NCBI RefSeq assembly: GCF_007745175.1
Contig: NZ_CP036271.1
Location: 248,001 to 312,000 of the forward strand
Reading direction: 5' to 3'
Length of the DNA stretch: 64,000 nt
DNA from: Caulifigura coniformis
GTDB taxonomy: Bacteria > Planctomycetota > Planctomycetia > Planctomycetales > Planctomycetaceae
Notes under the pieces: generated by a model
The model's input: the letters and a program-made list of their open reading frames with translations, nothing else
What the model was told of the DNA's origin: nothing
Database searches by the model: none
Made by a program: the position numbers and the translations under genes
Part shown: positions 1 to 64,000 of the stretch, piece after piece
Position numbering within the stretch: the stretch's first letter is position 1
Layout: every line of letters starts with the position of its first letter

Positions 1-551
1 CAGCCCAGCGCCTTGATGTCCGGCTGGTACTTCGCAAGGAGCGGATAGGAAGGAGAGAGTGTCACGAATCCACGCTCCGCCAGCTCGCTGGCGTATTGCC
101 GGTTCGCTTTCCCTCCGAGACCGACGACGACTCCGTTTCCGACGGCGTTGTCGGTCGGATGCAGGCAAAGCACGGCAGGAACCCGGATTTTGGAGTCCGC
201 CAGGACCGATTTCGGAATGGTGAGATATGCAGGAACGCGGCCGCCCGGCTCGGAGGAATATTCGATCCGCCGGAGCACGTAACTTCCACGATCGATCTCT
301 TCGAGCACCGTCATCTCGAGATCGCACCTCTTCTCAGGGCCCGGAAGTTTTCCGGCGATCGATTCGAATGCCGCGACGATCGAGGCGCGGCGTTTTTCCC
401 AGTCGGCCTTGGTTTTCACAGGCGCCGCGACGCCCGAATCGTCGCGAAACACGAGCAGGTTCTCGCGCGGCAGTCGCTGCGGCGCGTCGGCCGCGGCGAT
501 CAGAAAGAGACTGGCGAGCAGGCAGATGACAATCGTCAGTCGCGAAAGCAT
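1..551 (-). CDS. Secreted alpha/beta hydrolase (acetyl xylan esterase-like), 3' end outside window
   Basis: The reading frame is open to the left edge, so only the first 183 residues are visible. The start at 551 gives a hydrophobic signal peptide (MLSRLTIVICLLASLFLIAA). The visible part contains a stretch around VPAVLCLHPTD and VVVGLGGKANRQYASELAERG, the strand-plus-oxyanion region seen in the dienelactone-hydrolase/acetyl-xylan-esterase-like hydrolases common in planctomycetes. The nucleophile elbow and the rest of the catalytic triad lie beyond the edge, so activity cannot be judged. It is likely exported and acts on ester-linked polysaccharide substituents; that role is inferred from the family. 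It is transcribed divergently from the S1-domain gene. Confidence 0.7.
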   Translation of the reverse strand, partial: MLSRLTIVICLLASLFLIAAADAPQRLPRENLLVFRDDSGVAAPVKTKADWEKRRASIVAAFESIAGKLPGPEKRCDLEMTVLEEIDRGSYVLRRIEYSSEPGGRVPAYLTIPKSVLADSKIRVPAVLCLHPTDNAVGNGVVVGLGGKANRQYASELAERGFVTLSPSYPLLAKYQPDIKALG

Positions 552-819
552 CGTCTGGAATCCTGATTGAAACGGTTGTTCCTGCGGAATGAACTGGCAG
601 GTCGGGCGCGGCCTGGTCTGGGCCGGAGCATATCACCGGCATTCGCAGAATTCCCCGCGGTAGGGGGGGCGTGTTACACTTCGGGGCATCATTCGTTTGA
701 GTTGCTGCGGACAGACAGGCCATGTGGCCTCTCGGATCCGGCGGCAGCGCGATCCGGAGGCACAACAGTGCCGGCCATCGATCGCGAACATCCGTACTGC
801 GGCGAGGAGAGTTGTCGGC

Positions 820-2433
820 ATGAGTTCGGAACCAGGAACCGGCGCGACCCAGGAGTCTGCAACTCCTGTTCAGTCAGATGAGGCGTCGGCCGTGGCAGTG
901 GCGTCGGCTGCGGAAACTTCTCCGGAGGCCGCCGCTGCAGGAGAGGCTCAGCGTCCCAAGGTGCGACTCAATCCGGCTGCGGATCCGGGCCAGCTCAAGG
1001 CGCGCCCCTCGATCGATGCACCGGAAGCCTCCGCATCGGAACCCGCCGCCGCGGATGTCCCCGCTGAAGAGGCCCTGGCGGCCGCCGCGAAGGCGGAAGT
1101 GACCATGTCGTCGCTTCCCCCCGCTCCGCCGGCCCGCGCGGTCGAAATCCCGCGCGACGTCTCCCTCGACGCCGACACCGAGGCTGCGATCGCCGCCGCC
1201 ATCGCCGGCGGCGGACTCGATGCCCAGCCCGTCCCAGTGACGCCCCCTCCGTCCTCGACGGAAGAGGCGGACGCCGATGCTCCCCCCGCCTCCGACCTCG
1301 CCTCGGGGACGAAACTCACCGGAACCGTCCAGACGGTCCACGGCGACAACGTCTTCCTCGATTTCGGCCTCCGCACCACGGGCGTCGTTTCGCTCCGTCA
1401 GTTCCCCCCCGCGAAGCCTCCCCAGGCCGGCGACAAAGTCGATGTCGTCGTCGACCGCGTCGATGAGAAGGACGGCCTGGCCCTCTGCAACCTGCCTCGC
1501 GGCCGGTCCAAGGTCTCCGGCGACTGGGACGCCATCTCCGTCGGACAGGTCGTCGACTGCTTCGTCGAAAAGACGAACAAGGGCGGCCTCGAAGTGAAGT
1601 GCGGCTCGCTCCGCGGCTTCATGCCCGCCAGCCAGGTGGAGATGGGCTACGTCGCTACCCTCGATTCCTACGTCGGCCAGAAGTTCCGTGCCCAGGTGAC
1701 GGAAGTGAAGCCGGCCCGCCGTCGGCTCATCCTCTCCCGCCGCGCCATCATCGCCGAAGAGCGTGAAGCGGCCGAGAAGGAGGCGATGCAGAACCTCGGT
1801 CCCGGACAGTCGCTGACCGGCCGCGTGAAAACCATCAAGGACTACGGCGCGTTCATCGACCTCGGCGGCGTCGACGGCTTCCTGCACATCGGCCAGATGA
1901 GCTGGGTCCGCATCAACCATCCTTCGGAAATCCTGAAGGAAGGGCAGCAGGTCGAAGTCCAGGTCCTCTCAGTCGATAAAGACACGAAGAAGATCAGCCT
2001 CGGCATGCGGCAGCTGTCGGCCAATCCCTGGTCGCTGGCGTCCGACAAGTACGCCAAGGGAACCAACGTCACCGGCAAGGTCACCCGCGTCGAGCCGTTC
2101 GGCGCGTTCATCGAACTCGAGCCGGGCGTCGAAGGCCTGGTGCACATCAGCGAACTCGATCACAAGCGGATCAAGCGCGTGACGGAAGTGCTGGACGTCG
2201 GCCAGATGGTCGAGGTCCAGTGCCTCGAGGTCGACCCGGGCCGCAAGCGGATCAGCCTCTCCGTGAAGGCCCTCCGGGCCAAACCGGAAGCTCCGCCGAA
2301 GCCTCAGGATGAAGACCTGGCCCCCGGAAAGGGCGAGGTGTATCAGCGCAAGACCAAGGGCCCGCTCAAGGGAGGCATGGGCGGCACGAATGCAGGCGGA
2401 TTGTTCGGAAATCCTGGAGATTTCGCGCGATAG
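820..2433 (+). CDS. Multi-S1-domain RNA-binding protein (ribosomal protein S1-like)
   Basis: A 537-residue protein with four S1 OB-fold repeats at about residues 162-230, 238-310, 328-397 and 411-485. The last two are the most canonical (motifs GRVKTIKDYGAFIDL/GFLHIGQMSW and GKVTRVEPFGAFIEL/GLVHISELDH). About 160 N-terminal residues are Ala/Pro/Glu-rich and probably disordered. The start at 820 follows a GGAGAG ribosome-binding site; an upstream in-frame start at 697 would add 41 residues of unlikely sequence. The family binds mRNA and is either bS1 itself or an S1-like translation/RNA-decay factor in the cytoplasm. E. coli S1 has six domains, so this is a shortened form. A zinc-ribbon membrane protein follows 53 bp downstream. 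Confidence 0.85.
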   Translation: MSSEPGTGATQESATPVQSDEASAVAVASAAETSPEAAAAGEAQRPKVRLNPAADPGQLKARPSIDAPEASASEPAAADVPAEEALAAAAKAEVTMSSLPPAPPARAVEIPRDVSLDADTEAAIAAAIAGGGLDAQPVPVTPPPSSTEEADADAPPASDLASGTKLTGTVQTVHGDNVFLDFGLRTTGVVSLRQFPPAKPPQAGDKVDVVVDRVDEKDGLALCNLPRGRSKVSGDWDAISVGQVVDCFVEKTNKGGLEVKCGSLRGFMPASQVEMGYVATLDSYVGQKFRAQVTEVKPARRRLILSRRAIIAEEREAAEKEAMQNLGPGQSLTGRVKTIKDYGAFIDLGGVDGFLHIGQMSWVRINHPSEILKEGQQVEVQVLSVDKDTKKISLGMRQLSANPWSLASDKYAKGTNVTGKVTRVEPFGAFIELEPGVEGLVHISELDHKRIKRVTEVLDVGQMVEVQCLEVDPGRKRISLSVKALRAKPEAPPKPQDEDLAPGKGEVYQRKTKGPLKGGMGGTNAGGLFGNPGDFAR

Positions 2434-2486
2434 GTCGCAGCAGACCGCCACCAGAAAACGGGCGAATCGGCATCCCAGAGGCGCTT

Positions 2487-3527
2487 ATGGCCATTTCGTT
2501 CTCGTGTGAGTGCGGCCAGGAATTCAAGGTCAACGACAGTCACGCCGGCAAGCGGATCAAATGCCAGGGCTGCGGCTCCGCCGTGAAGATCCCGTCGCTG
2601 CCGGTGAAGGCGAAGAAATCGACGGGCGATTCCGGCGGCGTCGCCGTCGGCAAGGTCGCAAAGAAATCGAAACGCGCCGAGGACGAAGAGGAAGATCCGC
2701 TCGTCCACCGCACCAGCGACTACGACAGCGCCTTCGAGTTCGACATCGCCAAGGTGCCGATGGGGAAGCTGATCGAGGACGACGACCCCGACTCCCCCAA
2801 GGCCAAAAAGAAGAAGAAAACCGACGGAGCCAAGGGCGACAAACCCAAGAAGAAGAAGAAGGACGACGAGGAATCCGCCAATCCCGTGCTGGTCGGCGTC
2901 TTCCTCCTCCTCGGGCTCTGCAGCCTCTCCGCGCTCGGGTACTTCGGCTTCCAGAAATTCGGCGGGGCGGTCGACACCACCCCCGTCGAAAAGAAGTTCG
3001 TCACCTTCAAGCATGAGACGGCCGGATGGTCCGTGGAGCATCCTGACGACTGGCCGGCGAAGGGCCAGGGGGGAAGCGGCGGTGCTCCGCCGCTGCTGCT
3101 GATGGAAGGCGACGGCGCTGTTTTCCGAATCAAGGGCAGCATGGGCGGATCGGCCGTCGGCAGCATCGCCCAGTCCGGCGGAGCCGGCGGCATCGCCATC
3201 CCCGGCGCCGGGGGTGATGACGCAGCGCCCGTCGGTGAAGACCTCTCTCCCGAAACCGCCGTCCACGAGTTCCAGAAGACCTTCTTCGAAGCGGACTTCT
3301 CCGAGTATGAAGAAGAGCCGATGCAGAAGATCAAGACCCCCTTCGGCGAAGGCCGACTCTCGGTCTACACCGGCAAGGAAGGGCTGCTCAGCGGAAAGGT
3401 GAAGGGCTACCGCGCCACCTTCATGGACAACAACTGGCAGTACAACATCCGGGCCTACGTGCCCGAGAATCAGTGGGAAAAGTTCGAGCCCATGTTCAAA
3501 CGGATGATCATGTCGTTCGCGCGGTAA
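2487..3527 (+). CDS. Zinc-ribbon single-span membrane protein, function unknown
   Basis: A 346-residue protein. Residues 6-32 carry two Cys pairs (CECG and CQGCG) forming a short zinc ribbon. Residues about 85-125 are a Lys/Asp/Glu-rich linker, residues about 131-153 a single transmembrane helix (NPVLVGVFLLLGLCSLSALG), and the C-terminal 190 residues an exported domain with a Gly-rich insertion. The opening of that domain (VTFKHETAGWSVEHPDDWPA) resembles PsbP-like folds, but this is weak. The architecture of zinc ribbon, charged linker and one helix recurs in planctomycete hypothetical proteins. A clear terminator follows. No function can be assigned. Confidence 0.75.
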   Translation: MAISFSCECGQEFKVNDSHAGKRIKCQGCGSAVKIPSLPVKAKKSTGDSGGVAVGKVAKKSKRAEDEEEDPLVHRTSDYDSAFEFDIAKVPMGKLIEDDDPDSPKAKKKKKTDGAKGDKPKKKKKDDEESANPVLVGVFLLLGLCSLSALGYFGFQKFGGAVDTTPVEKKFVTFKHETAGWSVEHPDDWPAKGQGGSGGAPPLLLMEGDGAVFRIKGSMGGSAVGSIAQSGGAGGIAIPGAGGDDAAPVGEDLSPETAVHEFQKTFFEADFSEYEEEPMQKIKTPFGEGRLSVYTGKEGLLSGKVKGYRATFMDNNWQYNIRAYVPENQWEKFEPMFKRMIMSFAR

Positions 3528-3550
3528 GCGAAACGGGCTCACTGGCAATC

Positions 3551-3591
3551 ACGCCCCGGCTGCTCCTGAAGCCCCCGGGGCGTTTTCGTTT
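3551..3591 (+). terminator. Rho-independent terminator after the zinc-ribbon gene
   Basis: The stem ACGCCCCGG pairs with CCGGGGCGT (3551-3559 with 3575-3583) and is followed by TTTCGTTT. It lies between the end of the plus-strand zinc-ribbon gene and the end of the convergent DUF1501 gene. Confidence 0.8.
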
Positions 3592-4967
3592 CACGAAAAC
3601 AGCCGCGTCACCGGTTCGCCCGGGCACACAACCTGCGGACGCCCCTGGGCGTCCGCCAGCGCCAGCTCGCGCGGAATCCCAAGCAGATGATGCACCGTCG
3701 CCATCAGATCCACCGGCTGCACAGCGTCGGCGATCGGGTAGGCCGCGTGCCTGTCGGAAGCCCCGTACACCTGGCCTCCCCGCACGCCCCCGCCAGCCAG
3801 CACGGAGGTGAAACAGTTCGGCCAGTGATCGCGCCCATCCCGCCCCGCGCCGGCGTCGCTGTTCCGCTGCCCCACCTTCGGAGTCCTCCCGAATTCGCCC
3901 GTCCACACCACGAGCGTTTCGTCGAGCAGGCCCCTCTCTGAGAGATCGTCCAGCAGCGTCGAAAACGCCCGGTCGGCCACAGGCATCAAGCGGTCCTTGA
4001 GATCGATGAAGTTCCGGCTGTGCGTGTCCCAGTAGACGCTGACGTTCTTGATGCCGTCGTTCGGCCAGAACACGCAGACCAGCGGAACGCCGCGCTCCAC
4101 GAGGCGTCGCGCCTGAAGCACGCTCTGCCCGTGCGGATTGCGGCCATAGCGATCGCGCATCTCGGCCGGCTCCTGCGCCAGATCGAAAGCGTCCCCGCCG
4201 GCCGTGTCCTGCAGCAGATGGAACGCGCGGCGGTAATGTTCGTTGATGGCGGTTCCCGCGCTCACATCCAGGGCGCGGCGTTGGCGTTCGAGTTCCGCCA
4301 GCAGCGCTCGGCGCTCATCCAGGCGCGAAACGGCAATCCCCTCCTGCAGCGCGAAATCGGCCACGCGGTAGTCGACCGTATTCGGATCAGCATCGATCGT
4401 CAGAGGATCAAACTGCTTCCCCAGCCACCCCGCAAACTGCCCGTGGCTCTGCTCGACGAACCGCGGAACATCCCCCGGCACTTTCGGACGCATCGAAACG
4501 AACGGAGGAAGCGGCTGCCGTCCGCGGCCCAGCCGGGAGACGACGCTCCCCAGGCTCGGCCAGTCGTGTTTGAGGTCGTTGTCCGGCGGCGGGGGCTGCC
4601 CCGTCAGCAGGAAGTGCGTCGAGGTCGTATGGTCGACGTTGTTGTGCGTCATTGAACGCACGATCGCCAGCCGGTCGGTTCGCTGCGCCAGTTCCGGGAA
4701 GTGTTCGCAGATCTGGATGCCGGGCGTCGCCGTCGAAATCGGCTGGAACTCGCCGCGGATCTCGCGCGGCGCCTCGGGCTTGAGGTCCCACGTGTCCTGG
4801 TGAGCCGGACCGCCCCACATGAACAGCAGAATGCACGCCTTGGCTTTCCCGAACGAATCGCTGGCCGGCAGCGAGACGGCCTGCTGCGCAGCCAGGAGCT
4901 GCGGCCACGACAGGCCCAGCCAGCTCACCGCTCCCGCCTGCAGCAGTGTCCGGCGATGCATGGGCAT
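3591..4967 (-). CDS. DUF1501 domain protein (sulfatase-fold, Tat-exported)
   Basis: A 458-residue protein beginning with a twin-arginine-type leader (MHRRTLLQAGAVSWLGLSWP). The body is a full DUF1501 domain: KACILLFMWGGPAHQDTWDLK near the start, then RSMTHNNVDHTTSTHFLLTG, and near the end VVWTGEFGRTPKVG and GRDHWPNCFT. DUF1501 proteins belong to the alkaline-phosphatase/sulfatase superfamily, are exported, and in planctomycetes are usually paired with a DUF1549/DUF1553 cytochrome-like protein. No such partner is adjacent here, so the substrate is unknown. It is divergent from the large propeller gene, with about 180 bp for two promoters. Confidence 0.9.
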   Translation of the reverse strand: MPMHRRTLLQAGAVSWLGLSWPQLLAAQQAVSLPASDSFGKAKACILLFMWGGPAHQDTWDLKPEAPREIRGEFQPISTATPGIQICEHFPELAQRTDRLAIVRSMTHNNVDHTTSTHFLLTGQPPPPDNDLKHDWPSLGSVVSRLGRGRQPLPPFVSMRPKVPGDVPRFVEQSHGQFAGWLGKQFDPLTIDADPNTVDYRVADFALQEGIAVSRLDERRALLAELERQRRALDVSAGTAINEHYRRAFHLLQDTAGGDAFDLAQEPAEMRDRYGRNPHGQSVLQARRLVERGVPLVCVFWPNDGIKNVSVYWDTHSRNFIDLKDRLMPVADRAFSTLLDDLSERGLLDETLVVWTGEFGRTPKVGQRNSDAGAGRDGRDHWPNCFTSVLAGGGVRGGQVYGASDRHAAYPIADAVQPVDLMATVHHLLGIPRELALADAQGRPQVVCPGEPVTRLFS

Positions 4968-5145
4968 GAGCAGGAGTGACGGGGAGGGAACGGGCCGCGG
5001 CCATCACATCATCGGTCGCCTCCAACGCCAGCGTCAAGAACCGGAGCTCACTCGAGGCCGGAGCGCGGCAGCAACAATGGCAATTGCCCAGTCGTTCCCG
5101 GATACTGGTACGACTCTTCTCGCGCCGATTCAGGGGTCCCGACAC

Positions 5146-8100
5146 ATGGCGATTGCTCCCTCGAAATGGATGTCCCGCACGATTGTTGCGGCAGCCCTGC
5201 TTTTGTCCCCGGCCGCAGTCTCCGCCGCTGATGATCCAGCGGATGTCCTCCGCGAGTCGGGCGTTTGCGGCGGATTCGTCGCCCACATCAACTGCGGCAA
5301 CGGCTCGCTGACGGTCGGCCTGAAGCCCAACGACTCCTACCAGGTGCAGGGCCTCGCGCGCAATCCGGAGGACGTCGCCGCCGCGCGAACCGCAGTCGCC
5401 AAGGCAGGCCTGTACGGCGATGTCGCCATCGACCGTCTCTCCGGCCAGCAGCTCCCCTACATCGATAACCTCGTCAACCTCCTCGTCGTCGACGGCGACC
5501 CGGGTGTTCCCGACACCGAACTCGATCGAGTGGTCGTGCCCAATGGCGTCATCATGCGACGGGCGTCCGCGGATGCGAAGTGGACGAAAACCGTCAAGCC
5601 GCGTCCGAAAGAGATCGACGACTGGTCGCACTACCTGCACGATCCCAGCGGCAACGCCGTCGCTCACGACGACGTCGTCGCGCCCCCGCGCCATCTGCAG
5701 TGGGTCGGAACCCCGCGCTGGTCGCGGCACCACGACCGCATGGCCAGCATGAGCGCCATGACGACCACCAACGGCCGCATGTTCTACATCATGGACGAAG
5801 GCAGCCGCATCTCGATCCAGCTTCCCTCCAAGTGGAAACTGATCGCCCGCGACGCCTTCAACGGCGTCGTCCTCTGGAAACGTGACATCTCCGAATGGAA
5901 CAACCAGCTCTGGCCCCTCAAGAGCGGCCCCACGCAGCTGGCCCGGCGACTTGTGTCGACTGATAAGGAGGTCTACGCGACTCTCAGCTTCGAGGCCCCG
6001 CTGACCGCGATCGACGCCGCGACCGGCGAAACACTCCGCACCTACGAAGGCTCAGGCTCCTGCGAGGAAGTCCTCTACGACCAGGGTGTCCTCTATATCG
6101 TCGCCAACAAGGGTGAGCACGAACTGAAGCAGTACGCGCCGCTGCACAACACCGGCGACCAGGCGCGCGTCCGGACCGACTATGCCTGGGATGAAGGCTC
6201 CCGCGTCCTCATGGCCTACGACGCCGCAACCGGTAAACAACTGTGGGCGAAGGGCACGCGCGTCACCCCGCTGACCCTCGCACTCGGCGCCACGCAGGCC
6301 TTCTTCCACGACGGCGAACGCCTTGTCGCCGTCGACCGCAAAACGGGCGAGCAGACCTGGCGCACCGAGCCCGTCAATCGCCGAGCCCGCGTGACGTTCA
6401 ACTTCGGGCCGCGGCTCGTCGTCCATGACGACGTCGTCCTCTTCGCGGGCGGCGAAGGAAAGATGTCGACGTTCAACGGATCCGACGGCAAGCTGCTCTG
6501 GACGGCCGACCACCCCAACTCGGGCTACCAGTCCCCGCAGGACCTGATGGTCGTCGATGGTCTCGTCTGGTGCGCGCCGACGACCAGCGGCAAGGACACC
6601 GGAAAGTTCACCGGCCGCGACCCGAAAACCGGCGAGGTGAAAAAGGAATTCCTGCCGGACATCAACACCTACTGGTTCCACCATCGCTGCTACATCGCCA
6701 AGGCGACTGACAACTTCATCATCCCGTCGCGAACCGGAATCGAGTTCGTCGACCCCAACACCGAACACTGGGACATCCATCACTGGGTCCGCGGCGGATG
6801 CCTCTATGGCATCCTGCCGGCCAACGGCCTCGTCTATGCGCCGCCGCACAACTGTGCCTGCTATCCCGAGGCGAAGCTGTACGGCCTCAACGCCATGGCC
6901 CCCGTCGCCCCGACGCGGCCCCTCCCCGGTGTGATCTCCGATGAAGGTCGCCTCGAAAAGGGACCGGCCTTCGACCGGCCGCTCGGACCCGTCGAAACCG
7001 AAGACGACAAGAACCTCGACTGGGCCACGTACCGCCACGACGCCGGACGCACCGGCGCCACCACCCAGAAGATCGAGCCCGAACTCAAGCCCGCCTGGTC
7101 GGTGAAGCTCGGCGGCAAGCTCACTCCACCCGTCTCGGTCGGAGGACGAACCTTCGTCGCCCAGGTCGACCGCCATACGCTCCACTGCCTCGATGCCGAA
7201 TCCGGCAAGTCCCTGTGGACGTTCACCGCAGGAGGCCGCATCGATTCGCCGCCGACCATTACCCGCGGCCGCGCCGTCTTCGGCTCGGTCGATGGATACG
7301 TTTACAACGTCGATGCGGCCACCGGTGAACTCGCGTGGCGCTTCCGCGCCGCTCCCGAAGACCGCCGCTGCATGGCGTTCGAGCAGCTCGAATCGGTCTG
7401 GCCCGTCCACGGCAGCGTCCTCGCCGAAGACAACAGCGTCTACTGCACTGCCGGCCGCTCCGCCTTCCTCGACGGCGGCATCCGCGTCATCAAGCTCGAC
7501 GTTGCGACCGGTGCGAAGAAGACCGAAACCCTGATCGACGACCGCAACCCGGCCACCGGAAAAAGTCTGCAGGAGCTCGTGCAGATCCTGCAGATGCCTG
7601 TCGGACTGCCCGACATCCTCTCCAGCGACGGCAAGTGTCTTTACATGCGGTCGCAGAAATTCGATCTCGACGCCAACCGCCTCAACATCGGGCCCGTTTC
7701 CGGCGACCCCGTCACGCACTCGAGCGAGCAGAAAGGGGAAGGCGCACATCTCTTCGCCCCCATGGGCTTCCTCGATGACACCTGGTTCCACCGCTCCTAC
7801 TGGGTCTTCGGCAAGAACTTCTCCGGCGGTCACAACGGCTACTACCAGGCCGGACGGTTCGCCCCCGCAGGACAGATCCTCGTGACCGGAGGCGGCTACG
7901 TGTTCGGCTACGGCCGCAAGCCCCAGTACCTGAAATGGACGACCACCCTCGAACACCAGCTGTTTGCGGCGTCGACGGAAGCCCCCGAAGTCCCCGATGC
8001 GAAGCGAAAGCTCCCCGGAAATTCGAAGCAACGGGCCCGCGCGGCCTCGCAGCAGGCGACCGTCGACCTCGTCCAGTTCCCCAACGTTCCAGGAACCAAC

Positions 8101-9117
8101 CCCACCGGAAAGCCGCTCACCGTCGAAGCATGGATCAACTCCACCCGGCCGGAAGGCGTCATCATCTCCCGCGGCGGTCCTGCCGAAGGCTGGGCCCTCG
8201 GGCTCCAGAGCGGCAAGCCGACATTCTCACTCCGCGTCGGAAGTGAATTGACCAAGGTCACCGGCCCCAGGCGGATCGTCGGTGAATGGCACCACGTCGC
8301 CGGCGTCCTCACCGAAGACCGGAAGCTGCGAGTCTACGTCGACGGCAAGATGGCCGCCGAGGTCAACGCCCCCTCCCTGATCAAGTCCGAACCGAAACAG
8401 CCGATGGCCATCGGAGCCGATGAAGGAGGCGCCGTCGGCGACTACCAGTCCCCCGCCGGGTTTACGGGCGTCATCGATGAAGTCCGCGTGACCTTCGCCG
8501 CGCTGAGCGACGCCGACCTCGCCGAGCGGTTCGAATTCCCGCAGTCCCAGCCGCTCGCGGAAGTCGCCCTCCTGGTCGATTTCAACGACGGCAGCGCCCG
8601 CGACCTCTCCCGCACGCGGAACAACGGCACCATCGAAGGCCCCGAACCGGCCGAGGGAAAAGTCGGCATGGCCCTCAAGTTCAAAGGGGGAGCCAACCCG
8701 ACAAACGCCAGCCCTCCCCCCGGCGGAAAGCTGGCGGCTGCCGCCGATGGCGCCGGCCCCTCGGGCAACTCGTTCGTCGAGCCCCACTGGAAGAGCGACG
8801 TTCCGATCTACGTTCGCGGCATGGTCCTCGCCGATCGCACGCTCTTCATCGTCGGCCCGCCCGACCTCATTGATGAAGAAGACACCTTCGTTCGCCTGAC
8901 CAAGAAGGACGACGCGGTGAAAGACCTGCTGAGCACCCAGGACAAGGCCCTCGGCGGCGAAAAAGGAGGCATCCTGCTGGCCGTCAACGCCGACACGGGC
9001 GAAACCCAGGGGCGTCTCGACCTCGGAGCCCTTCCCGTCTGGGACGGCCTCGCCGCCGCCCGCGGAAAGATGTTCCTCAGCACACTTGATGGAACCGTGA
9101 TGGCATTCAAGAAATAG
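5146..9117 (+). CDS. Large secreted PQQ-like beta-propeller protein with LamG domain and methyltransferase-like N-terminus
   Basis: A 1323-residue protein. The start at 5146 gives a signal peptide (RTIVAAALLLSPAAVSA). Residues about 38-100 (CGGFVAHINCGNGSLTVGL, ARNPEDVAAARTAVAKAG) resemble the beginning of a SAM-dependent methyltransferase Rossmann fold. Next come PQQ/BamB-type propeller repeats (AYDAATGKQLWAK, AVDRKTGEQTWR, CLDAESGKSLWTF), broken into two blocks. Residues about 970-1165 are a LamG/concanavalin-like domain (LTVEAWINSTRPEGVIISRGG, EWHHVAGVL, LRVYVDGKMAAEV). A last propeller-like segment closes the protein. An in-frame upstream start at 4819 exists but lacks a leader and overlaps the divergent gene. 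It is probably a periplasmic or surface carbohydrate-binding protein; no enzyme activity can be assigned. Confidence 0.8.
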   Translation: MAIAPSKWMSRTIVAAALLLSPAAVSAADDPADVLRESGVCGGFVAHINCGNGSLTVGLKPNDSYQVQGLARNPEDVAAARTAVAKAGLYGDVAIDRLSGQQLPYIDNLVNLLVVDGDPGVPDTELDRVVVPNGVIMRRASADAKWTKTVKPRPKEIDDWSHYLHDPSGNAVAHDDVVAPPRHLQWVGTPRWSRHHDRMASMSAMTTTNGRMFYIMDEGSRISIQLPSKWKLIARDAFNGVVLWKRDISEWNNQLWPLKSGPTQLARRLVSTDKEVYATLSFEAPLTAIDAATGETLRTYEGSGSCEEVLYDQGVLYIVANKGEHELKQYAPLHNTGDQARVRTDYAWDEGSRVLMAYDAATGKQLWAKGTRVTPLTLALGATQAFFHDGERLVAVDRKTGEQTWRTEPVNRRARVTFNFGPRLVVHDDVVLFAGGEGKMSTFNGSDGKLLWTADHPNSGYQSPQDLMVVDGLVWCAPTTSGKDTGKFTGRDPKTGEVKKEFLPDINTYWFHHRCYIAKATDNFIIPSRTGIEFVDPNTEHWDIHHWVRGGCLYGILPANGLVYAPPHNCACYPEAKLYGLNAMAPVAPTRPLPGVISDEGRLEKGPAFDRPLGPVETEDDKNLDWATYRHDAGRTGATTQKIEPELKPAWSVKLGGKLTPPVSVGGRTFVAQVDRHTLHCLDAESGKSLWTFTAGGRIDSPPTITRGRAVFGSVDGYVYNVDAATGELAWRFRAAPEDRRCMAFEQLESVWPVHGSVLAEDNSVYCTAGRSAFLDGGIRVIKLDVATGAKKTETLIDDRNPATGKSLQELVQILQMPVGLPDILSSDGKCLYMRSQKFDLDANRLNIGPVSGDPVTHSSEQKGEGAHLFAPMGFLDDTWFHRSYWVFGKNFSGGHNGYYQAGRFAPAGQILVTGGGYVFGYGRKPQYLKWTTTLEHQLFAASTEAPEVPDAKRKLPGNSKQRARAASQQATVDLVQFPNVPGTNPTGKPLTVEAWINSTRPEGVIISRGGPAEGWALGLQSGKPTFSLRVGSELTKVTGPRRIVGEWHHVAGVLTEDRKLRVYVDGKMAAEVNAPSLIKSEPKQPMAIGADEGGAVGDYQSPAGFTGVIDEVRVTFAALSDADLAERFEFPQSQPLAEVALLVDFNDGSARDLSRTRNNGTIEGPEPAEGKVGMALKFKGGANPTNASPPPGGKLAAAADGAGPSGNSFVEPHWKSDVPIYVRGMVLADRTLFIVGPPDLIDEEDTFVRLTKKDDAVKDLLSTQDKALGGEKGGILLAVNADTGETQGRLDLGALPVWDGLAAARGKMFLSTLDGTVMAFKK

Positions 9118-9207
9118 GCGAACCGGAGGGGACGCCTGGGGGGCAGCCCAGCAAAGCATCGCCCTCCCAATGCCGACGGGGCAGCCCTTCCTTTCCTTCC
9201 TGACCTG

Positions 9208-10377
9208 ATGTTCAAACACTTCTGTCACGTTGCCTTCGCCGTCGCCGCCCTGCTGTGGGCCGCGAGCGCCTCGGCGTGCAATGTGCCCGTCTTCCGATAC
9301 GCGCTCGAGCGCTGGCAGAACGACCTCTACCACGTCGTCGTCTTCCATCGCGGCGAACTCTCCGCCGACGACAGGGCCCGTGTCGACAACATCGGCCGGC
9401 GTTCGTCGACCGAAGGCGGCACGACCAACCTCGAAGTCACGACCGTCGATCTGTCGCAGCCATTCGAGCCCGGATACGAAGACCTGTGGAAAACAGTCCC
9501 GTCCGAGACGCCCCTCCCCTACGTGCTGCTCCAGGCGCGAATGGGGCGTGACAAGACGCTCACGGTCTGGAACGGCCCGCTCGCCAAGGTCGAAATGGAC
9601 ACGCTGGCGATGAGCCGTGACCGTCAGGAGATTGTCGATCGCCTGATGAAAGGCCACTCGGCCGTGTGGGTCGTCCTCCCGGGCAAGGACGACGACGCGA
9701 CGCACAACACCGTGAACCTCATTGAAACCGAGCTCAACCGCCTGCAGGATGAGCTGCCGCTCCCCGAAGGCATCGGCGCTCCCGGCTCGGAAGTCTTCTC
9801 CGAAATTCCTCTCACGCTCCGATTCTCGGTGCATGTGCTGAAGCCCGGTCCCGAAGCGGATGTCCTCCTTCCGGAGATCTTCCGCCGCGTCGCGCCCGGC
9901 GCGGCGGCCGATGGCCAGCCGCTGGTCGCCCCCGTGTTCGGTCGCGGCCGGGCCGTCGATGTCATCCCCGGCGATAAGGTCGACGAAGCCACAGTGGAAG
10001 ACCTCTCCCGTTTCATCTGCGGCGCCTGTTCCTGCCAGGTGAAAGAACAGAACCCCGGCTTCGACCTCCTCATGGCCGTGAAGTGGGACGAACGGCTCTT
10101 CGCCCCCGGCCAGCTCCCCCCCAAAGACACGCCAAAGAAACAGGGGACGGAACTGGTCAAGATCGCCCCGGGCCCAGCCACCGGCGGCCAGGGGGACGCA
10201 TCGCCCATGGCGTCCACGGTCGTCACCGACAAGCCGGCCGTCAGCCCGCCGCTCACCCAGGCGGAGCACGATGAGAAAGTCCGAGAAGCCAGACAGGAGT
10301 TGATCGCGGTATTGGTGGGGGTCTTGCTCCTGGCGGGCGTCTTCGGACTCTCCATGTACTCCGCGAACAGACGATAG
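9208..10377 (+). CDS. Exported, C-terminally anchored protein of unknown function
   Basis: A 389-residue protein with an N-terminal signal peptide (VAFAVAALLWAASASA, cleavage before CNVPVFRYAL) and a C-terminal transmembrane helix (about 363-383, LIAVLVGVLLLAGVFGLSMY). The mature domain contains a compact Cys motif CGACSC near residue 271. I do not recognise the family. It lies 26 bp upstream of the tandem ModA-like protein and probably shares its transcript, which suggests a joint envelope role, possibly with a metal or oxyanion. That link is inference from spacing only. Confidence 0.7.
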   Translation: MFKHFCHVAFAVAALLWAASASACNVPVFRYALERWQNDLYHVVVFHRGELSADDRARVDNIGRRSSTEGGTTNLEVTTVDLSQPFEPGYEDLWKTVPSETPLPYVLLQARMGRDKTLTVWNGPLAKVEMDTLAMSRDRQEIVDRLMKGHSAVWVVLPGKDDDATHNTVNLIETELNRLQDELPLPEGIGAPGSEVFSEIPLTLRFSVHVLKPGPEADVLLPEIFRRVAPGAAADGQPLVAPVFGRGRAVDVIPGDKVDEATVEDLSRFICGACSCQVKEQNPGFDLLMAVKWDERLFAPGQLPPKDTPKKQGTELVKIAPGPATGGQGDASPMASTVVTDKPAVSPPLTQAEHDEKVREARQELIAVLVGVLLLAGVFGLSMYSANRR

Positions 10378-10403
10378 GCGACGCGTTCTCAGAAAGTTCG
10401 GAA

Positions 10404-11999
10404 ATGAAAAACATTGGTGTCCTGTTCATCGCCTCGCTGGTTCTCCTCGGCGTCCTTGCGTGGCAGCTCCTCTCGTCGACAGCCCCCCAGCCCGCGGCCG
10501 GACCCGCCCCCGCGCCCGGAGACGCCCCGGTCGCCTCCAGCGGCAATCCCCTCACCGCCTTCGTCGCCGCCAGCAACCGGGCCGTCTTCGAAGCCCTCCG
10601 AAAGGACTACGAAGCGGCCTACAACACGCCGATCGAAGTGCAGTACGGCCCGTCGCAGACGCTCCTCTCGTCGATCGAAGTCAGCGGATCGGGTGACCTC
10701 TACCTGCCCGCCGACGACAGCTATCTCGACATCGCCGCCGGCAAGGGGCTGATCAAGGAACGCCTCCCGCTGGCCACCATGCAGGCCGTCGCAGTCGTCG
10801 CGAAAGGCAACCCGAAGAAGGTGCAGTCACTGGCCGACCTCGAACGGGAAGACGTCAAGCTCGTCCAGGCCGATCCCGACGCCGCCGCCATCGGCAAGCA
10901 GACGCGCGAAATGCTCCAGGCTGCGAACAAGTGGGATTCGCTGAAAGCCCGGACCACTGCGTTCAAGACAACCGTGAACGACGTCGCCAACGATGTGAAG
11001 ATTGGTTCCGCCGATGTCGGCATCATCTACGACGCCGTCGCCGCGACCTATCCCGACCTCGAAATCGTCCGCATTCCCGAACTCCAGCCTGTCACGGCCA
11101 ACGTCGCCGTCGCGGTCACCGCCTCCACGAAGCAGCCCACCCGCGCCCTCCACCTGGCACGCTACCTTGCCGCTGTCGACAAGGGACTCGTGAAGTACAG
11201 GGAGTTCGGCTTCACCCCCGTCCAGGGAGACGTCTGGGCCGAGACGCCCGACGTGCTTGTCTATGCCGGTTCGATGCTCAGGCCGGCCGTCGAGGAGACG
11301 TTCAAGGAGTTCGAAACCCGGGAAGGAGTGAAGGTCACGCGCGTCTACAACGGCTGCGGCATCCTCGTGGCGCAGATGAAAGCCGGCCAGCAGCCCGATG
11401 CCTATTTCGCCTGCGACAGCGAATTCATGAACGAAGTCCAGGATCTCTTCCAGCCCCGCGCGGACGTCTCCCAGAACGAACTGGTGATCATTGTCCCCAA
11501 AGGAAACAAGCACAATATCGCCACGCTCAAGGATCTCTCGAAGCCCGGACTGCGGGTCGGCGTCGGACACGAAAAGCAGTGTGCGATGGGATGGCTCACG
11601 CAGCGCACGCTCGTCGAAGGAGGGGTCAAAGACGAAGTCATGTCGAACGTCACCGTCCAGACGCCGACAGGCGACATGCTCGTCAACCAGATCAAGACCG
11701 GCTCGCTCGACGCGGCCGTGGCCTACATCAGCAATGCGGCCGGGTCGGGCGACACCCTCGATGCCATCCGCATCCAGGGCCTGCAGTGCGCCATCGCGGT
11801 CCAGCCGCTGGCGGTCGCGAAGTCGACAAAACACCCGCAGCTGATGGAACGACTCGCCGAACGCCTGAAATCGGCCGAGTCGAAGTCGCAGTTCCTGAGC
11901 TTCGGCTTCAGCTGGAAGTCCGATGCGCCGGTGTTCGGCGGTGCATTGCCCACGGACGCCGGGAAGGCGGCCGACTCAAAGCCTGCTGAAGATAAGTAA
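10404..11999 (+). CDS. Tandem ModA-like periplasmic substrate-binding protein
   Basis: A 531-residue protein with an N-terminal hydrophobic leader (IGVLFIASLVLLGVLAWQLL). It contains two copies of the type II periplasmic-binding fold of the ModA/molybdate family: residues about 45-278 (LTAFVAASNRAVFEALRKDY ... SGSGDLYLPADDSYLDIA) and about 280-505 (VLVYAGSMLRPAVEETFKEF ... QMKAGQQPDAYFACDSEFM). ModA proteins are normally about 250 residues with one domain. No ABC permease or ATPase gene is adjacent, so transport may depend on unlinked components or the protein may have a sensing role. An exported protein lies immediately upstream. Confidence 0.85.
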   Translation: MKNIGVLFIASLVLLGVLAWQLLSSTAPQPAAGPAPAPGDAPVASSGNPLTAFVAASNRAVFEALRKDYEAAYNTPIEVQYGPSQTLLSSIEVSGSGDLYLPADDSYLDIAAGKGLIKERLPLATMQAVAVVAKGNPKKVQSLADLEREDVKLVQADPDAAAIGKQTREMLQAANKWDSLKARTTAFKTTVNDVANDVKIGSADVGIIYDAVAATYPDLEIVRIPELQPVTANVAVAVTASTKQPTRALHLARYLAAVDKGLVKYREFGFTPVQGDVWAETPDVLVYAGSMLRPAVEETFKEFETREGVKVTRVYNGCGILVAQMKAGQQPDAYFACDSEFMNEVQDLFQPRADVSQNELVIIVPKGNKHNIATLKDLSKPGLRVGVGHEKQCAMGWLTQRTLVEGGVKDEVMSNVTVQTPTGDMLVNQIKTGSLDAAVAYISNAAGSGDTLDAIRIQGLQCAIAVQPLAVAKSTKHPQLMERLAERLKSAESKSQFLSFGFSWKSDAPVFGGALPTDAGKAADSKPAEDK

Positions 12000-12169
12000 G
12001 CTCAAGCACGACGCGCGCCTCGCCGGCGTGGTCACGCCCGCAGCGTCTCACCGGCCTTCCAGCCGCGCGACACGCCGGTTGTTCCCACGTCGCCACTGGC
12101 GTAAAGTCACCGCGCGGATCTGGCCAATCTCTTTGACCTTCCCGGGCCCGCTTCGCGTTCAGGAGTCGA

Positions 12170-12649
12170 TTGGCCAGTGAGGCGCCGCCTCATCCGCCGG
12201 CCGCCATTGCCCCGCAACCCAGTTCCGCCGTGATGATTCCCGATACCGGCCTCGAATGGATTGTGGATGCACGCGGATGCCCGGCCGAATCGCTGCGCGA
12301 TCTGCCTGCCGTGCGCCGCTGCTGTGAGCGGATCGTCCGCGAAATGACCCTCCACGTCGTCGGACAGCCCCAGTGGCGTCAGTTCGACGGACCCGGCGGC
12401 GTAACCGGCCTCTACCTCCTCAGTGAGTCCCACCTCAGCGTCCATACCTTCCCCGAGTTCGGGCTGCTCTGCCTCAATGTCTACTGCTGCCGCCCACGCT
12501 CCGGCCTCGATTGGGAACGGGTGCTGAACGAGGAACTCGGCGCCGCCGCCGTCGTCGTCCGGCAACTCACCCGCGGGCTCCATGAACTGCCGGGAGACCG
12601 GCCCGTCCCGCAGTCTCCCTGGGCAGACCTCGGAGGCGAGCCCACGTGA
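12170..12649 (+). CDS. speD: S-adenosylmethionine decarboxylase proenzyme
   Basis: A 159-residue pyruvoyl enzyme that would supply decarboxylated SAM for aminopropyl transfer. The self-cleavage site is visible in LLSESHLSVHTFPE: Ser87 would become the pyruvoyl group. His92 and Cys107 sit at the same spacings (5 and 20) as the catalytic His68 and Cys83 relative to Ser63 of the Thermotoga enzyme. Start choice is uncertain: TTG at 12170 has AGGAG four bases upstream, while the in-frame ATG at 12233 begins MIPDTGLEWIVDA, closer to the family's usual start. It overlaps the DUF4178 gene by 4 bp (GTGA) and heads the polyamine cluster. Confidence 0.88.
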   Translation: MASEAPPHPPAAIAPQPSSAVMIPDTGLEWIVDARGCPAESLRDLPAVRRCCERIVREMTLHVVGQPQWRQFDGPGGVTGLYLLSESHLSVHTFPEFGLLCLNVYCCRPRSGLDWERVLNEELGAAAVVVRQLTRGLHELPGDRPVPQSPWADLGGEPT

Positions 12650-14253
12650 AGGCCTTCGCCGCAAATTGCCCAGGGTGCGGAGGTCCCGTCGAATTCGGCG
12701 TCGGCGGTTCGCTCGTCACGATCTGCGACTTCTGCCACACGGCCGTCGCACGCACGAACAAATCGGTCGAAGACCACGGCAAGGTCGCCGACCTCATCCA
12801 GACACGCTCTCCGCTCGCCATCGGCATCACCGGAAAGTTCCGCGGCAAACCGTTCGAGATCGTCGGCCGCGTCCAGTACCGGCATCCCGCCGGAGGCGTC
12901 TGGGATGAGTGGTATCTCTCCCTGCCGGGCGAACGCATCGGCTGGCTCGCCGAAGCCCAGGGACGTTTCTACCTGCTGTTCGCCAGGCCAGCCAAAGTTC
13001 TCGGGCGCATTCCAGCGTTTGAATCCCTGTCGCTCGGCGACACGTTCGATCTCGGCCAGGAACTCGGCACGATCACCGTATCGGAGAAGGGAATCGCGAC
13101 CGCCGGAAGCGCCGAAGGAGAGATCCCCTGGGACTTCCGCCCGGGAGCCGAGCATCGCTTCGCCGACCTCGGCGGACCCAACAAAACCTTCGCAACTATT
13201 GAGTTCGATTCCACGGCGCCCCCCGGTCGGGACGACGACTCCGGCGACGCCGCTCCGAAACGCGGGCCGGTCAACGTCTACATCGGCCGCGAAGTCTCGC
13301 TTGCCGAACTCGGAATCACGGTGAAGGCCGATGAGTCAAAGGGCGTCGGCCGCACAGGAACGGCCCAGCTCAACTGCCCTCAATGCGCCGGGCCGCTGCA
13401 GCTCTTCGCTCCCGATGTTTCCGAACGGGTCACCTGCCCCAACTGCAAGGCGCTGATCGACTGCAGTCAGGGCAAGCTCCAGTACCTCACGACGATCAAG
13501 TCGAAGAAGGCCCCCAAACCGCGGCTCCCCATGGGCGCCCGCGGGAAGATCGACAACGTCGAATGGACGCTCATCGGCTTCCTGCAGCGCTACGTCATCT
13601 ATGAGGGACGCCGCTACTACTGGACGGAATACCTGCTCTACGAGCCCGCCCAGGGATTCCGCTGGCTCGTGAACAGTGAAGAGCACTGGAACTTCGTCTC
13701 CCCGGTTCCCCCCGGCGAAGTGACCGGCGGAGGAACGACCGCCCGTTGGGGAAGCCGAACCTTCCGCCTCTACCAGAAGGGGACTGCCTACGTCGGCTAT
13801 GTGCTCGGCGAGTTCTACTGGAGAATCTCCGTCGGCGAGACGGCCGAAACACGCGACTACATCGACCCGCCCCTCATGCTCTCGTTCGAAGGCTCCGGCA
13901 CGGCGCTGTCGTCCGAGATGAATATCTCCGTCGGACGCTACATGCCGCATGAAGAAGTCGAAGCGGCCTTCGGAGTGACAGACCTCCCCCGCGGCTGGGG
14001 CGTCTCGCCCAATCAGCCGGCCCCGCCTGTCGGTTCCATGATTCTCAGCTGGGCCGCGTTCGTCGGCCTCATGATGACCTTCTACGTCGTCGCACAGACG
14101 AAAATCTTCACCCCCGAGCCCGACGGCTGGCTCTTCTGGTACGGGTTCCTGGCGGTCTCGGCCGTCCCGGCCATGTCCGTCCTCTATGCCTGGTCGTTCG
14201 AACATCGGCGCTGGGAAAACAGCGACTACTCCCCCTATGCGACGAGGGACTGA
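12646..14253 (+). CDS. DUF4178 membrane protein with zinc ribbons
   Basis: A 535-residue protein starting at GTG 12646, inside the speD stop. Two zinc ribbons are visible: CPGCGG...CDFCH near the N-terminus and CPQCAG...CPNCKA near residue 245. Each is associated with a DUF4178 module (DEWYLSLPGERIGWLAEAQG; VIYEGRRYYWTEYLLYEPAQ, FRWLVNSEEHW), so this looks like a duplicated DUF4178 protein. Two C-terminal transmembrane helices lie at about 464-483 and 493-514. DUF4178 has no known activity but recurs next to DUF350 and membrane aminopropyltransferases, as here. It is probably membrane-anchored with the soluble part in the cytoplasm. Confidence 0.85.
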   Translation: MKAFAANCPGCGGPVEFGVGGSLVTICDFCHTAVARTNKSVEDHGKVADLIQTRSPLAIGITGKFRGKPFEIVGRVQYRHPAGGVWDEWYLSLPGERIGWLAEAQGRFYLLFARPAKVLGRIPAFESLSLGDTFDLGQELGTITVSEKGIATAGSAEGEIPWDFRPGAEHRFADLGGPNKTFATIEFDSTAPPGRDDDSGDAAPKRGPVNVYIGREVSLAELGITVKADESKGVGRTGTAQLNCPQCAGPLQLFAPDVSERVTCPNCKALIDCSQGKLQYLTTIKSKKAPKPRLPMGARGKIDNVEWTLIGFLQRYVIYEGRRYYWTEYLLYEPAQGFRWLVNSEEHWNFVSPVPPGEVTGGGTTARWGSRTFRLYQKGTAYVGYVLGEFYWRISVGETAETRDYIDPPLMLSFEGSGTALSSEMNISVGRYMPHEEVEAAFGVTDLPRGWGVSPNQPAPPVGSMILSWAAFVGLMMTFYVVAQTKIFTPEPDGWLFWYGFLAVSAVPAMSVLYAWSFEHRRWENSDYSPYATRD

Positions 14254-14257
14254 CCCG

Positions 14258-14431
14258 ATGAAACAGCTTCTGCGGTTCTACCTGGCGATGGGAGCAGCCA
14301 CCTGCGGCTGGTTCCTGCTCGCCTGCATCCTGGGATGGCGCGCCCCGGATCTCGGATTTGTCCGCGCCATGACGACACCCACCAGCTACGGCGGTCGCAG
14401 CTCAGGCGGCTTCTGGGGAGGAGGCAAATAG
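14258..14431 (+). CDS. Small single-span membrane protein of the polyamine cluster
   Basis: A 57-residue protein starting 4 bp after the DUF4178 stop. One transmembrane helix (FYLAMGAATCGWFLLACILGW) is followed by a short tail ending in Ser/Gly repeats (GGRSSGGFWGGGK). Its last base overlaps the GTG start of the DUF350 gene, so the two are translationally coupled. The Gly-rich tail and position suggest a conserved accessory subunit, but no family is recognised. Confidence 0.65.
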   Translation: MKQLLRFYLAMGAATCGWFLLACILGWRAPDLGFVRAMTTPTSYGGRSSGGFWGGGK

Positions 14432-14703
14432 TGACTACCGTGACCACACTGGCTCAGGCCGCCATCGAGATCGCACCCGCACCCGCCCGCAGCGGGCTCA
14501 TGGTCGATCACATCATCGGCGCTGTCGTTTACGCCGCGCTCGGCATTCTCGTCCTGCTCATCACGCTCTACGGCATGGCCCGGTTCGCGCCCTTCCCGCT
14601 CCATAAGGAACTGGAAGAAGACCAGAACGTCGCCGTCGCCATCGTGATCGCCTCCGTCCTCCTGGGAATCTCGATCATCATCGCCGCGGCCATCATGGGC
14701 TGA
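14431..14703 (+). CDS. DUF350 family membrane protein (single repeat)
   Basis: A 90-residue protein starting at GTG 14431, preceded by the purine-rich GGGGAGGAGG. Two transmembrane helices are visible ([20 protein letters not shown] and [20 protein letters not shown]). Between them lies [14 protein letters not shown], which matches the DUF350 signature of a charged loop followed by Asn-(V/A)-Ala-x-Ala. Typical YjfL-type proteins carry two such repeats and four helices, so this is a half-length version that may dimerise. DUF350 is repeatedly found beside membrane spermine/spermidine synthases. Confidence 0.8.
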
Positions 14704-14797
14704 CGACGCAGCCGGCGAACCAACCGCGCGCCCTGCGCATCCCCGCCGATCCGTCCTCCAGGCCCTCCGGCGTCTCCGCGCGCCGGCGCAGATCTCC

Positions 14798-16330
14798 ATG
14801 CATCGCACTCCCCTCTGGCTCCTGTATCTCAACGTGCTGGTCATCGCGACCTGCGGGTTGATCTACGAGCTCCTGGCGGGAACCCTCGCCAGCTACGTCC
14901 TCGGCGATTCCGTCACGCAGTTCTCGCTCGTCATCGGCGTCTACCTCTTCGCCCTCGGGGCCGGTGCCTGGCTCTCGCGATTCGTCACCACCGCGCTCGG
15001 CCGCACCTTCATCGAAGTCGAATACGGCGTCGCACTGCTCGGCGGGTTCAGCGCGCCCCTCCTCTTCCTCAGCTTCGCCTATCTCGACGCCTTCCGCCCC
15101 TTCCTGTTCACGATGGTCTTCCTGATCGGAACCCTCGTCGGCCTCGAACTCCCCCTCCTGATGCGGATCCTGAAGGAGCACCTCGAGTTCGAAGAGCTTG
15201 TCTCCCGCGTGCTGACCTTCGACTACATCGGCGCACTCGTCGCCTCCGTGATGTTTCCCATGCTCCTCGTCCCCCGACTGGGCCTTGTTCGCACCTCGCT
15301 CGCCTTCGGCCTCCTCAACGCGCTCGTCGGGCTCTGGGGAACTCACCTGCTCCGCCCCATCCTCTCCAGCCGGGGGCTCGCCAGCCTGCGCTTCCGCGGC
15401 GTCGTGGTTGTCATCGTCCTCGTCATCGGACTCATCAAGGCCGACCGCCTGACGACGATCGCGGAAGAAGGCGTCTTCGAGCACCCGATCGTCTACGCCC
15501 ACACCAGCCCCTTTCAGCGTCTCGTCCTCACGCAATCCCCCAATGGATTCCAGCTCTGGCTCAACGGCCACCTGCAGTTCAACTCGATCGACGAATATCG
15601 CTACCACGAGGCGCTCGTCCATCCCGCGTTTGCCGCGCGGCCTGGCTCGAAACGCATCCTCATTCTCGGTGGCGGCGACGGGCTCGCCCTCCGCGAAGTG
15701 CTCCGGTATCCAACCGTCGAGTCGGTCACACTCGTCGATCTCGACCCGGCGATGACCTCCCTACACGAACACTTCCCACCGCTGAAAACGCTTGCCGCCG
15801 ACTGCTATGCCGATCCTCGCGTGCGCGTCATCAACGACGACGCCTACCTCTGGGCCGGGAGGCAATCCCCGCGCGATCAGCCGTTCGATCTCGTGCTGAT
15901 CGATTTCCCCGACCCCAACAGCTTCTCGGTCGGGAAGCTCTACACGTCGCGGTTCTACAACCTGTTGCGTCGGTGCGTGAGCGACGACGCGATCGTCTCG
16001 ATCCAGTGCACGTCTCCGCTGATCGCTCCGCAGTCGTACTGGTGCATCCTGAAAACAATGGAGTCCGCCGGCTTCCACGTCGCCCCCTTCCAGGCGACCG
16101 TTCCATCGTTCGGCGTCTGGGGCTTCGCACTCGCCTCCCCGTCCCCCGTCAATCGACCCGCCCGGCTCGCCCCGGCCATCGTCGGACAGATCCGGTTCCT
16201 CAACGACGAATCCCTCGCCTCCCTGTTCGAACTCCCGGCCGACCTCCAGCCGCGCGACGTCGAGATCAACCGCCTCGACAGCCAGGCCCTCGTGCGCTAC
16301 TACGAGTCGGAGTGGCGGCAATGGAACTGA
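14798..16330 (+). CDS. Membrane-bound polyamine aminopropyltransferase (spermine/spermidine synthase-like)
   Basis: A 510-residue protein. About seven transmembrane helices fill the N-terminal 215 residues ([39 protein letters not shown] and others). A cytosolic spermidine-synthase domain follows, with the SAM-binding loop [17 protein letters not shown] near residue 286, [10 protein letters not shown] and [11 protein letters not shown]. The soluble enzyme moves an aminopropyl group from decarboxylated SAM to putrescine or spermidine; the membrane form's acceptor is not established. With speD upstream, the donor can be made from the same operon. Its end overlaps the FAD oxidoreductase start by 10 bp. 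Confidence 0.88.
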
Positions 16331-17976
16331 CGACACCACGAAACCAGGAATCTCCGACGACCGGCCTCTCCCGCCGCGACGCCCTCAAAACGCTCCTGTC
16401 CCTTCCTCTCGCAACTCTCCCCGGCTGTTCCTCTCCGCCGCCGTTCACTGGGGAAATCGTCGGTGCATCGGCCTCGCTCGGCCATCGCGTGCGGGAACTC
16501 GCACACCTCGATGTCAGCCGCCTCCCCGCCAGCGAAGTCGACGTGGTGATCGTCGGCGGGGGATTGGCCGGCCTTTCGGCCGCGTGGCGACTGCAGAAAG
16601 CCGACCGCTCCAATGTCGCAATCCTCGAAGTCGAGCCCCGCGTCGGAGGGACCGCCGCGTCCGGCCGTTCCGAGGTCACCCCCTATCCCTGGGGCGCTCA
16701 CTACGTGCCGACGCCCGGCCCCGACAACCCGGCCCTCCTCGAAATCCTCGGCGAGCTCGGCGGCGTGGAGTCGAAGAACACCGATGGCTCCCCCGTCTTC
16801 GCCGAACACGTCCTCTGCCGCGAACCGGAAGAACGCGTCTTCCACAACGGCGAGTGGCACGAAGGCCTCTATCCCGGCGACGGCGCCAGCGAGGACGACC
16901 TGGCCGAGCTGAAACGGTTTCAGGCGGAAGTCGATCACTGGGTCGCCTGGCGCGATGACCAGCAGCGGCGGGCCTTCACCCTCCCCCTGTCAAGTTGCTC
17001 GCAACACGACGAGGTGACCTCCCTCGATCGCATCACGATGGCCGCATGGCTCGATGAGCACGGCTTCCGCTCCCCGCGACTCCGCTGGCTCGTCGACTAC
17101 AGCTGCCGCGACGACTACGGCTCGACAATCGAACAGACCAGCGCCTGGGCCGGCCTCTTCTACTTCGCCAGCCGCCAGTCCCTTCCCGGAACCGAATCAG
17201 CCCCGTTGCTCACCTGGCCGCAGGGACTGGGACGCATTGCCGATCATCTCGCATCGAATCTCGGCGATCGCATCCACACCTCGACCGCCGCTCTCCGGGT
17301 CGAACGATCAGACGCGGGAACTCTCCACGTCGTCGCCTGGTCCGCCGCCGAGAACCGCCTCGTCCGCTGGACCGCCCCCCACGTCATCCTCGCGATCCCG
17401 CAGTTCGTCGTTCCCTACATCGTCCCCGCCTTGCCCGAGGCACGAAAACACGCCTGCCGCGCGTTCGAATACGGTTCATGGCTGGTTGCGAATGTGCACC
17501 TGAAGGACCGCCCCGCAAATCACGGCTTCGAGCCCGCCTGGGACAATGTCTTCCACGACAGCCGGTCGCTCGGATATGTCACGGCCACCCACCAGACCGG
17601 CCGCGATCACGGCCCGACCGTCTGGACCTGGTATCTGCCCCTCTCCGATCGCCCGCCGCGCGAGGCCCGGCAGTGGCTCCAGGAACTGACCTGGGAGCAG
17701 GCGTCCGCCCTCGTCGTGGCCGATCTGGAGACCGCCCATCCCGACATCCGCCCCCTGATCGCACGGATCGACGTCATGAAATGGGGACACGCAATGGTTC
17801 GCGCAGCTCCGGGATTTCTCTGGGGACCACATCGCGCACAGGCCGCCGCCCCCTGGGACGGCATCCACTTCGCCGGAACGGACCTCAGCGGAATCCCGCT
17901 GTGTGAAGAAGCCGTTCACCACGGAGTCCGCGCGGCCGATGAAGTGTTGAAGCAAGCCTCCGGGATCAAGGCCTGA
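16321..17976 (+). CDS. FAD-dependent amine-oxidase-like oxidoreductase, Tat lipoprotein
   Basis: A 551-residue protein. The leader has a twin arginine ([20 protein letters not shown]) ending in a lipobox LPGC with Cys36, so it is probably Tat-exported and lipid-anchored. The dinucleotide-binding motif [20 protein letters not shown] lies at about residues 73-92 and a second FAD segment follows ([13 protein letters not shown]). Near the C-terminus, [21 protein letters not shown] resembles the FAD-binding end of flavin amine oxidases. The substrate is unknown; a polyamine or polyamine-modified molecule is plausible from context. The start overlaps the aminopropyltransferase by 10 bp. Confidence 0.82.
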
Positions 17977-17981
17977 CGTGT

Positions 17982-18000
17982 CACGGCTCCGTGAGCCGTG
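17982..18000. repeat. Short hairpin repeat, copy 1
   Basis: CACGGCTC pairs with GAGCCGTG around a 3-base loop, just after the oxidoreductase stop. A near copy, including the following AATGTC/CATGTC, occurs at 37971-37989. There is no U-tract, so it looks more like a REP-type or processing hairpin than an intrinsic terminator. Confidence 0.6.
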
Positions 18001-18071
18001 CGAATGTCGAAAACGATTCCCTACCAAAGAAAACCACCTGCGAATCCAGCCGTTCCCCTCCGCAGCCCCTC

Positions 18072-19229
18072 ATGTCCAGCACCGCCGATATCCACGCAGC
18101 GTCGCCCCCGCGCGCGGACGGTGCAGCGGCGGGCCAGCCCGGCCTCCCCACTGATACCGCGGATCGACCCCTTCCCTGGCTCTTCTCTCCGGCCATCGAC
18201 CTGTGGACCTTCGGCGGAAGCGCCGCCCTGTCGTTCCTCCTCCTCGCGATCGGCGCCAGGCTCGGACTCCTCGAGAGTGAAGCCCCCGAGTGGACCTGGA
18301 TCACCTGCGTGCTTCTGATCGATGTGGCCCACGTCTACGCGACGGGTTTCCGCGTCTACTTCGATCGCAACGAACTCGCCCGCCGCCCCGGCCTCTACTT
18401 CGGAACCCCTGTCGCCTGCTTCGCGATCGGCTGGGCGATCTATTCCGAAAGCCCGGAAATCTACTGGCGGCTCCTCGCGTACCTCGCGGTGTTCCACTTC
18501 ATCCGCCAGCAGTACGGCTGGGTCATGCTCTACCGCGCCAAAGGTGGCGAGAGCGGAACATGGAGCCGCCGGTTCGATGCCGCAACCATCTCCATGGCCA
18601 CGCTCCACCCGCTCGCGGTCTGGCACGCCCACCTGCCCCGCAGCTTTCGCTGGATGATCGAAGGCGACTTCGCCGAACTCCCCGCCTGGCTCCCCCATCT
18701 GACCGGACCGGTCTGGGGCGCACTGCTCGTCACCTATTTCGCCCGCTCACTGTGGCGCGGCCTCCAACGCGGCGAGTGGAATCCCGGAAAGGACCTCGTC
18801 GTCGCCACGACAGCCGCCTGCTGGTACATCGGCATCGTTCTCTTCAATTCAGACTACGCCTTCACTGTGACCAACGTCGTCATCCACGGGATTCCCTACT
18901 TCGTCATCGTCTACTTCACATGGCAAGGTCCGAAGTCAGTGGCGAATGCTCCCGCTCGATGGCGGCCGCTGCTCCTGTTCTTCGGAGCCCTCTGGGCACT
19001 TGCCTTCGTGGAAGAACTGCTCTGGGACCGCGGTGTCTGGAACGATCGGGGCCACCTCTTCGGCGACGGCTGGCGTCTGCCGAATCCCGGTGAACTCCTC
19101 GTCCCACTGCTCGGAGTCCCCCAGCTCACCCACTACGTCCTTGACGGCTTCATCTGGAAGCGCGCCCGAAACCACGCCGTCGCCCAAACACTGCAGATCG
19201 ATCCACCGCGAGGGCCAAGCTCCCGCTGA
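18072..19229 (+). CDS. Polytopic membrane protein at the end of the polyamine cluster
   Basis: A 385-residue protein with roughly eight hydrophobic segments (for example WTFGGSAALSFLLLAIGARL, WITCVLLIDVAHVYATGF, RPLLLFFGALWALAFVEELL). Conserved-looking His residues lie in or near membranes (DVAHVYATGFRVYFDR, VFHFIRQQYGW, NVVIHGIPYFVIVYF, LTHYVLDGFIWK), suggesting a metal- or substrate-binding membrane enzyme. I do not recognise the family. The start at 18072 is chosen because the 27 residues gained from 17991 would read through the hairpin repeat. It lies 95 bp after the oxidoreductase on the same strand. Confidence 0.7.
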   Translation: MSSTADIHAASPPRADGAAAGQPGLPTDTADRPLPWLFSPAIDLWTFGGSAALSFLLLAIGARLGLLESEAPEWTWITCVLLIDVAHVYATGFRVYFDRNELARRPGLYFGTPVACFAIGWAIYSESPEIYWRLLAYLAVFHFIRQQYGWVMLYRAKGGESGTWSRRFDAATISMATLHPLAVWHAHLPRSFRWMIEGDFAELPAWLPHLTGPVWGALLVTYFARSLWRGLQRGEWNPGKDLVVATTAACWYIGIVLFNSDYAFTVTNVVIHGIPYFVIVYFTWQGPKSVANAPARWRPLLLFFGALWALAFVEELLWDRGVWNDRGHLFGDGWRLPNPGELLVPLLGVPQLTHYVLDGFIWKRARNHAVAQTLQIDPPRGPSSR

Positions 19230-19239
19230 GCCTTCCTCT

Positions 19240-19272
19240 GGTGAGCGGCAAGGCGCTAGCCGCCGGTCGATT
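19240..19272. repeat. Intergenic dispersed-type repeat (GGTGAGCGGCAAGGCGC)
   Basis: The sequence GGTGAGCGGCAAGGCGCTAG continuing to CCGCCGGTCG is a GC-rich imperfect hairpin in the 313-bp gap 19230-19542. It resembles short repeats I recall as abundant in planctomycete intergenic DNA; only one copy is present in this window. The rest of the gap holds no gene that I can support. Confidence 0.4.
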
Positions 19273-19483
19273 GAACCATTGGTTCTCCAATGTTCAGACG
19301 GCGTTTCCTGGAAGCCGCATCGGGAACGGAATGACCCACGTCCAAAACCTTTCGCCGGCACACTCGGCCAGTCCAGGCGTCATCCCGAACAGTAGCACGC
19401 GTTCCGCACGCAGCGACATCTCCTGCGCAAACTCAACTCATTCTTCCTTCTCTTCCTTGCCTTCTGCTCACCCCATCGCAAAC

Positions 19484-19522
19484 AAAAAAAGCCCCACCCG
19501 GCGTCTCCCGCCGAACAGGGCT
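19484..19522 (-). terminator. Rho-independent terminator of the esterase gene
   Basis: Read on the minus strand, AGCCCTGTTCGGCGG and its partner CGCCGGGTGGGGCT form a stem followed by a run of seven Ts. It lies 20 bp beyond the stop of the minus-strand alpha/beta hydrolase. Confidence 0.8.
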
Positions 19523-19542
19523 CAAAGCTCCCATCCCAAAAC

Positions 19543-20592
19543 CTACTTCTTGAGCTTCGCCGTCAGGTAAGCCGCAATCGTCGGATGCTTCACATCCGTC
19601 GCCCCCGGATACACCAGCTCGCAATCGACGCCGATCTCCTTGCAGTGCTCCTGAAGCTTCACGCCGAAGTTGGCCGAATGCGTCGGGTCCTTCTCATCCT
19701 GGCCGAGATTCGGAACGGCCGCGTAGTTGAGGTACACCGGCGAATCGTCCTTCGTGACGTTGTGGTAAGGCGAGTACTCCTTGATCCACGGCATGATCTC
19801 GTCCCGCTTCGCCAGGAACGCCTCGAACTCGCTCTTCGATCCGTCGGCCGGTGCGGTGATCTTGAATGCGTGAGCCCCATACCGGCTGTTCGGGGTCCAC
19901 TCCTTCATCTGCGCCGGATCAAGCGTCGTCTGCGCGCCGTTCACCGCGGCGCACAGGATCCGCGTCGACTCCCGCGCCACCGGGTCGGCGCTGTTCGGAT
20001 CGGCCAGGTCATCATGAAACGCCAGCCACAGGCTCGTGCACGCCCCGGCCGAGCCCCCCGACGCCGCGATCCGCGTCTTGTCGATGTTCCATTCTGCCGC
20101 CTTGCTCCGCACGAACTGCAGCGCGCGGGCCGCGTCGTGCAGCGGAGCCTTCACCGGGGGTTCCACCTCCGGCGCTTCCTGCACGAACCGGTACTCCACG
20201 GATACCACGGAAATGCCCGCGCTCAGCATCGGCTTCAGCAGGCTGGCGACGGACGTCCGGTCCCCGCCCCGCCAACCGCCGCCATGCACGAAGAACAGCA
20301 GCGGCGCCGGCTCGGTCGTCTCCGCCTTCCAGAAATGGATCCGCTGCTTGGGATGATCCCCATACGCCGCGTCCGCCACCGTGGGCGTCGGCAGAACGAC
20401 CGGCTTCTTCTTCTGCTGCGCCGCAGCGCGCCCGGCCTGCCGCGCCGCGCGCCGCGTCGGGGCCGGCGCCGCAGGAGCCGCCGGCTTCGCCGCCGCGGCC
20501 GAGGCCTTTTCCTCAGCCTTCGGGACCGGGGCCGTCTGCCCGACCGCCGTGCCGCAGACGAACAAGGAAAGGAGACACGTGAGACGCTTCAT
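19543..20592 (-). CDS. Exported alpha/beta hydrolase (BD-FAE/esterase-lipase-like)
   Basis: A 349-residue protein. The start at 20592 follows AGGAG and gives a signal peptide (MKRLTCLLSLFVCGTAVGQ); in-frame upstream codons add no leader. Residues 20-90 are an Ala/Pro/Lys-rich linker. The catalytic domain shows the oxyanion-hole motif FFVHGGGWRGGD and the nucleophile elbow AASGGSAGACTS (G-x-S-x-G type). The C-terminal part, with a His near YPGATDVKHPTIAAYL, supplies the expected acid/base. These exported hydrolases are usually carbohydrate esterases, but the substrate is not evident. Confidence 0.85.
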   Translation of the reverse strand: MKRLTCLLSLFVCGTAVGQTAPVPKAEEKASAAAAKPAAPAAPAPTRRAARQAGRAAAQQKKKPVVLPTPTVADAAYGDHPKQRIHFWKAETTEPAPLLFFVHGGGWRGGDRTSVASLLKPMLSAGISVVSVEYRFVQEAPEVEPPVKAPLHDAARALQFVRSKAAEWNIDKTRIAASGGSAGACTSLWLAFHDDLADPNSADPVARESTRILCAAVNGAQTTLDPAQMKEWTPNSRYGAHAFKITAPADGSKSEFEAFLAKRDEIMPWIKEYSPYHNVTKDDSPVYLNYAAVPNLGQDEKDPTHSANFGVKLQEHCKEIGVDCELVYPGATDVKHPTIAAYLTAKLKK

Positions 20593-20987
20593 TCGAAACT
20601 CCTGACAGGGCCCGGCCATCACCGGCCGATCATTGCGAATCCGGCACCACTTCACGCCTGAAGGCAGAAGCATCAACTTTCGCAACCCCACTGGCAAGGC
20701 GATGAGCCCCCAAACGTCCAGCCGCAACACGCACCTGGACCCATCCAATGACACATCACGACTTCTCCCTCGCCCCCGCAGTCGACAAACACGTCGGCTC
20801 CGAGGGGTCAGCGGGGGGAAGGACCGGGGGAGCCAGTTCGTAGCGAAGGCCTTCCCGATTCCCCCCGGGCTTCCAGAAGAACACTCGACACCGTTTCTTC
20901 AGAAACCGGCGTCGGCATTGCCTCCACTCTCCTCACGGCACAGACTTCACCCGTCATTCCCGCCGCTGGTCCGCCGGTCGATTCTTC

Positions 20988-22676
20988 ATGCGGTTGCTGC
21001 CACGTTCCGTCGACATCGGTCGCTTCGACCATCTCGAAGAACTCGTGCGCCGTCACTTCGGGTTCATTCCCACACCGCCACAGAAGCTCGCCGCGGCCGC
21101 TTTGCTGGAACGCGAGATCGTCGAACTCGAGACGGGCCAGGGCAAGACGCTCACCGGAGCCCTGGCGGCGATCGAACTGGCATCCACGGGCAGGTCCGTC
21201 TGGATCTGCACCGCCAACGACTATCTCGCGCAGCGCGACGCCGATCTGATGCGAACCCTTTTCGAGTCGCGAGGCCTGCGGGTCGGCGTGGTTGCTGATG
21301 GAACCTCTCAGGCCGAACGACATCGGGAATACCGCGCGGACGTCGTTTACGGGACGTTGCGCGAGTTCGGCTTCGACTTCCTCCGCAGTCGTCTGGCCGA
21401 ACGCCGCGGCACGCCGCACCTCGCCGCATTGACGAACCGCGATCCCTTTCAGTCCGCCCTGATCGTCGACGAAGCCGACAGCCTTCTCATTGATGAGGCC
21501 GTCATCCCTCTGGTTCTCGCTCTGCCGGCCGACAGCGACGACGCCACTTCACACCTCCTTCATTGGGCCGCCCGTGAAGCGGACCACTATCTCGCCGGAA
21601 CCCACTTTGAGACACGTTCGGCCGGACGCACGATTGTCCTGACGCACGCCGGCCGCGACCGGCTCCTCACGCGTCCCGCTCCGCCCGAATGCGAACGCCT
21701 CAGTCAGAACGACCTGATCGACGCCATTGAGCGCGCGATCCTCGTGAACCAGCGCTACCTGCGCGACCGCCACTACGTCCTGCGCGATGACCGTGTGCAG
21801 ATCATCGATGAATTCACAGGACGAACCGCCGAAGGTCGAAGCTGGAACGCGGGAATCCACCAGGCCATCGAAGCCCGCGAAGGTCTGCCGCTCACCCGCG
21901 AAACGGAACCCGCCGCGCGGATCACCGTCCAGGAGTTCGTGAGCCGATTTCGGCATGTCGCCGGGATGACCGGAACCGCCGCCGAATCTGCCCACGAGTT
22001 TCATTCCGTCTACGGACTTCGCGTGCGGACCGTTCCGCCGCACCAGAGGGCACGGCGCACGGAATGGCCGGCCATCGTCACTCCCTCGCTCTCCTCGAAA
22101 TGGCGGGCTGTCGCCGATGAAGCGGCCACCCTCCTCCGTGCAGGCCGGGCCGTGCTGATCGGCACAAGAACGGTCGAAGCCTCGGAGCACCTCTCCGCCG
22201 AACTCCATCAACGCGGCCTGGAGCATGTCGTCCTGAACGCCCGATATCCCGAGCGCGAGGCCGACATCATCGCCGCCGCCGGCCAGCCGGGCCGGATCAC
22301 CGTCGCCACCAACATGGCCGGCCGTGGTACAGATATCTGCCTGGCCGATCCCGTTCGCGCCGCCGGTGGGCTGCATGTCGTCATCACCGAACTCAACGCC
22401 TCCCCACGGATCGACCGGCAGCTCATCGGCCGCTGCGGCCGCCAGGGAGACCCGGGCAGCTGGCGGACGATTCTGAGCGGCGAGGATGCGATTCTCACTC
22501 AGGCGGGAGCAAACAGCGTCCGGGGAGCGGACCTCGGAGCATTACGCCGGGCGCAGCAGAGTGTTGACAGGCAGCAGTTCGCAGCGCGGCAACTACTGAG
22601 ACTCACGGCCCGCGGCCGTGAGCGCGACATGCGGACGCTGGGGCTGGATCCGATCCTCGATCCGCTGGACGGGTAA
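20988..22676 (+). CDS. Short SecA-like ATPase (motor domains only)
   Basis: A 562-residue protein with SecA/DEAD motor motifs: Q-like TPPQKLAAAALLEREIVELE, Walker A ETGQGKT, NDYLAQRDADLM, Walker B IVDEADSLLIDEA, RQTxR-like QEFVSRFRHVAGMTGTA, NMAGRGTDICLAD and QLIGRCGRQGDPG. A pre-protein crosslinking-like insert is present around residues 180-260. It lacks the long helical scaffold/wing region and zinc-binding tail of the roughly 900-residue housekeeping SecA. It is therefore a SecA paralogue, probably for a specialised export step or a non-export helicase role. No secretion partner gene is adjacent. The 395-bp gap upstream holds no supportable gene. Confidence 0.82.
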   Translation: MRLLPRSVDIGRFDHLEELVRRHFGFIPTPPQKLAAAALLEREIVELETGQGKTLTGALAAIELASTGRSVWICTANDYLAQRDADLMRTLFESRGLRVGVVADGTSQAERHREYRADVVYGTLREFGFDFLRSRLAERRGTPHLAALTNRDPFQSALIVDEADSLLIDEAVIPLVLALPADSDDATSHLLHWAAREADHYLAGTHFETRSAGRTIVLTHAGRDRLLTRPAPPECERLSQNDLIDAIERAILVNQRYLRDRHYVLRDDRVQIIDEFTGRTAEGRSWNAGIHQAIEAREGLPLTRETEPAARITVQEFVSRFRHVAGMTGTAAESAHEFHSVYGLRVRTVPPHQRARRTEWPAIVTPSLSSKWRAVADEAATLLRAGRAVLIGTRTVEASEHLSAELHQRGLEHVVLNARYPEREADIIAAAGQPGRITVATNMAGRGTDICLADPVRAAGGLHVVITELNASPRIDRQLIGRCGRQGDPGSWRTILSGEDAILTQAGANSVRGADLGALRRAQQSVDRQQFAARQLLRLTARGRERDMRTLGLDPILDPLDG

Positions 22677-22721
22677 GCGGGAGTGCTCCGCCTGCAGACG
22701 TGATGCACGGCTGTACGAACG

Positions 22722-22756
22722 GCCATGCTCACGTCGCAGAGCAGCGTGAGCATGGC
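22722..22756. terminator. Perfect 12-bp stem hairpin between convergent genes
   Basis: GCCATGCTCACG (22722-22733) and CGTGAGCATGGC (22745-22756) form a perfect stem with an 11-base loop, between the converging SecA-like and Gly-Asn-rich genes. There is no U-tract on either side; it may end or stabilise both transcripts, or be a dispersed planctomycete repeat. Confidence 0.55.
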
Positions 22757-22818
22757 ACATGGAATCGATTGATCAGACGACCCCGATCACGGAGACCGAA
22801 CTGATCTGACACGACTCG

Positions 22819-23574
22819 TCATCGTCGATCTCGATCACGGTCGTTGCCCCAGGAGTCGCGGCGCCAGAAATCTCGGCCCCAGAAGTCGCGACCCCAGAAG
22901 CTCTGCCGCCAGAAGTCACGGCCCCAGTGGTTGTGTCCCCAGTGGCCATGGTGCCAATGCCAATGGTGATGATGATGGTGGTGGTCGTCGTGGCAATGCG
23001 GGTCGGCTGGCGAGACGGGTGGGTCGTTGTCGCAGTCGTCGTCCCCATGCCCATGGCCGTGTCCATGTCCATGTCCGTTGCCGTGTCCGTTCCCATTCCC
23101 ATTCCCATTCCCGTTCCCATTCCCGTTCCCATTCCCGTTCCCATTCCCGTTCCCATTCCCGTTCCCATTCCCGTTCCCATTCCCGTTCCCATTCCCGTTC
23201 CCATTGCCGTTCCCGTTCCCGTTCCCGTTCCCGTTCCCGTTCCCGTTGCCACGACCATTCCCGCGTCCGTTCCCATTCCCGTTCCAGCTTCCTCCCCACG
23301 GGCTTCCCATTGCGCCGAATCCCAATGCGTTGCCGATACTGAGCTCCGGCTTCGCTTTTTCGGCTGGCGTTTCTGCGGGGGAGCTACTTTCGCCAGGCAC
23401 TTCCACTCGGACTTTCGCTTTCGGTTTCAACTCCACTTTGCGGGAAGGGCCGTCTCCTTTTCCGGGACCATCATCACTCCTTCGAAACTGCGAGTACGTG
23501 ACGGCGCCGCTCACGGCGCTGACACTCAGCACAAGAACGAGGCCAGCAATGACCTGCTTCACACGTCCATCCAT
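22819..23574 (-). CDS. Exported Gly-Asn repeat protein with His-rich tail
   Basis: A 251-residue protein. The start at 23574 follows AGGAG and gives a signal or anchor helix (KQVIAGLVLVLSVSAVSGAV). A charged linker (to residue 96) is followed by about 37 consecutive Gly-Asn dipeptides (about 98-172), then (His-Gly) repeats, an acidic patch DDDCDND, a seven-His run with HWHWHHGHWG, and WGRDFW-type repeats at the C-terminus. The Gly-Asn tract is encoded by a 6-bp repeat. It is likely an unstructured envelope or surface protein, with the His tract suited to Ni/Zn/Cu binding. That role is inference from composition. Confidence 0.7.
   Translation of the reverse strand: MDGRVKQVIAGLVLVLSVSAVSGAVTYSQFRRSDDGPGKGDGPSRKVELKPKAKVRVEVPGESSSPAETPAEKAKPELSIGNALGFGAMGSPWGGSWNGNGNGRGNGRGNGNGNGNGNGNGNGNGNGNGNGNGNGNGNGNGNGNGNGNGNGNGNGNGNGNGNGHGNGHGHGHGHGHGDDDCDNDPPVSPADPHCHDDHHHHHHHWHWHHGHWGHNHWGRDFWRQSFWGRDFWGRDFWRRDSWGNDRDRDRR
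23080..23286. repeat. Hexanucleotide tandem repeat encoding Gly-Asn
   Basis: About 200 bp made of alternating CCCATT and CCCGTT hexamers on the plus strand (GGGAAC/GGGAAT on the coding strand), all keeping the Gly-Asn frame. This is a variable-number tandem repeat inside a gene and probably differs between strains by slippage in steps of two residues. Confidence 0.9.
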
Positions 23575-24074
23575 GAGATTTCTCCTCTTCCATTCAGACA
23601 ACGCGACCGCAGTCGCTTCCCAAAGAACTTTGGAGCGCTCAAGGGCTTCCACTCCCATCGAGAGTGGGCTCCTGGGGCCGACGTCCTGTGTGGCGGCCAA
23701 GCCAGGAATGCGGCGGAGTGTCACCAAATACCGTGGAGCGCCAAGGAGCCCGACCGTTCGAACTTCGCGAGATTCAGACAAAGTTTGATGAAGTAGCCAA
23801 CTGCTGCAGACGTGTGAGACAACGCGGCAAAAAGCGCGGTGCAAACCGGGTCGCGTCGCGAATGGCTGCAGTGACGTGACACGTCGAAAATCAGACAACG
23901 ACGCAACATTCAACGCCGTTATTGGTGTTGAAGAAACGCATCATGGTTTGCCCACGCCTCAGGCCAGGCTCCTCGCGCGCCATGCCGTTCATCGCTGTTG
24001 TGTCACTCGAAACTTGGCTCGCGATTTGGGAGATTGATGAGACGTTTCTGCCGTTCGTTTCGAGAGGTCTGACG

Positions 24075-24476
24075 ATGGGTGAGTCTGCAGTGCTGGCGCG
24101 TCGCTGGTTCGAAGAAGTCTGGAACGACCGCCGAGAGGCGACGATCGACGAACTCACCACGGCAAACAGCGTCTGCCACGCCGACCAGGGTGAACTGCGC
24201 GGCCCCGAATGCTTCCGCCTGCAACAGTACGCCCCGTTCGTGGGAGCGTTCCCGAACCTCCGGGTCACCGTGGAAGACGTCATGGAATCGGGACCGCAGG
24301 CCGTCGTGCGATGGTCGGCCCGCGGGACGCACCTGGGAGCCGACCTCGGTTTCCCGCCGACTGGACGCGCCGTCGACATGCGGGGGATCACCTGGATGCG
24401 CTTCGAAAACGGAGTGCTTGTCGAGGGCTGGCAGTCATCGAATCTGCCCGACGTGATCCGGTCGCTGAAAGGCTGA
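24075..24476 (+). CDS. SnoaL-like NTF2-fold protein (ester cyclase family)
   Basis: A 133-residue protein starting MGESAVLARRWFEEVWNDRR, typical of SnoaL-like polyketide/ester-cyclase relatives (NTF2 fold, 120-150 residues). The central motif CFRLQQYAPFVGAFPNLRVT and the end GITWMRFENGVLVEGWQSSN match the family's usual pattern. The start at 24075 is preferred over 23922, which adds 51 residues unlike the family. Substrate unknown. The 500-bp gap before it (23575-24074) holds presumed promoters for two divergent genes and nothing else that I recognise. Confidence 0.8.
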   Translation: MGESAVLARRWFEEVWNDRREATIDELTTANSVCHADQGELRGPECFRLQQYAPFVGAFPNLRVTVEDVMESGPQAVVRWSARGTHLGADLGFPPTGRAVDMRGITWMRFENGVLVEGWQSSNLPDVIRSLKG

Positions 24477-24684
24477 GGACGCGGAAGACGGCGCCACAGT
24501 GCCGGTCCGAAGTGGAGAGGCCGCGAGGGGCGGAACGAGGCGATCCCGTTGGATCCGTCCCCTCGTCCGCAACGCAACGATCAACCCTGCTGGCGGTTCG
24601 CTTGGCAATTTCGAGCCCGGCAAGGGTATGATTGCTGCCACTGGCGGTGGAATTATCCGGTCTCTCTGCGCTTCGGAGACGGTC

Positions 24685-26232
24685 ATGCACTTGCCCAATC
24701 GACGGCGGTTTCTTCAGAACGTCGGTCGCGGAATGCTGGCAGCGTCGGTTGGCCCGGCGCTCGCATTCGACCTCAGGCTGGCCACGGCGGCCGATGCGGA
24801 GGGATCCGACAGGCTCACCTTCGGACCGCAGGAGCGACTGGTCGACCTGCTGCAGTCGTCTTCTCCCGACACCATGCTGCGGCTCGTCGTCGCGGAACTG
24901 AAACGCGGCGCGTCGCTGAACGAACTGACGGCCGCCGCCGCGCTGGCCAACGCCCGAGCCTTCGCCGGCGAAGACTATGTCGGCTTCCACACGCTGATGG
25001 CGCTCAGGCCCGCGCTCACAATGGCGAACGAGCTGACCGGCCCGGCCGCGGCACTCCCCGTTCTGAAAGTCCTCTACCGCAACTCCAGCCGGATCACCGA
25101 AGCCGGCGCGGCGGCCCACGATGCACTTCAGCCCGTCGCCGCAAGCGCCTCCGATGCGGGCGGCTCAAAGGCCATTCGCGAAGCCCTGCATCGACGCGAG
25201 CGCCTCGACGCGGAACGCGCCCTCGTCGCTTCGACGCTCGATTCCCCCGCGACGGGGTTCAACGACCTGTTGCCCGCCGTCGAAGATGGCGTCGAGGTGC
25301 ACCGCATCGTGCTGGCCGCCCGCGCCTGGGACATGATCTCGCTCGTCGGCGAAGAGAACGCCGCCACCATGCTCCGGCAATCGCTCCGATATTGCCTGAA
25401 AAATGAAGAGCGTGCGGCTGAGCGATTCAGCGGCCTGCGCGCTATGCTGCCGCGACTGATGGAGAAACATCAGCTGGAGACGCGCCCCTGGGGCACGCGC
25501 GAAGTCGACGACGCCTGGGTCACCGAGATGGTCCAGACCTTGTGGACCTCCTCACCTGATGACGCGGCGGAAGTCGTCGCCCAGGCGATCGTGGAAGGAA
25601 TCGCTCCCTCCCGCATCTTTGAAGCGATCTCGCTGCGGACAAACCAGCTTGTCCTCTGCGATCCGGGTCGCAAGAAGGAATGGGCCGCTCCGGGCAAACC
25701 GGAAGGGAGCGTCCACGGCGATTCGATGGGCGTGCATGCGAGCGATGCGGCCCATGCCTGGAGAACGATCGCGCTCGCCTCGGAGGCCCGGCAGCGAAAC
25801 GCCGCCCTCGTCCTCGCTGCGTGGCATTGTGCGCAGGATGGCGGACCGACGACCGATGCAGCGAAGTGGCCAGCCCGGCCGCTTCCCATGCAGTTGGAGC
25901 GAGTGAAGGGGACGACACAGGTCGAACTCCTGGGATCGCTCGATGAGGCGATCCGGGCGAACGACCAGGAGCTGGCGTGCGCCGTCACGTCGCGCTACGG
26001 CGCAGCGGGACACGAGGCGCGGCCGTTGATGGAAATGCTGCGCGGATATGCGATCTCCCAGGACGGTGCGCTCCACGCCGAGAAGTACTACTACACCGTC
26101 CGCTCGAACTTCGAAGCCACGTCGCCCGCCATGCGGTGGCGGCATGTCGTCGCGCTGTCGCGAGTGACCGCCAGCGAATACGGACATCCGGCCGCGGGAT
26201 TGGAAGAAGCGAAGGGGCTGGTCGGGGCCTGA
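24685..26232 (+). CDS. Tat-exported protein of unknown function
   Basis: A 515-residue protein. The start at 24685 gives a twin-arginine leader (NRRRFLQNVGRGMLAASVGP). The mature part is mostly helical and rich in Ala, with possible ligand-binding clusters (VGFHTLMALRPALTMANEL, SVHGDSMGVHASDAAHAW, LVLAAWHCAQDGG). I do not recognise the family; Tat export suggests a folded or cofactor-bearing protein. The preceding SnoaL-like gene is on the same strand with a 208-bp gap, so co-transcription is possible but unproven. Confidence 0.65.
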   Translation: MHLPNRRRFLQNVGRGMLAASVGPALAFDLRLATAADAEGSDRLTFGPQERLVDLLQSSSPDTMLRLVVAELKRGASLNELTAAAALANARAFAGEDYVGFHTLMALRPALTMANELTGPAAALPVLKVLYRNSSRITEAGAAAHDALQPVAASASDAGGSKAIREALHRRERLDAERALVASTLDSPATGFNDLLPAVEDGVEVHRIVLAARAWDMISLVGEENAATMLRQSLRYCLKNEERAAERFSGLRAMLPRLMEKHQLETRPWGTREVDDAWVTEMVQTLWTSSPDDAAEVVAQAIVEGIAPSRIFEAISLRTNQLVLCDPGRKKEWAAPGKPEGSVHGDSMGVHASDAAHAWRTIALASEARQRNAALVLAAWHCAQDGGPTTDAAKWPARPLPMQLERVKGTTQVELLGSLDEAIRANDQELACAVTSRYGAAGHEARPLMEMLRGYAISQDGALHAEKYYYTVRSNFEATSPAMRWRHVVALSRVTASEYGHPAAGLEEAKGLVGA

Positions 26233-26389
26233 GAGTCGCAAGCCTTTGCCCGGCCCCTTGCCTGCGCTGCGCACCCCCTTCTCCCCTCAGCAATTCGTGA
26301 CCTTGAGTGGAGATCCCTGCGGGGAGAAGGATGCGCGGCGCAGATTTCTTACGCAAAAAAGTCAGGCCCTCCGCACGGTTCTTTTCTTG

Positions 26390-26485
26390 ACACTGAGAAC
26401 ACAACGAGCACGAAGAAGAGACGCTGACAACGCTTCAGGTTCAGACGATCTCCTTGGTGTTCTTCGTGCTCTTCGTGTTGAAATG
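26390..26485. repeat. Inverted pair of dispersed-type repeats
   Basis: The left arm AACACAACGAGCACGAAGAA and the right arm (reverse complement AACACGAAGAGCACGAAGAA) form an inverted pair about 30 bp apart in the 366-bp gap 26233-26598. This sequence resembles a widespread intergenic repeat often mis-annotated as small proteins reading NTKSTKNTKE. No gene is supported in the gap. Confidence 0.55.
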
Positions 26486-26598
26486 ATGAGCCTTATGTTG
26501 AGAGTCTGTGCCATCAACAACGCTGGTGGACGGAATCTCAAGAACGGCGTGCGGGGATGAGTTCGCTGATACGTCTCCACCGCAATCGTCCCAACCAA

Positions 26599-27357
26599 TC
26601 ACGCATCCGCCGGGGGCTGACGCCCGGCGAGAATCTGCGCGATGTGCATTACGGCCAGCGGCTTCTTCTGGCGGCGGATGAGTCCCTCCAGGTGCATCAG
26701 ACACGACATGTCGCCGGCCGTGATCACCTGCGCCCCGTGTTCCTCGTGATCGTGCACGCGATCCATCCCCATCATGCACGACACCGCTTCTTCCGCGACG
26801 GCGAACGTCCCGCCGAAGCCGCAGCACTCATCCGGCCTCGACAGCGGAACGAGTTCGACCCCCTCAACGAGCGACAGCAGCTGCGACGCCTTGTTGAAGG
26901 CCGGAATCATTTGCTCGCTCGAGCGCCCCAGTCGCAGTTCGCGCAGGCCGTGGCAGCTGTTGTGCAGCCCGACGCGGTACGGGAACCGAACCCCTTCGAG
27001 TGACGTGATCTTGAGAACGTCCGTGAGGAACTGCGTCAGCTCGTACGTCTTGTGCTTCAGTTCTTCATAGCCCGGCTTGCCTTCGAGGAAATGGTCGTAG
27101 TGGTGGGTGACCATCGCCGTGCAGCTGCCGGAGGGACAGACGACCGCATCGTAGGAGCCGAACAGGTCGAGGAACTTCTCGGCCAGCGGACGGGCGTCTT
27201 CCCAGCAGCCCGTGTTGGCCATCGGCTGGCCGCAACATGTCTGCTGCGAGGGATAGTCGACCTCACAGTCGAAGCGTTCGAGAAGCTCGAGCGTGGCCAT
27301 GCCGACATCGGGATAGAACTGATCGACATAGCAGGGGATGAAGAGGCCGACGCGCAT
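26599..27357 (-). CDS. lutA: LutA/GlcF-type (Fe-S)-binding cysteine-rich protein
   Basis: A 252-residue protein with the two CCG domains of LutA (lactate utilisation) and heterodisulfide-reductase-related proteins. The N-terminal repeat has FIPCYVDQF...QQTCCGQPM; the C-terminal repeat has NSCHGLRE...DECCGFGGTF. The start at 27357 (MRVGLFIPCY) matches the family. LutA normally works with the ferredoxin-like LutB and LutC, encoded next to it; neither is present here. The partners may therefore be unlinked or the protein may serve another dehydrogenase. Confidence 0.85.
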   Translation of the reverse strand: MRVGLFIPCYVDQFYPDVGMATLELLERFDCEVDYPSQQTCCGQPMANTGCWEDARPLAEKFLDLFGSYDAVVCPSGSCTAMVTHHYDHFLEGKPGYEELKHKTYELTQFLTDVLKITSLEGVRFPYRVGLHNSCHGLRELRLGRSSEQMIPAFNKASQLLSLVEGVELVPLSRPDECCGFGGTFAVAEEAVSCMMGMDRVHDHEEHGAQVITAGDMSCLMHLEGLIRRQKKPLAVMHIAQILAGRQPPADA

Positions 27358-27542
27358 GGAGGGAATCAATCAGAGTCGGTGCGGGCGACCGGAAGTCGCC
27401 ACAGCAGGGGGAAAGGAGTTTTCGTCGAACAGGGGGAGCCTGGAACAACTTCAATGTTGGTGTTTCGGATTCCGCAGGCGATGAACGGACAAATGCGAGT
27501 TGAAGACTGTTCAATCGCCTGCACAGGAGCCATGAACATGGC

Positions 27543-28034
27543 CTAGAACAGCGGAGGTTTGCCGATCTGGCGGCGAACCACGGCCCATTGTCCGCAATGC
27601 ATCAGCCAGTGGGAACCGGCCAGCTCGAACAGGTTCGCCCACACCGGGGCGAACGACTGGAACCGGTCGGGGGACGCCTGCTCGAGGCCTTCCGCGCTGA
27701 CGGAATCGAGCGCCGTCAGAAGTGCGGCCCGCTGCTGGTGGAAGACTTCGAGGAGGACGCTCTTGTGAAAGAACGAAGCCGGATCGTCGAAGCCGGCCGT
27801 CTCCCGGGAATAGGCGCGGGCGAAGCCTTCCGGGAGGGGCGGCATCGAACCCGGTAGAATGGCGCTGATGTGGTCGTGGTCCGACAGGATCAGGTGGCCG
27901 ACCTGCCAGTTGATGTGGTTGATGCCGGGGGCGGCGCGGCGCATCAGGTCGGCGTCCGAAAGGTCGGCCAGATAGGCCATGCAGACGAACTGACCGCCGT
28001 TGATGGTGATTTTCAGGGCGTCGTGAGCGTTCAT
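27543..28034 (-). CDS. DinB-like four-helix protein
   Basis: A 163-residue protein of the size and pattern of DinB/YfiT-type metal-binding four-helix bundles. It starts MNAHDALKITINGGQFVCMA and contains the His ligands expected in GINHINWQVGHLILSDHDH and LFELAGSHWLMHCGQWA. DinB-superfamily members include thiol transferases for mycothiol or bacillithiol, but the specific activity cannot be predicted. The start at 28034 is favoured; a longer frame to 28190 lacks family similarity. It is transcribed divergently from the dehydrogenase at 28211. Confidence 0.75.
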   Translation of the reverse strand: MNAHDALKITINGGQFVCMAYLADLSDADLMRRAAPGINHINWQVGHLILSDHDHISAILPGSMPPLPEGFARAYSRETAGFDDPASFFHKSVLLEVFHQQRAALLTALDSVSAEGLEQASPDRFQSFAPVWANLFELAGSHWLMHCGQWAVVRRQIGKPPLF

Positions 28035-28210
28035 GGGGAGCGGAACAATCTTCAGGAAGGTCCAGTCGGCGCGCAGTCGCCGCCGTCCGGTAGACGCCGG
28101 AGGGCCTGCGCGACTCCGCCCACGGTATCGATTTGCGGCGTTTGAATCACGGTGATAGCCTCGCGTTTCTGCCTGTTCCCGATCCTGCACCTCCCGGCAT
28201 TGAGTTTCGC

Positions 28211-29203
28211 ATGAAGCCTCGCGTGCGTATTACCGCGTTGTCGTCCGATGAAGGGCCGCATTTTCCACTGCTGGAAGCGGCCGGGTTCGAGGTGCTCCCC
28301 GGACTGCGCACGCGGAACCTGTGGAATGAAGACGAACTGATCGCGGAGCTCGAAGGCTGCTGTGCGATCGTCGCCGGGTCAGAACCGTATACACCGCGCG
28401 TGTTGGAGGCCTGCCCGGAGCTGCGCGTGATCGCACGCACCGGCGTCGGCTTCGACGCCATCAACCTCCCGGCCTGCGACCGCCTGGGCATCGTCGTCGC
28501 GACAACCCCCGGTGTGAACCATCACGCCGTCGCCGAGCATGCCATGGCCCTGCTGCTGGGAATCGCACGCGGATTTCCAGGCCAGGACCAGGGAGTCCGC
28601 TCCGGGAAATGGATCCGGCTCGCAGGCCCGCGCGTGATGGGAAGCACGATCGGCATCGTCGGCCTGGGACGCATCGGACAGGCGACCGCCACCCGCGCCC
28701 TCGGCCTCGGAATGAAAGTCATTGCCTTCGAACCGTACCCCAATCCCGATTTCGTGAAGCAATGGGGAATCGAGCTGGCGTCGCTCGACGAACTGCTCGA
28801 AAAGTCGGACTACGTGTCGCTTCACAGCCCGGTGACGTCCGAGACGAAACACCTGATGAATGCGGCCCGCTTCGCGAAAATGAAGCCGAACTCTGTGCTG
28901 ATCAACACCGCCCGCGGCGCGCTCGTCGATGAAGCGGCCCTATTCGACGCACTGAAATCGGGCCATCTGCGCGGCGCAGGGCTCGACGTTTTCGAAGTCG
29001 AGCCGCTGTCGCTGACGAGCCCCCTCCTGACCCTGCCAAACGTGCTGCTCGCCGGCCACGTCGCCGGGCTCGATATCGAGTCGCAGGAAGACACACTGAG
29101 AATGTCGGCCGATACGATCATCGGACTGTGCGGCGGAAAATGGCCAGCGGACCGCATCCAGAACCTGCGCGAGGCCGGTCCGGCCTGGAAGTGGACCCGA
29201 TAG
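28211..29203 (+). CDS. D-isomer-specific 2-hydroxyacid dehydrogenase (phosphoglycerate dehydrogenase-like)
   Basis: A 330-residue NAD-dependent dehydrogenase. Visible motifs are the substrate-domain loop VIARTGVGFDAINLPAC, the nucleotide-binding GIVGLGRIGQATATRALGL near residue 158, catalytic Arg in NTARGALVDEAAL, Glu in GLDVFEVEPL and His in LLAGHVAGLD. It lacks the C-terminal ACT or ASB domains of many SerA proteins, so substrate could be 3-phosphoglycerate or another 2-hydroxyacid. The start at 28211 begins MKPRVRITAL, fitting the family. Confidence 0.88.
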   Translation: MKPRVRITALSSDEGPHFPLLEAAGFEVLPGLRTRNLWNEDELIAELEGCCAIVAGSEPYTPRVLEACPELRVIARTGVGFDAINLPACDRLGIVVATTPGVNHHAVAEHAMALLLGIARGFPGQDQGVRSGKWIRLAGPRVMGSTIGIVGLGRIGQATATRALGLGMKVIAFEPYPNPDFVKQWGIELASLDELLEKSDYVSLHSPVTSETKHLMNAARFAKMKPNSVLINTARGALVDEAALFDALKSGHLRGAGLDVFEVEPLSLTSPLLTLPNVLLAGHVAGLDIESQEDTLRMSADTIIGLCGGKWPADRIQNLREAGPAWKWTR

Positions 29204-29271
29204 CGTCGCTGCTTCGATCTGGAAGTCACAACCACGGACAAGACGGAGTCGGCAGCCGGATCGGTGCGCAC

Positions 29272-29784
29272 ATGAGCGCGGAGGTTTTGAATCCGAATCG
29301 CGTGCGTCGATGGCGACGGTGGGGGATGCTGTTGTTGCTGGCCGTGGCGGGGGCCGGGTTGGGGATCTGGTCGTCGTCGCCCCGGCTGGATCCGCGAGTC
29401 TTTGGAGAATGGACGTTCCTCACCACCGATGGGACCGGAACCCGCAGGTTTCTGGCAATGGGCCCGAATGGTCGGGGCCGGTTTGAACAGACCCGGCCGG
29501 GCAGCACGATCCGTGAACCGGCGATGGGGTCACCAATCTCGTGGTGGATGGAGGGGGACGTCATCGTCTTTGAGGAGATCTGGGATGCTCCGACACGGCT
29601 GCGGATGATGGCCGAGGACGTGGTCCACTTCGTTCGACTGCGACAACGCCCTGACCGATCGGCATTTCGACTCCGAATCGTCCGGGTGACGTCGGAGACG
29701 CTGCGGGTGGCCGAAGCGTCTCCCGGCGTCACGACCGCGCAGGAAATCGAGATGACCCGTGTCGAACCGAACGCCGAACCTTGA
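29272..29784 (+). CDS. Membrane-anchored small protein of unknown function
   Basis: A 170-residue protein. A basic N-terminus (NRVRRWRRW) precedes a single transmembrane helix (GMLLLLAVAGAGLGIW). The remainder is a small beta-rich domain beginning FGEWTFLTTDGTGTRRFLAM, reminiscent of planctomycete lipocalin-like hypothetical proteins. No catalytic motif is evident. It starts 68 bp after the dehydrogenase stop on the same strand. Confidence 0.6.
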   Translation: MSAEVLNPNRVRRWRRWGMLLLLAVAGAGLGIWSSSPRLDPRVFGEWTFLTTDGTGTRRFLAMGPNGRGRFEQTRPGSTIREPAMGSPISWWMEGDVIVFEEIWDAPTRLRMMAEDVVHFVRLRQRPDRSAFRLRIVRVTSETLRVAEASPGVTTAQEIEMTRVEPNAEP

Positions 29785-29868
29785 AGGTTCCGGGAACCGG
29801 CAGGCCCGGACGCGCGTCACACTGGAATTCTCAAACCATCGACCGGTTGAACCTCCCGGGAGCAGTGC

Positions 29869-31275
29869 ATGACGACTCGACTTCGATTCATCGCGTTCCT
29901 GCTGGCCGGCTTGCTGCTGGAATCGCCGAACGCCCATGCCCTGATCACCGGCGGCGAGGGAAATCAGCCCGTCCGCAATCGCCCCGATTGGCCAGCCGGC
30001 GCCGCGGATGTCGCCAACCAGCAGTCGCGGATCGCCTGGTGGGAAGGGCCCCCGTTCGGCGGCGGGGAGTGGCACTTTGAATATCGCGGCGATGCGGACG
30101 CGCTGAACGACGCTCTGAAACGGCTCGCCGCCATCCAGGGCCAGCGGCCCCGGCTCATCATTCGTGACGGACGCGCGACAAGTTTCTGGCTCGGCATCAG
30201 GGCCGACGGCAAAGAGCCCCCCGTGATGGACTGGACCTTCGTCGTCTGGGAGGCGGCGAACTACGAGCGGCTGTTCGGGACGAACGCCAGCCGATTCATG
30301 GCGCGAAGCCCGAACTACGGTAAGCCCCTGCCGCCCCCCGAACTGACCGTCTACACCGGCAACGGACTCGACTGGTCGAAGGTCAACGTCCCGGAGGGGA
30401 TCGATGTCGTCGATGAACGGCTGACGGCCCACGGGTATCGCCCCGAGGACGGCGCCGTGATCGAAGTGTCGGTTCGCGACCTGATCTCCGGAGCGCCGCT
30501 GAAGGCCGCGGAGCTGGTCATCGAACGGCGGCCTGCCGTGAACCCGGCCGATCTGTCCGAACTGGAAGTGACCCGGGCCGAGTCGAATGCGGCCGGCCAG
30601 ATCACGCTCAAGGGGCTGCCGCGCGAATCTCTCACGCTCAAGATCCGCCGGCCGGGCTATGTCGCGCGAACCATCGACTACACCAACACGGAACAGAATC
30701 TCTGGAAGCGCTACGACGTCGAACTGGCCGAAGGCCACCGCGTCTCCGGCCGTGTTGTGGACGACCAGGGCAAGCCGGTCGCCAACGTCACCGTCAGGCT
30801 GACCGAGTTTCTGACACCGAAAGGAACCCCGTACGCCTGGTTGGACTCCCTCAGCGCTGCCACGACCGACAGCGAAGGGCGCTTCGTCATCGAAGCCGTT
30901 CCGGCCGGCTCCGCCCGGTACTACGCCTATTCCGATCAGTATGTCACCGTCGGCCTGGGTGAGATTCTTGAGACATCCGACAAGTCGGTCACGCTCAAGG
31001 TCTCCGCAGCAGGCCAGATGAAAGTCACGGTGAAAGGGGCAAAGGGCCCCTATATCGTAAACGTCGCCCCCGAGGGGGGAGAGAAGGTCGGCTCCTGGGG
31101 CGGCTCGTCACAGCTGGGAGAGGACGGCGCCTGCCGGTTCACGCAGATTCCACCCGGACGGTACGTCGTTCACGCCCGCCCCAATCCCGGAACGGAAGCA
31201 CAGCGGACGAAGGACGTGACGGTCGACATCAAACCGCTGAAGACCGTCGAAGTCGAGCTGAAAGCGGTGCCATAA
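29869..31275 (+). CDS. Exported protein with carboxypeptidase-regulatory-like domains
   Basis: A 468-residue protein with a signal peptide (RFIAFLLAGLLLESPNAHA). After an N-terminal unknown region it has repeated carboxypeptidase-regulatory-like (Ig-type) modules: VIEVSVRDLISGAPLKAAEL (about 200-270), HRVSGRVVDDQGKPVANVTV (about 288-365), and a final module ending IPPGRYVVHARPNP. Such proteins are abundant in planctomycete envelopes and are thought to be structural or binding modules. A strong terminator follows 5 bp after the stop. Confidence 0.75.
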   Translation: MTTRLRFIAFLLAGLLLESPNAHALITGGEGNQPVRNRPDWPAGAADVANQQSRIAWWEGPPFGGGEWHFEYRGDADALNDALKRLAAIQGQRPRLIIRDGRATSFWLGIRADGKEPPVMDWTFVVWEAANYERLFGTNASRFMARSPNYGKPLPPPELTVYTGNGLDWSKVNVPEGIDVVDERLTAHGYRPEDGAVIEVSVRDLISGAPLKAAELVIERRPAVNPADLSELEVTRAESNAAGQITLKGLPRESLTLKIRRPGYVARTIDYTNTEQNLWKRYDVELAEGHRVSGRVVDDQGKPVANVTVRLTEFLTPKGTPYAWLDSLSAATTDSEGRFVIEAVPAGSARYYAYSDQYVTVGLGEILETSDKSVTLKVSAAGQMKVTVKGAKGPYIVNVAPEGGEKVGSWGGSSQLGEDGACRFTQIPPGRYVVHARPNPGTEAQRTKDVTVDIKPLKTVEVELKAVP

Positions 31276-31280
31276 AGCAA

Positions 31281-31316
31281 GCACCCCGGCTGCTCCAAAG
31301 CAGCCGGGGTGCTTTT
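31281..31316. terminator. Strong rho-independent terminator (shared sequence family)
   Basis: GCACCCCGGCTGC pairs perfectly with GCAGCCGGGGTGC (13 bp, loop TCCAAA), followed by TTTT. It separates the converging Ig-like and MoxR genes. The stem and loop are identical to the terminator at 35479-35513. Confidence 0.9.
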
Positions 31317-31340
31317 GAGATTCTGACAGGCCAACAAGCC

Positions 31341-32348
<1,008 letters not shown>

Positions 32349-32520
32349 GGATTCAGCCGCCGGATCAGGAGAGACAGGCCACGGACCGACGATGATACGC
32401 AGAAGCGGGGCCGATTCGCGAATTCGGATTCGGAAAAACACGAGCCAGCCGCGGAGAAGGGCAGGGGAGTGGCCGACACTCCCCGCGGCCGCCCTCTCCA
32501 TTCCGGCACGGCCAGCAACG

Positions 32521-32548
32521 AAAAAAACCCGCGAGGGAAACTCGCGGG
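32521..32548 (-). terminator. Rho-independent terminator of the PRC-barrel gene
   Basis: On the minus strand, CCCGCGAG and CTCGCGGG form an 8-bp stem with a 5-base loop, followed by a run of seven Ts. It lies about 55 bp beyond the stop at 32603. Confidence 0.85.
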
Positions 32549-32602
32549 GCTTGTGGCGTCCCCCGTGGGGAACGCCGGATGGCACGCACTTGCCATTTTT
32601 CA

Positions 32603-33307
32603 TCAGTCGATCTTGCGATCGGCTTTCCGCTCAGCTCGATCGATTTCACGATCGGCCTTCCGAAGTCCCTGGTCAAGCTTGCGATCGGCCTGATTCAGGT
32701 CGCGGTTGATATCGCGATTCACCGCGTTCACATTCCGGCGGAAGTCGGCCGGAACACGCGTATGGACGTTCGCGTAGAACCGCGTCACCTGCGGCTGGAA
32801 GGTCTGCCAGTGGGTATGCCACTGCGCCGGAGCTGAATAGGTCTGATACTCGGTCCGCTGGATCGCCGGACCCTGCATGAACTTGTCACGGTTCATGCCG
32901 ATCACGAAGTAATTATCCGATTGCTGTTCGCCGTTCTGCATGACCATCGCTTTCCACGGAACCGGGCGATAGTCCTGGTCCGTCTCGACGATCACATAGG
33001 CGACCTGGCCATTCTGGTTGTCGATGATCAGGTCGTTGATCCGGCCAAGGGAGTTCCCGTCCTCAAGGACGAGGTCCATGCCGATCAGCGCAGTGGCTCG
33101 CACGGAGCGGCCATCGTCTTGCTGCTGCGAATCGGCGACAGGCGTCTGTTGAGGCACCTTCTGGACTTCCCGCTGCTGGACACGGGGCTGGGTCTGCACT
33201 TCAGGCTGCTGCCGGACCTGGATCTGGGTCCGCGCTTCCTGGGCCAGGGCGGCAGAGGCGGAGAGGGCAACGGCCACGCCAGCGGCCGAGCGAAGAAAAC
33301 GAAGCAT
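32603..33307 (-). CDS. Exported PRC-barrel domain protein with charged repeat tail
   Basis: A 234-residue protein. The start at 33307 follows AAGGAG and gives a signal peptide (LRSAAGVAVALSASAALAQ). A Gln/Val-rich linker (VRQQPEVQTQPRVQQREV) leads to a PRC-barrel module (about 75-135: GMDLVLEDGNSLGRINDLII, VAYVIVETDQ). The C-terminal 50 residues are heptad-like charged repeats (RKADREIDRAERKADRKID), likely a coiled coil. It is probably periplasmic; the ligand is unknown. The region 33308-33878 upstream (571 bp) contains no convincing gene. Confidence 0.75.
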   Translation of the reverse strand: MLRFLRSAAGVAVALSASAALAQEARTQIQVRQQPEVQTQPRVQQREVQKVPQQTPVADSQQQDDGRSVRATALIGMDLVLEDGNSLGRINDLIIDNQNGQVAYVIVETDQDYRPVPWKAMVMQNGEQQSDNYFVIGMNRDKFMQGPAIQRTEYQTYSAPAQWHTHWQTFQPQVTRFYANVHTRVPADFRRNVNAVNRDINRDLNQADRKLDQGLRKADREIDRAERKADRKID

Positions 33308-33878
33308 GGTGATTCTCCTTATGGTTTCTGCACGGTCCTTGTGATGAAGCAAGCGCTGCTTCCAAACGGGGACCGCAGGGATGCAGTCTCTGCCTGATCG
33401 ATCCTCGCAACCGCCGGACCACACGCCGGGCAATTTTCTGAAGGCCCTGTTCACCGCGCTGCGTGATGCGCCGCCAGAGAGCAGGGCCGGCCCATCTGGT
33501 CGGCGGAAGCACGGAGATCACGGCCAGTTACACGCAATGTTCGTCAGACGACCGAACCCGTACACGCCCCGCCCCGCCAGATCCGCATCGGGTTGTTCGC
33601 ATGCGACGATTCTTCCGATCGGACGACTCGGGTGTGTGGTGACCGCGCGGCATGGATGACCGCCACACGTCCCATCCGCACGCTCGACCCGCCGATTGCC
33701 TCTTCCGAGAGCAATGACGTCTTGTGCCTGCAAATGACGGGAAGTAGGCTGTTTTCCACACATTCTTTCCGACCGGTCGCACTGCGGAAGCCGCCGGTCA
33801 CGTTCTCTTTGCGGGATGCTGATGGAAGCTGCGTACTGATCTCTTTTTCAAATGCTGCTGAATTTCGGGGAGACGTTC

Positions 33879-34892
33879 ATGCTGAAACGCCGCGGATTCA
33901 CTCTCATCGAACTCCTGGTGGTGATTGCGATCATCGCCATCCTCATCGCCCTTCTGCTGCCGGCCGTGCAGCAGGCCCGGGAAGCCGCCCGGCGGACCCA
34001 GTGCAAGAACAACCTCAAGCAGGTTGGGCTGGCGCTTCACAACTATCTGGACACCTTCAGCATCTTCCCGCCGGGAACGACCCACCAGACGGGAACCGGC
34101 CTGCCGATGGGCCCCAACACGAACGGCCACCTTAACAACTGGACGTGGACCGCCTTCATCGCCCCCTATGTCGACCAGGGGAACGTTTACAACAACGTCC
34201 AGGTGGGCCCGTTCAACCTCACACAGGCACTCAACGACGCCGCAAAACGCGACATCCTGCTCCGGCCAGCCACCGTCTTTCAGTGCCCCTCTGACCCGGG
34301 TCCGGCGATGAACGACCTGATCCTGTTCAGCACGCGGCCCGCCGGAACGACCGTGCCGACCGCTTTGCCGAAATGCAATTACGTCGCGAGCAACGGCAGC
34401 TATTCCTTCCGCCGCACGCTCGGCGATCCGGTCGCCAACACCGACTTCAACAACGGCATGTTCGCAGCCGCAGGCGCGCTGGCGGTGAACGGAGGAAGCT
34501 GCCGCCGCATCTCCGAGGTGACGGACGGAACCTCGAACACGATCGCCATCGGCGAGCGGTGCTATCAGAGCGGCGGCGTGATCTACGGTGCCGCGTCGTT
34601 GTGGGGCATGCGTGGCGCGGGTGACGCTTCAGGCGCCGAGGAGACTGGCATGGTGAACGCATTTGCGTGCGGCTGGCGTTCGATCAACGCTCCCCAGGAG
34701 CCGGGAACCAATCCCACCCATCGCCGCGGATTCTCCAGCACGCACGAAGGCGGAGCCCAGTTTCTGCTGACCGACGGCGCCGTCCGGTTCATCAGCGAAA
34801 ACATCCACCATCGTCCCGGCGCTCGGCCGGTCGATACGACCTTCGCCAGCCTGCTGGGCGCGAGCGACGGCAACGTTGTCGGCGAGTTCTGA
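33879..34892 (+). CDS. DUF1559 pseudopilin-like protein
   Basis: A 337-residue protein with a type IV prepilin N-terminus (KRRGFTLIELLVVIAIIAIL) followed by ALLLPAVQQAREAARRTQCK, which is diagnostic of the DUF1559 family that is greatly expanded in planctomycetes. Near the C-terminus is AQFLLTDGAVRFISENI, the usual closing motif. The start at 33879 follows GGGGAG. The family is thought to form or decorate surface fibres, but individual functions are unknown. It is followed by a small lipoprotein, its common partner. Confidence 0.93.
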   Translation: MLKRRGFTLIELLVVIAIIAILIALLLPAVQQAREAARRTQCKNNLKQVGLALHNYLDTFSIFPPGTTHQTGTGLPMGPNTNGHLNNWTWTAFIAPYVDQGNVYNNVQVGPFNLTQALNDAAKRDILLRPATVFQCPSDPGPAMNDLILFSTRPAGTTVPTALPKCNYVASNGSYSFRRTLGDPVANTDFNNGMFAAAGALAVNGGSCRRISEVTDGTSNTIAIGERCYQSGGVIYGAASLWGMRGAGDASGAEETGMVNAFACGWRSINAPQEPGTNPTHRRGFSSTHEGGAQFLLTDGAVRFISENIHHRPGARPVDTTFASLLGASDGNVVGEF

Positions 34893-34930
34893 GTTCCGGT
34901 TTGCGAATCGTCATCGAACGGGAAGTCTTC

Positions 34931-34964
34931 GGAGCGGGCCGGCCCGACAGGCAGGGCCCGCTCC
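34931..34964 (+). other. Intergenic hairpin between DUF1559 gene and lipoprotein gene
   Basis: GGAGCGGGCC pairs with GGCCCGCTCC across a 14-base loop. No U-tract follows, so it may act as an attenuator or an mRNA-stability element that lowers expression of the downstream lipoprotein relative to the pseudopilin. Confidence 0.45.
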
Positions 34965-35045
34965 CCATTCCCGGCCGGACGAACGCTGAATCCGAGCATC
35001 AAGTGAGTCTTCTGGTGGTCCTGCATTGCGCGAGGCGGTGAGAAC

Positions 35046-35468
35046 ATGGTGGAAAAGTACGTGATCCGGAGCCGACGGAACTGGCTCCTGTCCTCTCTGG
35101 CCCTGGCCCTGCTCGCAGGTTGTGACAACGGCCCGGTCGTCAGCTCGGTCAAGGGAACCGTCAGCCTCGATGGCAGGCCCCTGCCGAACGCGACGCTCGT
35201 GTTCACTCCCGAGGCCGGCGGTCGCAGCTCGCTTGGCCGCACTGACGACAACGGGCTCTACAACCTGTTATTCACGCCGGGGAAAGAAGGCGCGCTCGTC
35301 GGAGACATGCGCGTCCGGATCACCGTCGCCGAAGAGTATCAGGACTCCCGCGACCGCACGCACATACGGCCCGAGAAGGTCCCCGCGAAGTACAACGAGA
35401 AGTCCGAACTCGTCGTCACCGTCGAACCCAAAGACAACGTGATCGACTTCGACCTCCAATCGAAGTAA
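35046..35468 (+). CDS. Carboxypeptidase-regulatory-like lipoprotein, DUF1559 partner
   Basis: A 140-residue lipoprotein. The leader LLSSLALALLAGC contains a lipobox LAGC. The mature part is a single Ig-like carboxypeptidase-regulatory module (VKGTVSLDGRPLPNATLVFT, GRTDDNGLYNLLFTPGK), closing EPKDNVIDFDLQSK. Proteins of this size and design almost always follow DUF1559 genes in planctomycetes. It lies 153 bp after the pseudopilin with a hairpin between, and a strong terminator follows. Confidence 0.88.
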   Translation: MVEKYVIRSRRNWLLSSLALALLAGCDNGPVVSSVKGTVSLDGRPLPNATLVFTPEAGGRSSLGRTDDNGLYNLLFTPGKEGALVGDMRVRITVAEEYQDSRDRTHIRPEKVPAKYNEKSELVVTVEPKDNVIDFDLQSK

Positions 35469-35478
35469 CGAAGCGCAC

Positions 35479-35513
35479 GCACCCCGGCTGCTCCAAAGCA
35501 GCCGGGGTGCTTT
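35479..35513. terminator. Strong rho-independent terminator, second copy of the shared hairpin
   Basis: GCACCCCGGCTGC and GCAGCCGGGGTGC form a 13-bp stem with loop TCCAAA, followed by TTT. It has the same stem and loop as 31281-31312. It lies between the converging lipoprotein and PQQ/beta-lactamase genes. Confidence 0.88.
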
Positions 35514-35538
35514 GCAGAATGGCCGCCTCTCGCTGAGC

Positions 35539-37926
35539 CTACTGTCCCAGCGCCTTCGCCGCCGCGTTCTGGAACTCTTTCCGGAGATCCGAGCCGTCGC
35601 TGTTCCCCATGTCGGATCGCTGCACCAGCAGGATGTACAGCGTTCCCTTCACGGGATCGCACCAGACCTGCGTGCCATACGCGCCGCCATGCCCGAAGGA
35701 GCCGGACGACAGGGCGGCCGTCACATTCTGCGGCTCACGGACGAGGCAGACGCCCAGGCCCCAGGCGTTCCCTTCGGTGAAGCCTGTCTTGAGGTCGCCC
35801 GTCTGCACCGACGTCATCTTTTTCACGGTTTCCGGCTTCAGCACTCGCACGCCATCAAGTTCACCGCCGTTTAGAAGCATCTGGTAGAAACGGCGGACGC
35901 TCTCGACGTCCGCGAACAGTCCGCCCGAGGGCATCGGCGTCTGCTTCACGCCTGTCCGGGCCGAGACGAACGTATTCGGGGTCGGCACGAGCCCGTCCTT
36001 CTTCCCGTTCATCTTGTACGTGACGGCGAGCCGGGCCCGTTGTTCCTCATTCAGCGAGAACGTGGCGTTCTGCATGCCAAGCGGCTTGAAAATACGCTCG
36101 GCCATGAAGTCGTCGAACGGTTTGCCGGAAACAATCTCCACGATCCGGCCTGCGACCTGCAGGCTCCAGCCATAGGCCCACTTCGAACCGGGCTCGAAAT
36201 TGACCGGCGCCCTGGCCATCAGCTCGGCCTGCTGCTCGAGCAAGCGCTGTTCCACTTCACCCACTTTCGGAAGTGAGAAGCCCCCCAGCCCCGAGGTGTG
36301 CGTCAGCAGATGCTTGATCGTCAGCGTTTCTTTGACAGGCGAGCCATCCTTGTGCTTTAGCTGGGCGAAGGACGGGATGTATTTCGAAACCGGGTCATCG
36401 ATCGAGAGCTTCCCTTCCTGCTCGAGGATCATCACAGCCGTCGCCGCCTGAGGCTTCGTCATCGAAGCGATCCAGAACATGGCGTCCGCGCCCATCGGCC
36501 GGTGCTTTTCGACGTCAGCGTCGCCAAGCGACGACTGATGCACCACCTTCCCCTCGTGCGCGACCAGCGTCACGATTCCCGCTACCTGCTTCGATTCGAT
36601 GAACGGCTTGAGAGCGTCGTCAATCGCGGCGATGCGCGGAGCCGACGCGGAATCGGCCGGCTTCCCGGCCAAGGCGTCGGCCAGGCAGTACAGGTGCGTG
36701 CGCGTGCGGACGAACAGTGAGTTTCCGGCGACCGCCGGCGACGCGAGGCAGCCGTCCGAAAGCTCGTTCTTCGCGAGTTCGTTGTACTCCCGGCCCGTTG
36801 AAATGACGGTCCCCTTGCCCCCGTCATCGAACAGGTAGATCCGATGGTCGCAGAGGATTGGAGAGGCCGAAAAGTTCCCGCCGACGCGCTTCTGCCACAC
36901 CGTGTCGCCATCCGCCGCCTGCATGCACGAAACGATCCCCGCATCGTCCACCACATAGATCAGCCCTTCGTGGTAGATCGCCTGCGGTTTGCTCGGCATC
37001 TGCCGGGCCTGCTTCCACACAATGTTGGAATCGGTGACGTCCCCCGTTCCTCCCGGCTTCATCGCCAGGAACACCCCTTTGCCGAATCCAGTGCCGATAA
37101 ACAGCAGGCCTTCCTCGTAAATCGGCCGGTTCGGCGTCGAAAACTGGTCGTAGCGGGCCCGCCAGATTTCCTCGCCGGTGGCCGGGTCATAGGCGAACAG
37201 CCCTTTCGACGTCGGGCTGATTAGCTGCCGCTGGCCGTCGACGTTGATGACGATCGGCGTCGCGTAGGCCTTCTTCTGGTCGTAGTTGTCGGTTCCGAAA
37301 TGACGCGGACGGTGCGTGAGCCAGATCGTCTCTCCGGTCCGCTTGTCGAGGGCGACGACGAACTGGCGGTCGATTCCGTCGTAGTGCTCGATGAGCATGT
37401 CATCGATGATCACCGGGGAGGATCCGGCGCCCCGATAGTGCTCGCACTGCAGGTCCCGCCGCAGCCAGACGGGCTCGAACGTCTTCGTGTCCAGACAGAC
37501 GATCCCATACATCCCCCAGCTCAAATAGACGCGGCCTTCCTCGATGGCCGGCGTGGGCGACGCATAGGTGTTGAACTTTTCGATCTCGCTCGGCCGCTCG
37601 ACGCGGAAGATCGGTCGGTCGAACAGGACTTTTCCCGTTTCACGGTCGAAGCACATCGCCGACAGCGTCTGCCCGTCGAGCGTCCCGGTGGTGACCCAGA
37701 CCTGATCGTCCCACACGACCGGAGAAGACCAGCCGCGCCCGGGAATCTCGACCTTCCAGCGGACGTTCTTGTCCTCGCTCCATTCGAGCGGGAGCTGGCA
37801 GCCGGTCGCATGTCCATCCGCCGAGGGCCCGCGGAACTCGGGCCAGCGGTTCTGAGGAGGCGACGGGGCCGCGCCGAGGGCGAGGAGCCCGAGAACCAGG
37901 GCCGCGCATCGAGAAGCAACGATCAT
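35539..37926 (-). CDS. Fusion of PQQ-like propeller and beta-lactamase-family serine hydrolase
   Basis: A 795-residue protein with a signal peptide (ASRCAALVLGLLALGAA). Residues about 25-425 are a PQQ/BamB-like propeller (AMCFDRETGKVLFDRP, VALDKRTGETIWLTHRP, FAYDPATGEEIWRARYD). From about 445 onward is a class C beta-lactamase/DD-peptidase-like domain: the SxxK motif in MFWIASMTKPQAATAV, Tyr-containing second motif in KWAYGWSLQVAGRI, and the third motif in FGHGGAYGTQVW (H-G-G in place of K-S/T-G, as in esterase-type relatives). It is likely a periplasmic esterase or peptidase carrying its own propeller. The start at 37926 is preferred over longer frames because it gives the leader. Confidence 0.85.
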   Translation of the reverse strand: MIVASRCAALVLGLLALGAAPSPPQNRWPEFRGPSADGHATGCQLPLEWSEDKNVRWKVEIPGRGWSSPVVWDDQVWVTTGTLDGQTLSAMCFDRETGKVLFDRPIFRVERPSEIEKFNTYASPTPAIEEGRVYLSWGMYGIVCLDTKTFEPVWLRRDLQCEHYRGAGSSPVIIDDMLIEHYDGIDRQFVVALDKRTGETIWLTHRPRHFGTDNYDQKKAYATPIVINVDGQRQLISPTSKGLFAYDPATGEEIWRARYDQFSTPNRPIYEEGLLFIGTGFGKGVFLAMKPGGTGDVTDSNIVWKQARQMPSKPQAIYHEGLIYVVDDAGIVSCMQAADGDTVWQKRVGGNFSASPILCDHRIYLFDDGGKGTVISTGREYNELAKNELSDGCLASPAVAGNSLFVRTRTHLYCLADALAGKPADSASAPRIAAIDDALKPFIESKQVAGIVTLVAHEGKVVHQSSLGDADVEKHRPMGADAMFWIASMTKPQAATAVMILEQEGKLSIDDPVSKYIPSFAQLKHKDGSPVKETLTIKHLLTHTSGLGGFSLPKVGEVEQRLLEQQAELMARAPVNFEPGSKWAYGWSLQVAGRIVEIVSGKPFDDFMAERIFKPLGMQNATFSLNEEQRARLAVTYKMNGKKDGLVPTPNTFVSARTGVKQTPMPSGGLFADVESVRRFYQMLLNGGELDGVRVLKPETVKKMTSVQTGDLKTGFTEGNAWGLGVCLVREPQNVTAALSSGSFGHGGAYGTQVWCDPVKGTLYILLVQRSDMGNSDGSDLRKEFQNAAAKALGQ

Positions 37927-37970
37927 CACGTCTTCCCCGAGGTGAAACGATCTCCGCGCGAGGGGTACGC

Positions 37971-37989
37971 CGCGGCTCTGTGAGCCGTG
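37971..37989. repeat. Short hairpin repeat, copy 2
   Basis: CGCGGCTC pairs with GAGCCGTG around TGT and is followed by CACATGTC. It closely matches the copy at 17982-18000. It lies upstream of the PQQ/beta-lactamase gene. Confidence 0.55.
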
Positions 37990-38107
37990 CACATGTCTCG
38001 CAGCAACACGGTTCCGGTCCGGGCCCGGCCGCGACTTCGGCCTCTGAAAGCAACACACGGCCGAAACCGCCGGGGCACACCGATGGGCGCGTCCCCCCTA
38101 TCGTTCC

Positions 38108-38995
38108 CTAAAGCTGGTCGTAGGGCAATTCAAACAGGGCGTTCCCCTGCTGGATGTCGCCCGTTTCCAGCCCTCTGCGGAACCAGCGGGCCCGCTGCGC
38201 CGACGTTCCATGCGTGAAGAGATCGGGCCGCACCGTGCCGCGAGCCTGCTTCTGCAGGCGGTCGTCGCCGATCGCCTGGGCGCATCGCATCGCTTCCTCG
38301 ACGTCTCCCTGCTCCAGGATGTTCTGCAGTTTGTTCGCCCGGTTGGCCCACACGCCGGCCAGAAAATCGGCCTGCAGCTCCAGCCGGACCGACCACTCGT
38401 TCGCACCCGCCTTGTCGCCGCGCTGGGCGTGGCGCTCCTGCTGCATGTGAACCTCGTCCGAAATCCCGAGCAGGTTCTGCACATGGTGTCCCACTTCGTG
38501 CGCGACGACATAAGCCTGCGCGAAGTCGCCGGCGGCGTCGAATCGCTGTTCGAGTTCCCGGAAGAAGCTCAGGTCGAGATACACATTGCCGTCGGCCGGG
38601 CAGTAGAACGGGCCGGTTTCCGAACCCGCCACGCCGCATCCCGACTGCACTCCGTCGCTGAACAGGATCATCTTCGTCGGCTGGTATTTCTTGCCCAGCT
38701 GCCGCTGGAAGACCTCGTTCCAGACGACTTCCGTATCGCGAAGCACCACCGACGCCATCTCCTTCAACGGTTCGTCGGCCGGGTCGATCGGACGCTGTGC
38801 CCCGCCGCCTCCCGGTTGCCCGATCTGGATGCCGCCCCCCCGCTGCAGAACCGCCAGCGGATTCCCCCCCATGAACCAGATGAGGAGCGCCAGAATGAGG
38901 ATGCCCATGCCGCCCCCGCCCAGGGCCATCCTTGGTCCGCCCGAGCCTCGACGGTCTTCAACATTGGAACTCTGTTCTCGGCCTTGCCAGCGCAT
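38108..38995 (-). CDS. YpfJ-type neutral zinc metallopeptidase
   Basis: A 295-residue protein of the YpfJ/KPN_02809 family. An N-terminal transmembrane helix (GGMGILILALLIWFMGG) is followed by a catalytic domain with the zincin motif VVAHEVGHHVQNLLG, the conserved FYCPADGNVYLDLSFF upstream, and RLELQADFLAGVWAN downstream, where the third zinc ligand is expected. The family is a single-pass membrane peptidase of unknown substrate. Its length matches the family. Confidence 0.92.
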   Translation of the reverse strand: MRWQGREQSSNVEDRRGSGGPRMALGGGGMGILILALLIWFMGGNPLAVLQRGGGIQIGQPGGGGAQRPIDPADEPLKEMASVVLRDTEVVWNEVFQRQLGKKYQPTKMILFSDGVQSGCGVAGSETGPFYCPADGNVYLDLSFFRELEQRFDAAGDFAQAYVVAHEVGHHVQNLLGISDEVHMQQERHAQRGDKAGANEWSVRLELQADFLAGVWANRANKLQNILEQGDVEEAMRCAQAIGDDRLQKQARGTVRPDLFTHGTSAQRARWFRRGLETGDIQQGNALFELPYDQL

Positions 38996-39127
38996 GGGGG
39001 TATCCCGGGAGAAGTCGGACGACTCGCGAACGTCAATTTACCCGGCCGACGCACGTCCGCCAGCGCAATCGTGGCCGAAGAATCCCGGACGAGGGGGCCC
39101 GCAACCTCCCGCGACCACCGGAACCCA

Positions 39128-40639
39128 CTATCCCAGCAGCCCCCCCTGCTCCGGCGAAACGATGTCCCACACAACCTCCCCTCCGGCCGGATGCTCTACC
39201 AGGGCCTGGCAGGCGACGCCGAGCGCAAAAGAACGATCGTCGTGATGCTCCCCATCGTTCCGGTGATCAAAACGAAAACGCCCGCCGCTCTGCTCGCGGA
39301 TCACCAGGCTCGCCAGCTCCCTTTCCAGGTCGTCCGGCCGATCGAGGCCCTCCTCGCCCGGGACCGTTCCACACCCGCGGTACCACCGCACCTGGCGTTC
39401 GAGAATCAACTGCCGGAGCGTGATTGCCATTTCGAAGTTGCCCTGGCCGCCGCGGAATCCGTAACGCTCAATCGGAAAGCGGCTCTCCAGCGACTGGATG
39501 ACCGACACCAGTTGATGCGGGTCGAGAATGAACCGCACGCCGGGAAAGGCGCTCGCCACGGAGTGAATCCAGTCACTCACCCAGCGGACAGGTGTCGCCC
39601 GCAGCGGCGAAGGACGGACCACGTCCATGCGGTCGACGAGAATCGCGGCCCCTTCCCGATGGCAGATGCACCCGACAGTGAGATCGTGCTTTTCGGCGTA
39701 GTCGATGCTGGCGACGTAGTCGCGACCCGGCTCCCCCTCATGCCGCGGCGCCAACGCCTCGTCGCGGCAGGCGCTCGCCTCGGCCAGCGAAACGAATTCT
39801 CCGTCCGAATGTTGCCACTGGTTCAGCCACAGGCGCGCGAAGACCGCCGGCGGAAGGAGCCGACGCTGCTCCTCGAGCGATTCTTCCGTGATCCACGGAG
39901 CCTGCGGACGCGGCAGGGTCGAGAAGCACCAGGCGGGATCGGTGCGCGCGGCCTCCCGGGCAGCCCACTGCCAGCCCCGTCCCACCCCCGCGTTGCTCAA
40001 CACGAGCATTACCGACTCCGGTTTCTTCGCCGCCGACGAAAGAAGTGAGTACCACAGATCAGCCGACTTCCAGTGGCACAGCTCGTCGCAGATCACGAAA
40101 TCGGGGAGCTCTCCCCACGAGCTGCGGACGTCGGACGAGATCACCTTCAGCAGACAGCCGCTCGCCGGATTGCGAATGCTGCTTTCGAGGAACTGCAGGC
40201 CGCCCAGGAGGTGGGGATTGGCCCGCGCCAGACGCTGAAGCGCGCGCTGGACAAGCTGCGCCTGCTCCAGGTCAGCCGCGGCCACGAGACCATTCAGCGG
40301 CTTCCTGGCGGCAATCAGCACCCAGGCCAGCTGGACCGCCGTGTCGGTCGTCTTGGAGTGTCCGCGCGGCCGTTCGCGATAGGCCCGGCGAAGCACGCCC
40401 GGATGAGCCGCCCTTCCATGCACGAGGCCTTCCCAGGCGCCGTCAAGGAGTCCGAAGTCACGCTCCTGCCACGGCTGCAGCTCCTCGGAGAACCACTCGG
40501 ACGGCCGCCGGGGATCGATCGCCAGCATCCTGCGAAAACTCGCGGGCCCACGCTCCGCCGCCAGTCGCGCCCCACCGCACAGCAGCGACCAGCCCGCAGC
40601 CAGCATTCGGTTCCCTTCGACGCGTGTGGGCCGGCTCAT
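39128..40639 (-). CDS. Terminase-large-subunit-like ATPase/nuclease
   Basis: A 503-residue protein with the order of a phage terminase large subunit. Walker A-like RERPRGHSKTTDTAV lies near residue 90, Walker B PDFVICDELCHW near 180, and a coupling-like VMLVLSNAG follows. The C-terminal half has RNase H-type nuclease acidic residues in DYVASIDYAEKHD, VRFILDPHQL and HHDDRSFALG. It appears complete. It overlaps the small HTH gene by 4 bp. No portal, capsid or tail genes are nearby, so this may be a domesticated or orphaned packaging motor. Confidence 0.8.
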   Translation of the reverse strand: MSRPTRVEGNRMLAAGWSLLCGGARLAAERGPASFRRMLAIDPRRPSEWFSEELQPWQERDFGLLDGAWEGLVHGRAAHPGVLRRAYRERPRGHSKTTDTAVQLAWVLIAARKPLNGLVAAADLEQAQLVQRALQRLARANPHLLGGLQFLESSIRNPASGCLLKVISSDVRSSWGELPDFVICDELCHWKSADLWYSLLSSAAKKPESVMLVLSNAGVGRGWQWAAREAARTDPAWCFSTLPRPQAPWITEESLEEQRRLLPPAVFARLWLNQWQHSDGEFVSLAEASACRDEALAPRHEGEPGRDYVASIDYAEKHDLTVGCICHREGAAILVDRMDVVRPSPLRATPVRWVSDWIHSVASAFPGVRFILDPHQLVSVIQSLESRFPIERYGFRGGQGNFEMAITLRQLILERQVRWYRGCGTVPGEEGLDRPDDLERELASLVIREQSGGRFRFDHRNDGEHHDDRSFALGVACQALVEHPAGGEVVWDIVSPEQGGLLG

Positions 40640-41178
40640 TCGCAGACCTCCCCGGGAAAGTCTTCCGCGAGCACCTTTCGGACGCGATCGAGCTTCTCGA
40701 TCAGTTCCCGCGGAGTGACCGGAATCTCGTCCTCACCAGCCGCGTCGTGCGCCGCCTCCTCCTTCAGCCAGAACGTCTGGGCCGACACCGTTCCCTTCAT
40801 CGCTTTCAGATACATGGCGGCCCGGACGTTCTCCCCGAGCGTTTGGGGAACGGGCTTCATGTGCCGACGGAAGCGCGCATCACGCTCCATCGTCAGCCGG
40901 GCCGATTCCAGGGACACCCCCAGTTGCGAACAGACTGCGGCCGGCGACGCCCCCTGCGACACGAGCCGCACGAACTCCTTCTGTTGCGCCAACGTCAACG
41001 GCACGGGCTCCGTCCACGTCTCCGTGATCCCGCCCGCTTCAGACGTCACTTCGCCGTCTCGACCAGCCTCACGACCCGAGACGACCGCCCGCGTCCCGGT
41101 TGTCGAAGATGTAGTAGACCGGTCGTGCGTACCGGCTTTTGTCGTACGTTTCCTGTGAGACGAGTTTTCGGCTGCCAT
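40636..41178 (-). CDS. Small HTH protein, terminase-small-like by position
   Basis: Up to 180 residues. The first 40 are Ser/Thr/Arg-rich and overlap the end of the GNAT frame by 110 bp; an alternative GTG start at 41049 gives a 136-residue protein that avoids the overlap. The core LTLAQQKEFVRLVSQGASPAAVCSQLGVSLES is a helix-turn-helix of the type seen in terminase small subunits. The C-terminal part is helical and charged (ELIEKLDRVRKVLAEDFPGE). Its 4-bp overlap with the terminase-large-like gene supports a TerS-TerL pair. Confidence 0.65.
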   Translation of the reverse strand: MAAENSSHRKRTTKAGTHDRSTTSSTTGTRAVVSGREAGRDGEVTSEAGGITETWTEPVPLTLAQQKEFVRLVSQGASPAAVCSQLGVSLESARLTMERDARFRRHMKPVPQTLGENVRAAMYLKAMKGTVSAQTFWLKEEAAHDAAGEDEIPVTPRELIEKLDRVRKVLAEDFPGEVCE

Positions 41179-41679
41179 CCTTGCGCCGCCCTCCGTAAAT
41201 CGATGAATGTCCTGTGCGCGACTGCACCTTCCTCACCCCGCCTGCGACTGTCGGGACGCGAACGAATCCCGCCCTCTCGAAGAAGGGATTGATGCGCCCC
41301 ATCTCCGTCAGCGCTTCAATCCACGGAAACCGGCACAGCTGACACGAACGCCGGACGAATTCCGACCCGATCCCCGCGCCCCGGTATGTCGGATGCAGCA
41401 CCACCCGCGACAGCAGAACCAGGTTGTGGTTGAGCGAACGCAGTCGCAGCCGGTCGAACTGCCCGCTCCGTCCGAAAAACCGGTTCCGTCCCGCCAGCGA
41501 CAATGGCGGCGTCGAGAACACACAGATCCCGACCGGCTCGTCGCCATGCCACAGCAGCGTCTGGAACCGCGTCAACGCCAGTCGGTGACTCCGATAATGC
41601 CACCCAGCGAAATACGGCCAGTCGCCACGGGTCGCCTCGCTGATCCACAGCTCCCCCGCGAAGCTGACTCTTTTTTTTT
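41069..41679 (-). CDS. GNAT acetyltransferase part of a COG2401-like protein (second half after frameshift)
   Basis: This frame continues the ABC ATPase after a -1 shift at the A9 run. It reads KKRVSFAGELWISEATRGDW, then PYFAGWHYRSHRLALTRFQ, then a GNAT fold with VGICVFSTPP, the acetyl-CoA loop LHPTYRGAGIGSEFVRRSCQ and WIEALTEMGRINPFFERAGF, ending in KSRYARPVYYIFDN. A stand-alone start exists only at 41575, inside the conserved region, so independent translation is unlikely. ABC-ATPase plus acetyltransferase in one chain is the COG2401 arrangement as I recall it. The acceptor substrate is unknown. Confidence 0.7.
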
Positions 41680-42393
41680 GCGACCCGCGGGCCCCATCGC
41701 CGCCGGCGACTCACGCGCCTCAGCACGCACGACCTCGAACGTCCCCTCGAGTCCGCACCGCACCTGCACATCGGGCGACAGGTCTTGCGCCACGTCCTCA
41801 TGCGTCGTCGCCAGCAGGAAACCGGTTCCGGTCCGTTCGGCCAGGCGGCGGATGTTGAAGGCGATCACTTTGGCCAGCGTCCGGTCGAGCGTCGCCGTGA
41901 ATTCGTCCGCGACGATCCAGTCCGGCTTTTCCGCCAGGGCCCGCGCCAGCCGGAAGCGGTATCGCTGGCCATCGCTCAGTTCACACGGGCGCCGCAGGAG
42001 AAGTCGGGCCTCGCTCAACCCGCACTGGGCCAGAAGCTGCATGGCGTCCAGCGTTTCGAGCGGAAGGGCGTCGACGAGCAACTCGTCCCCCGCCGGCAGA
42101 TCCTCGATCCACAGCACCCTGGCTCCGGGCGGTCCTTCACCGGCGTCCGCTGAAACGACGCCCCCGCCAGACGGCCCCTGCAATTGCAGAGCGGCCGCCC
42201 GCATGAGCGACGACTTCCCCGATCCGGAAGGCCCGGTAAACAGCACCACGTCGCCGGAACGAATCGGAAGATCCAGGTCCTCGGCCAGGTGATGCCGTCC
42301 CTGTTCGAAGCCGATTCCGAAATGGTCCATCACGCGCGCGGCGCGAACGGTGCAGGTTTTCGGAAGAAAATCGTGGGCAACGGTGATTCGCAT
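41572..42393 (-). CDS. ABC-type ATPase part of a COG2401-like protein (first half)
   Basis: A 273-residue frame. The ABC ATPase domain has Walker A FTGPSGSGKSSLMRAA, a signature-like CELSDGQRYRFRLARALAEK, Walker B PDWIVADEFTATLDR and the switch His in LLATTHEDVAQ. There are no transmembrane segments, so it is a soluble ABC protein. After residue 238 the zero frame leaves homologous-looking sequence (KKKESASRGSCGS and onward) and ends 35 residues later, while the -1 frame continues into a GNAT domain. It is upstream of the HTH and terminase-like genes in an apparent operon. Confidence 0.8.
   Translation of the reverse strand: MRITVAHDFLPKTCTVRAARVMDHFGIGFEQGRHHLAEDLDLPIRSGDVVLFTGPSGSGKSSLMRAAALQLQGPSGGGVVSADAGEGPPGARVLWIEDLPAGDELLVDALPLETLDAMQLLAQCGLSEARLLLRRPCELSDGQRYRFRLARALAEKPDWIVADEFTATLDRTLAKVIAFNIRRLAERTGTGFLLATTHEDVAQDLSPDVQVRCGLEGTFEVVRAEARESPAAMGPAGRKKKESASRGSCGSARRPVATGRISLGGIIGVTDWR
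41671..41679 (-). other. A9 slippery run joining the ABC and GNAT frames
   Basis: On the coding strand the sequence is CGC followed by nine As and GAG. Zero-frame codons are AAA AAA AAA GAG; moving back one base gives AGA GTC AGC TTC and opens the GNAT frame. The run satisfies the heptamer pattern for -1 slippage and could also promote RNA polymerase slippage. A plain one-base insertion (or assembly error) would look the same. Confidence 0.7.
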
Positions 42394-42460
42394 GGTCCTG
42401 TTCCAGATGACGCTGTCATCAGAACAGGAGCGGTTGCGCGCCGCAGGGAACGACTGCGAC

Positions 42461-42661
42461 TCAGTCGCGGGCCCGCCACCGCTTCATCGCCTCGGCACGG
42501 AGCTGCTGAAACTTCTCCGCCTTCTCAGCCATCGTCCTCGCCGACGACTTCGTCGGGGCCGGCTTTTCGGCCTCGGGCATTGGTTTCCGCGGACGAGATG
42601 TCACGGAAAGAGACCCGCTCGAGCGCGGGACGGCCGGCTGCTTCTTGGAAGTTTTGGGCAT
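42461..42661 (-). CDS. Small basic protein at the head of the terminase-like island
   Basis: A 66-residue, Lys/Arg/Pro/Ser-rich protein (MPKTSKKQPAVPRSSGSLSV ... AEKAEKFQQLRAEAMKRW). The last third is predicted helical. It lies 67 bp upstream of the ABC gene on the same strand. No family is recognised; a nucleic-acid-binding role is suggested only by charge. The 456-bp stretch to the right (42662-43117) contains the leader of the cold-shock gene and no other supportable gene. Confidence 0.45.
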   Translation of the reverse strand: MPKTSKKQPAVPRSSGSLSVTSRPRKPMPEAEKPAPTKSSARTMAEKAEKFQQLRAEAMKRWRARD

Positions 42662-43117
42662 GTCCCCATTATGCCCGCATTTCCCACCCGGCGATACGGA
42701 TTCGCCCCGCGAATGTCGCGAATGACCCTCTTTTTCGCCTCCCCAGCCTGATCTCGCTTTTCTTGAACCCTCTTGTTAACATGACAGGGCGAGTTGAATT
42801 CGAGAACGCTTCAGTTGGATTTTCTGACGAGCTCTCTTTGCCGACCGCTGGCGGCATTCCGCTGAGCAGTGCTGAGTCTGGCATCTTCCTGTCAGCCCTC
42901 ATGCCCGCGGATACCACCACTGAGGAATGCTTTCGGTCTGTCTCTTCGCATCAGCGAAGGCAGCCTGGAAGCGGAAAGAATGGCCCGTTCCCCAACCCTT
43001 GCAATTTTCATTGTGCAAGCGGGGAGGCGGAGGCACTGCTCGCAGCGGATCGGGTCCGGCAAGGTGCTGGAATGTTTCCCGTTCCGATAGGAACAACTGA
43101 GACTCAATGGTGTGACG

Positions 43118-43315
43118 ATGGCTGAAGGTACGATTAAGCGTCTGACGGACAAGGGCTTTGGATTCATCGACATGGGCACGGGCAAAGACCTGTTCTTCCA
43201 CATGTCGGCCCTCCAGGGCACGCGGTTCGACGATCTCCGCGAAGGGCAGCGGGTTTCGTTCACGGAGGGCCGCGGCCCGAAGGGACCGAATGCGGAAAAC
43301 GTGCGGGCGCTCTAA
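43118..43315 (+). CDS. Cold-shock domain protein (CspA family)
   Basis: A 65-residue protein starting MAEGTIKRLTDKGFGFI. It has both RNA-binding motifs: RNP1 KGFGFI and RNP2 LFFHMS. It ends at the typical GPKGPNAENVRAL. It binds single-stranded RNA or DNA as an RNA chaperone. The upstream intergenic region is long enough for a structured leader as seen in other csp genes, but I could not establish a promoter. A strong terminator follows. Confidence 0.95.
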   Translation: MAEGTIKRLTDKGFGFIDMGTGKDLFFHMSALQGTRFDDLREGQRVSFTEGRGPKGPNAENVRAL

Positions 43316-43342
43316 TCGCCTCCACGAAAAACTGAACGGCGA

Positions 43343-43376
43343 AAACGCCGCCCCGAAACGGGCGGCGTTTTTTCGT
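43343..43376. terminator. Strong rho-independent terminator after the cold-shock gene
   Basis: AAACGCCGCCC pairs with GGGCGGCGTTT (11 bp) and is followed by TTTCGTTT on the plus strand. The upstream A-rich side gives a partial T-run on the minus strand, so it may also stop transcripts of the converging MgtC-like gene. Confidence 0.9.
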
Positions 43377-43394
43377 TTCTCCCCGGAGCCCTCC

Positions 43395-43964
43395 TCACGC
43401 CGAACCCTCATTCCCCTGCCGCGGCAGCGGCTCGATCTTCATCCGCACCGTGTCCCCCGCCGCACGCTCCAGGGCCCCCGCCGTCTGGTTCAAGCTTCGC
43501 GTCACGCGGCTCTCCACACCCTGCAGCGCCGCAAGAATCACGAACGCCAGCACGGCCCCGAGAATCGCCGTCATCTCACGCCCCATGCCGGCCGACATCC
43601 CGATCGCCGCCGTCAGCCACAGCCCGGCCGCCGTCGTCAGCCCATGCACCTGCTGCGACTCCGACTGCTTCAGAATCGCCCCCGCGCCAATGAACCCGAT
43701 CCCGGTCACGATCCCCTGCACCACCCGGCTCATGTCCGTCAACGTCACACCCGCCTGCTGAGGAATCATCGCAAACAGCGCCGAACCCAGCGCCACCAGC
43801 ATGTGCGTTCGCAGCCCGGCCGACTTCCCCGACCGCGCCCGCTCAAAACCCAAAAGCCCGCCCAACGCCGCCGCGAGCACCAGCCGGACAAGGAATCGCA
43901 ACGACTCGGCGATCGATGGAATGTCCGAAAAGTCCTCGACGACCCCTTTCCACAAATCGTCCAT
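43395..43964 (-). CDS. MgtC/SapB family membrane protein
   Basis: A 189-residue membrane protein with four to five transmembrane helices and the MgtC signatures AALGGLLGFERARSGKSAGL, RTHMLVALGSALFAMI, IVTGIGFIGAGAILK and GLTTAAGLWLTAAIG. The C-terminal 45 residues are soluble. MgtC proteins affect Mg2+ homeostasis and F-type ATPase activity in other bacteria. The start at 43964 follows GAGAGAG; a start at 43994 adds ten residues. It is the last of a minus-strand gene string that also contains the split yjbQ. Confidence 0.9.
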   Translation of the reverse strand: MDDLWKGVVEDFSDIPSIAESLRFLVRLVLAAALGGLLGFERARSGKSAGLRTHMLVALGSALFAMIPQQAGVTLTDMSRVVQGIVTGIGFIGAGAILKQSESQQVHGLTTAAGLWLTAAIGMSAGMGREMTAILGAVLAFVILAALQGVESRVTRSLNQTAGALERAAGDTVRMKIEPLPRQGNEGSA

Positions 43965-44032
43965 GGCTCTCTCTTCCGCGCGAGTGCTGACCATCCAGGT
44001 AAGTTCTCACGCTAGCAGAAGATGACGCGGCG

Positions 44033-44887
44033 CTAACACCAGCGAACTGGATTGCCCGAGGCCACTGAGGCCTCGAAAACCGCTCTCAGCGCCTGGACCA
44101 CGGGTGAAGAATCGTCCGTCCGCCGGGGACGCTGCTCGACGTGCATCTCCGAGGGATACACAAAACGGCATCGACCGTCGGCCGTTTCCCACGAACCGTC
44201 GTCCCAGGGAATCTGTCGCCCACTGATGGCGATCCCCGAGGCGTAAACTCCCCCCGTCTCGAGATCCTCCCACATCACGTCGTCGTCCTCTCCTTCGATT
44301 GGCTCGCCGTTCTGGCGGAACTGCCGGAAACGGGGCGTCCGGAAGAGGTCCCGGCCGGAAGTCGCGTCGATGGCGAAGAAATCCCGCTCACTGATTCCAA
44401 CGCGCATCCCCCGACGCCCCGACCAGACGAAGACGCCCTCGTAAACGGGGATGTGCTCGTAAAGCTCCAGGCCCGTCGCCGTCTCCACAAGCACCGCCCG
44501 GAACCCGCTCAGCGCGGTCGAATCAAACGCCGCCAGTTCGCGAAGCGCCCGGACGCTCGCCTCGGCCGGCGTCAGGCCGCCGTTGAGATTCGGCAACTCT
44601 TGTTTCAGCACCGGAAAATGCCGCCAGCCAATCTCCGCCAGAGTGGATTGAAACAGCCGGTACGAGGCCCAGTTCCCGATCTACTGGCAGGCCAGGTTCA
44701 TCCCCTCGTGTCGACAGCACGACAGCATCCACCGGTCGAACGCCCGCCAGTTCGCGTCGGAATCATGCTCTCCCTTGAGGCAGACGTTCTCCTCGTCGTC
44801 GACGGTCAGCCACTCACGCGGAAAAGGGGGCTCCGTGATCGTCCCGTCGCGCAGACAAGTGCACATCACCGTCGCGTCCAGCCCCAT
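44033..44887 (-). pseudogene. Conserved hypothetical gene interrupted by an in-frame amber codon
   Basis: One frame runs from ATG 44887 to 44033 and is broken only by TAG at 44681-44683. The first part reads MGLDATVMCTCLRDGTITEP to MNLACQ. After the stop the same frame continues IGNWASYRLFQSTLAEIGW then RHFPVLKQELPNLNGGLTP, exactly the sort of sequence expected next. Without the stop it would encode 284 residues. The product family is unknown. It begins 3 bp after the yjbQ stop. Either a nonsense mutation has inactivated it or the downstream part is restarted at 44611. Confidence 0.7.
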
Positions 44888-44890
44888 CGA

Positions 44891-45190
44891 TCACTCTCCG
44901 ATGATCTTGACCATCACCCGCTTCGGACGTCGTCCATCGAACTCTCCGTAGAAGATCTGCTCCCACGGGCCGAAGTCCAGCTTCCCCATCGTCACCGCCA
45001 CGACCACCTCCCGCCCCATGATCTGCCGCTTCATGTGGGCGTCGGCATTGTCCTCTCCCGTGCGGTTGTGGAAGTACGTCGCCGGCGACGCATCGAACGG
45101 GGCCAGCTTCTCCAGCCACAGCTTGTAGTCGTGATGCAGTCCTGCCTCATCATCGTTGATGAACACCGAGGCCGTGATGTGCATCGCGTT
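44891..45190 (-). pseudogene. yjbQ: yjbQ, C-terminal part, separated from its start by the mobile element
   Basis: This is the last 99 codons of a YjbQ/UPF0047 protein (annotated in databases as secondary thiamine-phosphate synthase enzyme). It starts at the element junction with Asn-Ala-Met: [20 protein letters not shown], then [18 protein letters not shown], then [19 protein letters not shown]. The first 41 codons are at 57693-57571. The in-frame upstream sequence now attached (45191-45298) is element DNA and unlike YjbQ. Joined at the shared TT, the two parts give 140 residues, the usual family length. Confidence 0.85.
45189..45190. other. attL crossover dinucleotide (TT)
   Basis: The left junction reads GCATCGCG-TT-CGAATGGG. 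Sequence to the left continues yjbQ and sequence to the right is element DNA. Only TT is shared with the right junction. In the excised circle the joined site would contain the 12-bp palindrome CCATTCGAATGG. Confidence 0.8.
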
Positions 45191-45284
45191 CGAATGGGGT
45201 AATGGGTTACTGCACCTCATTTGAGTTCTTGATCCCGGGACGCACGGGGAGACTCCATAGGACTCCTCCAACGAAGGATGCGCG

Positions 45285-46214
45285 ATGCAAACCGACACCG
45301 TAGATCAGGTTGAGTCCCCTACCAAGTCACTGCCAACTGTCACCACGGACGACTTCGTCATCCTGACGTGTCACTTCAATCCGCAGGGTTATCGAAGACC
45401 GGTGGAGAACTACCACCGTTTCCGGGAAGCTCTTGGCGGACTTGCCGAGTATCTGTTCTCCGCCGAGCTGTCCTTCAACGGAACCTTCGAGACCGACGCC
45501 CAAATCCGTCTGCACGGGGATCGTCGAAACCGGTGCTGGCAAAAGGAGGCGATGTTGAACCTCCTTCTGCGTCAGCTTCCTCCATCGATCCGCTATGTCG
45601 CGTGGATCGACCGGGACATCAAGTTCCTCAACGCCACCTGGATGCGGGAGGCCGTTGAGATGCTCGCTTCCGGTCATTTCGCAGTCCAGCTGTTGGAGTC
45701 ACTGGTCATGCTCGACCGGTGGGGGATCATGAACGACCTCCGGGACGGTGTCGTCGTCACCTCCAAGGACGGTCTGTTCAAGGGCTTTCACGGAGCTGCG
45801 TGGGCCGCACGCAAGGACTATCTCGATGCCATCGGAGGACTGCCATCCCGTCACATCGTCGGGGGTGCAGATAGCCTCATGGCAGCGACCTGGCTTGGGA
45901 GAGGTCTGGACTACCTGCCCCGTGCGGGAGTCTCGAAGGGGCTCATTCGGTGGAGTGAACGCTGGGCTAAGGGAGCCCGTGACGCGATGCACGGGATGAC
46001 CTGTGGACACGTCCCCGGAACAGGGATGCACTTCCATCACGGTGATCGGACAAACCGGCGATACAACGACCGCCACACCTTGCTGCGGGCGCACGGGTTC
46101 GACCCGGACGTACATACGCGGGTAAACGCAGATGGTCTGATCGAGCTCCACGTCCCGCCGGCACTCGCCTCGACCATCGAGGATTACTTTGTCGGTCGCC
46201 GGGAAGACGAGTAG
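45285..46214 (+). CDS. Glycosyltransferase-like protein (GT-A type)
   Basis: A 309-residue protein preceded by GAAGGA. It opens [20 protein letters not shown] and contains a DxD-like metal-binding motif in [18 protein letters not shown], followed by an acceptor-side region [20 protein letters not shown] and a His-rich segment [20 protein letters not shown]. This fits GT-A glycosyltransferases of the kind found in phages. Targets could be DNA, virion or cell-surface sugars. It is the first gene inside the left end and overlaps the region that would follow the integrase in the excised circle. Confidence 0.65.
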
Positions 46215-46350
46215 CTCCGTCGCCGGGAATGCGGCTGTCCTTTCGTCCGGCTGCCCTGGGCTACCGACCCACCACCCGGAACACGCCGGCGAAAGGACGG
46301 GCTCATCTCGGGCGTGACGGCTTGGTGTTTTAGAACCACTGGCCATCACC

Positions 46351-46422
46351 AAATGTCGTTGCGAACTTATCCCCGATTGCCAGTGATGGTCATGGGCCAT
46401 CGCCGGGGCAATCACGACATTT
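46351..46422 (+). ncRNA. Candidate structured RNA between the glycosyltransferase and recombinase genes
   Basis: AAATGTCGT (46351-46359) and ACGACATTT (46414-46422) form a perfect 9-bp closing stem. Inside, CCCCG (46371-46375) pairs with CGGGG (46404-46408) and an inner GATGG/CCATC arm closes a small loop. Nested pairing of this extent in a non-coding gap suggests a functional RNA or a protein-binding DNA site. No known RNA family is recognised. Confidence 0.45.
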
Positions 46423-46464
46423 AAGGCGTACGGGTAAGGCGGAGTAGCTACCGCCCGACACGAT

Positions 46465-46512
46465 CCCTCCCGGACGCTGTGGTTCGTCCAACCGCCACAG
46501 TGTTCGGGAGGG
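46465..46512 (+). promoter_or_regulatory. 18-bp stem hairpin just upstream of the recombinase gene
   Basis: CCCTCCCGGACGCTGTGG (46465-46482) pairs throughout its length with CCACAGTGTTCGGGAGGG (46495-46512) if two G-U wobbles are allowed; the loop is 12 bases. It ends 22 bp before the recombinase ATG and has no U-tract after it. It may be a leader hairpin or an operator controlling the recombinase. Confidence 0.6.
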
Positions 46513-46534
46513 GGTCTCCCGAAGGTTGGACAGC

Positions 46535-47254
46535 ATGGACGTTCTCGAAGCGGACTATGGCACTCCTCCACGGAGGAGTCAGGAATATCAGACGCGGGGT
46601 AAACCGAGCGACTTCCTCCATCATCTTCCCGCCCTGCTATCGCTCACCGCAGTCCTGCGGATTGTCCTCTACGTGCGCGTCTCCGGTCGGAATCAAGCCC
46701 GCGGAGACAACCTCGAACATCGCCTCCAGTACCTCCGCAACAGGCTGCGGGGTCTGAACGTCGAAATCATCGCCGAGTTTACTGAGGTAGGATCCGGGTG
46801 GAAGAACGAACGCCCTCAGCTTGCCAATGCGATCACATTCGCCCGGGAACACGGTGCCGTTGTCGTCGCCGCGTCGGTGGACCGATTCGTTCGCCATCTG
46901 GCCTACAACAGTGACCGGGATGAACACTTCGTCCCTGTCGTCGCGGACTTCCAGCAGTTGATGAGAGAAGCCGGTTCGGTTCGCCTCGCGACGTGCATGC
47001 ACCCTGACGCCACGCCTGTCGAGGTCGCCAAGGAACAGACGAAGTGGAATCCGAACACTGGTCGTCCGAAGAAACGTAAAGCCGGTTCACTACGTGATCG
47101 CCACAAGGGACGACTCGTCTACGACCAGCTTCGCTGGATGTGCATTCTCCAGATTCCACTGCGCCGAAAAGCCGCCATCCTCAAGGTCCCGGTGAGTACC
47201 GTTCAGAGGTGGCAGGATATGACGCTGGAAGAGTGGTACGACTTCACCCATTGA
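46535..47254 (+). CDS. Divergent serine recombinase (resolvase family)
   Basis: A 239-residue protein (in-frame TTG at 46526 is an alternative start). After 38 unusual residues the resolvase catalytic domain begins RIVLYVRVSGRNQ, with the catalytic Ser after Arg-Val. It continues DNLEHRLQYLRNRLRGLN and the Arg cluster VVVAASVDRFVRHLAY. The C-terminal HTH reads RRKAAILKVPVSTVQRWQ. It is shorter than large serine integrases and lacks their zinc ribbon and coiled coil. Its role may be resolution, inversion or transposition within the element. Confidence 0.75.
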   Translation: MDVLEADYGTPPRRSQEYQTRGKPSDFLHHLPALLSLTAVLRIVLYVRVSGRNQARGDNLEHRLQYLRNRLRGLNVEIIAEFTEVGSGWKNERPQLANAITFAREHGAVVVAASVDRFVRHLAYNSDRDEHFVPVVADFQQLMREAGSVRLATCMHPDATPVEVAKEQTKWNPNTGRPKKRKAGSLRDRHKGRLVYDQLRWMCILQIPLRRKAAILKVPVSTVQRWQDMTLEEWYDFTH

Positions 47255-47419
47255 TGGGGTGTACCATTTTTGCCGGAAGCTTGTCCGGTGATTACCTGAT
47301 TGCGAGGCAAATCGCTGGACGCCAAGGGTTATCGCGATTCTGTTTGTCGTCGACGAAACCCTAGGACATTCCCTGCCCAGCCTTCAACCTCATTCTGCCT
47401 TCCAGCTTGCTTCTTACTC

Positions 47420-48148
47420 TCACAATCCTCCTTGAAACACAATAGTGCTAGCTCCGATGCGATGAGGGTAGTAGTTCCACGCAATCGCTGCCTGCTGAAT
47501 GAACTTCTTTGTGGAACCAGGGGGAAGTTTTAGTTCACGATCTGTGTCACTGAAAAATATAACTCTCGTATTCTCATGAGAAGGACGTGACCCCATCCAC
47601 GATTGCAAGATGGAAATAATATCACTGTCATCAAGTTCAATGACGGTTTCCGGTTCTGGCTGGGTAACCGGTGACTCAGCCACCGGCGGTTTGACGGTGT
47701 ACTTTGCTAATTGCTTCCGGACCCGGTTGCATGCAGGGCCAAGAGCGGCAACGAGATTTTCATCCTGCCGATTAGGTTCATAGGTCGCCGGCGTGATGCC
47801 GAGCAGGTCGGTTGGAAGATGGAAGTCCTCGACGCCTCTTGGGATCACGATGAAGCTTCGTTCCTTTCCCAGACGTCCAATGAACAGGCCAAGCTCGAAG
47901 ATGACGTTGTCTCTCGCCACCGACACCGTTTCTTTGCGCAGCGTCGTGATGTCGTCTGGTCCAAACACGAACAACCCGAAGTCTGCCTCATCAAGAGCGT
48001 CCACCAAAGACTCAATCGAAAACTTGGACAACGCGAAGATGCCCTGAGTCCAGACGGTCACGTCGGCATCGTGCTCCAAGTTTTCTTGGGCGGCGTAGGC
48101 GACCGACAGTTGCTCAACTGACGACCCGATGAACAAACGTGGTTTCAT
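47420..48148 (-). CDS. TIR-like (CAP12/PF10137-type) nucleotide-binding protein, possible defence effector
   Basis: A 242-residue protein. Residues 1-150 match the predicted nucleotide-binding TIR-like domain: [10 protein letters not shown], then [35 protein letters not shown] and [20 protein letters not shown], where the Glu of NVIFE aligns with the TIR NADase catalytic residue. The C-terminal 75 residues ([40 protein letters not shown]) form an unrecognised domain. Such domains are NAD-degrading effectors in cyclic-nucleotide-triggered systems; no cyclase gene is adjacent. The gene is distinctly AT-richer than its surroundings. The start at 48148 is chosen because the domain begins there. 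Confidence 0.8.
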
Positions 48149-48574
48149 GCCGCTGGCTCGTGACTCAAGAGATGCAGGTAGGCCCGTAACGCGAGGAGGC
48201 ATTCTATCGGCGAACGACGTCGCTGCACCTATCCAGCCAGCCCATACAAATGGCTTGTTGAGACTGGAGGGTATGATTTTGAGTACACCACTCCATCTTT
48301 CACGACACGCGATTGAGAAATCCGGTTTTCGTAGAAAATAGTGCATCAACTTACTGTACAATAGCTTGCGAACCACAAGCCTATTTCGCTGCCCGTGAAA
48401 TCCACGTGATTCTCGGCTGACACCTCAATCTCAAAACGACATAGAGGGGACGGAAGCGCCCCCGTCCTCGCGTTGGGCCCCCAAAACCGACTTCGGTACG
48501 GGGACCAAGGAGGACGTGTCGGGAACCAGTAAGCATCGCAACGACCCGTAGCCGTCCGGGTCGTCGCAGGGTGG

Positions 48575-48604
48575 CTCAAAACGGTAGTCGACTACCGTTT
48601 TGAG
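48575..48604. promoter_or_regulatory. Perfect 30-bp palindrome, probable operator
   Basis: CTCAAAACGGTAGTC is followed immediately by its exact reverse complement. It lies 17 bp before the ATG of the DUF3102 gene, just upstream of its AGGAG site, in the 473-bp gap between divergent genes. The position and perfection suggest a repressor operator; as RNA it would fold into a 15-bp hairpin. A second hairpin with arms ACGACCC and GGGTCGT lies just upstream (48541-48564). Nothing else was recognised in the gap. Confidence 0.7.
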
Positions 48605-48621
48605 ATCAGGAGACGGGAATC

Positions 48622-49428
48622 ATGTCGGAACAATCGCTTGAGGCACTTCGGGACGAAGCCAACAGTGCCCACAACTCAGTTCTCAGTTCGATGCGGGACG
48701 TGGTGAAGTTCGCCAAGCAGGCAGGTGACGCACTCACGGCGGTCAAGAAGCTGGTCGGTCACAAGAACTGGACGAACTGGCTGACCGACAACAACAACTT
48801 CAAAGCGTCTCCGGAAACAGCCAGGGCATACATGCGGATCGCCCGGAACTGGGAGAAACTCGAACCGGAGTTGGAGGCCAACCCACTCCTGACACTGGAG
48901 AAGGCGCTCGCGTTTCTGAGAGTAGCCGCCCTGCCACAGCCTGAAGCTCACCACGAGATGTCGGATTGGGGAAAAGTACGTCAGGAGGTCCGCAAATGCG
49001 CAACGATGATCGGGCAACGGATTGCCAACTATATTCGCACATGTTGGTCAGCCGAGGAGGTCGTGTACTTATGGTGTCATTCGAAGATAGACGCCGATTT
49101 GCTTGACTTCCTCGATGCCATCAGGAGTGAGATCGCACCGTTCTCTGAGGTGTACGTCGACTACTACATTGCGCACCGCAGAATAATGGCACACGTTGCC
49201 GCAGGTCGGGGGAACGAACTGCCCGCCGACGAGCCGTACCCGGTCGACACGTTTCGCGAGGCGTTGCGGTCACGGTTCACCGATGAGACCGCGTTGACCC
49301 CCTACCAGAAGCAGAAACTGTCCCGTTGGCTGACTCCAATTCCGGCGCCCATCGAACATGACGACGACGGCACGGACGACGACCCAACACAGCCAGGTCA
49401 GTTAGTGCGTAAGGAACTCGCGGTGTGA
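48622..49428 (+). CDS. DUF3102 protein
   Basis: A 268-residue protein. The N-terminal 105 residues fit DUF3102, which occurs in phage and plasmid genes: NSVLSSMRDVVKFAKQAGDA, LVGHKNWTNWLTDNN and SPETARAYMRIARNW. The rest is a helical domain of unknown type with an acidic C-terminal region (HDDDGTDDDPTQPG). It is probably a DNA-binding or regulatory protein of the element, controlled through the palindrome at its start. Confidence 0.75.
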   Translation: MSEQSLEALRDEANSAHNSVLSSMRDVVKFAKQAGDALTAVKKLVGHKNWTNWLTDNNNFKASPETARAYMRIARNWEKLEPELEANPLLTLEKALAFLRVAALPQPEAHHEMSDWGKVRQEVRKCATMIGQRIANYIRTCWSAEEVVYLWCHSKIDADLLDFLDAIRSEIAPFSEVYVDYYIAHRRIMAHVAAGRGNELPADEPYPVDTFREALRSRFTDETALTPYQKQKLSRWLTPIPAPIEHDDDGTDDDPTQPGQLVRKELAV

Positions 49429-49432
49429 TGCG

Positions 49433-50140
49433 TCAGTGGGAGCCACTGTTGGCAACTGCAGGAGGGGAAGTTTCGCCCTCCCCTCCTAATGGCCCCGATT
49501 CAGTTGGAGATGCGGATTTTGACGGCCCCATCCATCTCTCAATCCACTCCTGCACTTCCGGAGACGGAGTATCAGATGGGGTCTTCCAACCGCTCGTGTA
49601 CTTGCGGTCAACACGGGCTTTCCATAACCGATCCATCTCCTTCGCTATCTCAATCGCCTCATCGTTCAACTTCACCAAGCAGTCATCCGGGGGTGGGAAC
49701 GTGCCCTTGTTGCCCACGAGGACTTGCCCCATCACGCACCACCGCTGAAGTCGCGTTACTACGGGTACGGATGCCTCGCCGAACAGCAACGTAAGCCACT
49801 TCGCGTCTGAACGAAGATCGATCGCCTTCGCCCGGAGAATTTCGCCAAGCTGGTAACGATGTTCCTTGTCGGCGATGACGCGAGGGTCCGACTGACTGGT
49901 GAATCGCCGCACCTTGCTATTGTACCTTGATATTCGCAGGTCCATGAATGCCTGAGCGAATTCGTGTCGGTCTCGCTCTACCTGCCGAAAGGCTTCAAAC
50001 GCCTCTCGATGAAGATTTGCCTTACGGCCAGCACGTTGTGCGAACAAATGAGCGATGTACGCCGACGCCAACGGCAGAAACGCTTTTTCCGCGTACTGCC
50101 ACGCAGTCGAAATCGCGGGGCCCAAGTCTAATGATGCCAC
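49433..50140 (-). CDS. Hypothetical protein with a possible membrane-anchoring helix
   Basis: A 235-residue protein. The GTG start at 50140 is preceded by AGGAAG; an ATG at 50191 would add 17 residues. A hydrophobic segment AFLPLASAYIAHLFAQRAG near residue 20 is followed by a charged helical region (REAFEAFRQVERDRHEFAQA) and a low-complexity C-terminus (GPSKSASPTESGPLGGEGE). It ends 4 bp from the converging DUF3102 gene. No family is recognised. Confidence 0.55.
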   Translation of the reverse strand: MASLDLGPAISTAWQYAEKAFLPLASAYIAHLFAQRAGRKANLHREAFEAFRQVERDRHEFAQAFMDLRISRYNSKVRRFTSQSDPRVIADKEHRYQLGEILRAKAIDLRSDAKWLTLLFGEASVPVVTRLQRWCVMGQVLVGNKGTFPPPDDCLVKLNDEAIEIAKEMDRLWKARVDRKYTSGWKTPSDTPSPEVQEWIERWMGPSKSASPTESGPLGGEGETSPPAVANSGSH

Positions 50141-50191
50141 GGTTCTTCCTCTGACATGCAGGCTAGGTAGTCCCCTTCCAGACGCCCTCAA

Positions 50192-50663
50192 CGACGATTA
50201 GGGAACAAAAGATCATGAAATCCTATCAGACGGATGAATAGGGCACGAATTTGCTACGAAACGCATCCGCACGGGCAGCAGGGGGACGGGTGGGCTACCG
50301 GATCAAGCGTACCCCGAGGGAAACGCCATCCGGGTGACGTGATCGAACTCCCCCATTGGCCCGGCCCACCACCACGGGTTACGTGCGGTACCAACCCCCG
50401 GGATTCGCGTAGGGCGCGACCAAACAGCCCAGGGCGGGTTCCTGTACCCGGACCAACCCCAACGCGGGACACGGGGACGTAGGGTGTCCAGTTTAGGGGT
50501 CGCAAAACCCACCCCCGTAACCCCCACGTTTCCCGGGGTCTGTGGGGTCCGGAAACGGTGTACGGGTTAGGGGACCTTGGGGAGCCAGGGCCACCGGGCG
50601 TTTGGACAATGGGCAGCGATGCGCCGTTGCATCGAACCAAACCACCACGCCGAGACCAACCCG
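50192..50663. other. Non-coding, palindrome-rich region of the element
   Basis: About 470 bp with no convincing gene. It is unusually rich in runs of three to five Gs or Cs and short hairpins, for example GGACAC/GTGTCC around 50468-50490 and CGGGT/ACCCG around 50434-50449. It could be a replication origin, packaging site or structured RNA; no iterons or DnaA boxes are clear. Confidence 0.4.
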
Positions 50664-50954
50664 ATGGCTACCACCAAGACTGCACCGAAGAAGACCCCTG
50701 CCCCTGCCAAGGAAGATGCCCCCGCCAAGAAGTCGCCGGGGGTGATCGCCAGCATCGAGGAGTTCCTTTCGAAGGCTACGAAGGAGAAGCCCATCACCAA
50801 GGAGGGCATTGTGGAACGCCTCGCCAAGCGATTCCCGGACAGGGAGGTGACGGCGCTCACCCGGACCTGTGCATGTCAGGTGCCGGGACGGATGTCGAAG
50901 GAACGCGGCATCAACGTGGTGAAGACCGACGACGGCTTCTACATCAAGAAGTAG
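50664..50954 (+). CDS. Small basic protein with Ala/Lys/Pro tail and winged-helix-like domain
   Basis: A 96-residue protein starting MATTKTAPKKTPAPAKEDAP. The N-terminal 30 residues form an Ala/Lys/Pro tail like those of histone-H1-like bacterial proteins. The rest (IEEFLSKATKEKPITKEGIV, ERLAKRFPDREVTALTRTCA) looks like a small winged-helix. It probably binds DNA. The chosen start at 50664 excludes 29 upstream residues of poor quality. Confidence 0.6.
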   Translation: MATTKTAPKKTPAPAKEDAPAKKSPGVIASIEEFLSKATKEKPITKEGIVERLAKRFPDREVTALTRTCACQVPGRMSKERGINVVKTDDGFYIKK

Positions 50955-51044
50955 TCGACCACGCGGCGAACCAGTGACCGGCCCGGGGATGCACCTCGGG
51001 CCGTCTCCATTTACCGACTGCACCTTGCATCAAAGGAAAGACGC

Positions 51045-51656
51045 ATGTCCAAGATCGCCGTTTACGTCCGGGTGAGCACGTTCGACCAAGAGAAGGGAAT
51101 CGAGTCACAGAAGACGGTGCTACGCGAATACCTCGAAGCCCACGGCATGGGGGAAGCAAGGTGGTACACCGACAGGATGTCCGGGGCGACCACGAAGCGC
51201 CCGGAGTTCGAAAAGCTACAGAAGGAGGTCTTCTCCGGCCGCGTGAAGTGCATTGTCTGCTGGAAGCTCGACAGGATTTCGCGAAGCCTAAAGGACGGGA
51301 TCAATGTCCTCACCGACTGGATTGAGAAGGATGTCCGGGTCGTCGCCGTCGCTCAGCAGCTCGACTTCTCGGGGACTGTTGGTCAGCTGATCGCAACAGT
51401 GTTCTTTGCCCTGGCTCAGATGGAACGGGAGAACCTCCGGGAGAACACCAAACGGGGCATGTACGACGCCCGGCTGCGTGGTGCACGGATCGGCAAGCGT
51501 CCGTCGTTGTTCGCCAAGGACATCGTCCCGCTGTTGGAGAAAGGAATGTCCCTGTCCGGTGCGGCTAAGCATCTCAAGAAGTCTCGACAGGCCGTCTACG
51601 ACTGCCTGAAACGCGAACAAATTGATCTCTCTATTTACACGAGCCATCAAAAATAA
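51045..51656 (+). CDS. Small serine recombinase (resolvase/invertase)
   Basis: A 203-residue protein of the Tn3-resolvase/DNA-invertase group: SKIAVYVRVSTFDQEKGIES with the catalytic Ser, CWKLDRISRSLKDGINVLTD with the Asp-Arg cluster, LDFSGTVGQLIATVFFALAQ followed by MERENLRENTKRG, and a C-terminal HTH (AAKHLKKSRQAVYDCLK). It is complete. It lies in mid-element before the terminase genes and may resolve dimers or invert a segment. Confidence 0.92.
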   Translation: MSKIAVYVRVSTFDQEKGIESQKTVLREYLEAHGMGEARWYTDRMSGATTKRPEFEKLQKEVFSGRVKCIVCWKLDRISRSLKDGINVLTDWIEKDVRVVAVAQQLDFSGTVGQLIATVFFALAQMERENLRENTKRGMYDARLRGARIGKRPSLFAKDIVPLLEKGMSLSGAAKHLKKSRQAVYDCLKREQIDLSIYTSHQK

Positions 51657-51704
51657 AGGGGCCTATTGTGGCCACCTCGTGGGATGACAACGGGGTGGAG
51701 AGAT

Positions 51705-52073
51705 ATGGCCAAGAAGTATCAACCAGTCGATGAGGCGAACGGTCTTTCGAAGACTTGGACGCCACGTTTTTGGGAACGTACAGACGCTCGGTCTCTTGCT
51801 CGCCGCACCATTCTCTCCCGTCGTGCGGAACTCATCGAAGCTATCGGTGAGATGTCTCCACAGAAGGAGTTGTTGGTTTCTCAGATCGTGTTCTACGGAT
51901 TGATGTTGGAGAGCCTTCAGATCGAGTGCATCGAAACGGGCAAGTTCGAGCCGGGCGTCTTTACATCGCTCACAAATTCTTTGGTCGGCCTCTTGCGCAT
52001 GGTCGGCATCGAGAAGCAGGCTAAAGCGGTTGCCGGCTCATTGCAGGACTACCTGCGGGAGCGGTCCGCATGA
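51705..52073 (+). CDS. Putative terminase small subunit
   Basis: A 122-residue protein starting MAKKYQPVDEANGLSKTWTP after a GGAG site. It is mostly helical (LARRTILSRRAELIEAIGEM; TSLTNSLVGLLRMVGIEKQA) and ends with an ATGA overlap into the terminase large subunit gene. There is no strong motif; the call rests on size, order and overlap with TerL. Confidence 0.6.
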   Translation: MAKKYQPVDEANGLSKTWTPRFWERTDARSLARRTILSRRAELIEAIGEMSPQKELLVSQIVFYGLMLESLQIECIETGKFEPGVFTSLTNSLVGLLRMVGIEKQAKAVAGSLQDYLRERSA

Positions 52074-53533
52074 ACATCATCGAAGCCATTCGTGACGAGA
52101 AGGTGTTTCGGCCGTTCCTTGAGGATGTCGAGGGAGGACTCGGCTCATGGCGAAACTGGATGGTCGCCCTCCGCGCATCGATGGGATTGCCCATCACTGC
52201 AGAGTCGTCCAAGCAGCTCATCCGTCAATGCACGGGTCGAGACCCGGACCTGCTGCCGGAAAACGGCTTCAGTACATCACTCTTTTTGACCGGAAGACGA
52301 TCAGGAAAGAGTCGCGTGGCCGCAGTAACGGCCGCGTATCAAGCGGTCTTGTCTGGTCGGGAGAAGCGTCTCTCGAAGGGTGAGCAAGGCTTGGTCGTAG
52401 TCTGCTCAGTCAGTAAGCGACAAGGCTCAATCATCAAGGGCTATACGCGGTCGATCTTCAAAACCCCACTGCTCGCTCAGGAGGTGGTTGAGGAGACCCG
52501 CGAAGGGTTCACCCTGCGGAATGGTGTCCGCATCGAAATCCTTGCCGGTGACTTTCGAACTGTCCGTGGATTCACGCTGCTTGCCGCCATCGTGGATGAA
52601 GCCGCGTTTTTCGGGACAGACGAGGAGTCGAAGGTCAAATCCGATACGGAGCTGATCCGTGCCATCAAGCCCGCGTTGGCCACGACGGGAGGCCCACTTC
52701 TGCTCACGACGAGTCCTTACGCGAGGAAAGGATTTTGCTGGGAGACGCATAAGAAGCATTGGGGCAATGACAAGGGGACCACATTGGTCTGGAACGCGGC
52801 GTCCCGCGTCATGAATCCCACCCTGCCCCAGTCTGTTATCGACGAGGCGATGCAGGACGACCTGGCCGCAGCAAAGTCCGAGTTCGGTGCGGAGTTCCGC
52901 GAGGACGTCGGAATCTGGCTTCCCCGAGCCGTCATCGAAGGGCTGGTCGTTGCCGGACGGAGGGAGCTTGCCCCTGTCCTGCGTTCGGACATGCGGTACT
53001 TCGCCTTCGCCGACCTGTCCGGTGGACGCAGTGACGACAGTGCCCTCGCCATCGCCCACCGTGAGGACCGCAAGGTCGTGGTCGACTACCTCGGACGGTG
53101 GAGACCACCGAGCAATCCGTATGACGTGATTCGTCAGATGTCCAAGGTCCTGAAGGAATACGGCATCCGGGTCATCACGGGCGACAATTATGCAGCTGAA
53201 TTCTGTGCGAGGGCTTTTGAAGCGTGCGGCATCGGCTACCTGAAGTGCCCGAAGCCGAAGTCGCAACTGTATCTCGAACTCCTGCCCCGGATGTGTTCCG
53301 GAGAGGTGGAACTCCTCGACGACGACCACCTCGTCAACCAGCTCGCCGGTCTGGAGAGACGGACCCGAAGCGGAGGCAAGGATTCGATTGACCATCCGCA
53401 CGGGGGGCACGATGACCTCGCCAACGTGATCGCGGGAGTGGCCGACCTTGCCGGGGCCAAAGTTCTGACGCTCGGTGGATTCGACCTGCTTCAAGACACC
53501 CCAGACGCATCGTTCGATTGGAGTTTCGCATGA
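52070..53533 (+). CDS. Phage terminase large subunit
   Basis: A 487-residue protein. The ATPase domain has Walker A FLTGRRSGKSRVAAV, Walker B LLAAIVDEAAFFG and coupling motif PLLLTTSPYARKG. The nuclease domain has acidic residues in YFAFADLSGGRSDDSALAIA, VITGDNYAAEF and PHGGHDDLANVIAG. It is full-length and apparently intact. It differs strongly from the terminase-like protein at 39128-40639. It would cut and translocate DNA into a procapsid, which the element itself does not appear to encode. Confidence 0.9.
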   Translation: MNIIEAIRDEKVFRPFLEDVEGGLGSWRNWMVALRASMGLPITAESSKQLIRQCTGRDPDLLPENGFSTSLFLTGRRSGKSRVAAVTAAYQAVLSGREKRLSKGEQGLVVVCSVSKRQGSIIKGYTRSIFKTPLLAQEVVEETREGFTLRNGVRIEILAGDFRTVRGFTLLAAIVDEAAFFGTDEESKVKSDTELIRAIKPALATTGGPLLLTTSPYARKGFCWETHKKHWGNDKGTTLVWNAASRVMNPTLPQSVIDEAMQDDLAAAKSEFGAEFREDVGIWLPRAVIEGLVVAGRRELAPVLRSDMRYFAFADLSGGRSDDSALAIAHREDRKVVVDYLGRWRPPSNPYDVIRQMSKVLKEYGIRVITGDNYAAEFCARAFEACGIGYLKCPKPKSQLYLELLPRMCSGEVELLDDDHLVNQLAGLERRTRSGGKDSIDHPHGGHDDLANVIAGVADLAGAKVLTLGGFDLLQDTPDASFDWSFA

Positions 53534-54012
53534 GCACCATCGTTCAACCTCCACTCACACCGCTTCAGGACTTCGACCGTCGTCACCATCTCGACACCGC
53601 AGTCCGGTTCGGTGGTGACCTGTACTTCGAGACGGGGGCCGTCCGGTCTGCAAACCGGCACGCCACGGCTGTCGTCCTTCGGGAACCGGAGTCGTTCACT
53701 GATATTGAGCGTCTGCAGAACCGAATCCAGCACCATTCCAAGATGGCCGAACGATCTGCGGCCGCACACACCGAAGCCCGTAAACGTGTCGCCAGCGAGT
53801 TCGTGACGGTCGTGGGAGACAAGGTGTGCCTCGAAACGTCCCGTCTGTTCCGTCAGACCCAGGACCAGTTCGAACACTGGAAGCGTCTCCACGCGGAAGC
53901 AGTTGCCGAACTTCACAACCTGCCGATCAACGTCCTGATTCGGGAACGGCAAGCCCGCCGTGGTGCGAACATCGAATCCATCCTGACCCCTGAACCTGCC
54001 GGAGACGAGTGA
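53530..54012 (+). CDS. Element protein of unknown function, paralogue A
   Basis: A 160-residue protein with ATGA overlap with terL. It contains DFDRRHHLDTAVRFGGDLYF followed by ETGAVRSANRH, then a helical middle (LQNRIQHHSKMAERSAAAHT) and a charged C-terminus. The same pattern occurs in the next protein, so the two are tandem paralogues. Position after terL is where portal or head genes usually lie, but size and sequence do not fit a portal. Confidence 0.6.
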   Translation: MSTIVQPPLTPLQDFDRRHHLDTAVRFGGDLYFETGAVRSANRHATAVVLREPESFTDIERLQNRIQHHSKMAERSAAAHTEARKRVASEFVTVVGDKVCLETSRLFRQTQDQFEHWKRLHAEAVAELHNLPINVLIRERQARRGANIESILTPEPAGDE

Positions 54013-54491
54013 TGCAAGAGTCCGTGAAACAGTTCGACATCGAGAACGACATCGACACCGCCATCCTGCACAACGGCTGGTACTACTTCAAAACGGGAAA
54101 CATCCGGTCCAACACCACCCCCTCCAACGAGGCGATCATGTATCGCCCGCCGACGGGTCTTGAACGGGTGAACAATCAGTTGATCTATGCGCGCACTCTC
54201 GCACAGATCGCCCGGAAGGCATTCCTCGACCTCAAGAACAGGTTCGTCGACGAAGCCATCGCGGCCACCAAACCCGAGGGCACGCTGTGCACGAATCCGC
54301 AGGTCGCATACGAGCAGTTGAAGCAACTCAAGCAGGTCTACGAGGAGCGTCTGGAACAGTACCGGGAAGTCGAGCAGCAGTACGAACGGCTTCCCGAGAT
54401 CCAGAGACAGCGATCCAGCGAACGTGCCATCGCCGCTGAGAAGCAGCGAGTCAACGACTACCTGCAGGCCCTTCGTAGCATCCGCGTCTGA
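54012..54491 (+). CDS. Element protein of unknown function, paralogue B
   Basis: A 159-residue protein whose ATG overlaps the last base of the preceding stop. Its N-terminus QFDIENDIDTAILHNGWYYF followed by KTGNIRSNT matches paralogue A at Phe-Asp, Asp-Thr-Ala, Tyr-Phe, Thr-Gly and Arg-Ser. The C-terminal half is a strongly predicted coiled coil (EQLKQLKQVYEERLEQYREV, EQQYERLPEIQRQR). It may form hetero-oligomers with paralogue A. Confidence 0.6.
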   Translation: MQESVKQFDIENDIDTAILHNGWYYFKTGNIRSNTTPSNEAIMYRPPTGLERVNNQLIYARTLAQIARKAFLDLKNRFVDEAIAATKPEGTLCTNPQVAYEQLKQLKQVYEERLEQYREVEQQYERLPEIQRQRSSERAIAAEKQRVNDYLQALRSIRV

Positions 54492-54531
54492 CCCCTCACC
54501 AGTTCCCACGTCCGATTCAGGAGTCCTTTCG

Positions 54532-54858
54532 ATGTCCACGTTCCAGATGGTCCACAACGCCGAGCAGCCCAGGTCAAACGAGGCCTTCGTGCCGGATTAC
54601 ATCATGCAGGCCCAGAATCCGAACTACGCACAGACGGCACTGCGGAACTTCGGGGCCTATGTGCACAACCAGACGCCCCCCGTGTCCAACGCGGGCACGC
54701 TGGAACCACTTCCCTTACCTGTCATGAACTTCGAACGCGAGGACGCCCCCAGCGACTCGCGGGAAACGGGGTGTGGTTGCGGTGGTCACCAGCCCACCCG
54801 CAACGCTGCAGCCCCTCAGTTCGCTCCACTGCCCGTTCCGGTGATGTCCTTCAAATGA
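54532..54858 (+). CDS. Small element protein with repeated PLPxPVM motif
   Basis: A 108-residue protein preceded by AGGAG. It has low predicted structure, a repeated short motif (LEPLPLPVMNF and FAPLPVPVMSF) and a Cys-rich GCGCGG segment between the copies. It overlaps the DUF2213 gene by ATGA. No family is recognised; it may be a scaffold or a peptide bound by a partner protein. Confidence 0.55.
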   Translation: MSTFQMVHNAEQPRSNEAFVPDYIMQAQNPNYAQTALRNFGAYVHNQTPPVSNAGTLEPLPLPVMNFEREDAPSDSRETGCGCGGHQPTRNAAAPQFAPLPVPVMSFK

Positions 54859-55541
54859 GCCGGGTCATCACGAAGCAACTGGAGAACCGCCCGCACTTCG
54901 TTACGGAATGCACTCTTCTCGTTGAGGGCATTCATAACGGTTCTGGTGGTCCCCTCTACTACCCTGCAGATGAGCTGCAGCGGTCGGCACCACGCTGGAA
55001 CGGAATCCCGATTGTGCTCTACCACCCCGTTGTGAATGGGGTGGGAGTTTCCGCAATGTCTCCGGAGGTGTTCACCAACCGCCGCGTCGGATTCTGCTTC
55101 GGTGCCCGGATGATCGGGAATCGGCTGGTCGCTGATGCGTGGCTGGATGTGGAACGACTGCAGATCGTCGACTACGACCTCTTCGTCCAACTCAACAAGG
55201 GTGAGGGGCCCATTGAGGTGAGCACGGGCCTGTTCACGTCCAACTCGCCGGAGCGGGGAATCTTCAACGGCGTTGCGTACACGGCCGTCGCCAGAACGCA
55301 TCTCCCGGATCACCTCGCCCTCCTTCCCGGCCAGGTTGGGGCATGTTCAGTCGACGCCGGTTGCGGGTTGCTGCGGAACTCGGAGAACCGGGAACTGGAT
55401 CAGTTCGACCACCTTGCGGAAATCTTCCCATTCCTGAACGACGTGTATGAGCCGGAGACCGACGATGCCCAGAGCGAAGAAGCCGCGGAGGAAGACGAGA
55501 TCGTCGCGTACTACTTCGGCTCGGGTGGTGCCCCGATCTAG
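54855..55541 (+). CDS. DUF2213 prohead-protease-like protein
   Basis: A 228-residue protein resembling phage DUF2213 proteins, which are thought to be prohead proteases or scaffold fusions. It has the early segment YYPADELQRSAPRWNGIPIV, the core GEGPIEVSTGLFTS and the closing pattern RTHLPDHLALLPGQVGACSV. The acidic C-terminus (EAAEEDEIVAYYFG) would fit a scaffold-like tail. In a full prophage it would lie between terminase/portal and capsid; here no capsid gene follows. Confidence 0.72.
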   Translation: MSRVITKQLENRPHFVTECTLLVEGIHNGSGGPLYYPADELQRSAPRWNGIPIVLYHPVVNGVGVSAMSPEVFTNRRVGFCFGARMIGNRLVADAWLDVERLQIVDYDLFVQLNKGEGPIEVSTGLFTSNSPERGIFNGVAYTAVARTHLPDHLALLPGQVGACSVDAGCGLLRNSENRELDQFDHLAEIFPFLNDVYEPETDDAQSEEAAEEDEIVAYYFGSGGAPI

Positions 55542-55551
55542 CTCAACGATC

Positions 55552-55737
55552 ATGTCGCCGCGTAAGAAGCCACCGGTCCCACCCCCGCTGGACTTCTCGG
55601 ACTTGGACATCGGTCCGAACCCGTTCGGGGAAGACGACGTGTCCTTTGAAGAACTTGCATCAGAGGCGATGCGTGCCGAACAGATGATGATGAAGCAATT
55701 GGAGGCCCTGTTCCAACCTCTCCTGCATCGGAAGTGA
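55552..55737 (+). CDS. Small acidic protein downstream of DUF2213
   Basis: A 61-residue protein (MSPRKKPPVPPPLDFSDLDI ... RAEQMMMKQLEALFQPLLHR). A Pro-rich start is followed by an acidic segment and a C-terminal amphipathic helix. It lies 10 bp after the DUF2213 stop on the same strand, so it is probably co-transcribed. No family is recognised. A 257-bp gap to the integrase start follows and holds nothing else that I can support. Confidence 0.45.
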   Translation: MSPRKKPPVPPPLDFSDLDIGPNPFGEDDVSFEELASEAMRAEQMMMKQLEALFQPLLHRK

Positions 55738-55994
55738 TCCGGCAGCGGACCGGGGAGAAAAGACGACACGCGGTTCGGTGGTTGACGCGTGTCGTGGTGA
55801 AGTAACACGTGCCTCTCCCCGGTCCGTTTCGTTGTGATCAACCCGGTGGCTACGTGACCATTTGGGTCCATAGGGAACGGCAGGTTCGGATTCATGCCCC
55901 GAACCGCAGCGTCTCCGGTCATCCCACTCTGCCGGAGACGCTGCCGCCGCCCCCTGATACAACCGTGACGACAGCAGTGGGCAAGGAGTGGGAC

Positions 55995-57572
55995 GTGGCG
56001 AAGCTCAGATTCGGGGCGCTGATTCGCGTATCAACTGAAAAGCAAGAGAAGCTGGGAGAGTCTCTACGGACCCAGAGGGCTGACGCGGAACGCAACGTCA
56101 AAGACATGGGCGGGACGGTTGCCGGGTGGTACGGCGGACAGGAACACGCCACACCGGGCTTCGAGAAGAAGGAACTGGACCGTCTCATCCTCGACGCCAC
56201 CAAGGGCAGGTTCGACGCGGTGATCGTCGCGCACGCGGACAGGTGGTCCCGAGACAACGTGAAGTCCAAGGAGGGTCTGCAGGTTCTCAAGAAGCACCGG
56301 GTCCGGTTCTTCGTCGGCAAGTTCGAGTACGACCTGTTCAATCCCACTCACCAATTCTTCCTCGGCATGACGGCCGAGATTGGTCAGCTGCACGCCAGCA
56401 CTCAGAACCAGAAGTCCATCGAGAACCGGATCGCCAGGGCCAAGAGGGGGTTGCCGACCACCGGAAAACTGCCCTACGGCCGGACGTTTGACCGGAAGTC
56501 GGAGAAGTGGGGCATTGATAAGGAGAAGCAGAAGGTCATCGCCGAGGCGGCACGTCGATATCTGGACGGGGCATCGATGGCAGACCTTGCCAAGAAGTAC
56601 GGCATGAACCACTCCAATTTGCACAAGGTGTTGATGCAGCGGTGCGGTCCGGAATGGGAAATGGAGTTCACGGCGCCGGAGTTCAACATCCACGAGAAGG
56701 TCATCGTCCAAATCCCGCAACTGTTGGACGCGAAGACAATCAAGGCCCTGAAGAAGCGAGCCTCTGCCAACAAAACGTATCTGCATCAGGCGGCGAACGA
56801 CCGTTACCTCCTGAGTGGATTCGTCTTCTGTGAGCAGTGCGGCTACACCCTGTTCGGTCAGACGAATCACAACGGGCACCGCTACTACCGTCACTCCCGC
56901 AAGGACGGTGCGTTGAACTGCGCCTACGACCCCCGTCCGTGGGTGCGTGCGGACGAACTGGAGAAGGCGGTTGTCGAGAGCCTGTTCCGGACATTTGGGA
57001 ATCCGGTTGCCGTCGAGAAGGCCATTGAGGAGGCGACCCCCAACCTCGACAAAGTCCGCAAGGTTCAGCAGCAGATTGTCGAGATTGACGAGGACCTGAA
57101 GAAGATCGCCACCGGACGAGACAAGGTTCTGGATCTCGTCGTCAATGATGCCATCAGTGACCACGACGGCCAGGAAAAGCTACGGGACTTAAAATCCCGG
57201 GAGGCTCGTCTCAAAGAGGAACGGGAGCGCCTCTGCACCAGCATCGGTTCGCTGCCGTCTGCAGACGCCGTGCGTGATGCCGCCAAACGGATCGCCGCGT
57301 CGTTCAACGACGGTTATCCGACCGCATCAGAGTCAAGGATGATGCACAAAATCACGTTGGCCAACTTCGACGTGGAACGCATGTCGGTGGAGGACCGTCG
57401 CTCGCTGGTCCGGTCCACATTCGACGGCACGCTCGCCAACGGCCGTCCGATGGGCGTCTACATCACTGCCGTTGAAGGTGAGCAAGACCACCGCAGGAAA
57501 CAGTGGCAATTCACTCTGAAGGGACATGTTGTCGATGGAATTACAGCAGTAGCTCGTCGTGCTTACCATTGA
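55995..57572 (+). CDS. Large serine recombinase (integrase of the element)
   Basis: A 525-residue protein. The GTG at 55995 with AAGGAG upstream is preferred; the frame upstream to 55809 is low quality. The N-terminal catalytic domain is [20 protein letters not shown] with the nucleophilic Ser, then [12 protein letters not shown]. The recombinase domain contains [17 protein letters not shown], and the zinc ribbon [13 protein letters not shown]...LNCAYDP lies near residue 280. A coiled-coil region ([20 protein letters not shown]) and C-terminal domain follow. It would catalyse attP x attB integration. Its stop codon TGA uses the crossover T plus host GA, so the ending depends on the integrated state. 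Confidence 0.92.
57569..57570. other. attR crossover dinucleotide (TT)
   Basis: The right junction reads GCTTACCA-TT-GACAAGGC. Bases to the left belong to the integrase gene and those to the right to yjbQ. The flanks next to TT differ from those at 45189-45190, so the shared core is exactly two bases. Confidence 0.8.
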
Positions 57573-57693
57573 CAAGGCACAACCCCTCCCGGATGCCGCT
57601 CGCCCGCAGTTCGTCCTGGATCAGCGGCGTGATGTTCAGGAACCCCATCCGCTCGGGGAGTTCGAGGGTGAGATGGCGGGTGTGGGATTTCAT
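57571..57693 (-). pseudogene. yjbQ: yjbQ, N-terminal part, cut by the element
   Basis: The first 41 codons of Yjb[21 protein letters not shown], then [21 protein letters not shown], matching the family's opening strands and helix. It stops at the junction, and the next codon (AAT here, AAC in the left part) is the Asn shared with the C-terminal fragment. It begins 37 bp after the stop of the coiled-coil gene, so yjbQ was probably expressed with it. Confidence 0.85.
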
Positions 57694-57730
57694 GGGAGTT
57701 GCCACTCACAACAAACAGGACGGGCGATTC

Positions 57731-58504
57731 TCAGTGGAAGGGCATGTCCGGATCAAACTTCTCGACAACAAACACTGTCTGTAATCCGGCCGCGGGGACC
57801 TCGAGTTGCGTGGTCCCAGTGACGACGGCAGTGAACGTGATTGAAAAGCATTCCTTTTCACGCAGTTCCTCGCCATCGTCTGATTTATCAACACCGACGA
57901 AGACAACCGATTTCGACTCGATGATGCGATCGTATCCGAAACCATCATGGACGGAGTGACAACCGAGAAACGCCCCTGCCTCCAGCTTCCGCTGGCAGCG
58001 GATTGACTCTCCCGCATGATTTCCGAAAGAGCAGATACCCACTTCACCGACCTGGCCAACTGCAAGACGCGACCAGTCCAACGGCATCAAGGGTTGTTTC
58101 CGCTCCAGAGCTTCTCGCTTCACCAGCATCGGCAAACCACTCACGTGCGGGCCCAACGACTCACGCTGCCCCCTTCTGGCTTTCACTCGTTTCAGTTCGG
58201 CTTCTAGAGTTGCAATCTCGTCCCTTGAGGTCTCGATCAATCTCTTGCGTGTGGCAAGTCGCGGTTCCTGATTGGCCTGGATGCGTCGTTGCCTTGCATC
58301 ATCCAGCTTCGACTCAATGATTTTCCGATATTCCTCAGGGCGCTGAGTCTGCACGAACTTCGCACGTGATTCCTGAACGGCCTTTGCGACCGCCTCGGGT
58401 GTCGGTCGGTCGTCGCCCCTCGCGCCCGCACTCGACAGTGCGACGACGACGATGAGCCCGAGAACGCCCAGGCAATTGGGAGCCGGAAGGCTGGACGGTG
58501 GCAT
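57731..58504 (-). CDS. Exported coiled-coil protein of unknown function
   Basis: A 257-residue protein. The start at 58504 gives a signal peptide (LGVLGLIVVVALSSAGARG). The N-terminal half is a Lys/Glu/Arg-rich coiled coil (QESRAKFVQTQRPEEYRKII, KRLIETSRDEIATLEAELK). The C-terminal half is a beta-rich domain (LAVGQVGEVGICSFGNHAGE, VVFVGVDKSDDGEELREKE, TVFVVEKFDPDMPFH). No family is recognised. Longer frames to 58963 run into repeat sequence. Confidence 0.6.
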   Translation of the reverse strand: MPPSSLPAPNCLGVLGLIVVVALSSAGARGDDRPTPEAVAKAVQESRAKFVQTQRPEEYRKIIESKLDDARQRRIQANQEPRLATRKRLIETSRDEIATLEAELKRVKARRGQRESLGPHVSGLPMLVKREALERKQPLMPLDWSRLAVGQVGEVGICSFGNHAGESIRCQRKLEAGAFLGCHSVHDGFGYDRIIESKSVVFVGVDKSDDGEELREKECFSITFTAVVTGTTQLEVPAAGLQTVFVVEKFDPDMPFH

Positions 58505-58820
58505 GAAACGAACGCGAGAAGATGCGTTTCCGAGTCTATCCATCGGATCTCTTTCCATTCCGCGTCTTGTTATCGATGGCGACGGACCAAATTCGCGTCC
58601 GCTGATTCTCGGCATCTCGAAGGACAGTGATGATGAATTGCGATTCGCGATCATCGATGGCGGAGTCACCATTTCCGTGCTTGAGACCAGCGGAGATACA
58701 TTCTTCCGACGCAATGACTGGCAAAAAGGTTCCGAAAACCAGCTGCTCGCTCCTTCGCTCCGCTCAGTCCGGCCACCGGCCACCGCCCACCCGGCTGCGG
58801 CGGGTTTGATGGAAAGGTGA
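58503..58820 (+). CDS. Doubtful small ORF divergent from the coiled-coil gene
   Basis: A 105-residue frame. Part of it has ordinary protein composition (RLVIDGDGPNSRPLILGISK, DSDDELRFAIIDGGVTISVL), but its start overlaps the start of the minus-strand gene and its end runs into repeat DNA. There is no ribosome-binding site. It may be a chance frame or a gene remnant. Confidence 0.2.
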   Translation: MKRTREDAFPSLSIGSLSIPRLVIDGDGPNSRPLILGISKDSDDELRFAIIDGGVTISVLETSGDTFFRRNDWQKGSENQLLAPSLRSVRPPATAHPAAAGLMER

Positions 58821-59063
58821 CGAGGTCGACCACGGAGGCACGGGGGACACGGAGACGCACGGAGGGAGTGAGATGGGCAACGTGTGGCGAGGGCGACGAG
58901 AGATGTCGGGCGGAGCGGGGCTCGACGCGGGAACGGGCCGGGGCGATTCTGGCGGCTTGCCAAGCCCCGGTGGCGGAGCGTGTTCTTTCGGGCGGATGGG
59001 GGAGGCTGGTCGCGCCAGGTGCCACTGGCAGACGTCTTCTGGGTTCCACCTGGAAGTCACTTC

Positions 59064-59110
59064 GGGTGCCACTGGCCTGCTTGCAGCCAGTGCGAGCGTT
59101 GCCGAGGCCT
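59064..59110 (+). repeat. Dispersed hairpin repeat CACTGG...CCAGTG, copy 1
   Basis: The core CTGCTTGCAGCCAGTGCGA is followed by GCGTTGCCGAG; CACTGG and CCAGTG close a hairpin. Related copies are at 59286-59334 and 62535-62580. The 1042-bp stretch 58505-59546 is made largely of such repeat-like DNA, including CACGGAGGCACGGG and ACACGGAGACGCACGG near 58830-58865, and holds no supportable gene apart from the doubtful one above. Confidence 0.7.
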
Positions 59111-59285
59111 GCCACGTCAAACCGGCCGTGTGGCACGCCCTGCCAAGGGCGTGGTCGCGAGCCAGGACGACGTCAGAGTCCACATGGCACACCTCTTGGC
59201 GCCCTGGAGTCCTGGCGGTTTCTCTTCGTTCCACACATTCAACCGACTCTCCCCCGCCTCGTGAGCCCTTCGCGGCCGGTGGCGC

Positions 59286-59334
59286 CGGGTGCCCCTGGCC
59301 TGCTTGCAGCCAGTGCGAACATTGCCGAGCCCGT
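59286..59334 (+). repeat. Dispersed hairpin repeat, copy 2
   Basis: It contains CTGGCCTGCTTGCAGCCAGT followed by GCGAACATTGCCGAGCCCG, closely matching copy 1 in the same orientation about 220 bp away. Confidence 0.7.
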
Positions 59335-59546
59335 CTTTCATCGTCCGTGGGCGGCCCCGATGGCTGACAATCGGGCCCGCGGAGCGGTAAGAGGCCGTTT
59401 GCAGAGGACAGCCGTCCGTGAAGGCAACCCCTTCGCCACATCCGGCTCCGAAGCAACACGGCGCAACCCGATTGAGGCGACAGCCCGGCAACCGATGGGA
59501 GCCGGTTCCAGATGATGCGAGAACTGACCGATCGAATCGAAATCGA

Positions 59547-61010
59547 CTACTTCACCTTGACCACGTCATCCGGCTTCCAGGTCTGGTCGTAGAACTCGAT
59601 GCCAGAGCCGTACAGGCGCAGGGCGACGAGGAAATTGCGGTTCGGCACGGTCTTGATGAACGCTGCATCCGCGACGCCGTCCGGCTTCTTCGGGCCAAAC
59701 CAGATGTCGATCGAGCCATCCGGGTTCTTGGGGATGTCGTAGTAGCCGTTGGTGGACGGCATCAGTTGATCCGTCTCGGGCATGGTGCCGTCAGTGACGT
59801 TGTAGGCGGTCACGGCCCAGAACAGCGCGGCCGGAGGATTCGGCGGCATGTGCAGCTTGTAGGTGTTCGAGCCGTTCATGTGCTCGCCCTTCGCGTCGCG
59901 CGTCGTGAAGGGATACTTCGAGCCGGCGTTGATTGTGCGCATGGCCATTGCCGGGGCCGAGGAATAGACGTACTGGTAGTAGGCGGCCTGCAGGTTCACA
60001 TCGAAATAGCTTTCCTGGAAATCCTCCGACGTGGCGCCGGACCAGGCGTTTTCGTACTGGCGGTCTTTATAGTACAGCTGGCGGCCATCAGGGCGGCCGA
60101 GCTGGCGCAAAGCAAGCAGCATTTTTGGAGTGTTCTCGACGGCTTTCTTCAGCAGCTCCTGCTCCCGCTCGGTCGGCTTGAAAGGCTGGCCCTTGATGAT
60201 GCCGATCGCCGCGAGTGCGCCCCGCTCGCGCATGTCGATGGCCGAGATCGGTTCGTAGTCGACGAACTCCTTCAGTTTCGTCCAGTAGGAGTTGTCGACC
60301 GGATACATCATGTTCAGCCGCTTCCCGCTGGCATTGGGGAACTGCATCGGCTTCACGTCCTTCTCCGGAGCCCACAGCGGGTAGACCCGGGTCTGCTCTG
60401 CGTTGGCGACGGCCGGTTTCGGGTCGGGCTTGCCGTCTCCCTTCGCCATCACCGTGCGGAAGAAGAGGAAGACGTTGTATGTGGAGGACTGGACGGTGAA
60501 GTAGCCGGCCGGTCTTGGCCCGTCATAGTTTGGCGGCAGGATCAGGTAGAGCCCGCCCCGCGCGCGGTCGGGGCCGATCGCTCCGACATCGGTGAGAGTC
60601 CGCTGGAAGAAATCGGTGAACATCCCGATCACGTTCGGCGGCGCGGCGACGACCAGCGGGCCATCCTGTTTCAGATCGAGATAGCTCATCGAGTAGATGA
60701 CGTCGGCGTTGGGCGTCGGCACCCAGCAGCGGCTGTCCATCCGGTCCTTCCAGATGGGCAGCACGTTGTAGCCCGCGCCGAACTCCTTTTCCGAACCGTC
60801 CTTCATGCCGATAACGTTCAGCGCCGGCAGCATCGACATGTAGACCTGACAGGCCCGCTGGTAGAACAGTTCATCGCGGAACGACTCGGCATCCTTCTGA
60901 TCGAGCCAGTTGCCGTTGTTGATCTGCTTCATCAACGGCGGAATGTTCTGGGCGGCCGCCTGAGCGGCCAGAATCAGAATGAGCCCGACCGTCTGGATGA
61001 AGCGCGACAT
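59547..61010 (-). CDS. Exported DUF1254/DUF1214 protein
   Basis: A 487-residue protein with a signal peptide (FIQTVGLILILAAQAAAQ). The N-terminal DUF1254 domain has CWVPTPNADVIYSMSYLDLK, DGPLVVAAPPNVIGMFTDFF and YLILPPNYDGPRPAGYFTVQ. The C-terminal DUF1214 domain has NPPAALFWAVTAYNVTDGTM and GSIDIWFGPKKPDG, then NFLVALRLYGSGIEFYDQTW. Function is unknown; such proteins are common periplasmic proteins. The start at 61010 gives the best leader. Confidence 0.9.
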   Translation of the reverse strand: MSRFIQTVGLILILAAQAAAQNIPPLMKQINNGNWLDQKDAESFRDELFYQRACQVYMSMLPALNVIGMKDGSEKEFGAGYNVLPIWKDRMDSRCWVPTPNADVIYSMSYLDLKQDGPLVVAAPPNVIGMFTDFFQRTLTDVGAIGPDRARGGLYLILPPNYDGPRPAGYFTVQSSTYNVFLFFRTVMAKGDGKPDPKPAVANAEQTRVYPLWAPEKDVKPMQFPNASGKRLNMMYPVDNSYWTKLKEFVDYEPISAIDMRERGALAAIGIIKGQPFKPTEREQELLKKAVENTPKMLLALRQLGRPDGRQLYYKDRQYENAWSGATSEDFQESYFDVNLQAAYYQYVYSSAPAMAMRTINAGSKYPFTTRDAKGEHMNGSNTYKLHMPPNPPAALFWAVTAYNVTDGTMPETDQLMPSTNGYYDIPKNPDGSIDIWFGPKKPDGVADAAFIKTVPNRNFLVALRLYGSGIEFYDQTWKPDDVVKVK

Positions 61011-61175
61011 GAACCATGCCTCTGGCGTGATTGCAGAGTGAGATGAGACCCACGTCAGCATTACCTGTTCAGAGACTGGAATCAAACCGGCACGGGCGGC
61101 CGGTGGCTGGACATAGCGAAGAGAAGGATGCCCCGGTCACGCGTTGCCCAGCCCAACTTCCAACGCCCGCCCCCC

Positions 61176-62114
61176 TCAATCCCGCATCAGCCGCTCATGC
61201 TCGCGAAGCGCCGCCAGCTTCTCATTGAACGCGGCCGCGACCGATTGAAAGTGCATCACTGCCTCGCGCAGCGCTTCACTCTCCGCGCCTAGGTTTCGCG
61301 TCTCCCCCCCGGCCGAGGCCGCGTGCTGCATCTTCTGTAGCGCCGGCGTCAGTTCATCATGCAGCTGTGACAGCGTCGCGATCGCCAGGTTCTCCGTCTC
61401 CTTTGCCAGCTGATGCAGGTCGGTGCGATCGTCGAATCGCTCCTTCGGCGTCAGCAGCCGGTATTCGACTTCTTCCTGATTCTTCGCGGTCAGCTCTTCA
61501 TCCACCAGCCGGCCGAACGCCTTCTGGTTCTTCTTCGATTCGTCCTTCGCATCGTGCGCCCGCTGCAGCCCCCGCCGCGCCTTCTCGAACGCCGGATCGG
61601 CTTCCAGCGCCTTCTCGAAGTACACCACCGCCTGCTGGAAACTTCCCATCTCCAGCAGCAGGTTCGCCAGGTTGAAGCTCGCGTCCACCATCTTCGGATC
61701 GAGCCGCACTGCCTCCTTGTACGCGGTGACCGCCATGCTCAGCTGGTTCAGCCCCTTGTGGGCGATCCCCATGTTGTAATACGCGGCCGCGCACTTCCGG
61801 TCCTTCGAAACAGCTGTGCGAAGCGTCTTGAGAGCCCCCGCATAGTCCCCCATCCGGTTGCACACTGCCCCCAGGTTCACCGCCGGCTGGGCGTGGCGAA
61901 GGTCGAGGAGCGTGAGCCGCTTGTAGTGGGCCGCCGCCCGCTCGAAATCCTTCTCGGCGTACGCCGTCGCGGCCGCCCCCTCGAAGGCGGGAATGCTGCG
62001 GGGATCGAGCTCGATCGCCTGCTCGAAGAGACTCCGGGCCTCCGAGACCTTCTTCTGCTTCATCAGCGCCCGCGCCTGTTCACAGAGCGGCCCCACATCG
62101 GACACAGTCGGCAT
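61176..62114 (-). CDS. Tetratricopeptide repeat protein
   Basis: A 312-residue protein with about six TPR units in residues 5-205 (ARSLFEQAIELDPRSIPAFE, ALKTLRTAVSKDRKCAAAYY, AVTAYKEAVRLDPKMVDASF, AVVYFEKALEADPAFEKARR). The C-terminal 100 residues are helical and charged. No signal peptide is seen, so it is cytoplasmic and probably a scaffold. The start at 62114 is chosen because upstream in-frame codons are unlike the repeats. Confidence 0.85.
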   Translation of the reverse strand: MPTVSDVGPLCEQARALMKQKKVSEARSLFEQAIELDPRSIPAFEGAAATAYAEKDFERAAAHYKRLTLLDLRHAQPAVNLGAVCNRMGDYAGALKTLRTAVSKDRKCAAAYYNMGIAHKGLNQLSMAVTAYKEAVRLDPKMVDASFNLANLLLEMGSFQQAVVYFEKALEADPAFEKARRGLQRAHDAKDESKKNQKAFGRLVDEELTAKNQEEVEYRLLTPKERFDDRTDLHQLAKETENLAIATLSQLHDELTPALQKMQHAASAGGETRNLGAESEALREAVMHFQSVAAAFNEKLAALREHERLMRD

Positions 62115-62534
62115 CGCAAAGCCCCTTCGAGCAGAAGAGCGCCTGTCGGACCCGTGTTCACGCGGTATGCGTGTGACGACCCGCAGTATACCGGGCCGTC
62201 CAAGGCGACTGTAAAGAGCAGCCTCCGTTCCCGGCCTCCCCGAACAGGCCCCCGCCGCCACATCCCCGATCGATCTCCTCCCCTCATGGGGCGCGCAACC
62301 GCACCCGGAGTCATGGAGGGTCTATGCACGCCATCACCGCCAGTCCGTCACGACCGCCCGCTCGGCACGCCGGGTTTCCCGAGCCACGTGTCCGGTTGCG
62401 CTCGCACCGTCCTCCTGAGCGGGGGAGGGGGGAGAACAGGCAAGAAAAACTCCCGGCACCCCGGCGCCGGATGTCTTGCTCGAGTGGCCCGGATCCCGGG
62501 GAACCCGGATGTCCATGAGCCCGCTGCAGACGCC

Positions 62535-62580
62535 GGATACCACTGCGCTGCTTGCAGCCAGTGCGAACGTTGCCGGGCCC
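62535..62580 (+). repeat. Dispersed hairpin repeat, copy 3
   Basis: It contains CACTGCGCTGCTTGCAGCCA followed by GTGCGAACGTTGCCGGGCC, matching the copies at 59064 and 59286. It lies in the 562-bp gap 62115-62676, which otherwise holds GC-rich repeat-like DNA and the purF terminator. Confidence 0.65.
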
Positions 62581-62614
62581 GCCTTCCAACGTCCAGCCGA
62601 ACGACAGACGCAAA

Positions 62615-62646
62615 GCACCCCGGCCGCTCGGGTGCGGCCGGGGTGC
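62615..62646 (-). terminator. Rho-independent terminator of purF
   Basis: GCACCCCGGCCGC and GCGGCCGGGGTGC form a 13-bp stem; on the minus strand it is followed by TTTG. The stem differs by one base per arm from the terminators at 31281 and 35479. Confidence 0.8.
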
Positions 62647-62676
62647 GGAGGTGTTCGTTCTCGGACGGGCGTTCGC

Positions 62677-64000
62677 TTACAGCCGGGTGCTGAGAACCGG
62701 TTCGTTGAGCTCGACGATTCTCGACGGAGCCCCCGCCCGGTCGCTCGAGCACTGCTCCAGCGAAATCTGGTACAGCTTCTCGCCGGCGGCCGTCGGATAT
62801 TCGCCGTTGAGACACGCCTGGCAGAGGGCTTCCGGCGGCTTCGCCACCGCCCGGGCCACCGATTCCAGCGGCAGGTAGCGGAGCGAATCGGCCCCCAGGT
62901 CAGCCGCCATGCGGGCTTCGATCTCGGCCGTAATTCGCGGCTCGTTCATGTACTTGGGGGCGAACAGCTCCGCCACGCTCGACATGTCGATGCCATAGAA
63001 GCACGGAGCGTAAATCGGCGGGCACGCGACCCGGACATGCACTTCCCGCGCGCCGCCGCGGTTCCGGATCTGCGAGATGAGCGTCTTCATCGTCGTCGAA
63101 CGGACGATCGTGTCTTCCACCACGAACACCCGCCGACCTTCCATCACTTCCCGCAGCGGCGTGTACTTCGTCTTCGCCTTGTCGGCCCGATTGGTCCCTT
63201 CGATGAAGGTTCGTCCGACATAGCGGTTGCGGATCAACCCTTCGAGGCAGGGAATGCCGAGGGCATACGCCATCGAGTCGGCCGCCGCCTTCGCCGTGTC
63301 CGGAACCGGAACGACGATCGTCGTCTCGTCGATCGGAACCTGCTCCTGGGAGGCCAGTTCTTCGCCCAGCGCCTTCCGCGTCAGGTACACGCTGCGGTCA
63401 TCCAGCGTGCTGCAGACGTTGGCGAAGTAGATCCATTCGAAAAAGCAGTGAGCCTGCTTCTTCGACTCGGCGAACTGCACCACCGACAGCTTGCCGTTCT
63501 GGATGATGACGGCCTGGCCCGGCAGCAGGCTGATGATCGACTCGGGCGAGAAGCCGAGGTTCGAGAGGGCCACGCTTTCGCTGGCGGCGGCAAACAGGTT
63601 GTCTTCGATCGCGTAGCACAGCGGGCGGATGCCCAGCGGGTCGCGGGCGACCACCATGTCGCCGAGAGAATTGAGGAACACGATGTTCCACGCCCCGTCC
63701 AGCTTCTTCGCCAGGTTCTCAAGCATCAGCTTGAGGTTCACCCCTTCCGGCTGGTTCGAGATTTCCTGGCTGATGAGGTGCATCAGCGTTTCAGTGTCGG
63801 TCTCGCGGGCGAGGTGGAAGTTCCCCTGCGAGAGGATTTCCTGCCGCAGCTCGCGGTAGTTGGCGAGCTGGCCGTTGAACCCGAAGGCGAACCACTTCCG
63901 CTTCTCGATATGGTGCCGTTCGAACGGCTGGGCGTAGCTGCGGTCGTCCTTTCCGCACGTCGCGTAACGGACGTGGCCGATCGCCGCGACCCCTTCGTAC
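62677..64000 (-). CDS. purF: Amidophosphoribosyltransferase (purine synthesis), N-terminus outside window
   Basis: The frame is open at the right edge; 440 C-terminal residues are visible. It catalyses the first committed step of purine synthesis, PRPP plus glutamine to phosphoribosylamine, in the cytoplasm. The class II glutaminase domain appears in [19 protein letters not shown], then [16 protein letters not shown] and [12 protein letters not shown]; the catalytic N-terminal Cys lies beyond the edge. The phosphoribosyltransferase domain has the PRPP loop [19 protein letters not shown]. The C-terminal [11 protein letters not shown] is typical of the family. It is followed by a terminator and appears to be the last gene of its transcript. 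Confidence 0.95.

Follow-up and report, generated by a model that had tools for sequence, protein, structure and literature searches.

PICIs carry an integrase, AlpA, a primase, and a TerS-type gene in a fixed order and take TerL from the helper. Their reliance on the helper's TerL has been described (PMC10690885), and cf-PICIs are known to encode their own TerS, TerL, and head maturation protease (PMC10690885), together with a major capsid protein, portal, and head-tail connectors, so that only tails are needed. The core genes of P4 are those for integrase, alpha primase, Sid, Psu, and delta; P4 relies on the terminase of its helper and employs Sid to redirect capsid size. The description of the PICMIs of Vibrionaceae (PMC10803314) mentions no capsid remodeling genes and nowhere uses the word terminase. 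The Streptomyces phage satellites Mulch and Flayer encode packaging genes along with portal and capsid, without replication genes. Satellite families described in the literature that we searched either use the large terminase of the helper or bring a terminase plus a capsid. No planctomycete satellite in print was found in that literature; an initial annotation had called such satellites little described.

That annotation, made from the sequence alone, had proposed a possible satellite in a 64,000-nucleotide stretch of the Caulifigura coniformis genome (NZ_CP036271.1, positions 248,001 to 312,000), here called the window, to which all coordinates refer. The satellite reading was supported by sequence evidence, with helper, packaging, and transfer not shown. 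The element is likely an integrated phage satellite, one of a family that has packaging and maturation enzymes of its own but no structural genes; this is inferred from sequence, no helper was identified, and excision was not observed, nor were packaging and transfer. Since relatives with the same core occur in other planctomycetes, an apparently undescribed satellite family is suggested, which is inferred to need particles borrowed from a helper and to package itself, by its own terminase, into helper procapsids.

Like PICIs and SaPIs, the element is a small integrated island without structural genes that bears defense cargo and is inferred to depend on helper particles, and its tRNA-integrated relatives further resemble PICIs in having an integrase, an AlpA/excisionase-like gene, a primase, and a TerS-like gene. 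Unlike PICIs, however, the window element encodes both a TerL and a prohead protease of its own and uses a large serine integrase, and neither a primase nor AlpA was recognized in Pfam and PHROG scans; on these counts it does not meet the PICI definition given above. The relatives G014 and G139 and the host's own third copy are nearer to the PICI layout, yet they also carry TerL. With cf-PICIs the element shares the possession of TerS (assigned by position only), TerL, and a head maturation protease, whereas the cf-PICI major capsid protein, portal, and connectors were not found by profile searches in the window element or its relatives. P4-like satellites are similar in being about 10 kb, in lacking structural genes, and in depending on a helper for particles, but the window element owns a terminase and a protease; no P4 families, including a Sid-like gene, surfaced in the PHROG scans, which included no dedicated P4 search. 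The integrase, AlpA, and DUF3987-type replication gene of PICMIs resemble those of the tRNA-integrated relatives (PMC10803314). Mulch and Flayer also carry packaging genes, but theirs is the opposite division of labor. A whole packaging motor and maturation protease without a shell would be a missing middle step among satellites, and satellites would extend to a phylum without any described in the literature searched.

Boundaries, recombinases, and cargo of the element

A single integrated element of approximately 12.4 kb (about 45190..57570, no strand assigned) interrupts a UPF0047 gene and was delimited by the split gene, the junction sequence, and a drop in GC content across 45 to 58 kb of the window. 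The C-terminal part of the host gene lies at 44894-45298 on the minus strand (PF01894, E = 1e-26, profile positions 21 to 117). The N-terminal part (57544-57705, minus strand) was recognized by eye; this 54-amino-acid piece had no match in Pfam. Both junctions, as read from the sequence, fall inside the UPF0047 gene, and the core common to both ends is only about TT. The window element is bounded, carries its own serine integrase, and ends in a split host gene. The large serine integrase and the split gene, with tRNA repeats in six relatives, satisfy the mobility expected of a phage satellite. The integrase is encoded at 55809..57572 (plus strand; PF00239, E = 6e-14; PF13408, E = 6e-11; phrog_95, E = 1e-51), and its real start probably lies near 56000, because homology to the integrase of the G013 element begins only at residue 66.

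Two further genes encode recombinase domains. The small serine recombinase at 51045..51656 (plus strand; PF00239, E = 8e-35; phrog_125, E = 1e-46) is identical at the protein level in a second copy of the element, with 5 synonymous and 0 nonsynonymous changes, and the protein with a resolvase N-terminal domain at 46526..47254 (plus strand; PF00239, E = 1e-11) is 93% identical, with a dN/dS of 0.19. Defense cargo is represented by a CAP12/PycTIR-type TIR effector at 47420..48376 on the minus strand (PF10137, E = 4e-32), for which PADLOC returned the CBASS TIR effector (E = 5e-51) and PycTIR (E = 1.5e-39). The remaining cargo consists of a DUF3102 protein (48622..49428, plus strand; PF11300, E = 1e-5, above its cut-off), an unknown gene absent from the second copy (45285..46214, plus strand), and an open reading frame without family basis (49433..50191, minus strand); neither of the latter two had a Pfam, PHROG, or PADLOC match. 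A basic Lys/Ala-rich protein, recognized by eye (50664..50954, plus strand), is conserved in the second copy and had no Pfam match below an E value of 0.1.

Packaging genes and their neighbors

The initial annotation had claimed a TerS-like gene, an intact TerL gene, and a DUF2213 protease-like gene. This held, with the provisos that TerS rests on position and conservation only and that the Pfam DUF2213 match (E = 0.01) was below the cut-off. The TerS-like protein (51705..52073, plus strand) had no meaningful family match in Pfam and a single chance-level match in PHROG; its name comes from its position, its overlap with TerL, and its conservation, not from a family match. The adjoining TerL, of type A (52070..53533, plus strand), is intact. 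It matched phrog_2 (E = 2e-18) and fell slightly below the Pfam Terminase_6N cut-off of 22 (21.3 bits, E = 2e-4). A GRRSGKS motif, an acidic residue that we take to be that of the ATPase, and Asp positions that we take to be those of the nuclease were invariant in five homologues, and the TerLs of related loci, at about 50 to 63% identity, keep their motifs intact. Against phages, TerL gave just 7 weak records. No relative was found in IMG/VR scans, and therefore no packaged copy is known; the GTDB contig scan also gave none.

The gene at 54855..55541 (plus strand, start placed at 54855) encodes a prohead protease whose catalytic residues are conserved. It matched phrog_760 (E = 6e-21) and the head maturation protease family phrog_12864 (E = 4e-5), and His60, Ser126, and Asp155/His156 were invariant in 9/9 aligned proteins, two of them from phages. 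Moreover, its model matched the T4 gp21 protease (Foldseek E = 6e-4, prob 1.00, TM 0.43/0.58), so that both the gp21/herpesvirus protease fold and the catalytic His and Ser expected of a prohead protease are present. The element protease is shorter than its phage homologues and lacks their C-terminal part.

Between TerL and the protease lie two helical proteins that are paralogues by cross-match. Helical protein 1 (53530..54012, plus strand) differs between two element copies by 15 synonymous and 2 nonsynonymous changes (dN/dS, 0.04). Helical protein 2 (54009..54491, plus strand) served as the family marker in a class-wide profile search; it was modeled as a helical hairpin (pLDDT 93) that had no significant fold match in PDB or BFVD. 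They are followed by a small Pro-rich, Cys-containing peptide with two LPxPVM-type motifs noted by eye (54532..54858, plus strand), and another small Pro-rich peptide, 94% identical in the second copy, lies beyond the protease (55552..55737, plus strand). Neither peptide had a PHROG match. Whether the unknown proteins at 53530-54858 are a disguised portal or capsid was a check proposed for the satellite reading. In Pfam and PHROG, none of the three matched a family of portal, capsid, or tail proteins, and this possibility was rejected on the family searches and on the helical protein 2 model; the helical protein also had no match in 10 portal loci examined. Within the limits of profile searches against Pfam and PHROG, no portal, capsid, connector, or tail gene was detectable in the window element. 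The claim that its 12 kb hold no recognizable portal, capsid, or tail gene therefore held, and the lack of a complete virion structural gene set expected of a satellite was met within the same limits.

Related loci in other planctomycetes

The proposed look for the same module in other planctomycetes was positive. The family comprises 22 related loci in 19 genomes, the window element included. The element is more than a chance assembly, because 18 other genomes have loci with the same gene order, which also recurs at two further places in the host genome. TerL was present in 20 of the 22 loci, the TerS-like gene in 19, the helical protein in 21, and the protease in 9. There is some circularity in these profile counts, since the TerS, helical-protein, and protease profiles were seeded with sequences from loci counted here (15 of the 19 TerS-like loci seeded the TerS profiles), and 18 genomes were found through the helical-protein marker. 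Genes outside the window were called by a codon-usage script, and contig ends truncate no fewer than four loci (G136, G411, G402, and G190a). One locus (G236) had the helical protein and protease without a TerL match, and another (G100) had no helical-protein match. TerL loci without a helical-protein match (G018b, G063a/b, G072a/b, and G022b) were excluded from the satellite count, and three weak TerL matches from genomes not in the family (G077, G083, and G086) were dropped before counting as phage-like clusters with portal-like neighbors by eye.

Profile searches of the 22 loci revealed neither portal nor capsid nor tail genes, apart from a capsid cluster of the host that lies next to one element; this absence rests on profiles, and those run over all 22 loci derive from one head-tail system. 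The capsid, decoration, and protease genes in question, beside the G013 element, were rejected as element parts and are part of the host cluster. In six elements, both ends are marked by exact direct repeats of 23 to 48 bp that lie in tRNA genes, 10,270 to 12,245 bp apart. Their 60 open reading frames, scanned against PHROG, included six integrases (phrog_1), six TerLs, and two proteases; the 25 of 44 matched families that were inspected contained none for portal, capsid, or tail. The tRNA-integrated relatives also gave primase and AlpA/excisionase-type matches. Between two copies with type A TerL, purifying selection was indicated by low dN/dS where measurable. Two TerL lineages share one gene order (A, 12 loci; B, 8 loci), and TerL has been exchanged between them within the same architecture, which makes motor-portal compatibility directly testable.

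Possible helpers and competing explanations

In the satellite reading, a helper would produce procapsids and tails and the integrase would excise the element, whose TerS would recognize the element's own DNA and whose TerL would dock on the helper portal and fill helper procapsids. These procapsids would be matured or redirected by the protease, perhaps in concert with the helical and Pro-rich proteins, and the particle would carry the element into a new cell, where it would integrate. Possession of TerL, beyond TerS alone, would free the element from helper terminase specificity. A referee might instead see the remnant of one or more prophages, with portal, capsid, and tail genes deleted and the packaging genes as passengers. 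The order from TerS and TerL to protease is indeed that of a phage with portal and capsid removed, and the protease is shortened. We consider this very unlikely, however, and a lone truncated prophage was rejected: the TerS-TerL-helical module recurs in 22 loci with diverged but intact TerLs, the six tRNA-bounded relatives of similar size hold integrase and TerL without structural families among those inspected, dN/dS is low where measurable, and the helical-protein genes are conserved and were unmatched in the portal loci examined. There is equally little to favor an autonomous mini-phage whose portal and capsid have diverged beyond recognition. Most PHROGs (about 87%) lack an assigned function, and one gene of the G442 element had a very weak head-decoration match (E = 0.06), but the space from TerL to integrase fits only proteins of about 160, 160, 109, 229, and 62 amino acids, of which the protease is already identified, and the helical protein model is neither a portal nor a capsid fold. 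A defense or interference island, in which TerS, TerL, and protease would act as decoys that poison the packaging of incoming phages and would not serve to move the element, can be argued from the TIR effector of the window and from PADLOC matches in relatives (ThsB-like TIRs together with PDC-M50A next to the G023 element, and PDC-S59 in the G014 element). This too is very unlikely, since TerL and protease motifs remain intact and the elements carry integrases and primases and vary in integration site; satellites commonly bear defense genes as well, so the two readings are not exclusive.

For the satellite reading, the host genome offers two candidate helpers, a prophage whose head-tail module is complete and a GTA-like head-tail system that is conserved and is spread, apparently intact, over three loci. 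That the GTA-like system, not a phage, is the usual helper, with the element terminase steering its own DNA into those particles, appears unlikely, despite several points in its favor. Within the family, genomes with type A terminase had the GTA-like capsid at E < 1e-50 in 6/7 cases versus 40/163 others (Fisher P = 0.0017). Type B satellite TerLs fall in a sister clade of the GTA-like TerLs (support, 98/91), one being 40% identical to a GTA-like TerL, with known phages far, and the insertion of the G013 satellite falls within the final codons of the GTA-like capsid gene. Against this, kinship is not taken into account by the Fisher test, nonsatellite TerLs also occur in the sister clade, the G013 insertion would damage the GTA-like system, and the prophage is an alternative helper. 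Moreover, the capsid was not found in satellite genomes G382, G411, and G442, so that a strict tie was rejected, and G188 and G190 were absent from the capsid match list; once G050, a strong match, was added, the capsid was present in 7/10 family genomes with satellites. G188, G190, G272, and G351 had no lambda-type portal match. An association within the family is possible and the evidence for it only suggestive, as satellites also occur without that system. The bolder reading, that satellites parasitize a vertically inherited GTA-like particle and that their terminase and protease make a domesticated, nonselective head-tail machine package the element, is likewise doubtful; if true, it would be a new relation between viriform and mobile element.

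The conserved, dispersed GTA-like system in satellite hosts would be a notable find in its own right. It resembles GTAs (RcGTA and others) in being conserved over many genera and split over loci and in having a very short tape-measure-like protein; this likeness concerns the possible helper and not the satellite element, and DNA transfer by the system is untested. Its TerL lies in the window, outside the element, at 39128..40639 on the minus strand (phrog_9, E = 6e-27; PF03354, E = 1e-8), had no match against phages, and was present in 22 of 37 sampled genomes of the host's own family. Adjacent on the same strand are a TerS-like open reading frame of uncertain start (40636..41178; phrog_4044, only E = 0.06) and an ABC-ATPase/GNAT-like gene pair (41069..42393) recognized with profiles from two full clusters. 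In contig coordinates, the host's portal gene of this system is at G000:C1:58010-59350. Of the 170 family genomes, for which no host tree was built, 46 had the capsid at E < 1e-50. In G001, of the same genus, TerL was present without a capsid match, and the capsid match in G021 contained an internal stop. Capsid and TerL were separate in 6 of 9 compared genomes.

Limits, gene order, and packaging genes of the element

A single element was delimited in the 6.76-Mb, single-contig genome of Caulifigura coniformis (window at contig positions 248001-312000), spanning window positions ~45,190 to ~57,570, over which the G+C content falls from about 0.64-0.67 to 0.53-0.62. The UPF0047 gene is cut by the element ends, with Pfam positions 21-117 at 44894-45298 (minus strand) and the missing start recognized by eye at 57544-57705. 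The core common to both junctions is only about TT, which we infer to fit a large serine integrase. At its left end, the element encodes an unknown protein and then a resolvase-domain protein; these precede a CAP12/PycTIR-type TIR effector (47420-48376, minus strand; no cyclase partner among the adjacent ORFs scanned), DUF3102, an unknown ORF (minus strand), and a basic protein. Next come a small serine recombinase, the TerS-like protein (named by position), TerL, and two helical proteins (53530-54012 and 54009-54491). The right part holds a small Pro-rich peptide (54532-54858), the prohead protease, another small Pro-rich peptide, and finally the large serine integrase. Few-base overlaps join TerS, TerL, and the genes after them in an operon-like manner. 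The helical proteins were considered paralogues because each matches the other's homologue in a second copy of the element (E 1e-5).

The TerL motifs were unchanged across five homologues (about 50-62% identity), and the His, Ser, and Asp/His positions of the protease were invariant in all nine proteins compared, two of them from phages. An AlphaFold model of the protease (pLDDT 77) matched T4 gp21 (Foldseek E 6e-4, prob 1.00, TM 0.43/0.58), and the next matches were herpesvirus proteases. The intact TerL and the DUF2213 protease-like gene of the initial annotation were confirmed. In annotated phages, the protease homologue sits between the portal and capsid genes or is named prohead protease; these phage homologues are longer (about 450-570 aa, from coordinates), so the element protease may lack the part that often serves as a scaffold. 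These results indicated that the TerL and protease are kept intact at the level of motifs and residues; a packaging role is inferred, without packaging data.

The small peptide 3' of the helical protein varies among elements, and by eye a Cys cluster is frequent (e.g., CCS-x(4-5)-LCxxC), as are repeated short motifs such as FAPLxxPxMNF, LPLPVMNF, and PDPPxINW. Peptides combining the Cys cluster with a repeated PxMNF/INW-like motif were seen at 54532-54858 and as counterparts at four related loci (L155, L184, L185, and L187). The peptide could conceivably serve in docking, a lead from motifs read by eye rather than a result.

Related loci in the same genome and in other planctomycetes

The second copy (~3.071-3.084 Mb of the same contig) shares with the window element DNA blocks of 73-98% identity alternating with unalignable stretches; the two have identical recombinase proteins and different integrases, and their TerLs share only about 50% identity. 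A third copy (~5,244,678-5,256,970; positions 678-12970 of locus L141) lies in tRNA-Arg with 48-bp repeats and encodes an integrase, a DUF3854 primase, a TerS-like protein, the same helical protein, and a differing TerL (phrog_9 type) that is 40% identical to the host GTA-like TerL.

The initial annotation had proposed looking for the same module in other planctomycetes, and searches with type A TerL and with the helical protein together gave 22 loci in 19 genomes, this one included. Profiles matched TerL at 20 of these loci (12 of lineage type A, 8 of type B), the TerS-like protein at 19, the helical protein at 21, and the protease at 9, counts that include the seed sequences. Type A TerL was present in 7/170 family genomes and 11/397 genomes of the class, the latter set being a sample, and the helical protein was present in 18/397 (E<=1e-4). 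Portal, capsid, decoration, and tail profiles, all from one head-tail system, had no match in the 22 loci save in genome G013. Several loci are truncated by contig ends, and the lack of structural genes is only as reliable as the profiles used. Exact repeats in tRNA genes were found at six elements (48, 39, 44, 23, 34, and 41 bp), spaced 12,245, 10,521, 10,270, 10,430, 11,157, and 10,915 bp, respectively; a seventh tRNA element (G190a) extends to the end of its contig. When the 60 ORFs of the six elements were scanned against PHROG, they gave six integrases (phrog_1), six TerLs, primases, and two DUF2213 proteases; of 44 families, the 25 listed included none for a portal, capsid, or tail.

Together, these observations make it likely that the element works like a phage satellite, on evidence that includes no induction, packaging, or transfer data. 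It differs from cf-PICIs in being without capsid or portal and from plain PICIs in having its own TerL and a serine integrase; by the features tested it is neither. The papers drawn on were PMC10690885, PMC10803314, PMC7947584, and PMC4936722. The tRNA-integrated relatives are close to PICI/PICMI in layout, with a packaging-plus-protease module added.

Separately, in other, only possibly related elements of genomes G063 and G072 (L192, L193, L194, and L195), long helical proteins come after a type B-like TerL; large tape-measure-like genes occur in G063 as well.

Candidate helpers in the host

One candidate helper is a prophage at ~3,232,000-3,272,000 of the same contig (L217, L206, and L216) with a full head-tail module. 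Besides an integrase, a helicase, and TerS and TerL of other families, it has genes for a portal, a decoration protein, a tape measure, and a fusion of protease and capsid. The other is a conserved GTA-like system, split in this genome over three loci. One (178708-189889, 178.7-189.9 kb) holds the capsid gene (PF25209) with the protease, decoration, and tail genes; another, at 58010-59350 (58.0-59.4 kb), holds the portal gene (PF05136); the remaining one, with TerL (287.1-288.6 kb, minus strand), is inside the window, where GTA-like genes occupy 39128-42393. The capsid gene of the system was detected in 57/170 family genomes; 46 passed E<1e-50, with one strong copy each. The packaging and head genes adjoin in three of the nine genomes compared and lie apart in six, and the tape-measure-like protein is short, at about 225-235 aa. 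No description of this family's GTA-like head-tail system was found in the literature searched. Genome G001, of the same genus, has the GTA-like TerL and no capsid match, and the capsid match of G021 contains an internal TAA; decay of the system is a possible explanation of both states.

As a special case of the general satellite reading, the helper might be the GTA-like system itself. In support, a strong GTA-like capsid was present in 6/7 family genomes with type A TerL versus 40/163 others (P = 0.0017, no kinship correction). In the TerL tree (midpoint root; long branches flagged), a clade with type B satellite TerLs (98/91) was sister to the 21 GTA-like TerLs (97/93), and phages lay outside (100/100). 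The satellite TerLs did not form one single clade. Moreover, in G013 the element is inserted in the last codons, after GTGGA, of the GTA-like capsid gene, replacing a DTxxVTKVxG tail that is kept in 9/9 other capsids shown. However, the GTA-like capsid is missing in satellite genomes G382, G411, and G442, and G188 and G190 were not among its matches. Furthermore, 4 of the 19 satellite genomes (G188, G190, G272, and G351) had no lambda-type portal match of any kind, and therefore a resident helper is not required. We regard the general satellite reading as likely and this special case, a GTA-like helper, as unlikely.

At the G013 locus (L012, G013:C278, positions 5180-8072), the satellite integrase gene adjoins the GTA-like capsid gene, of which the conserved last ~10 codons are replaced.
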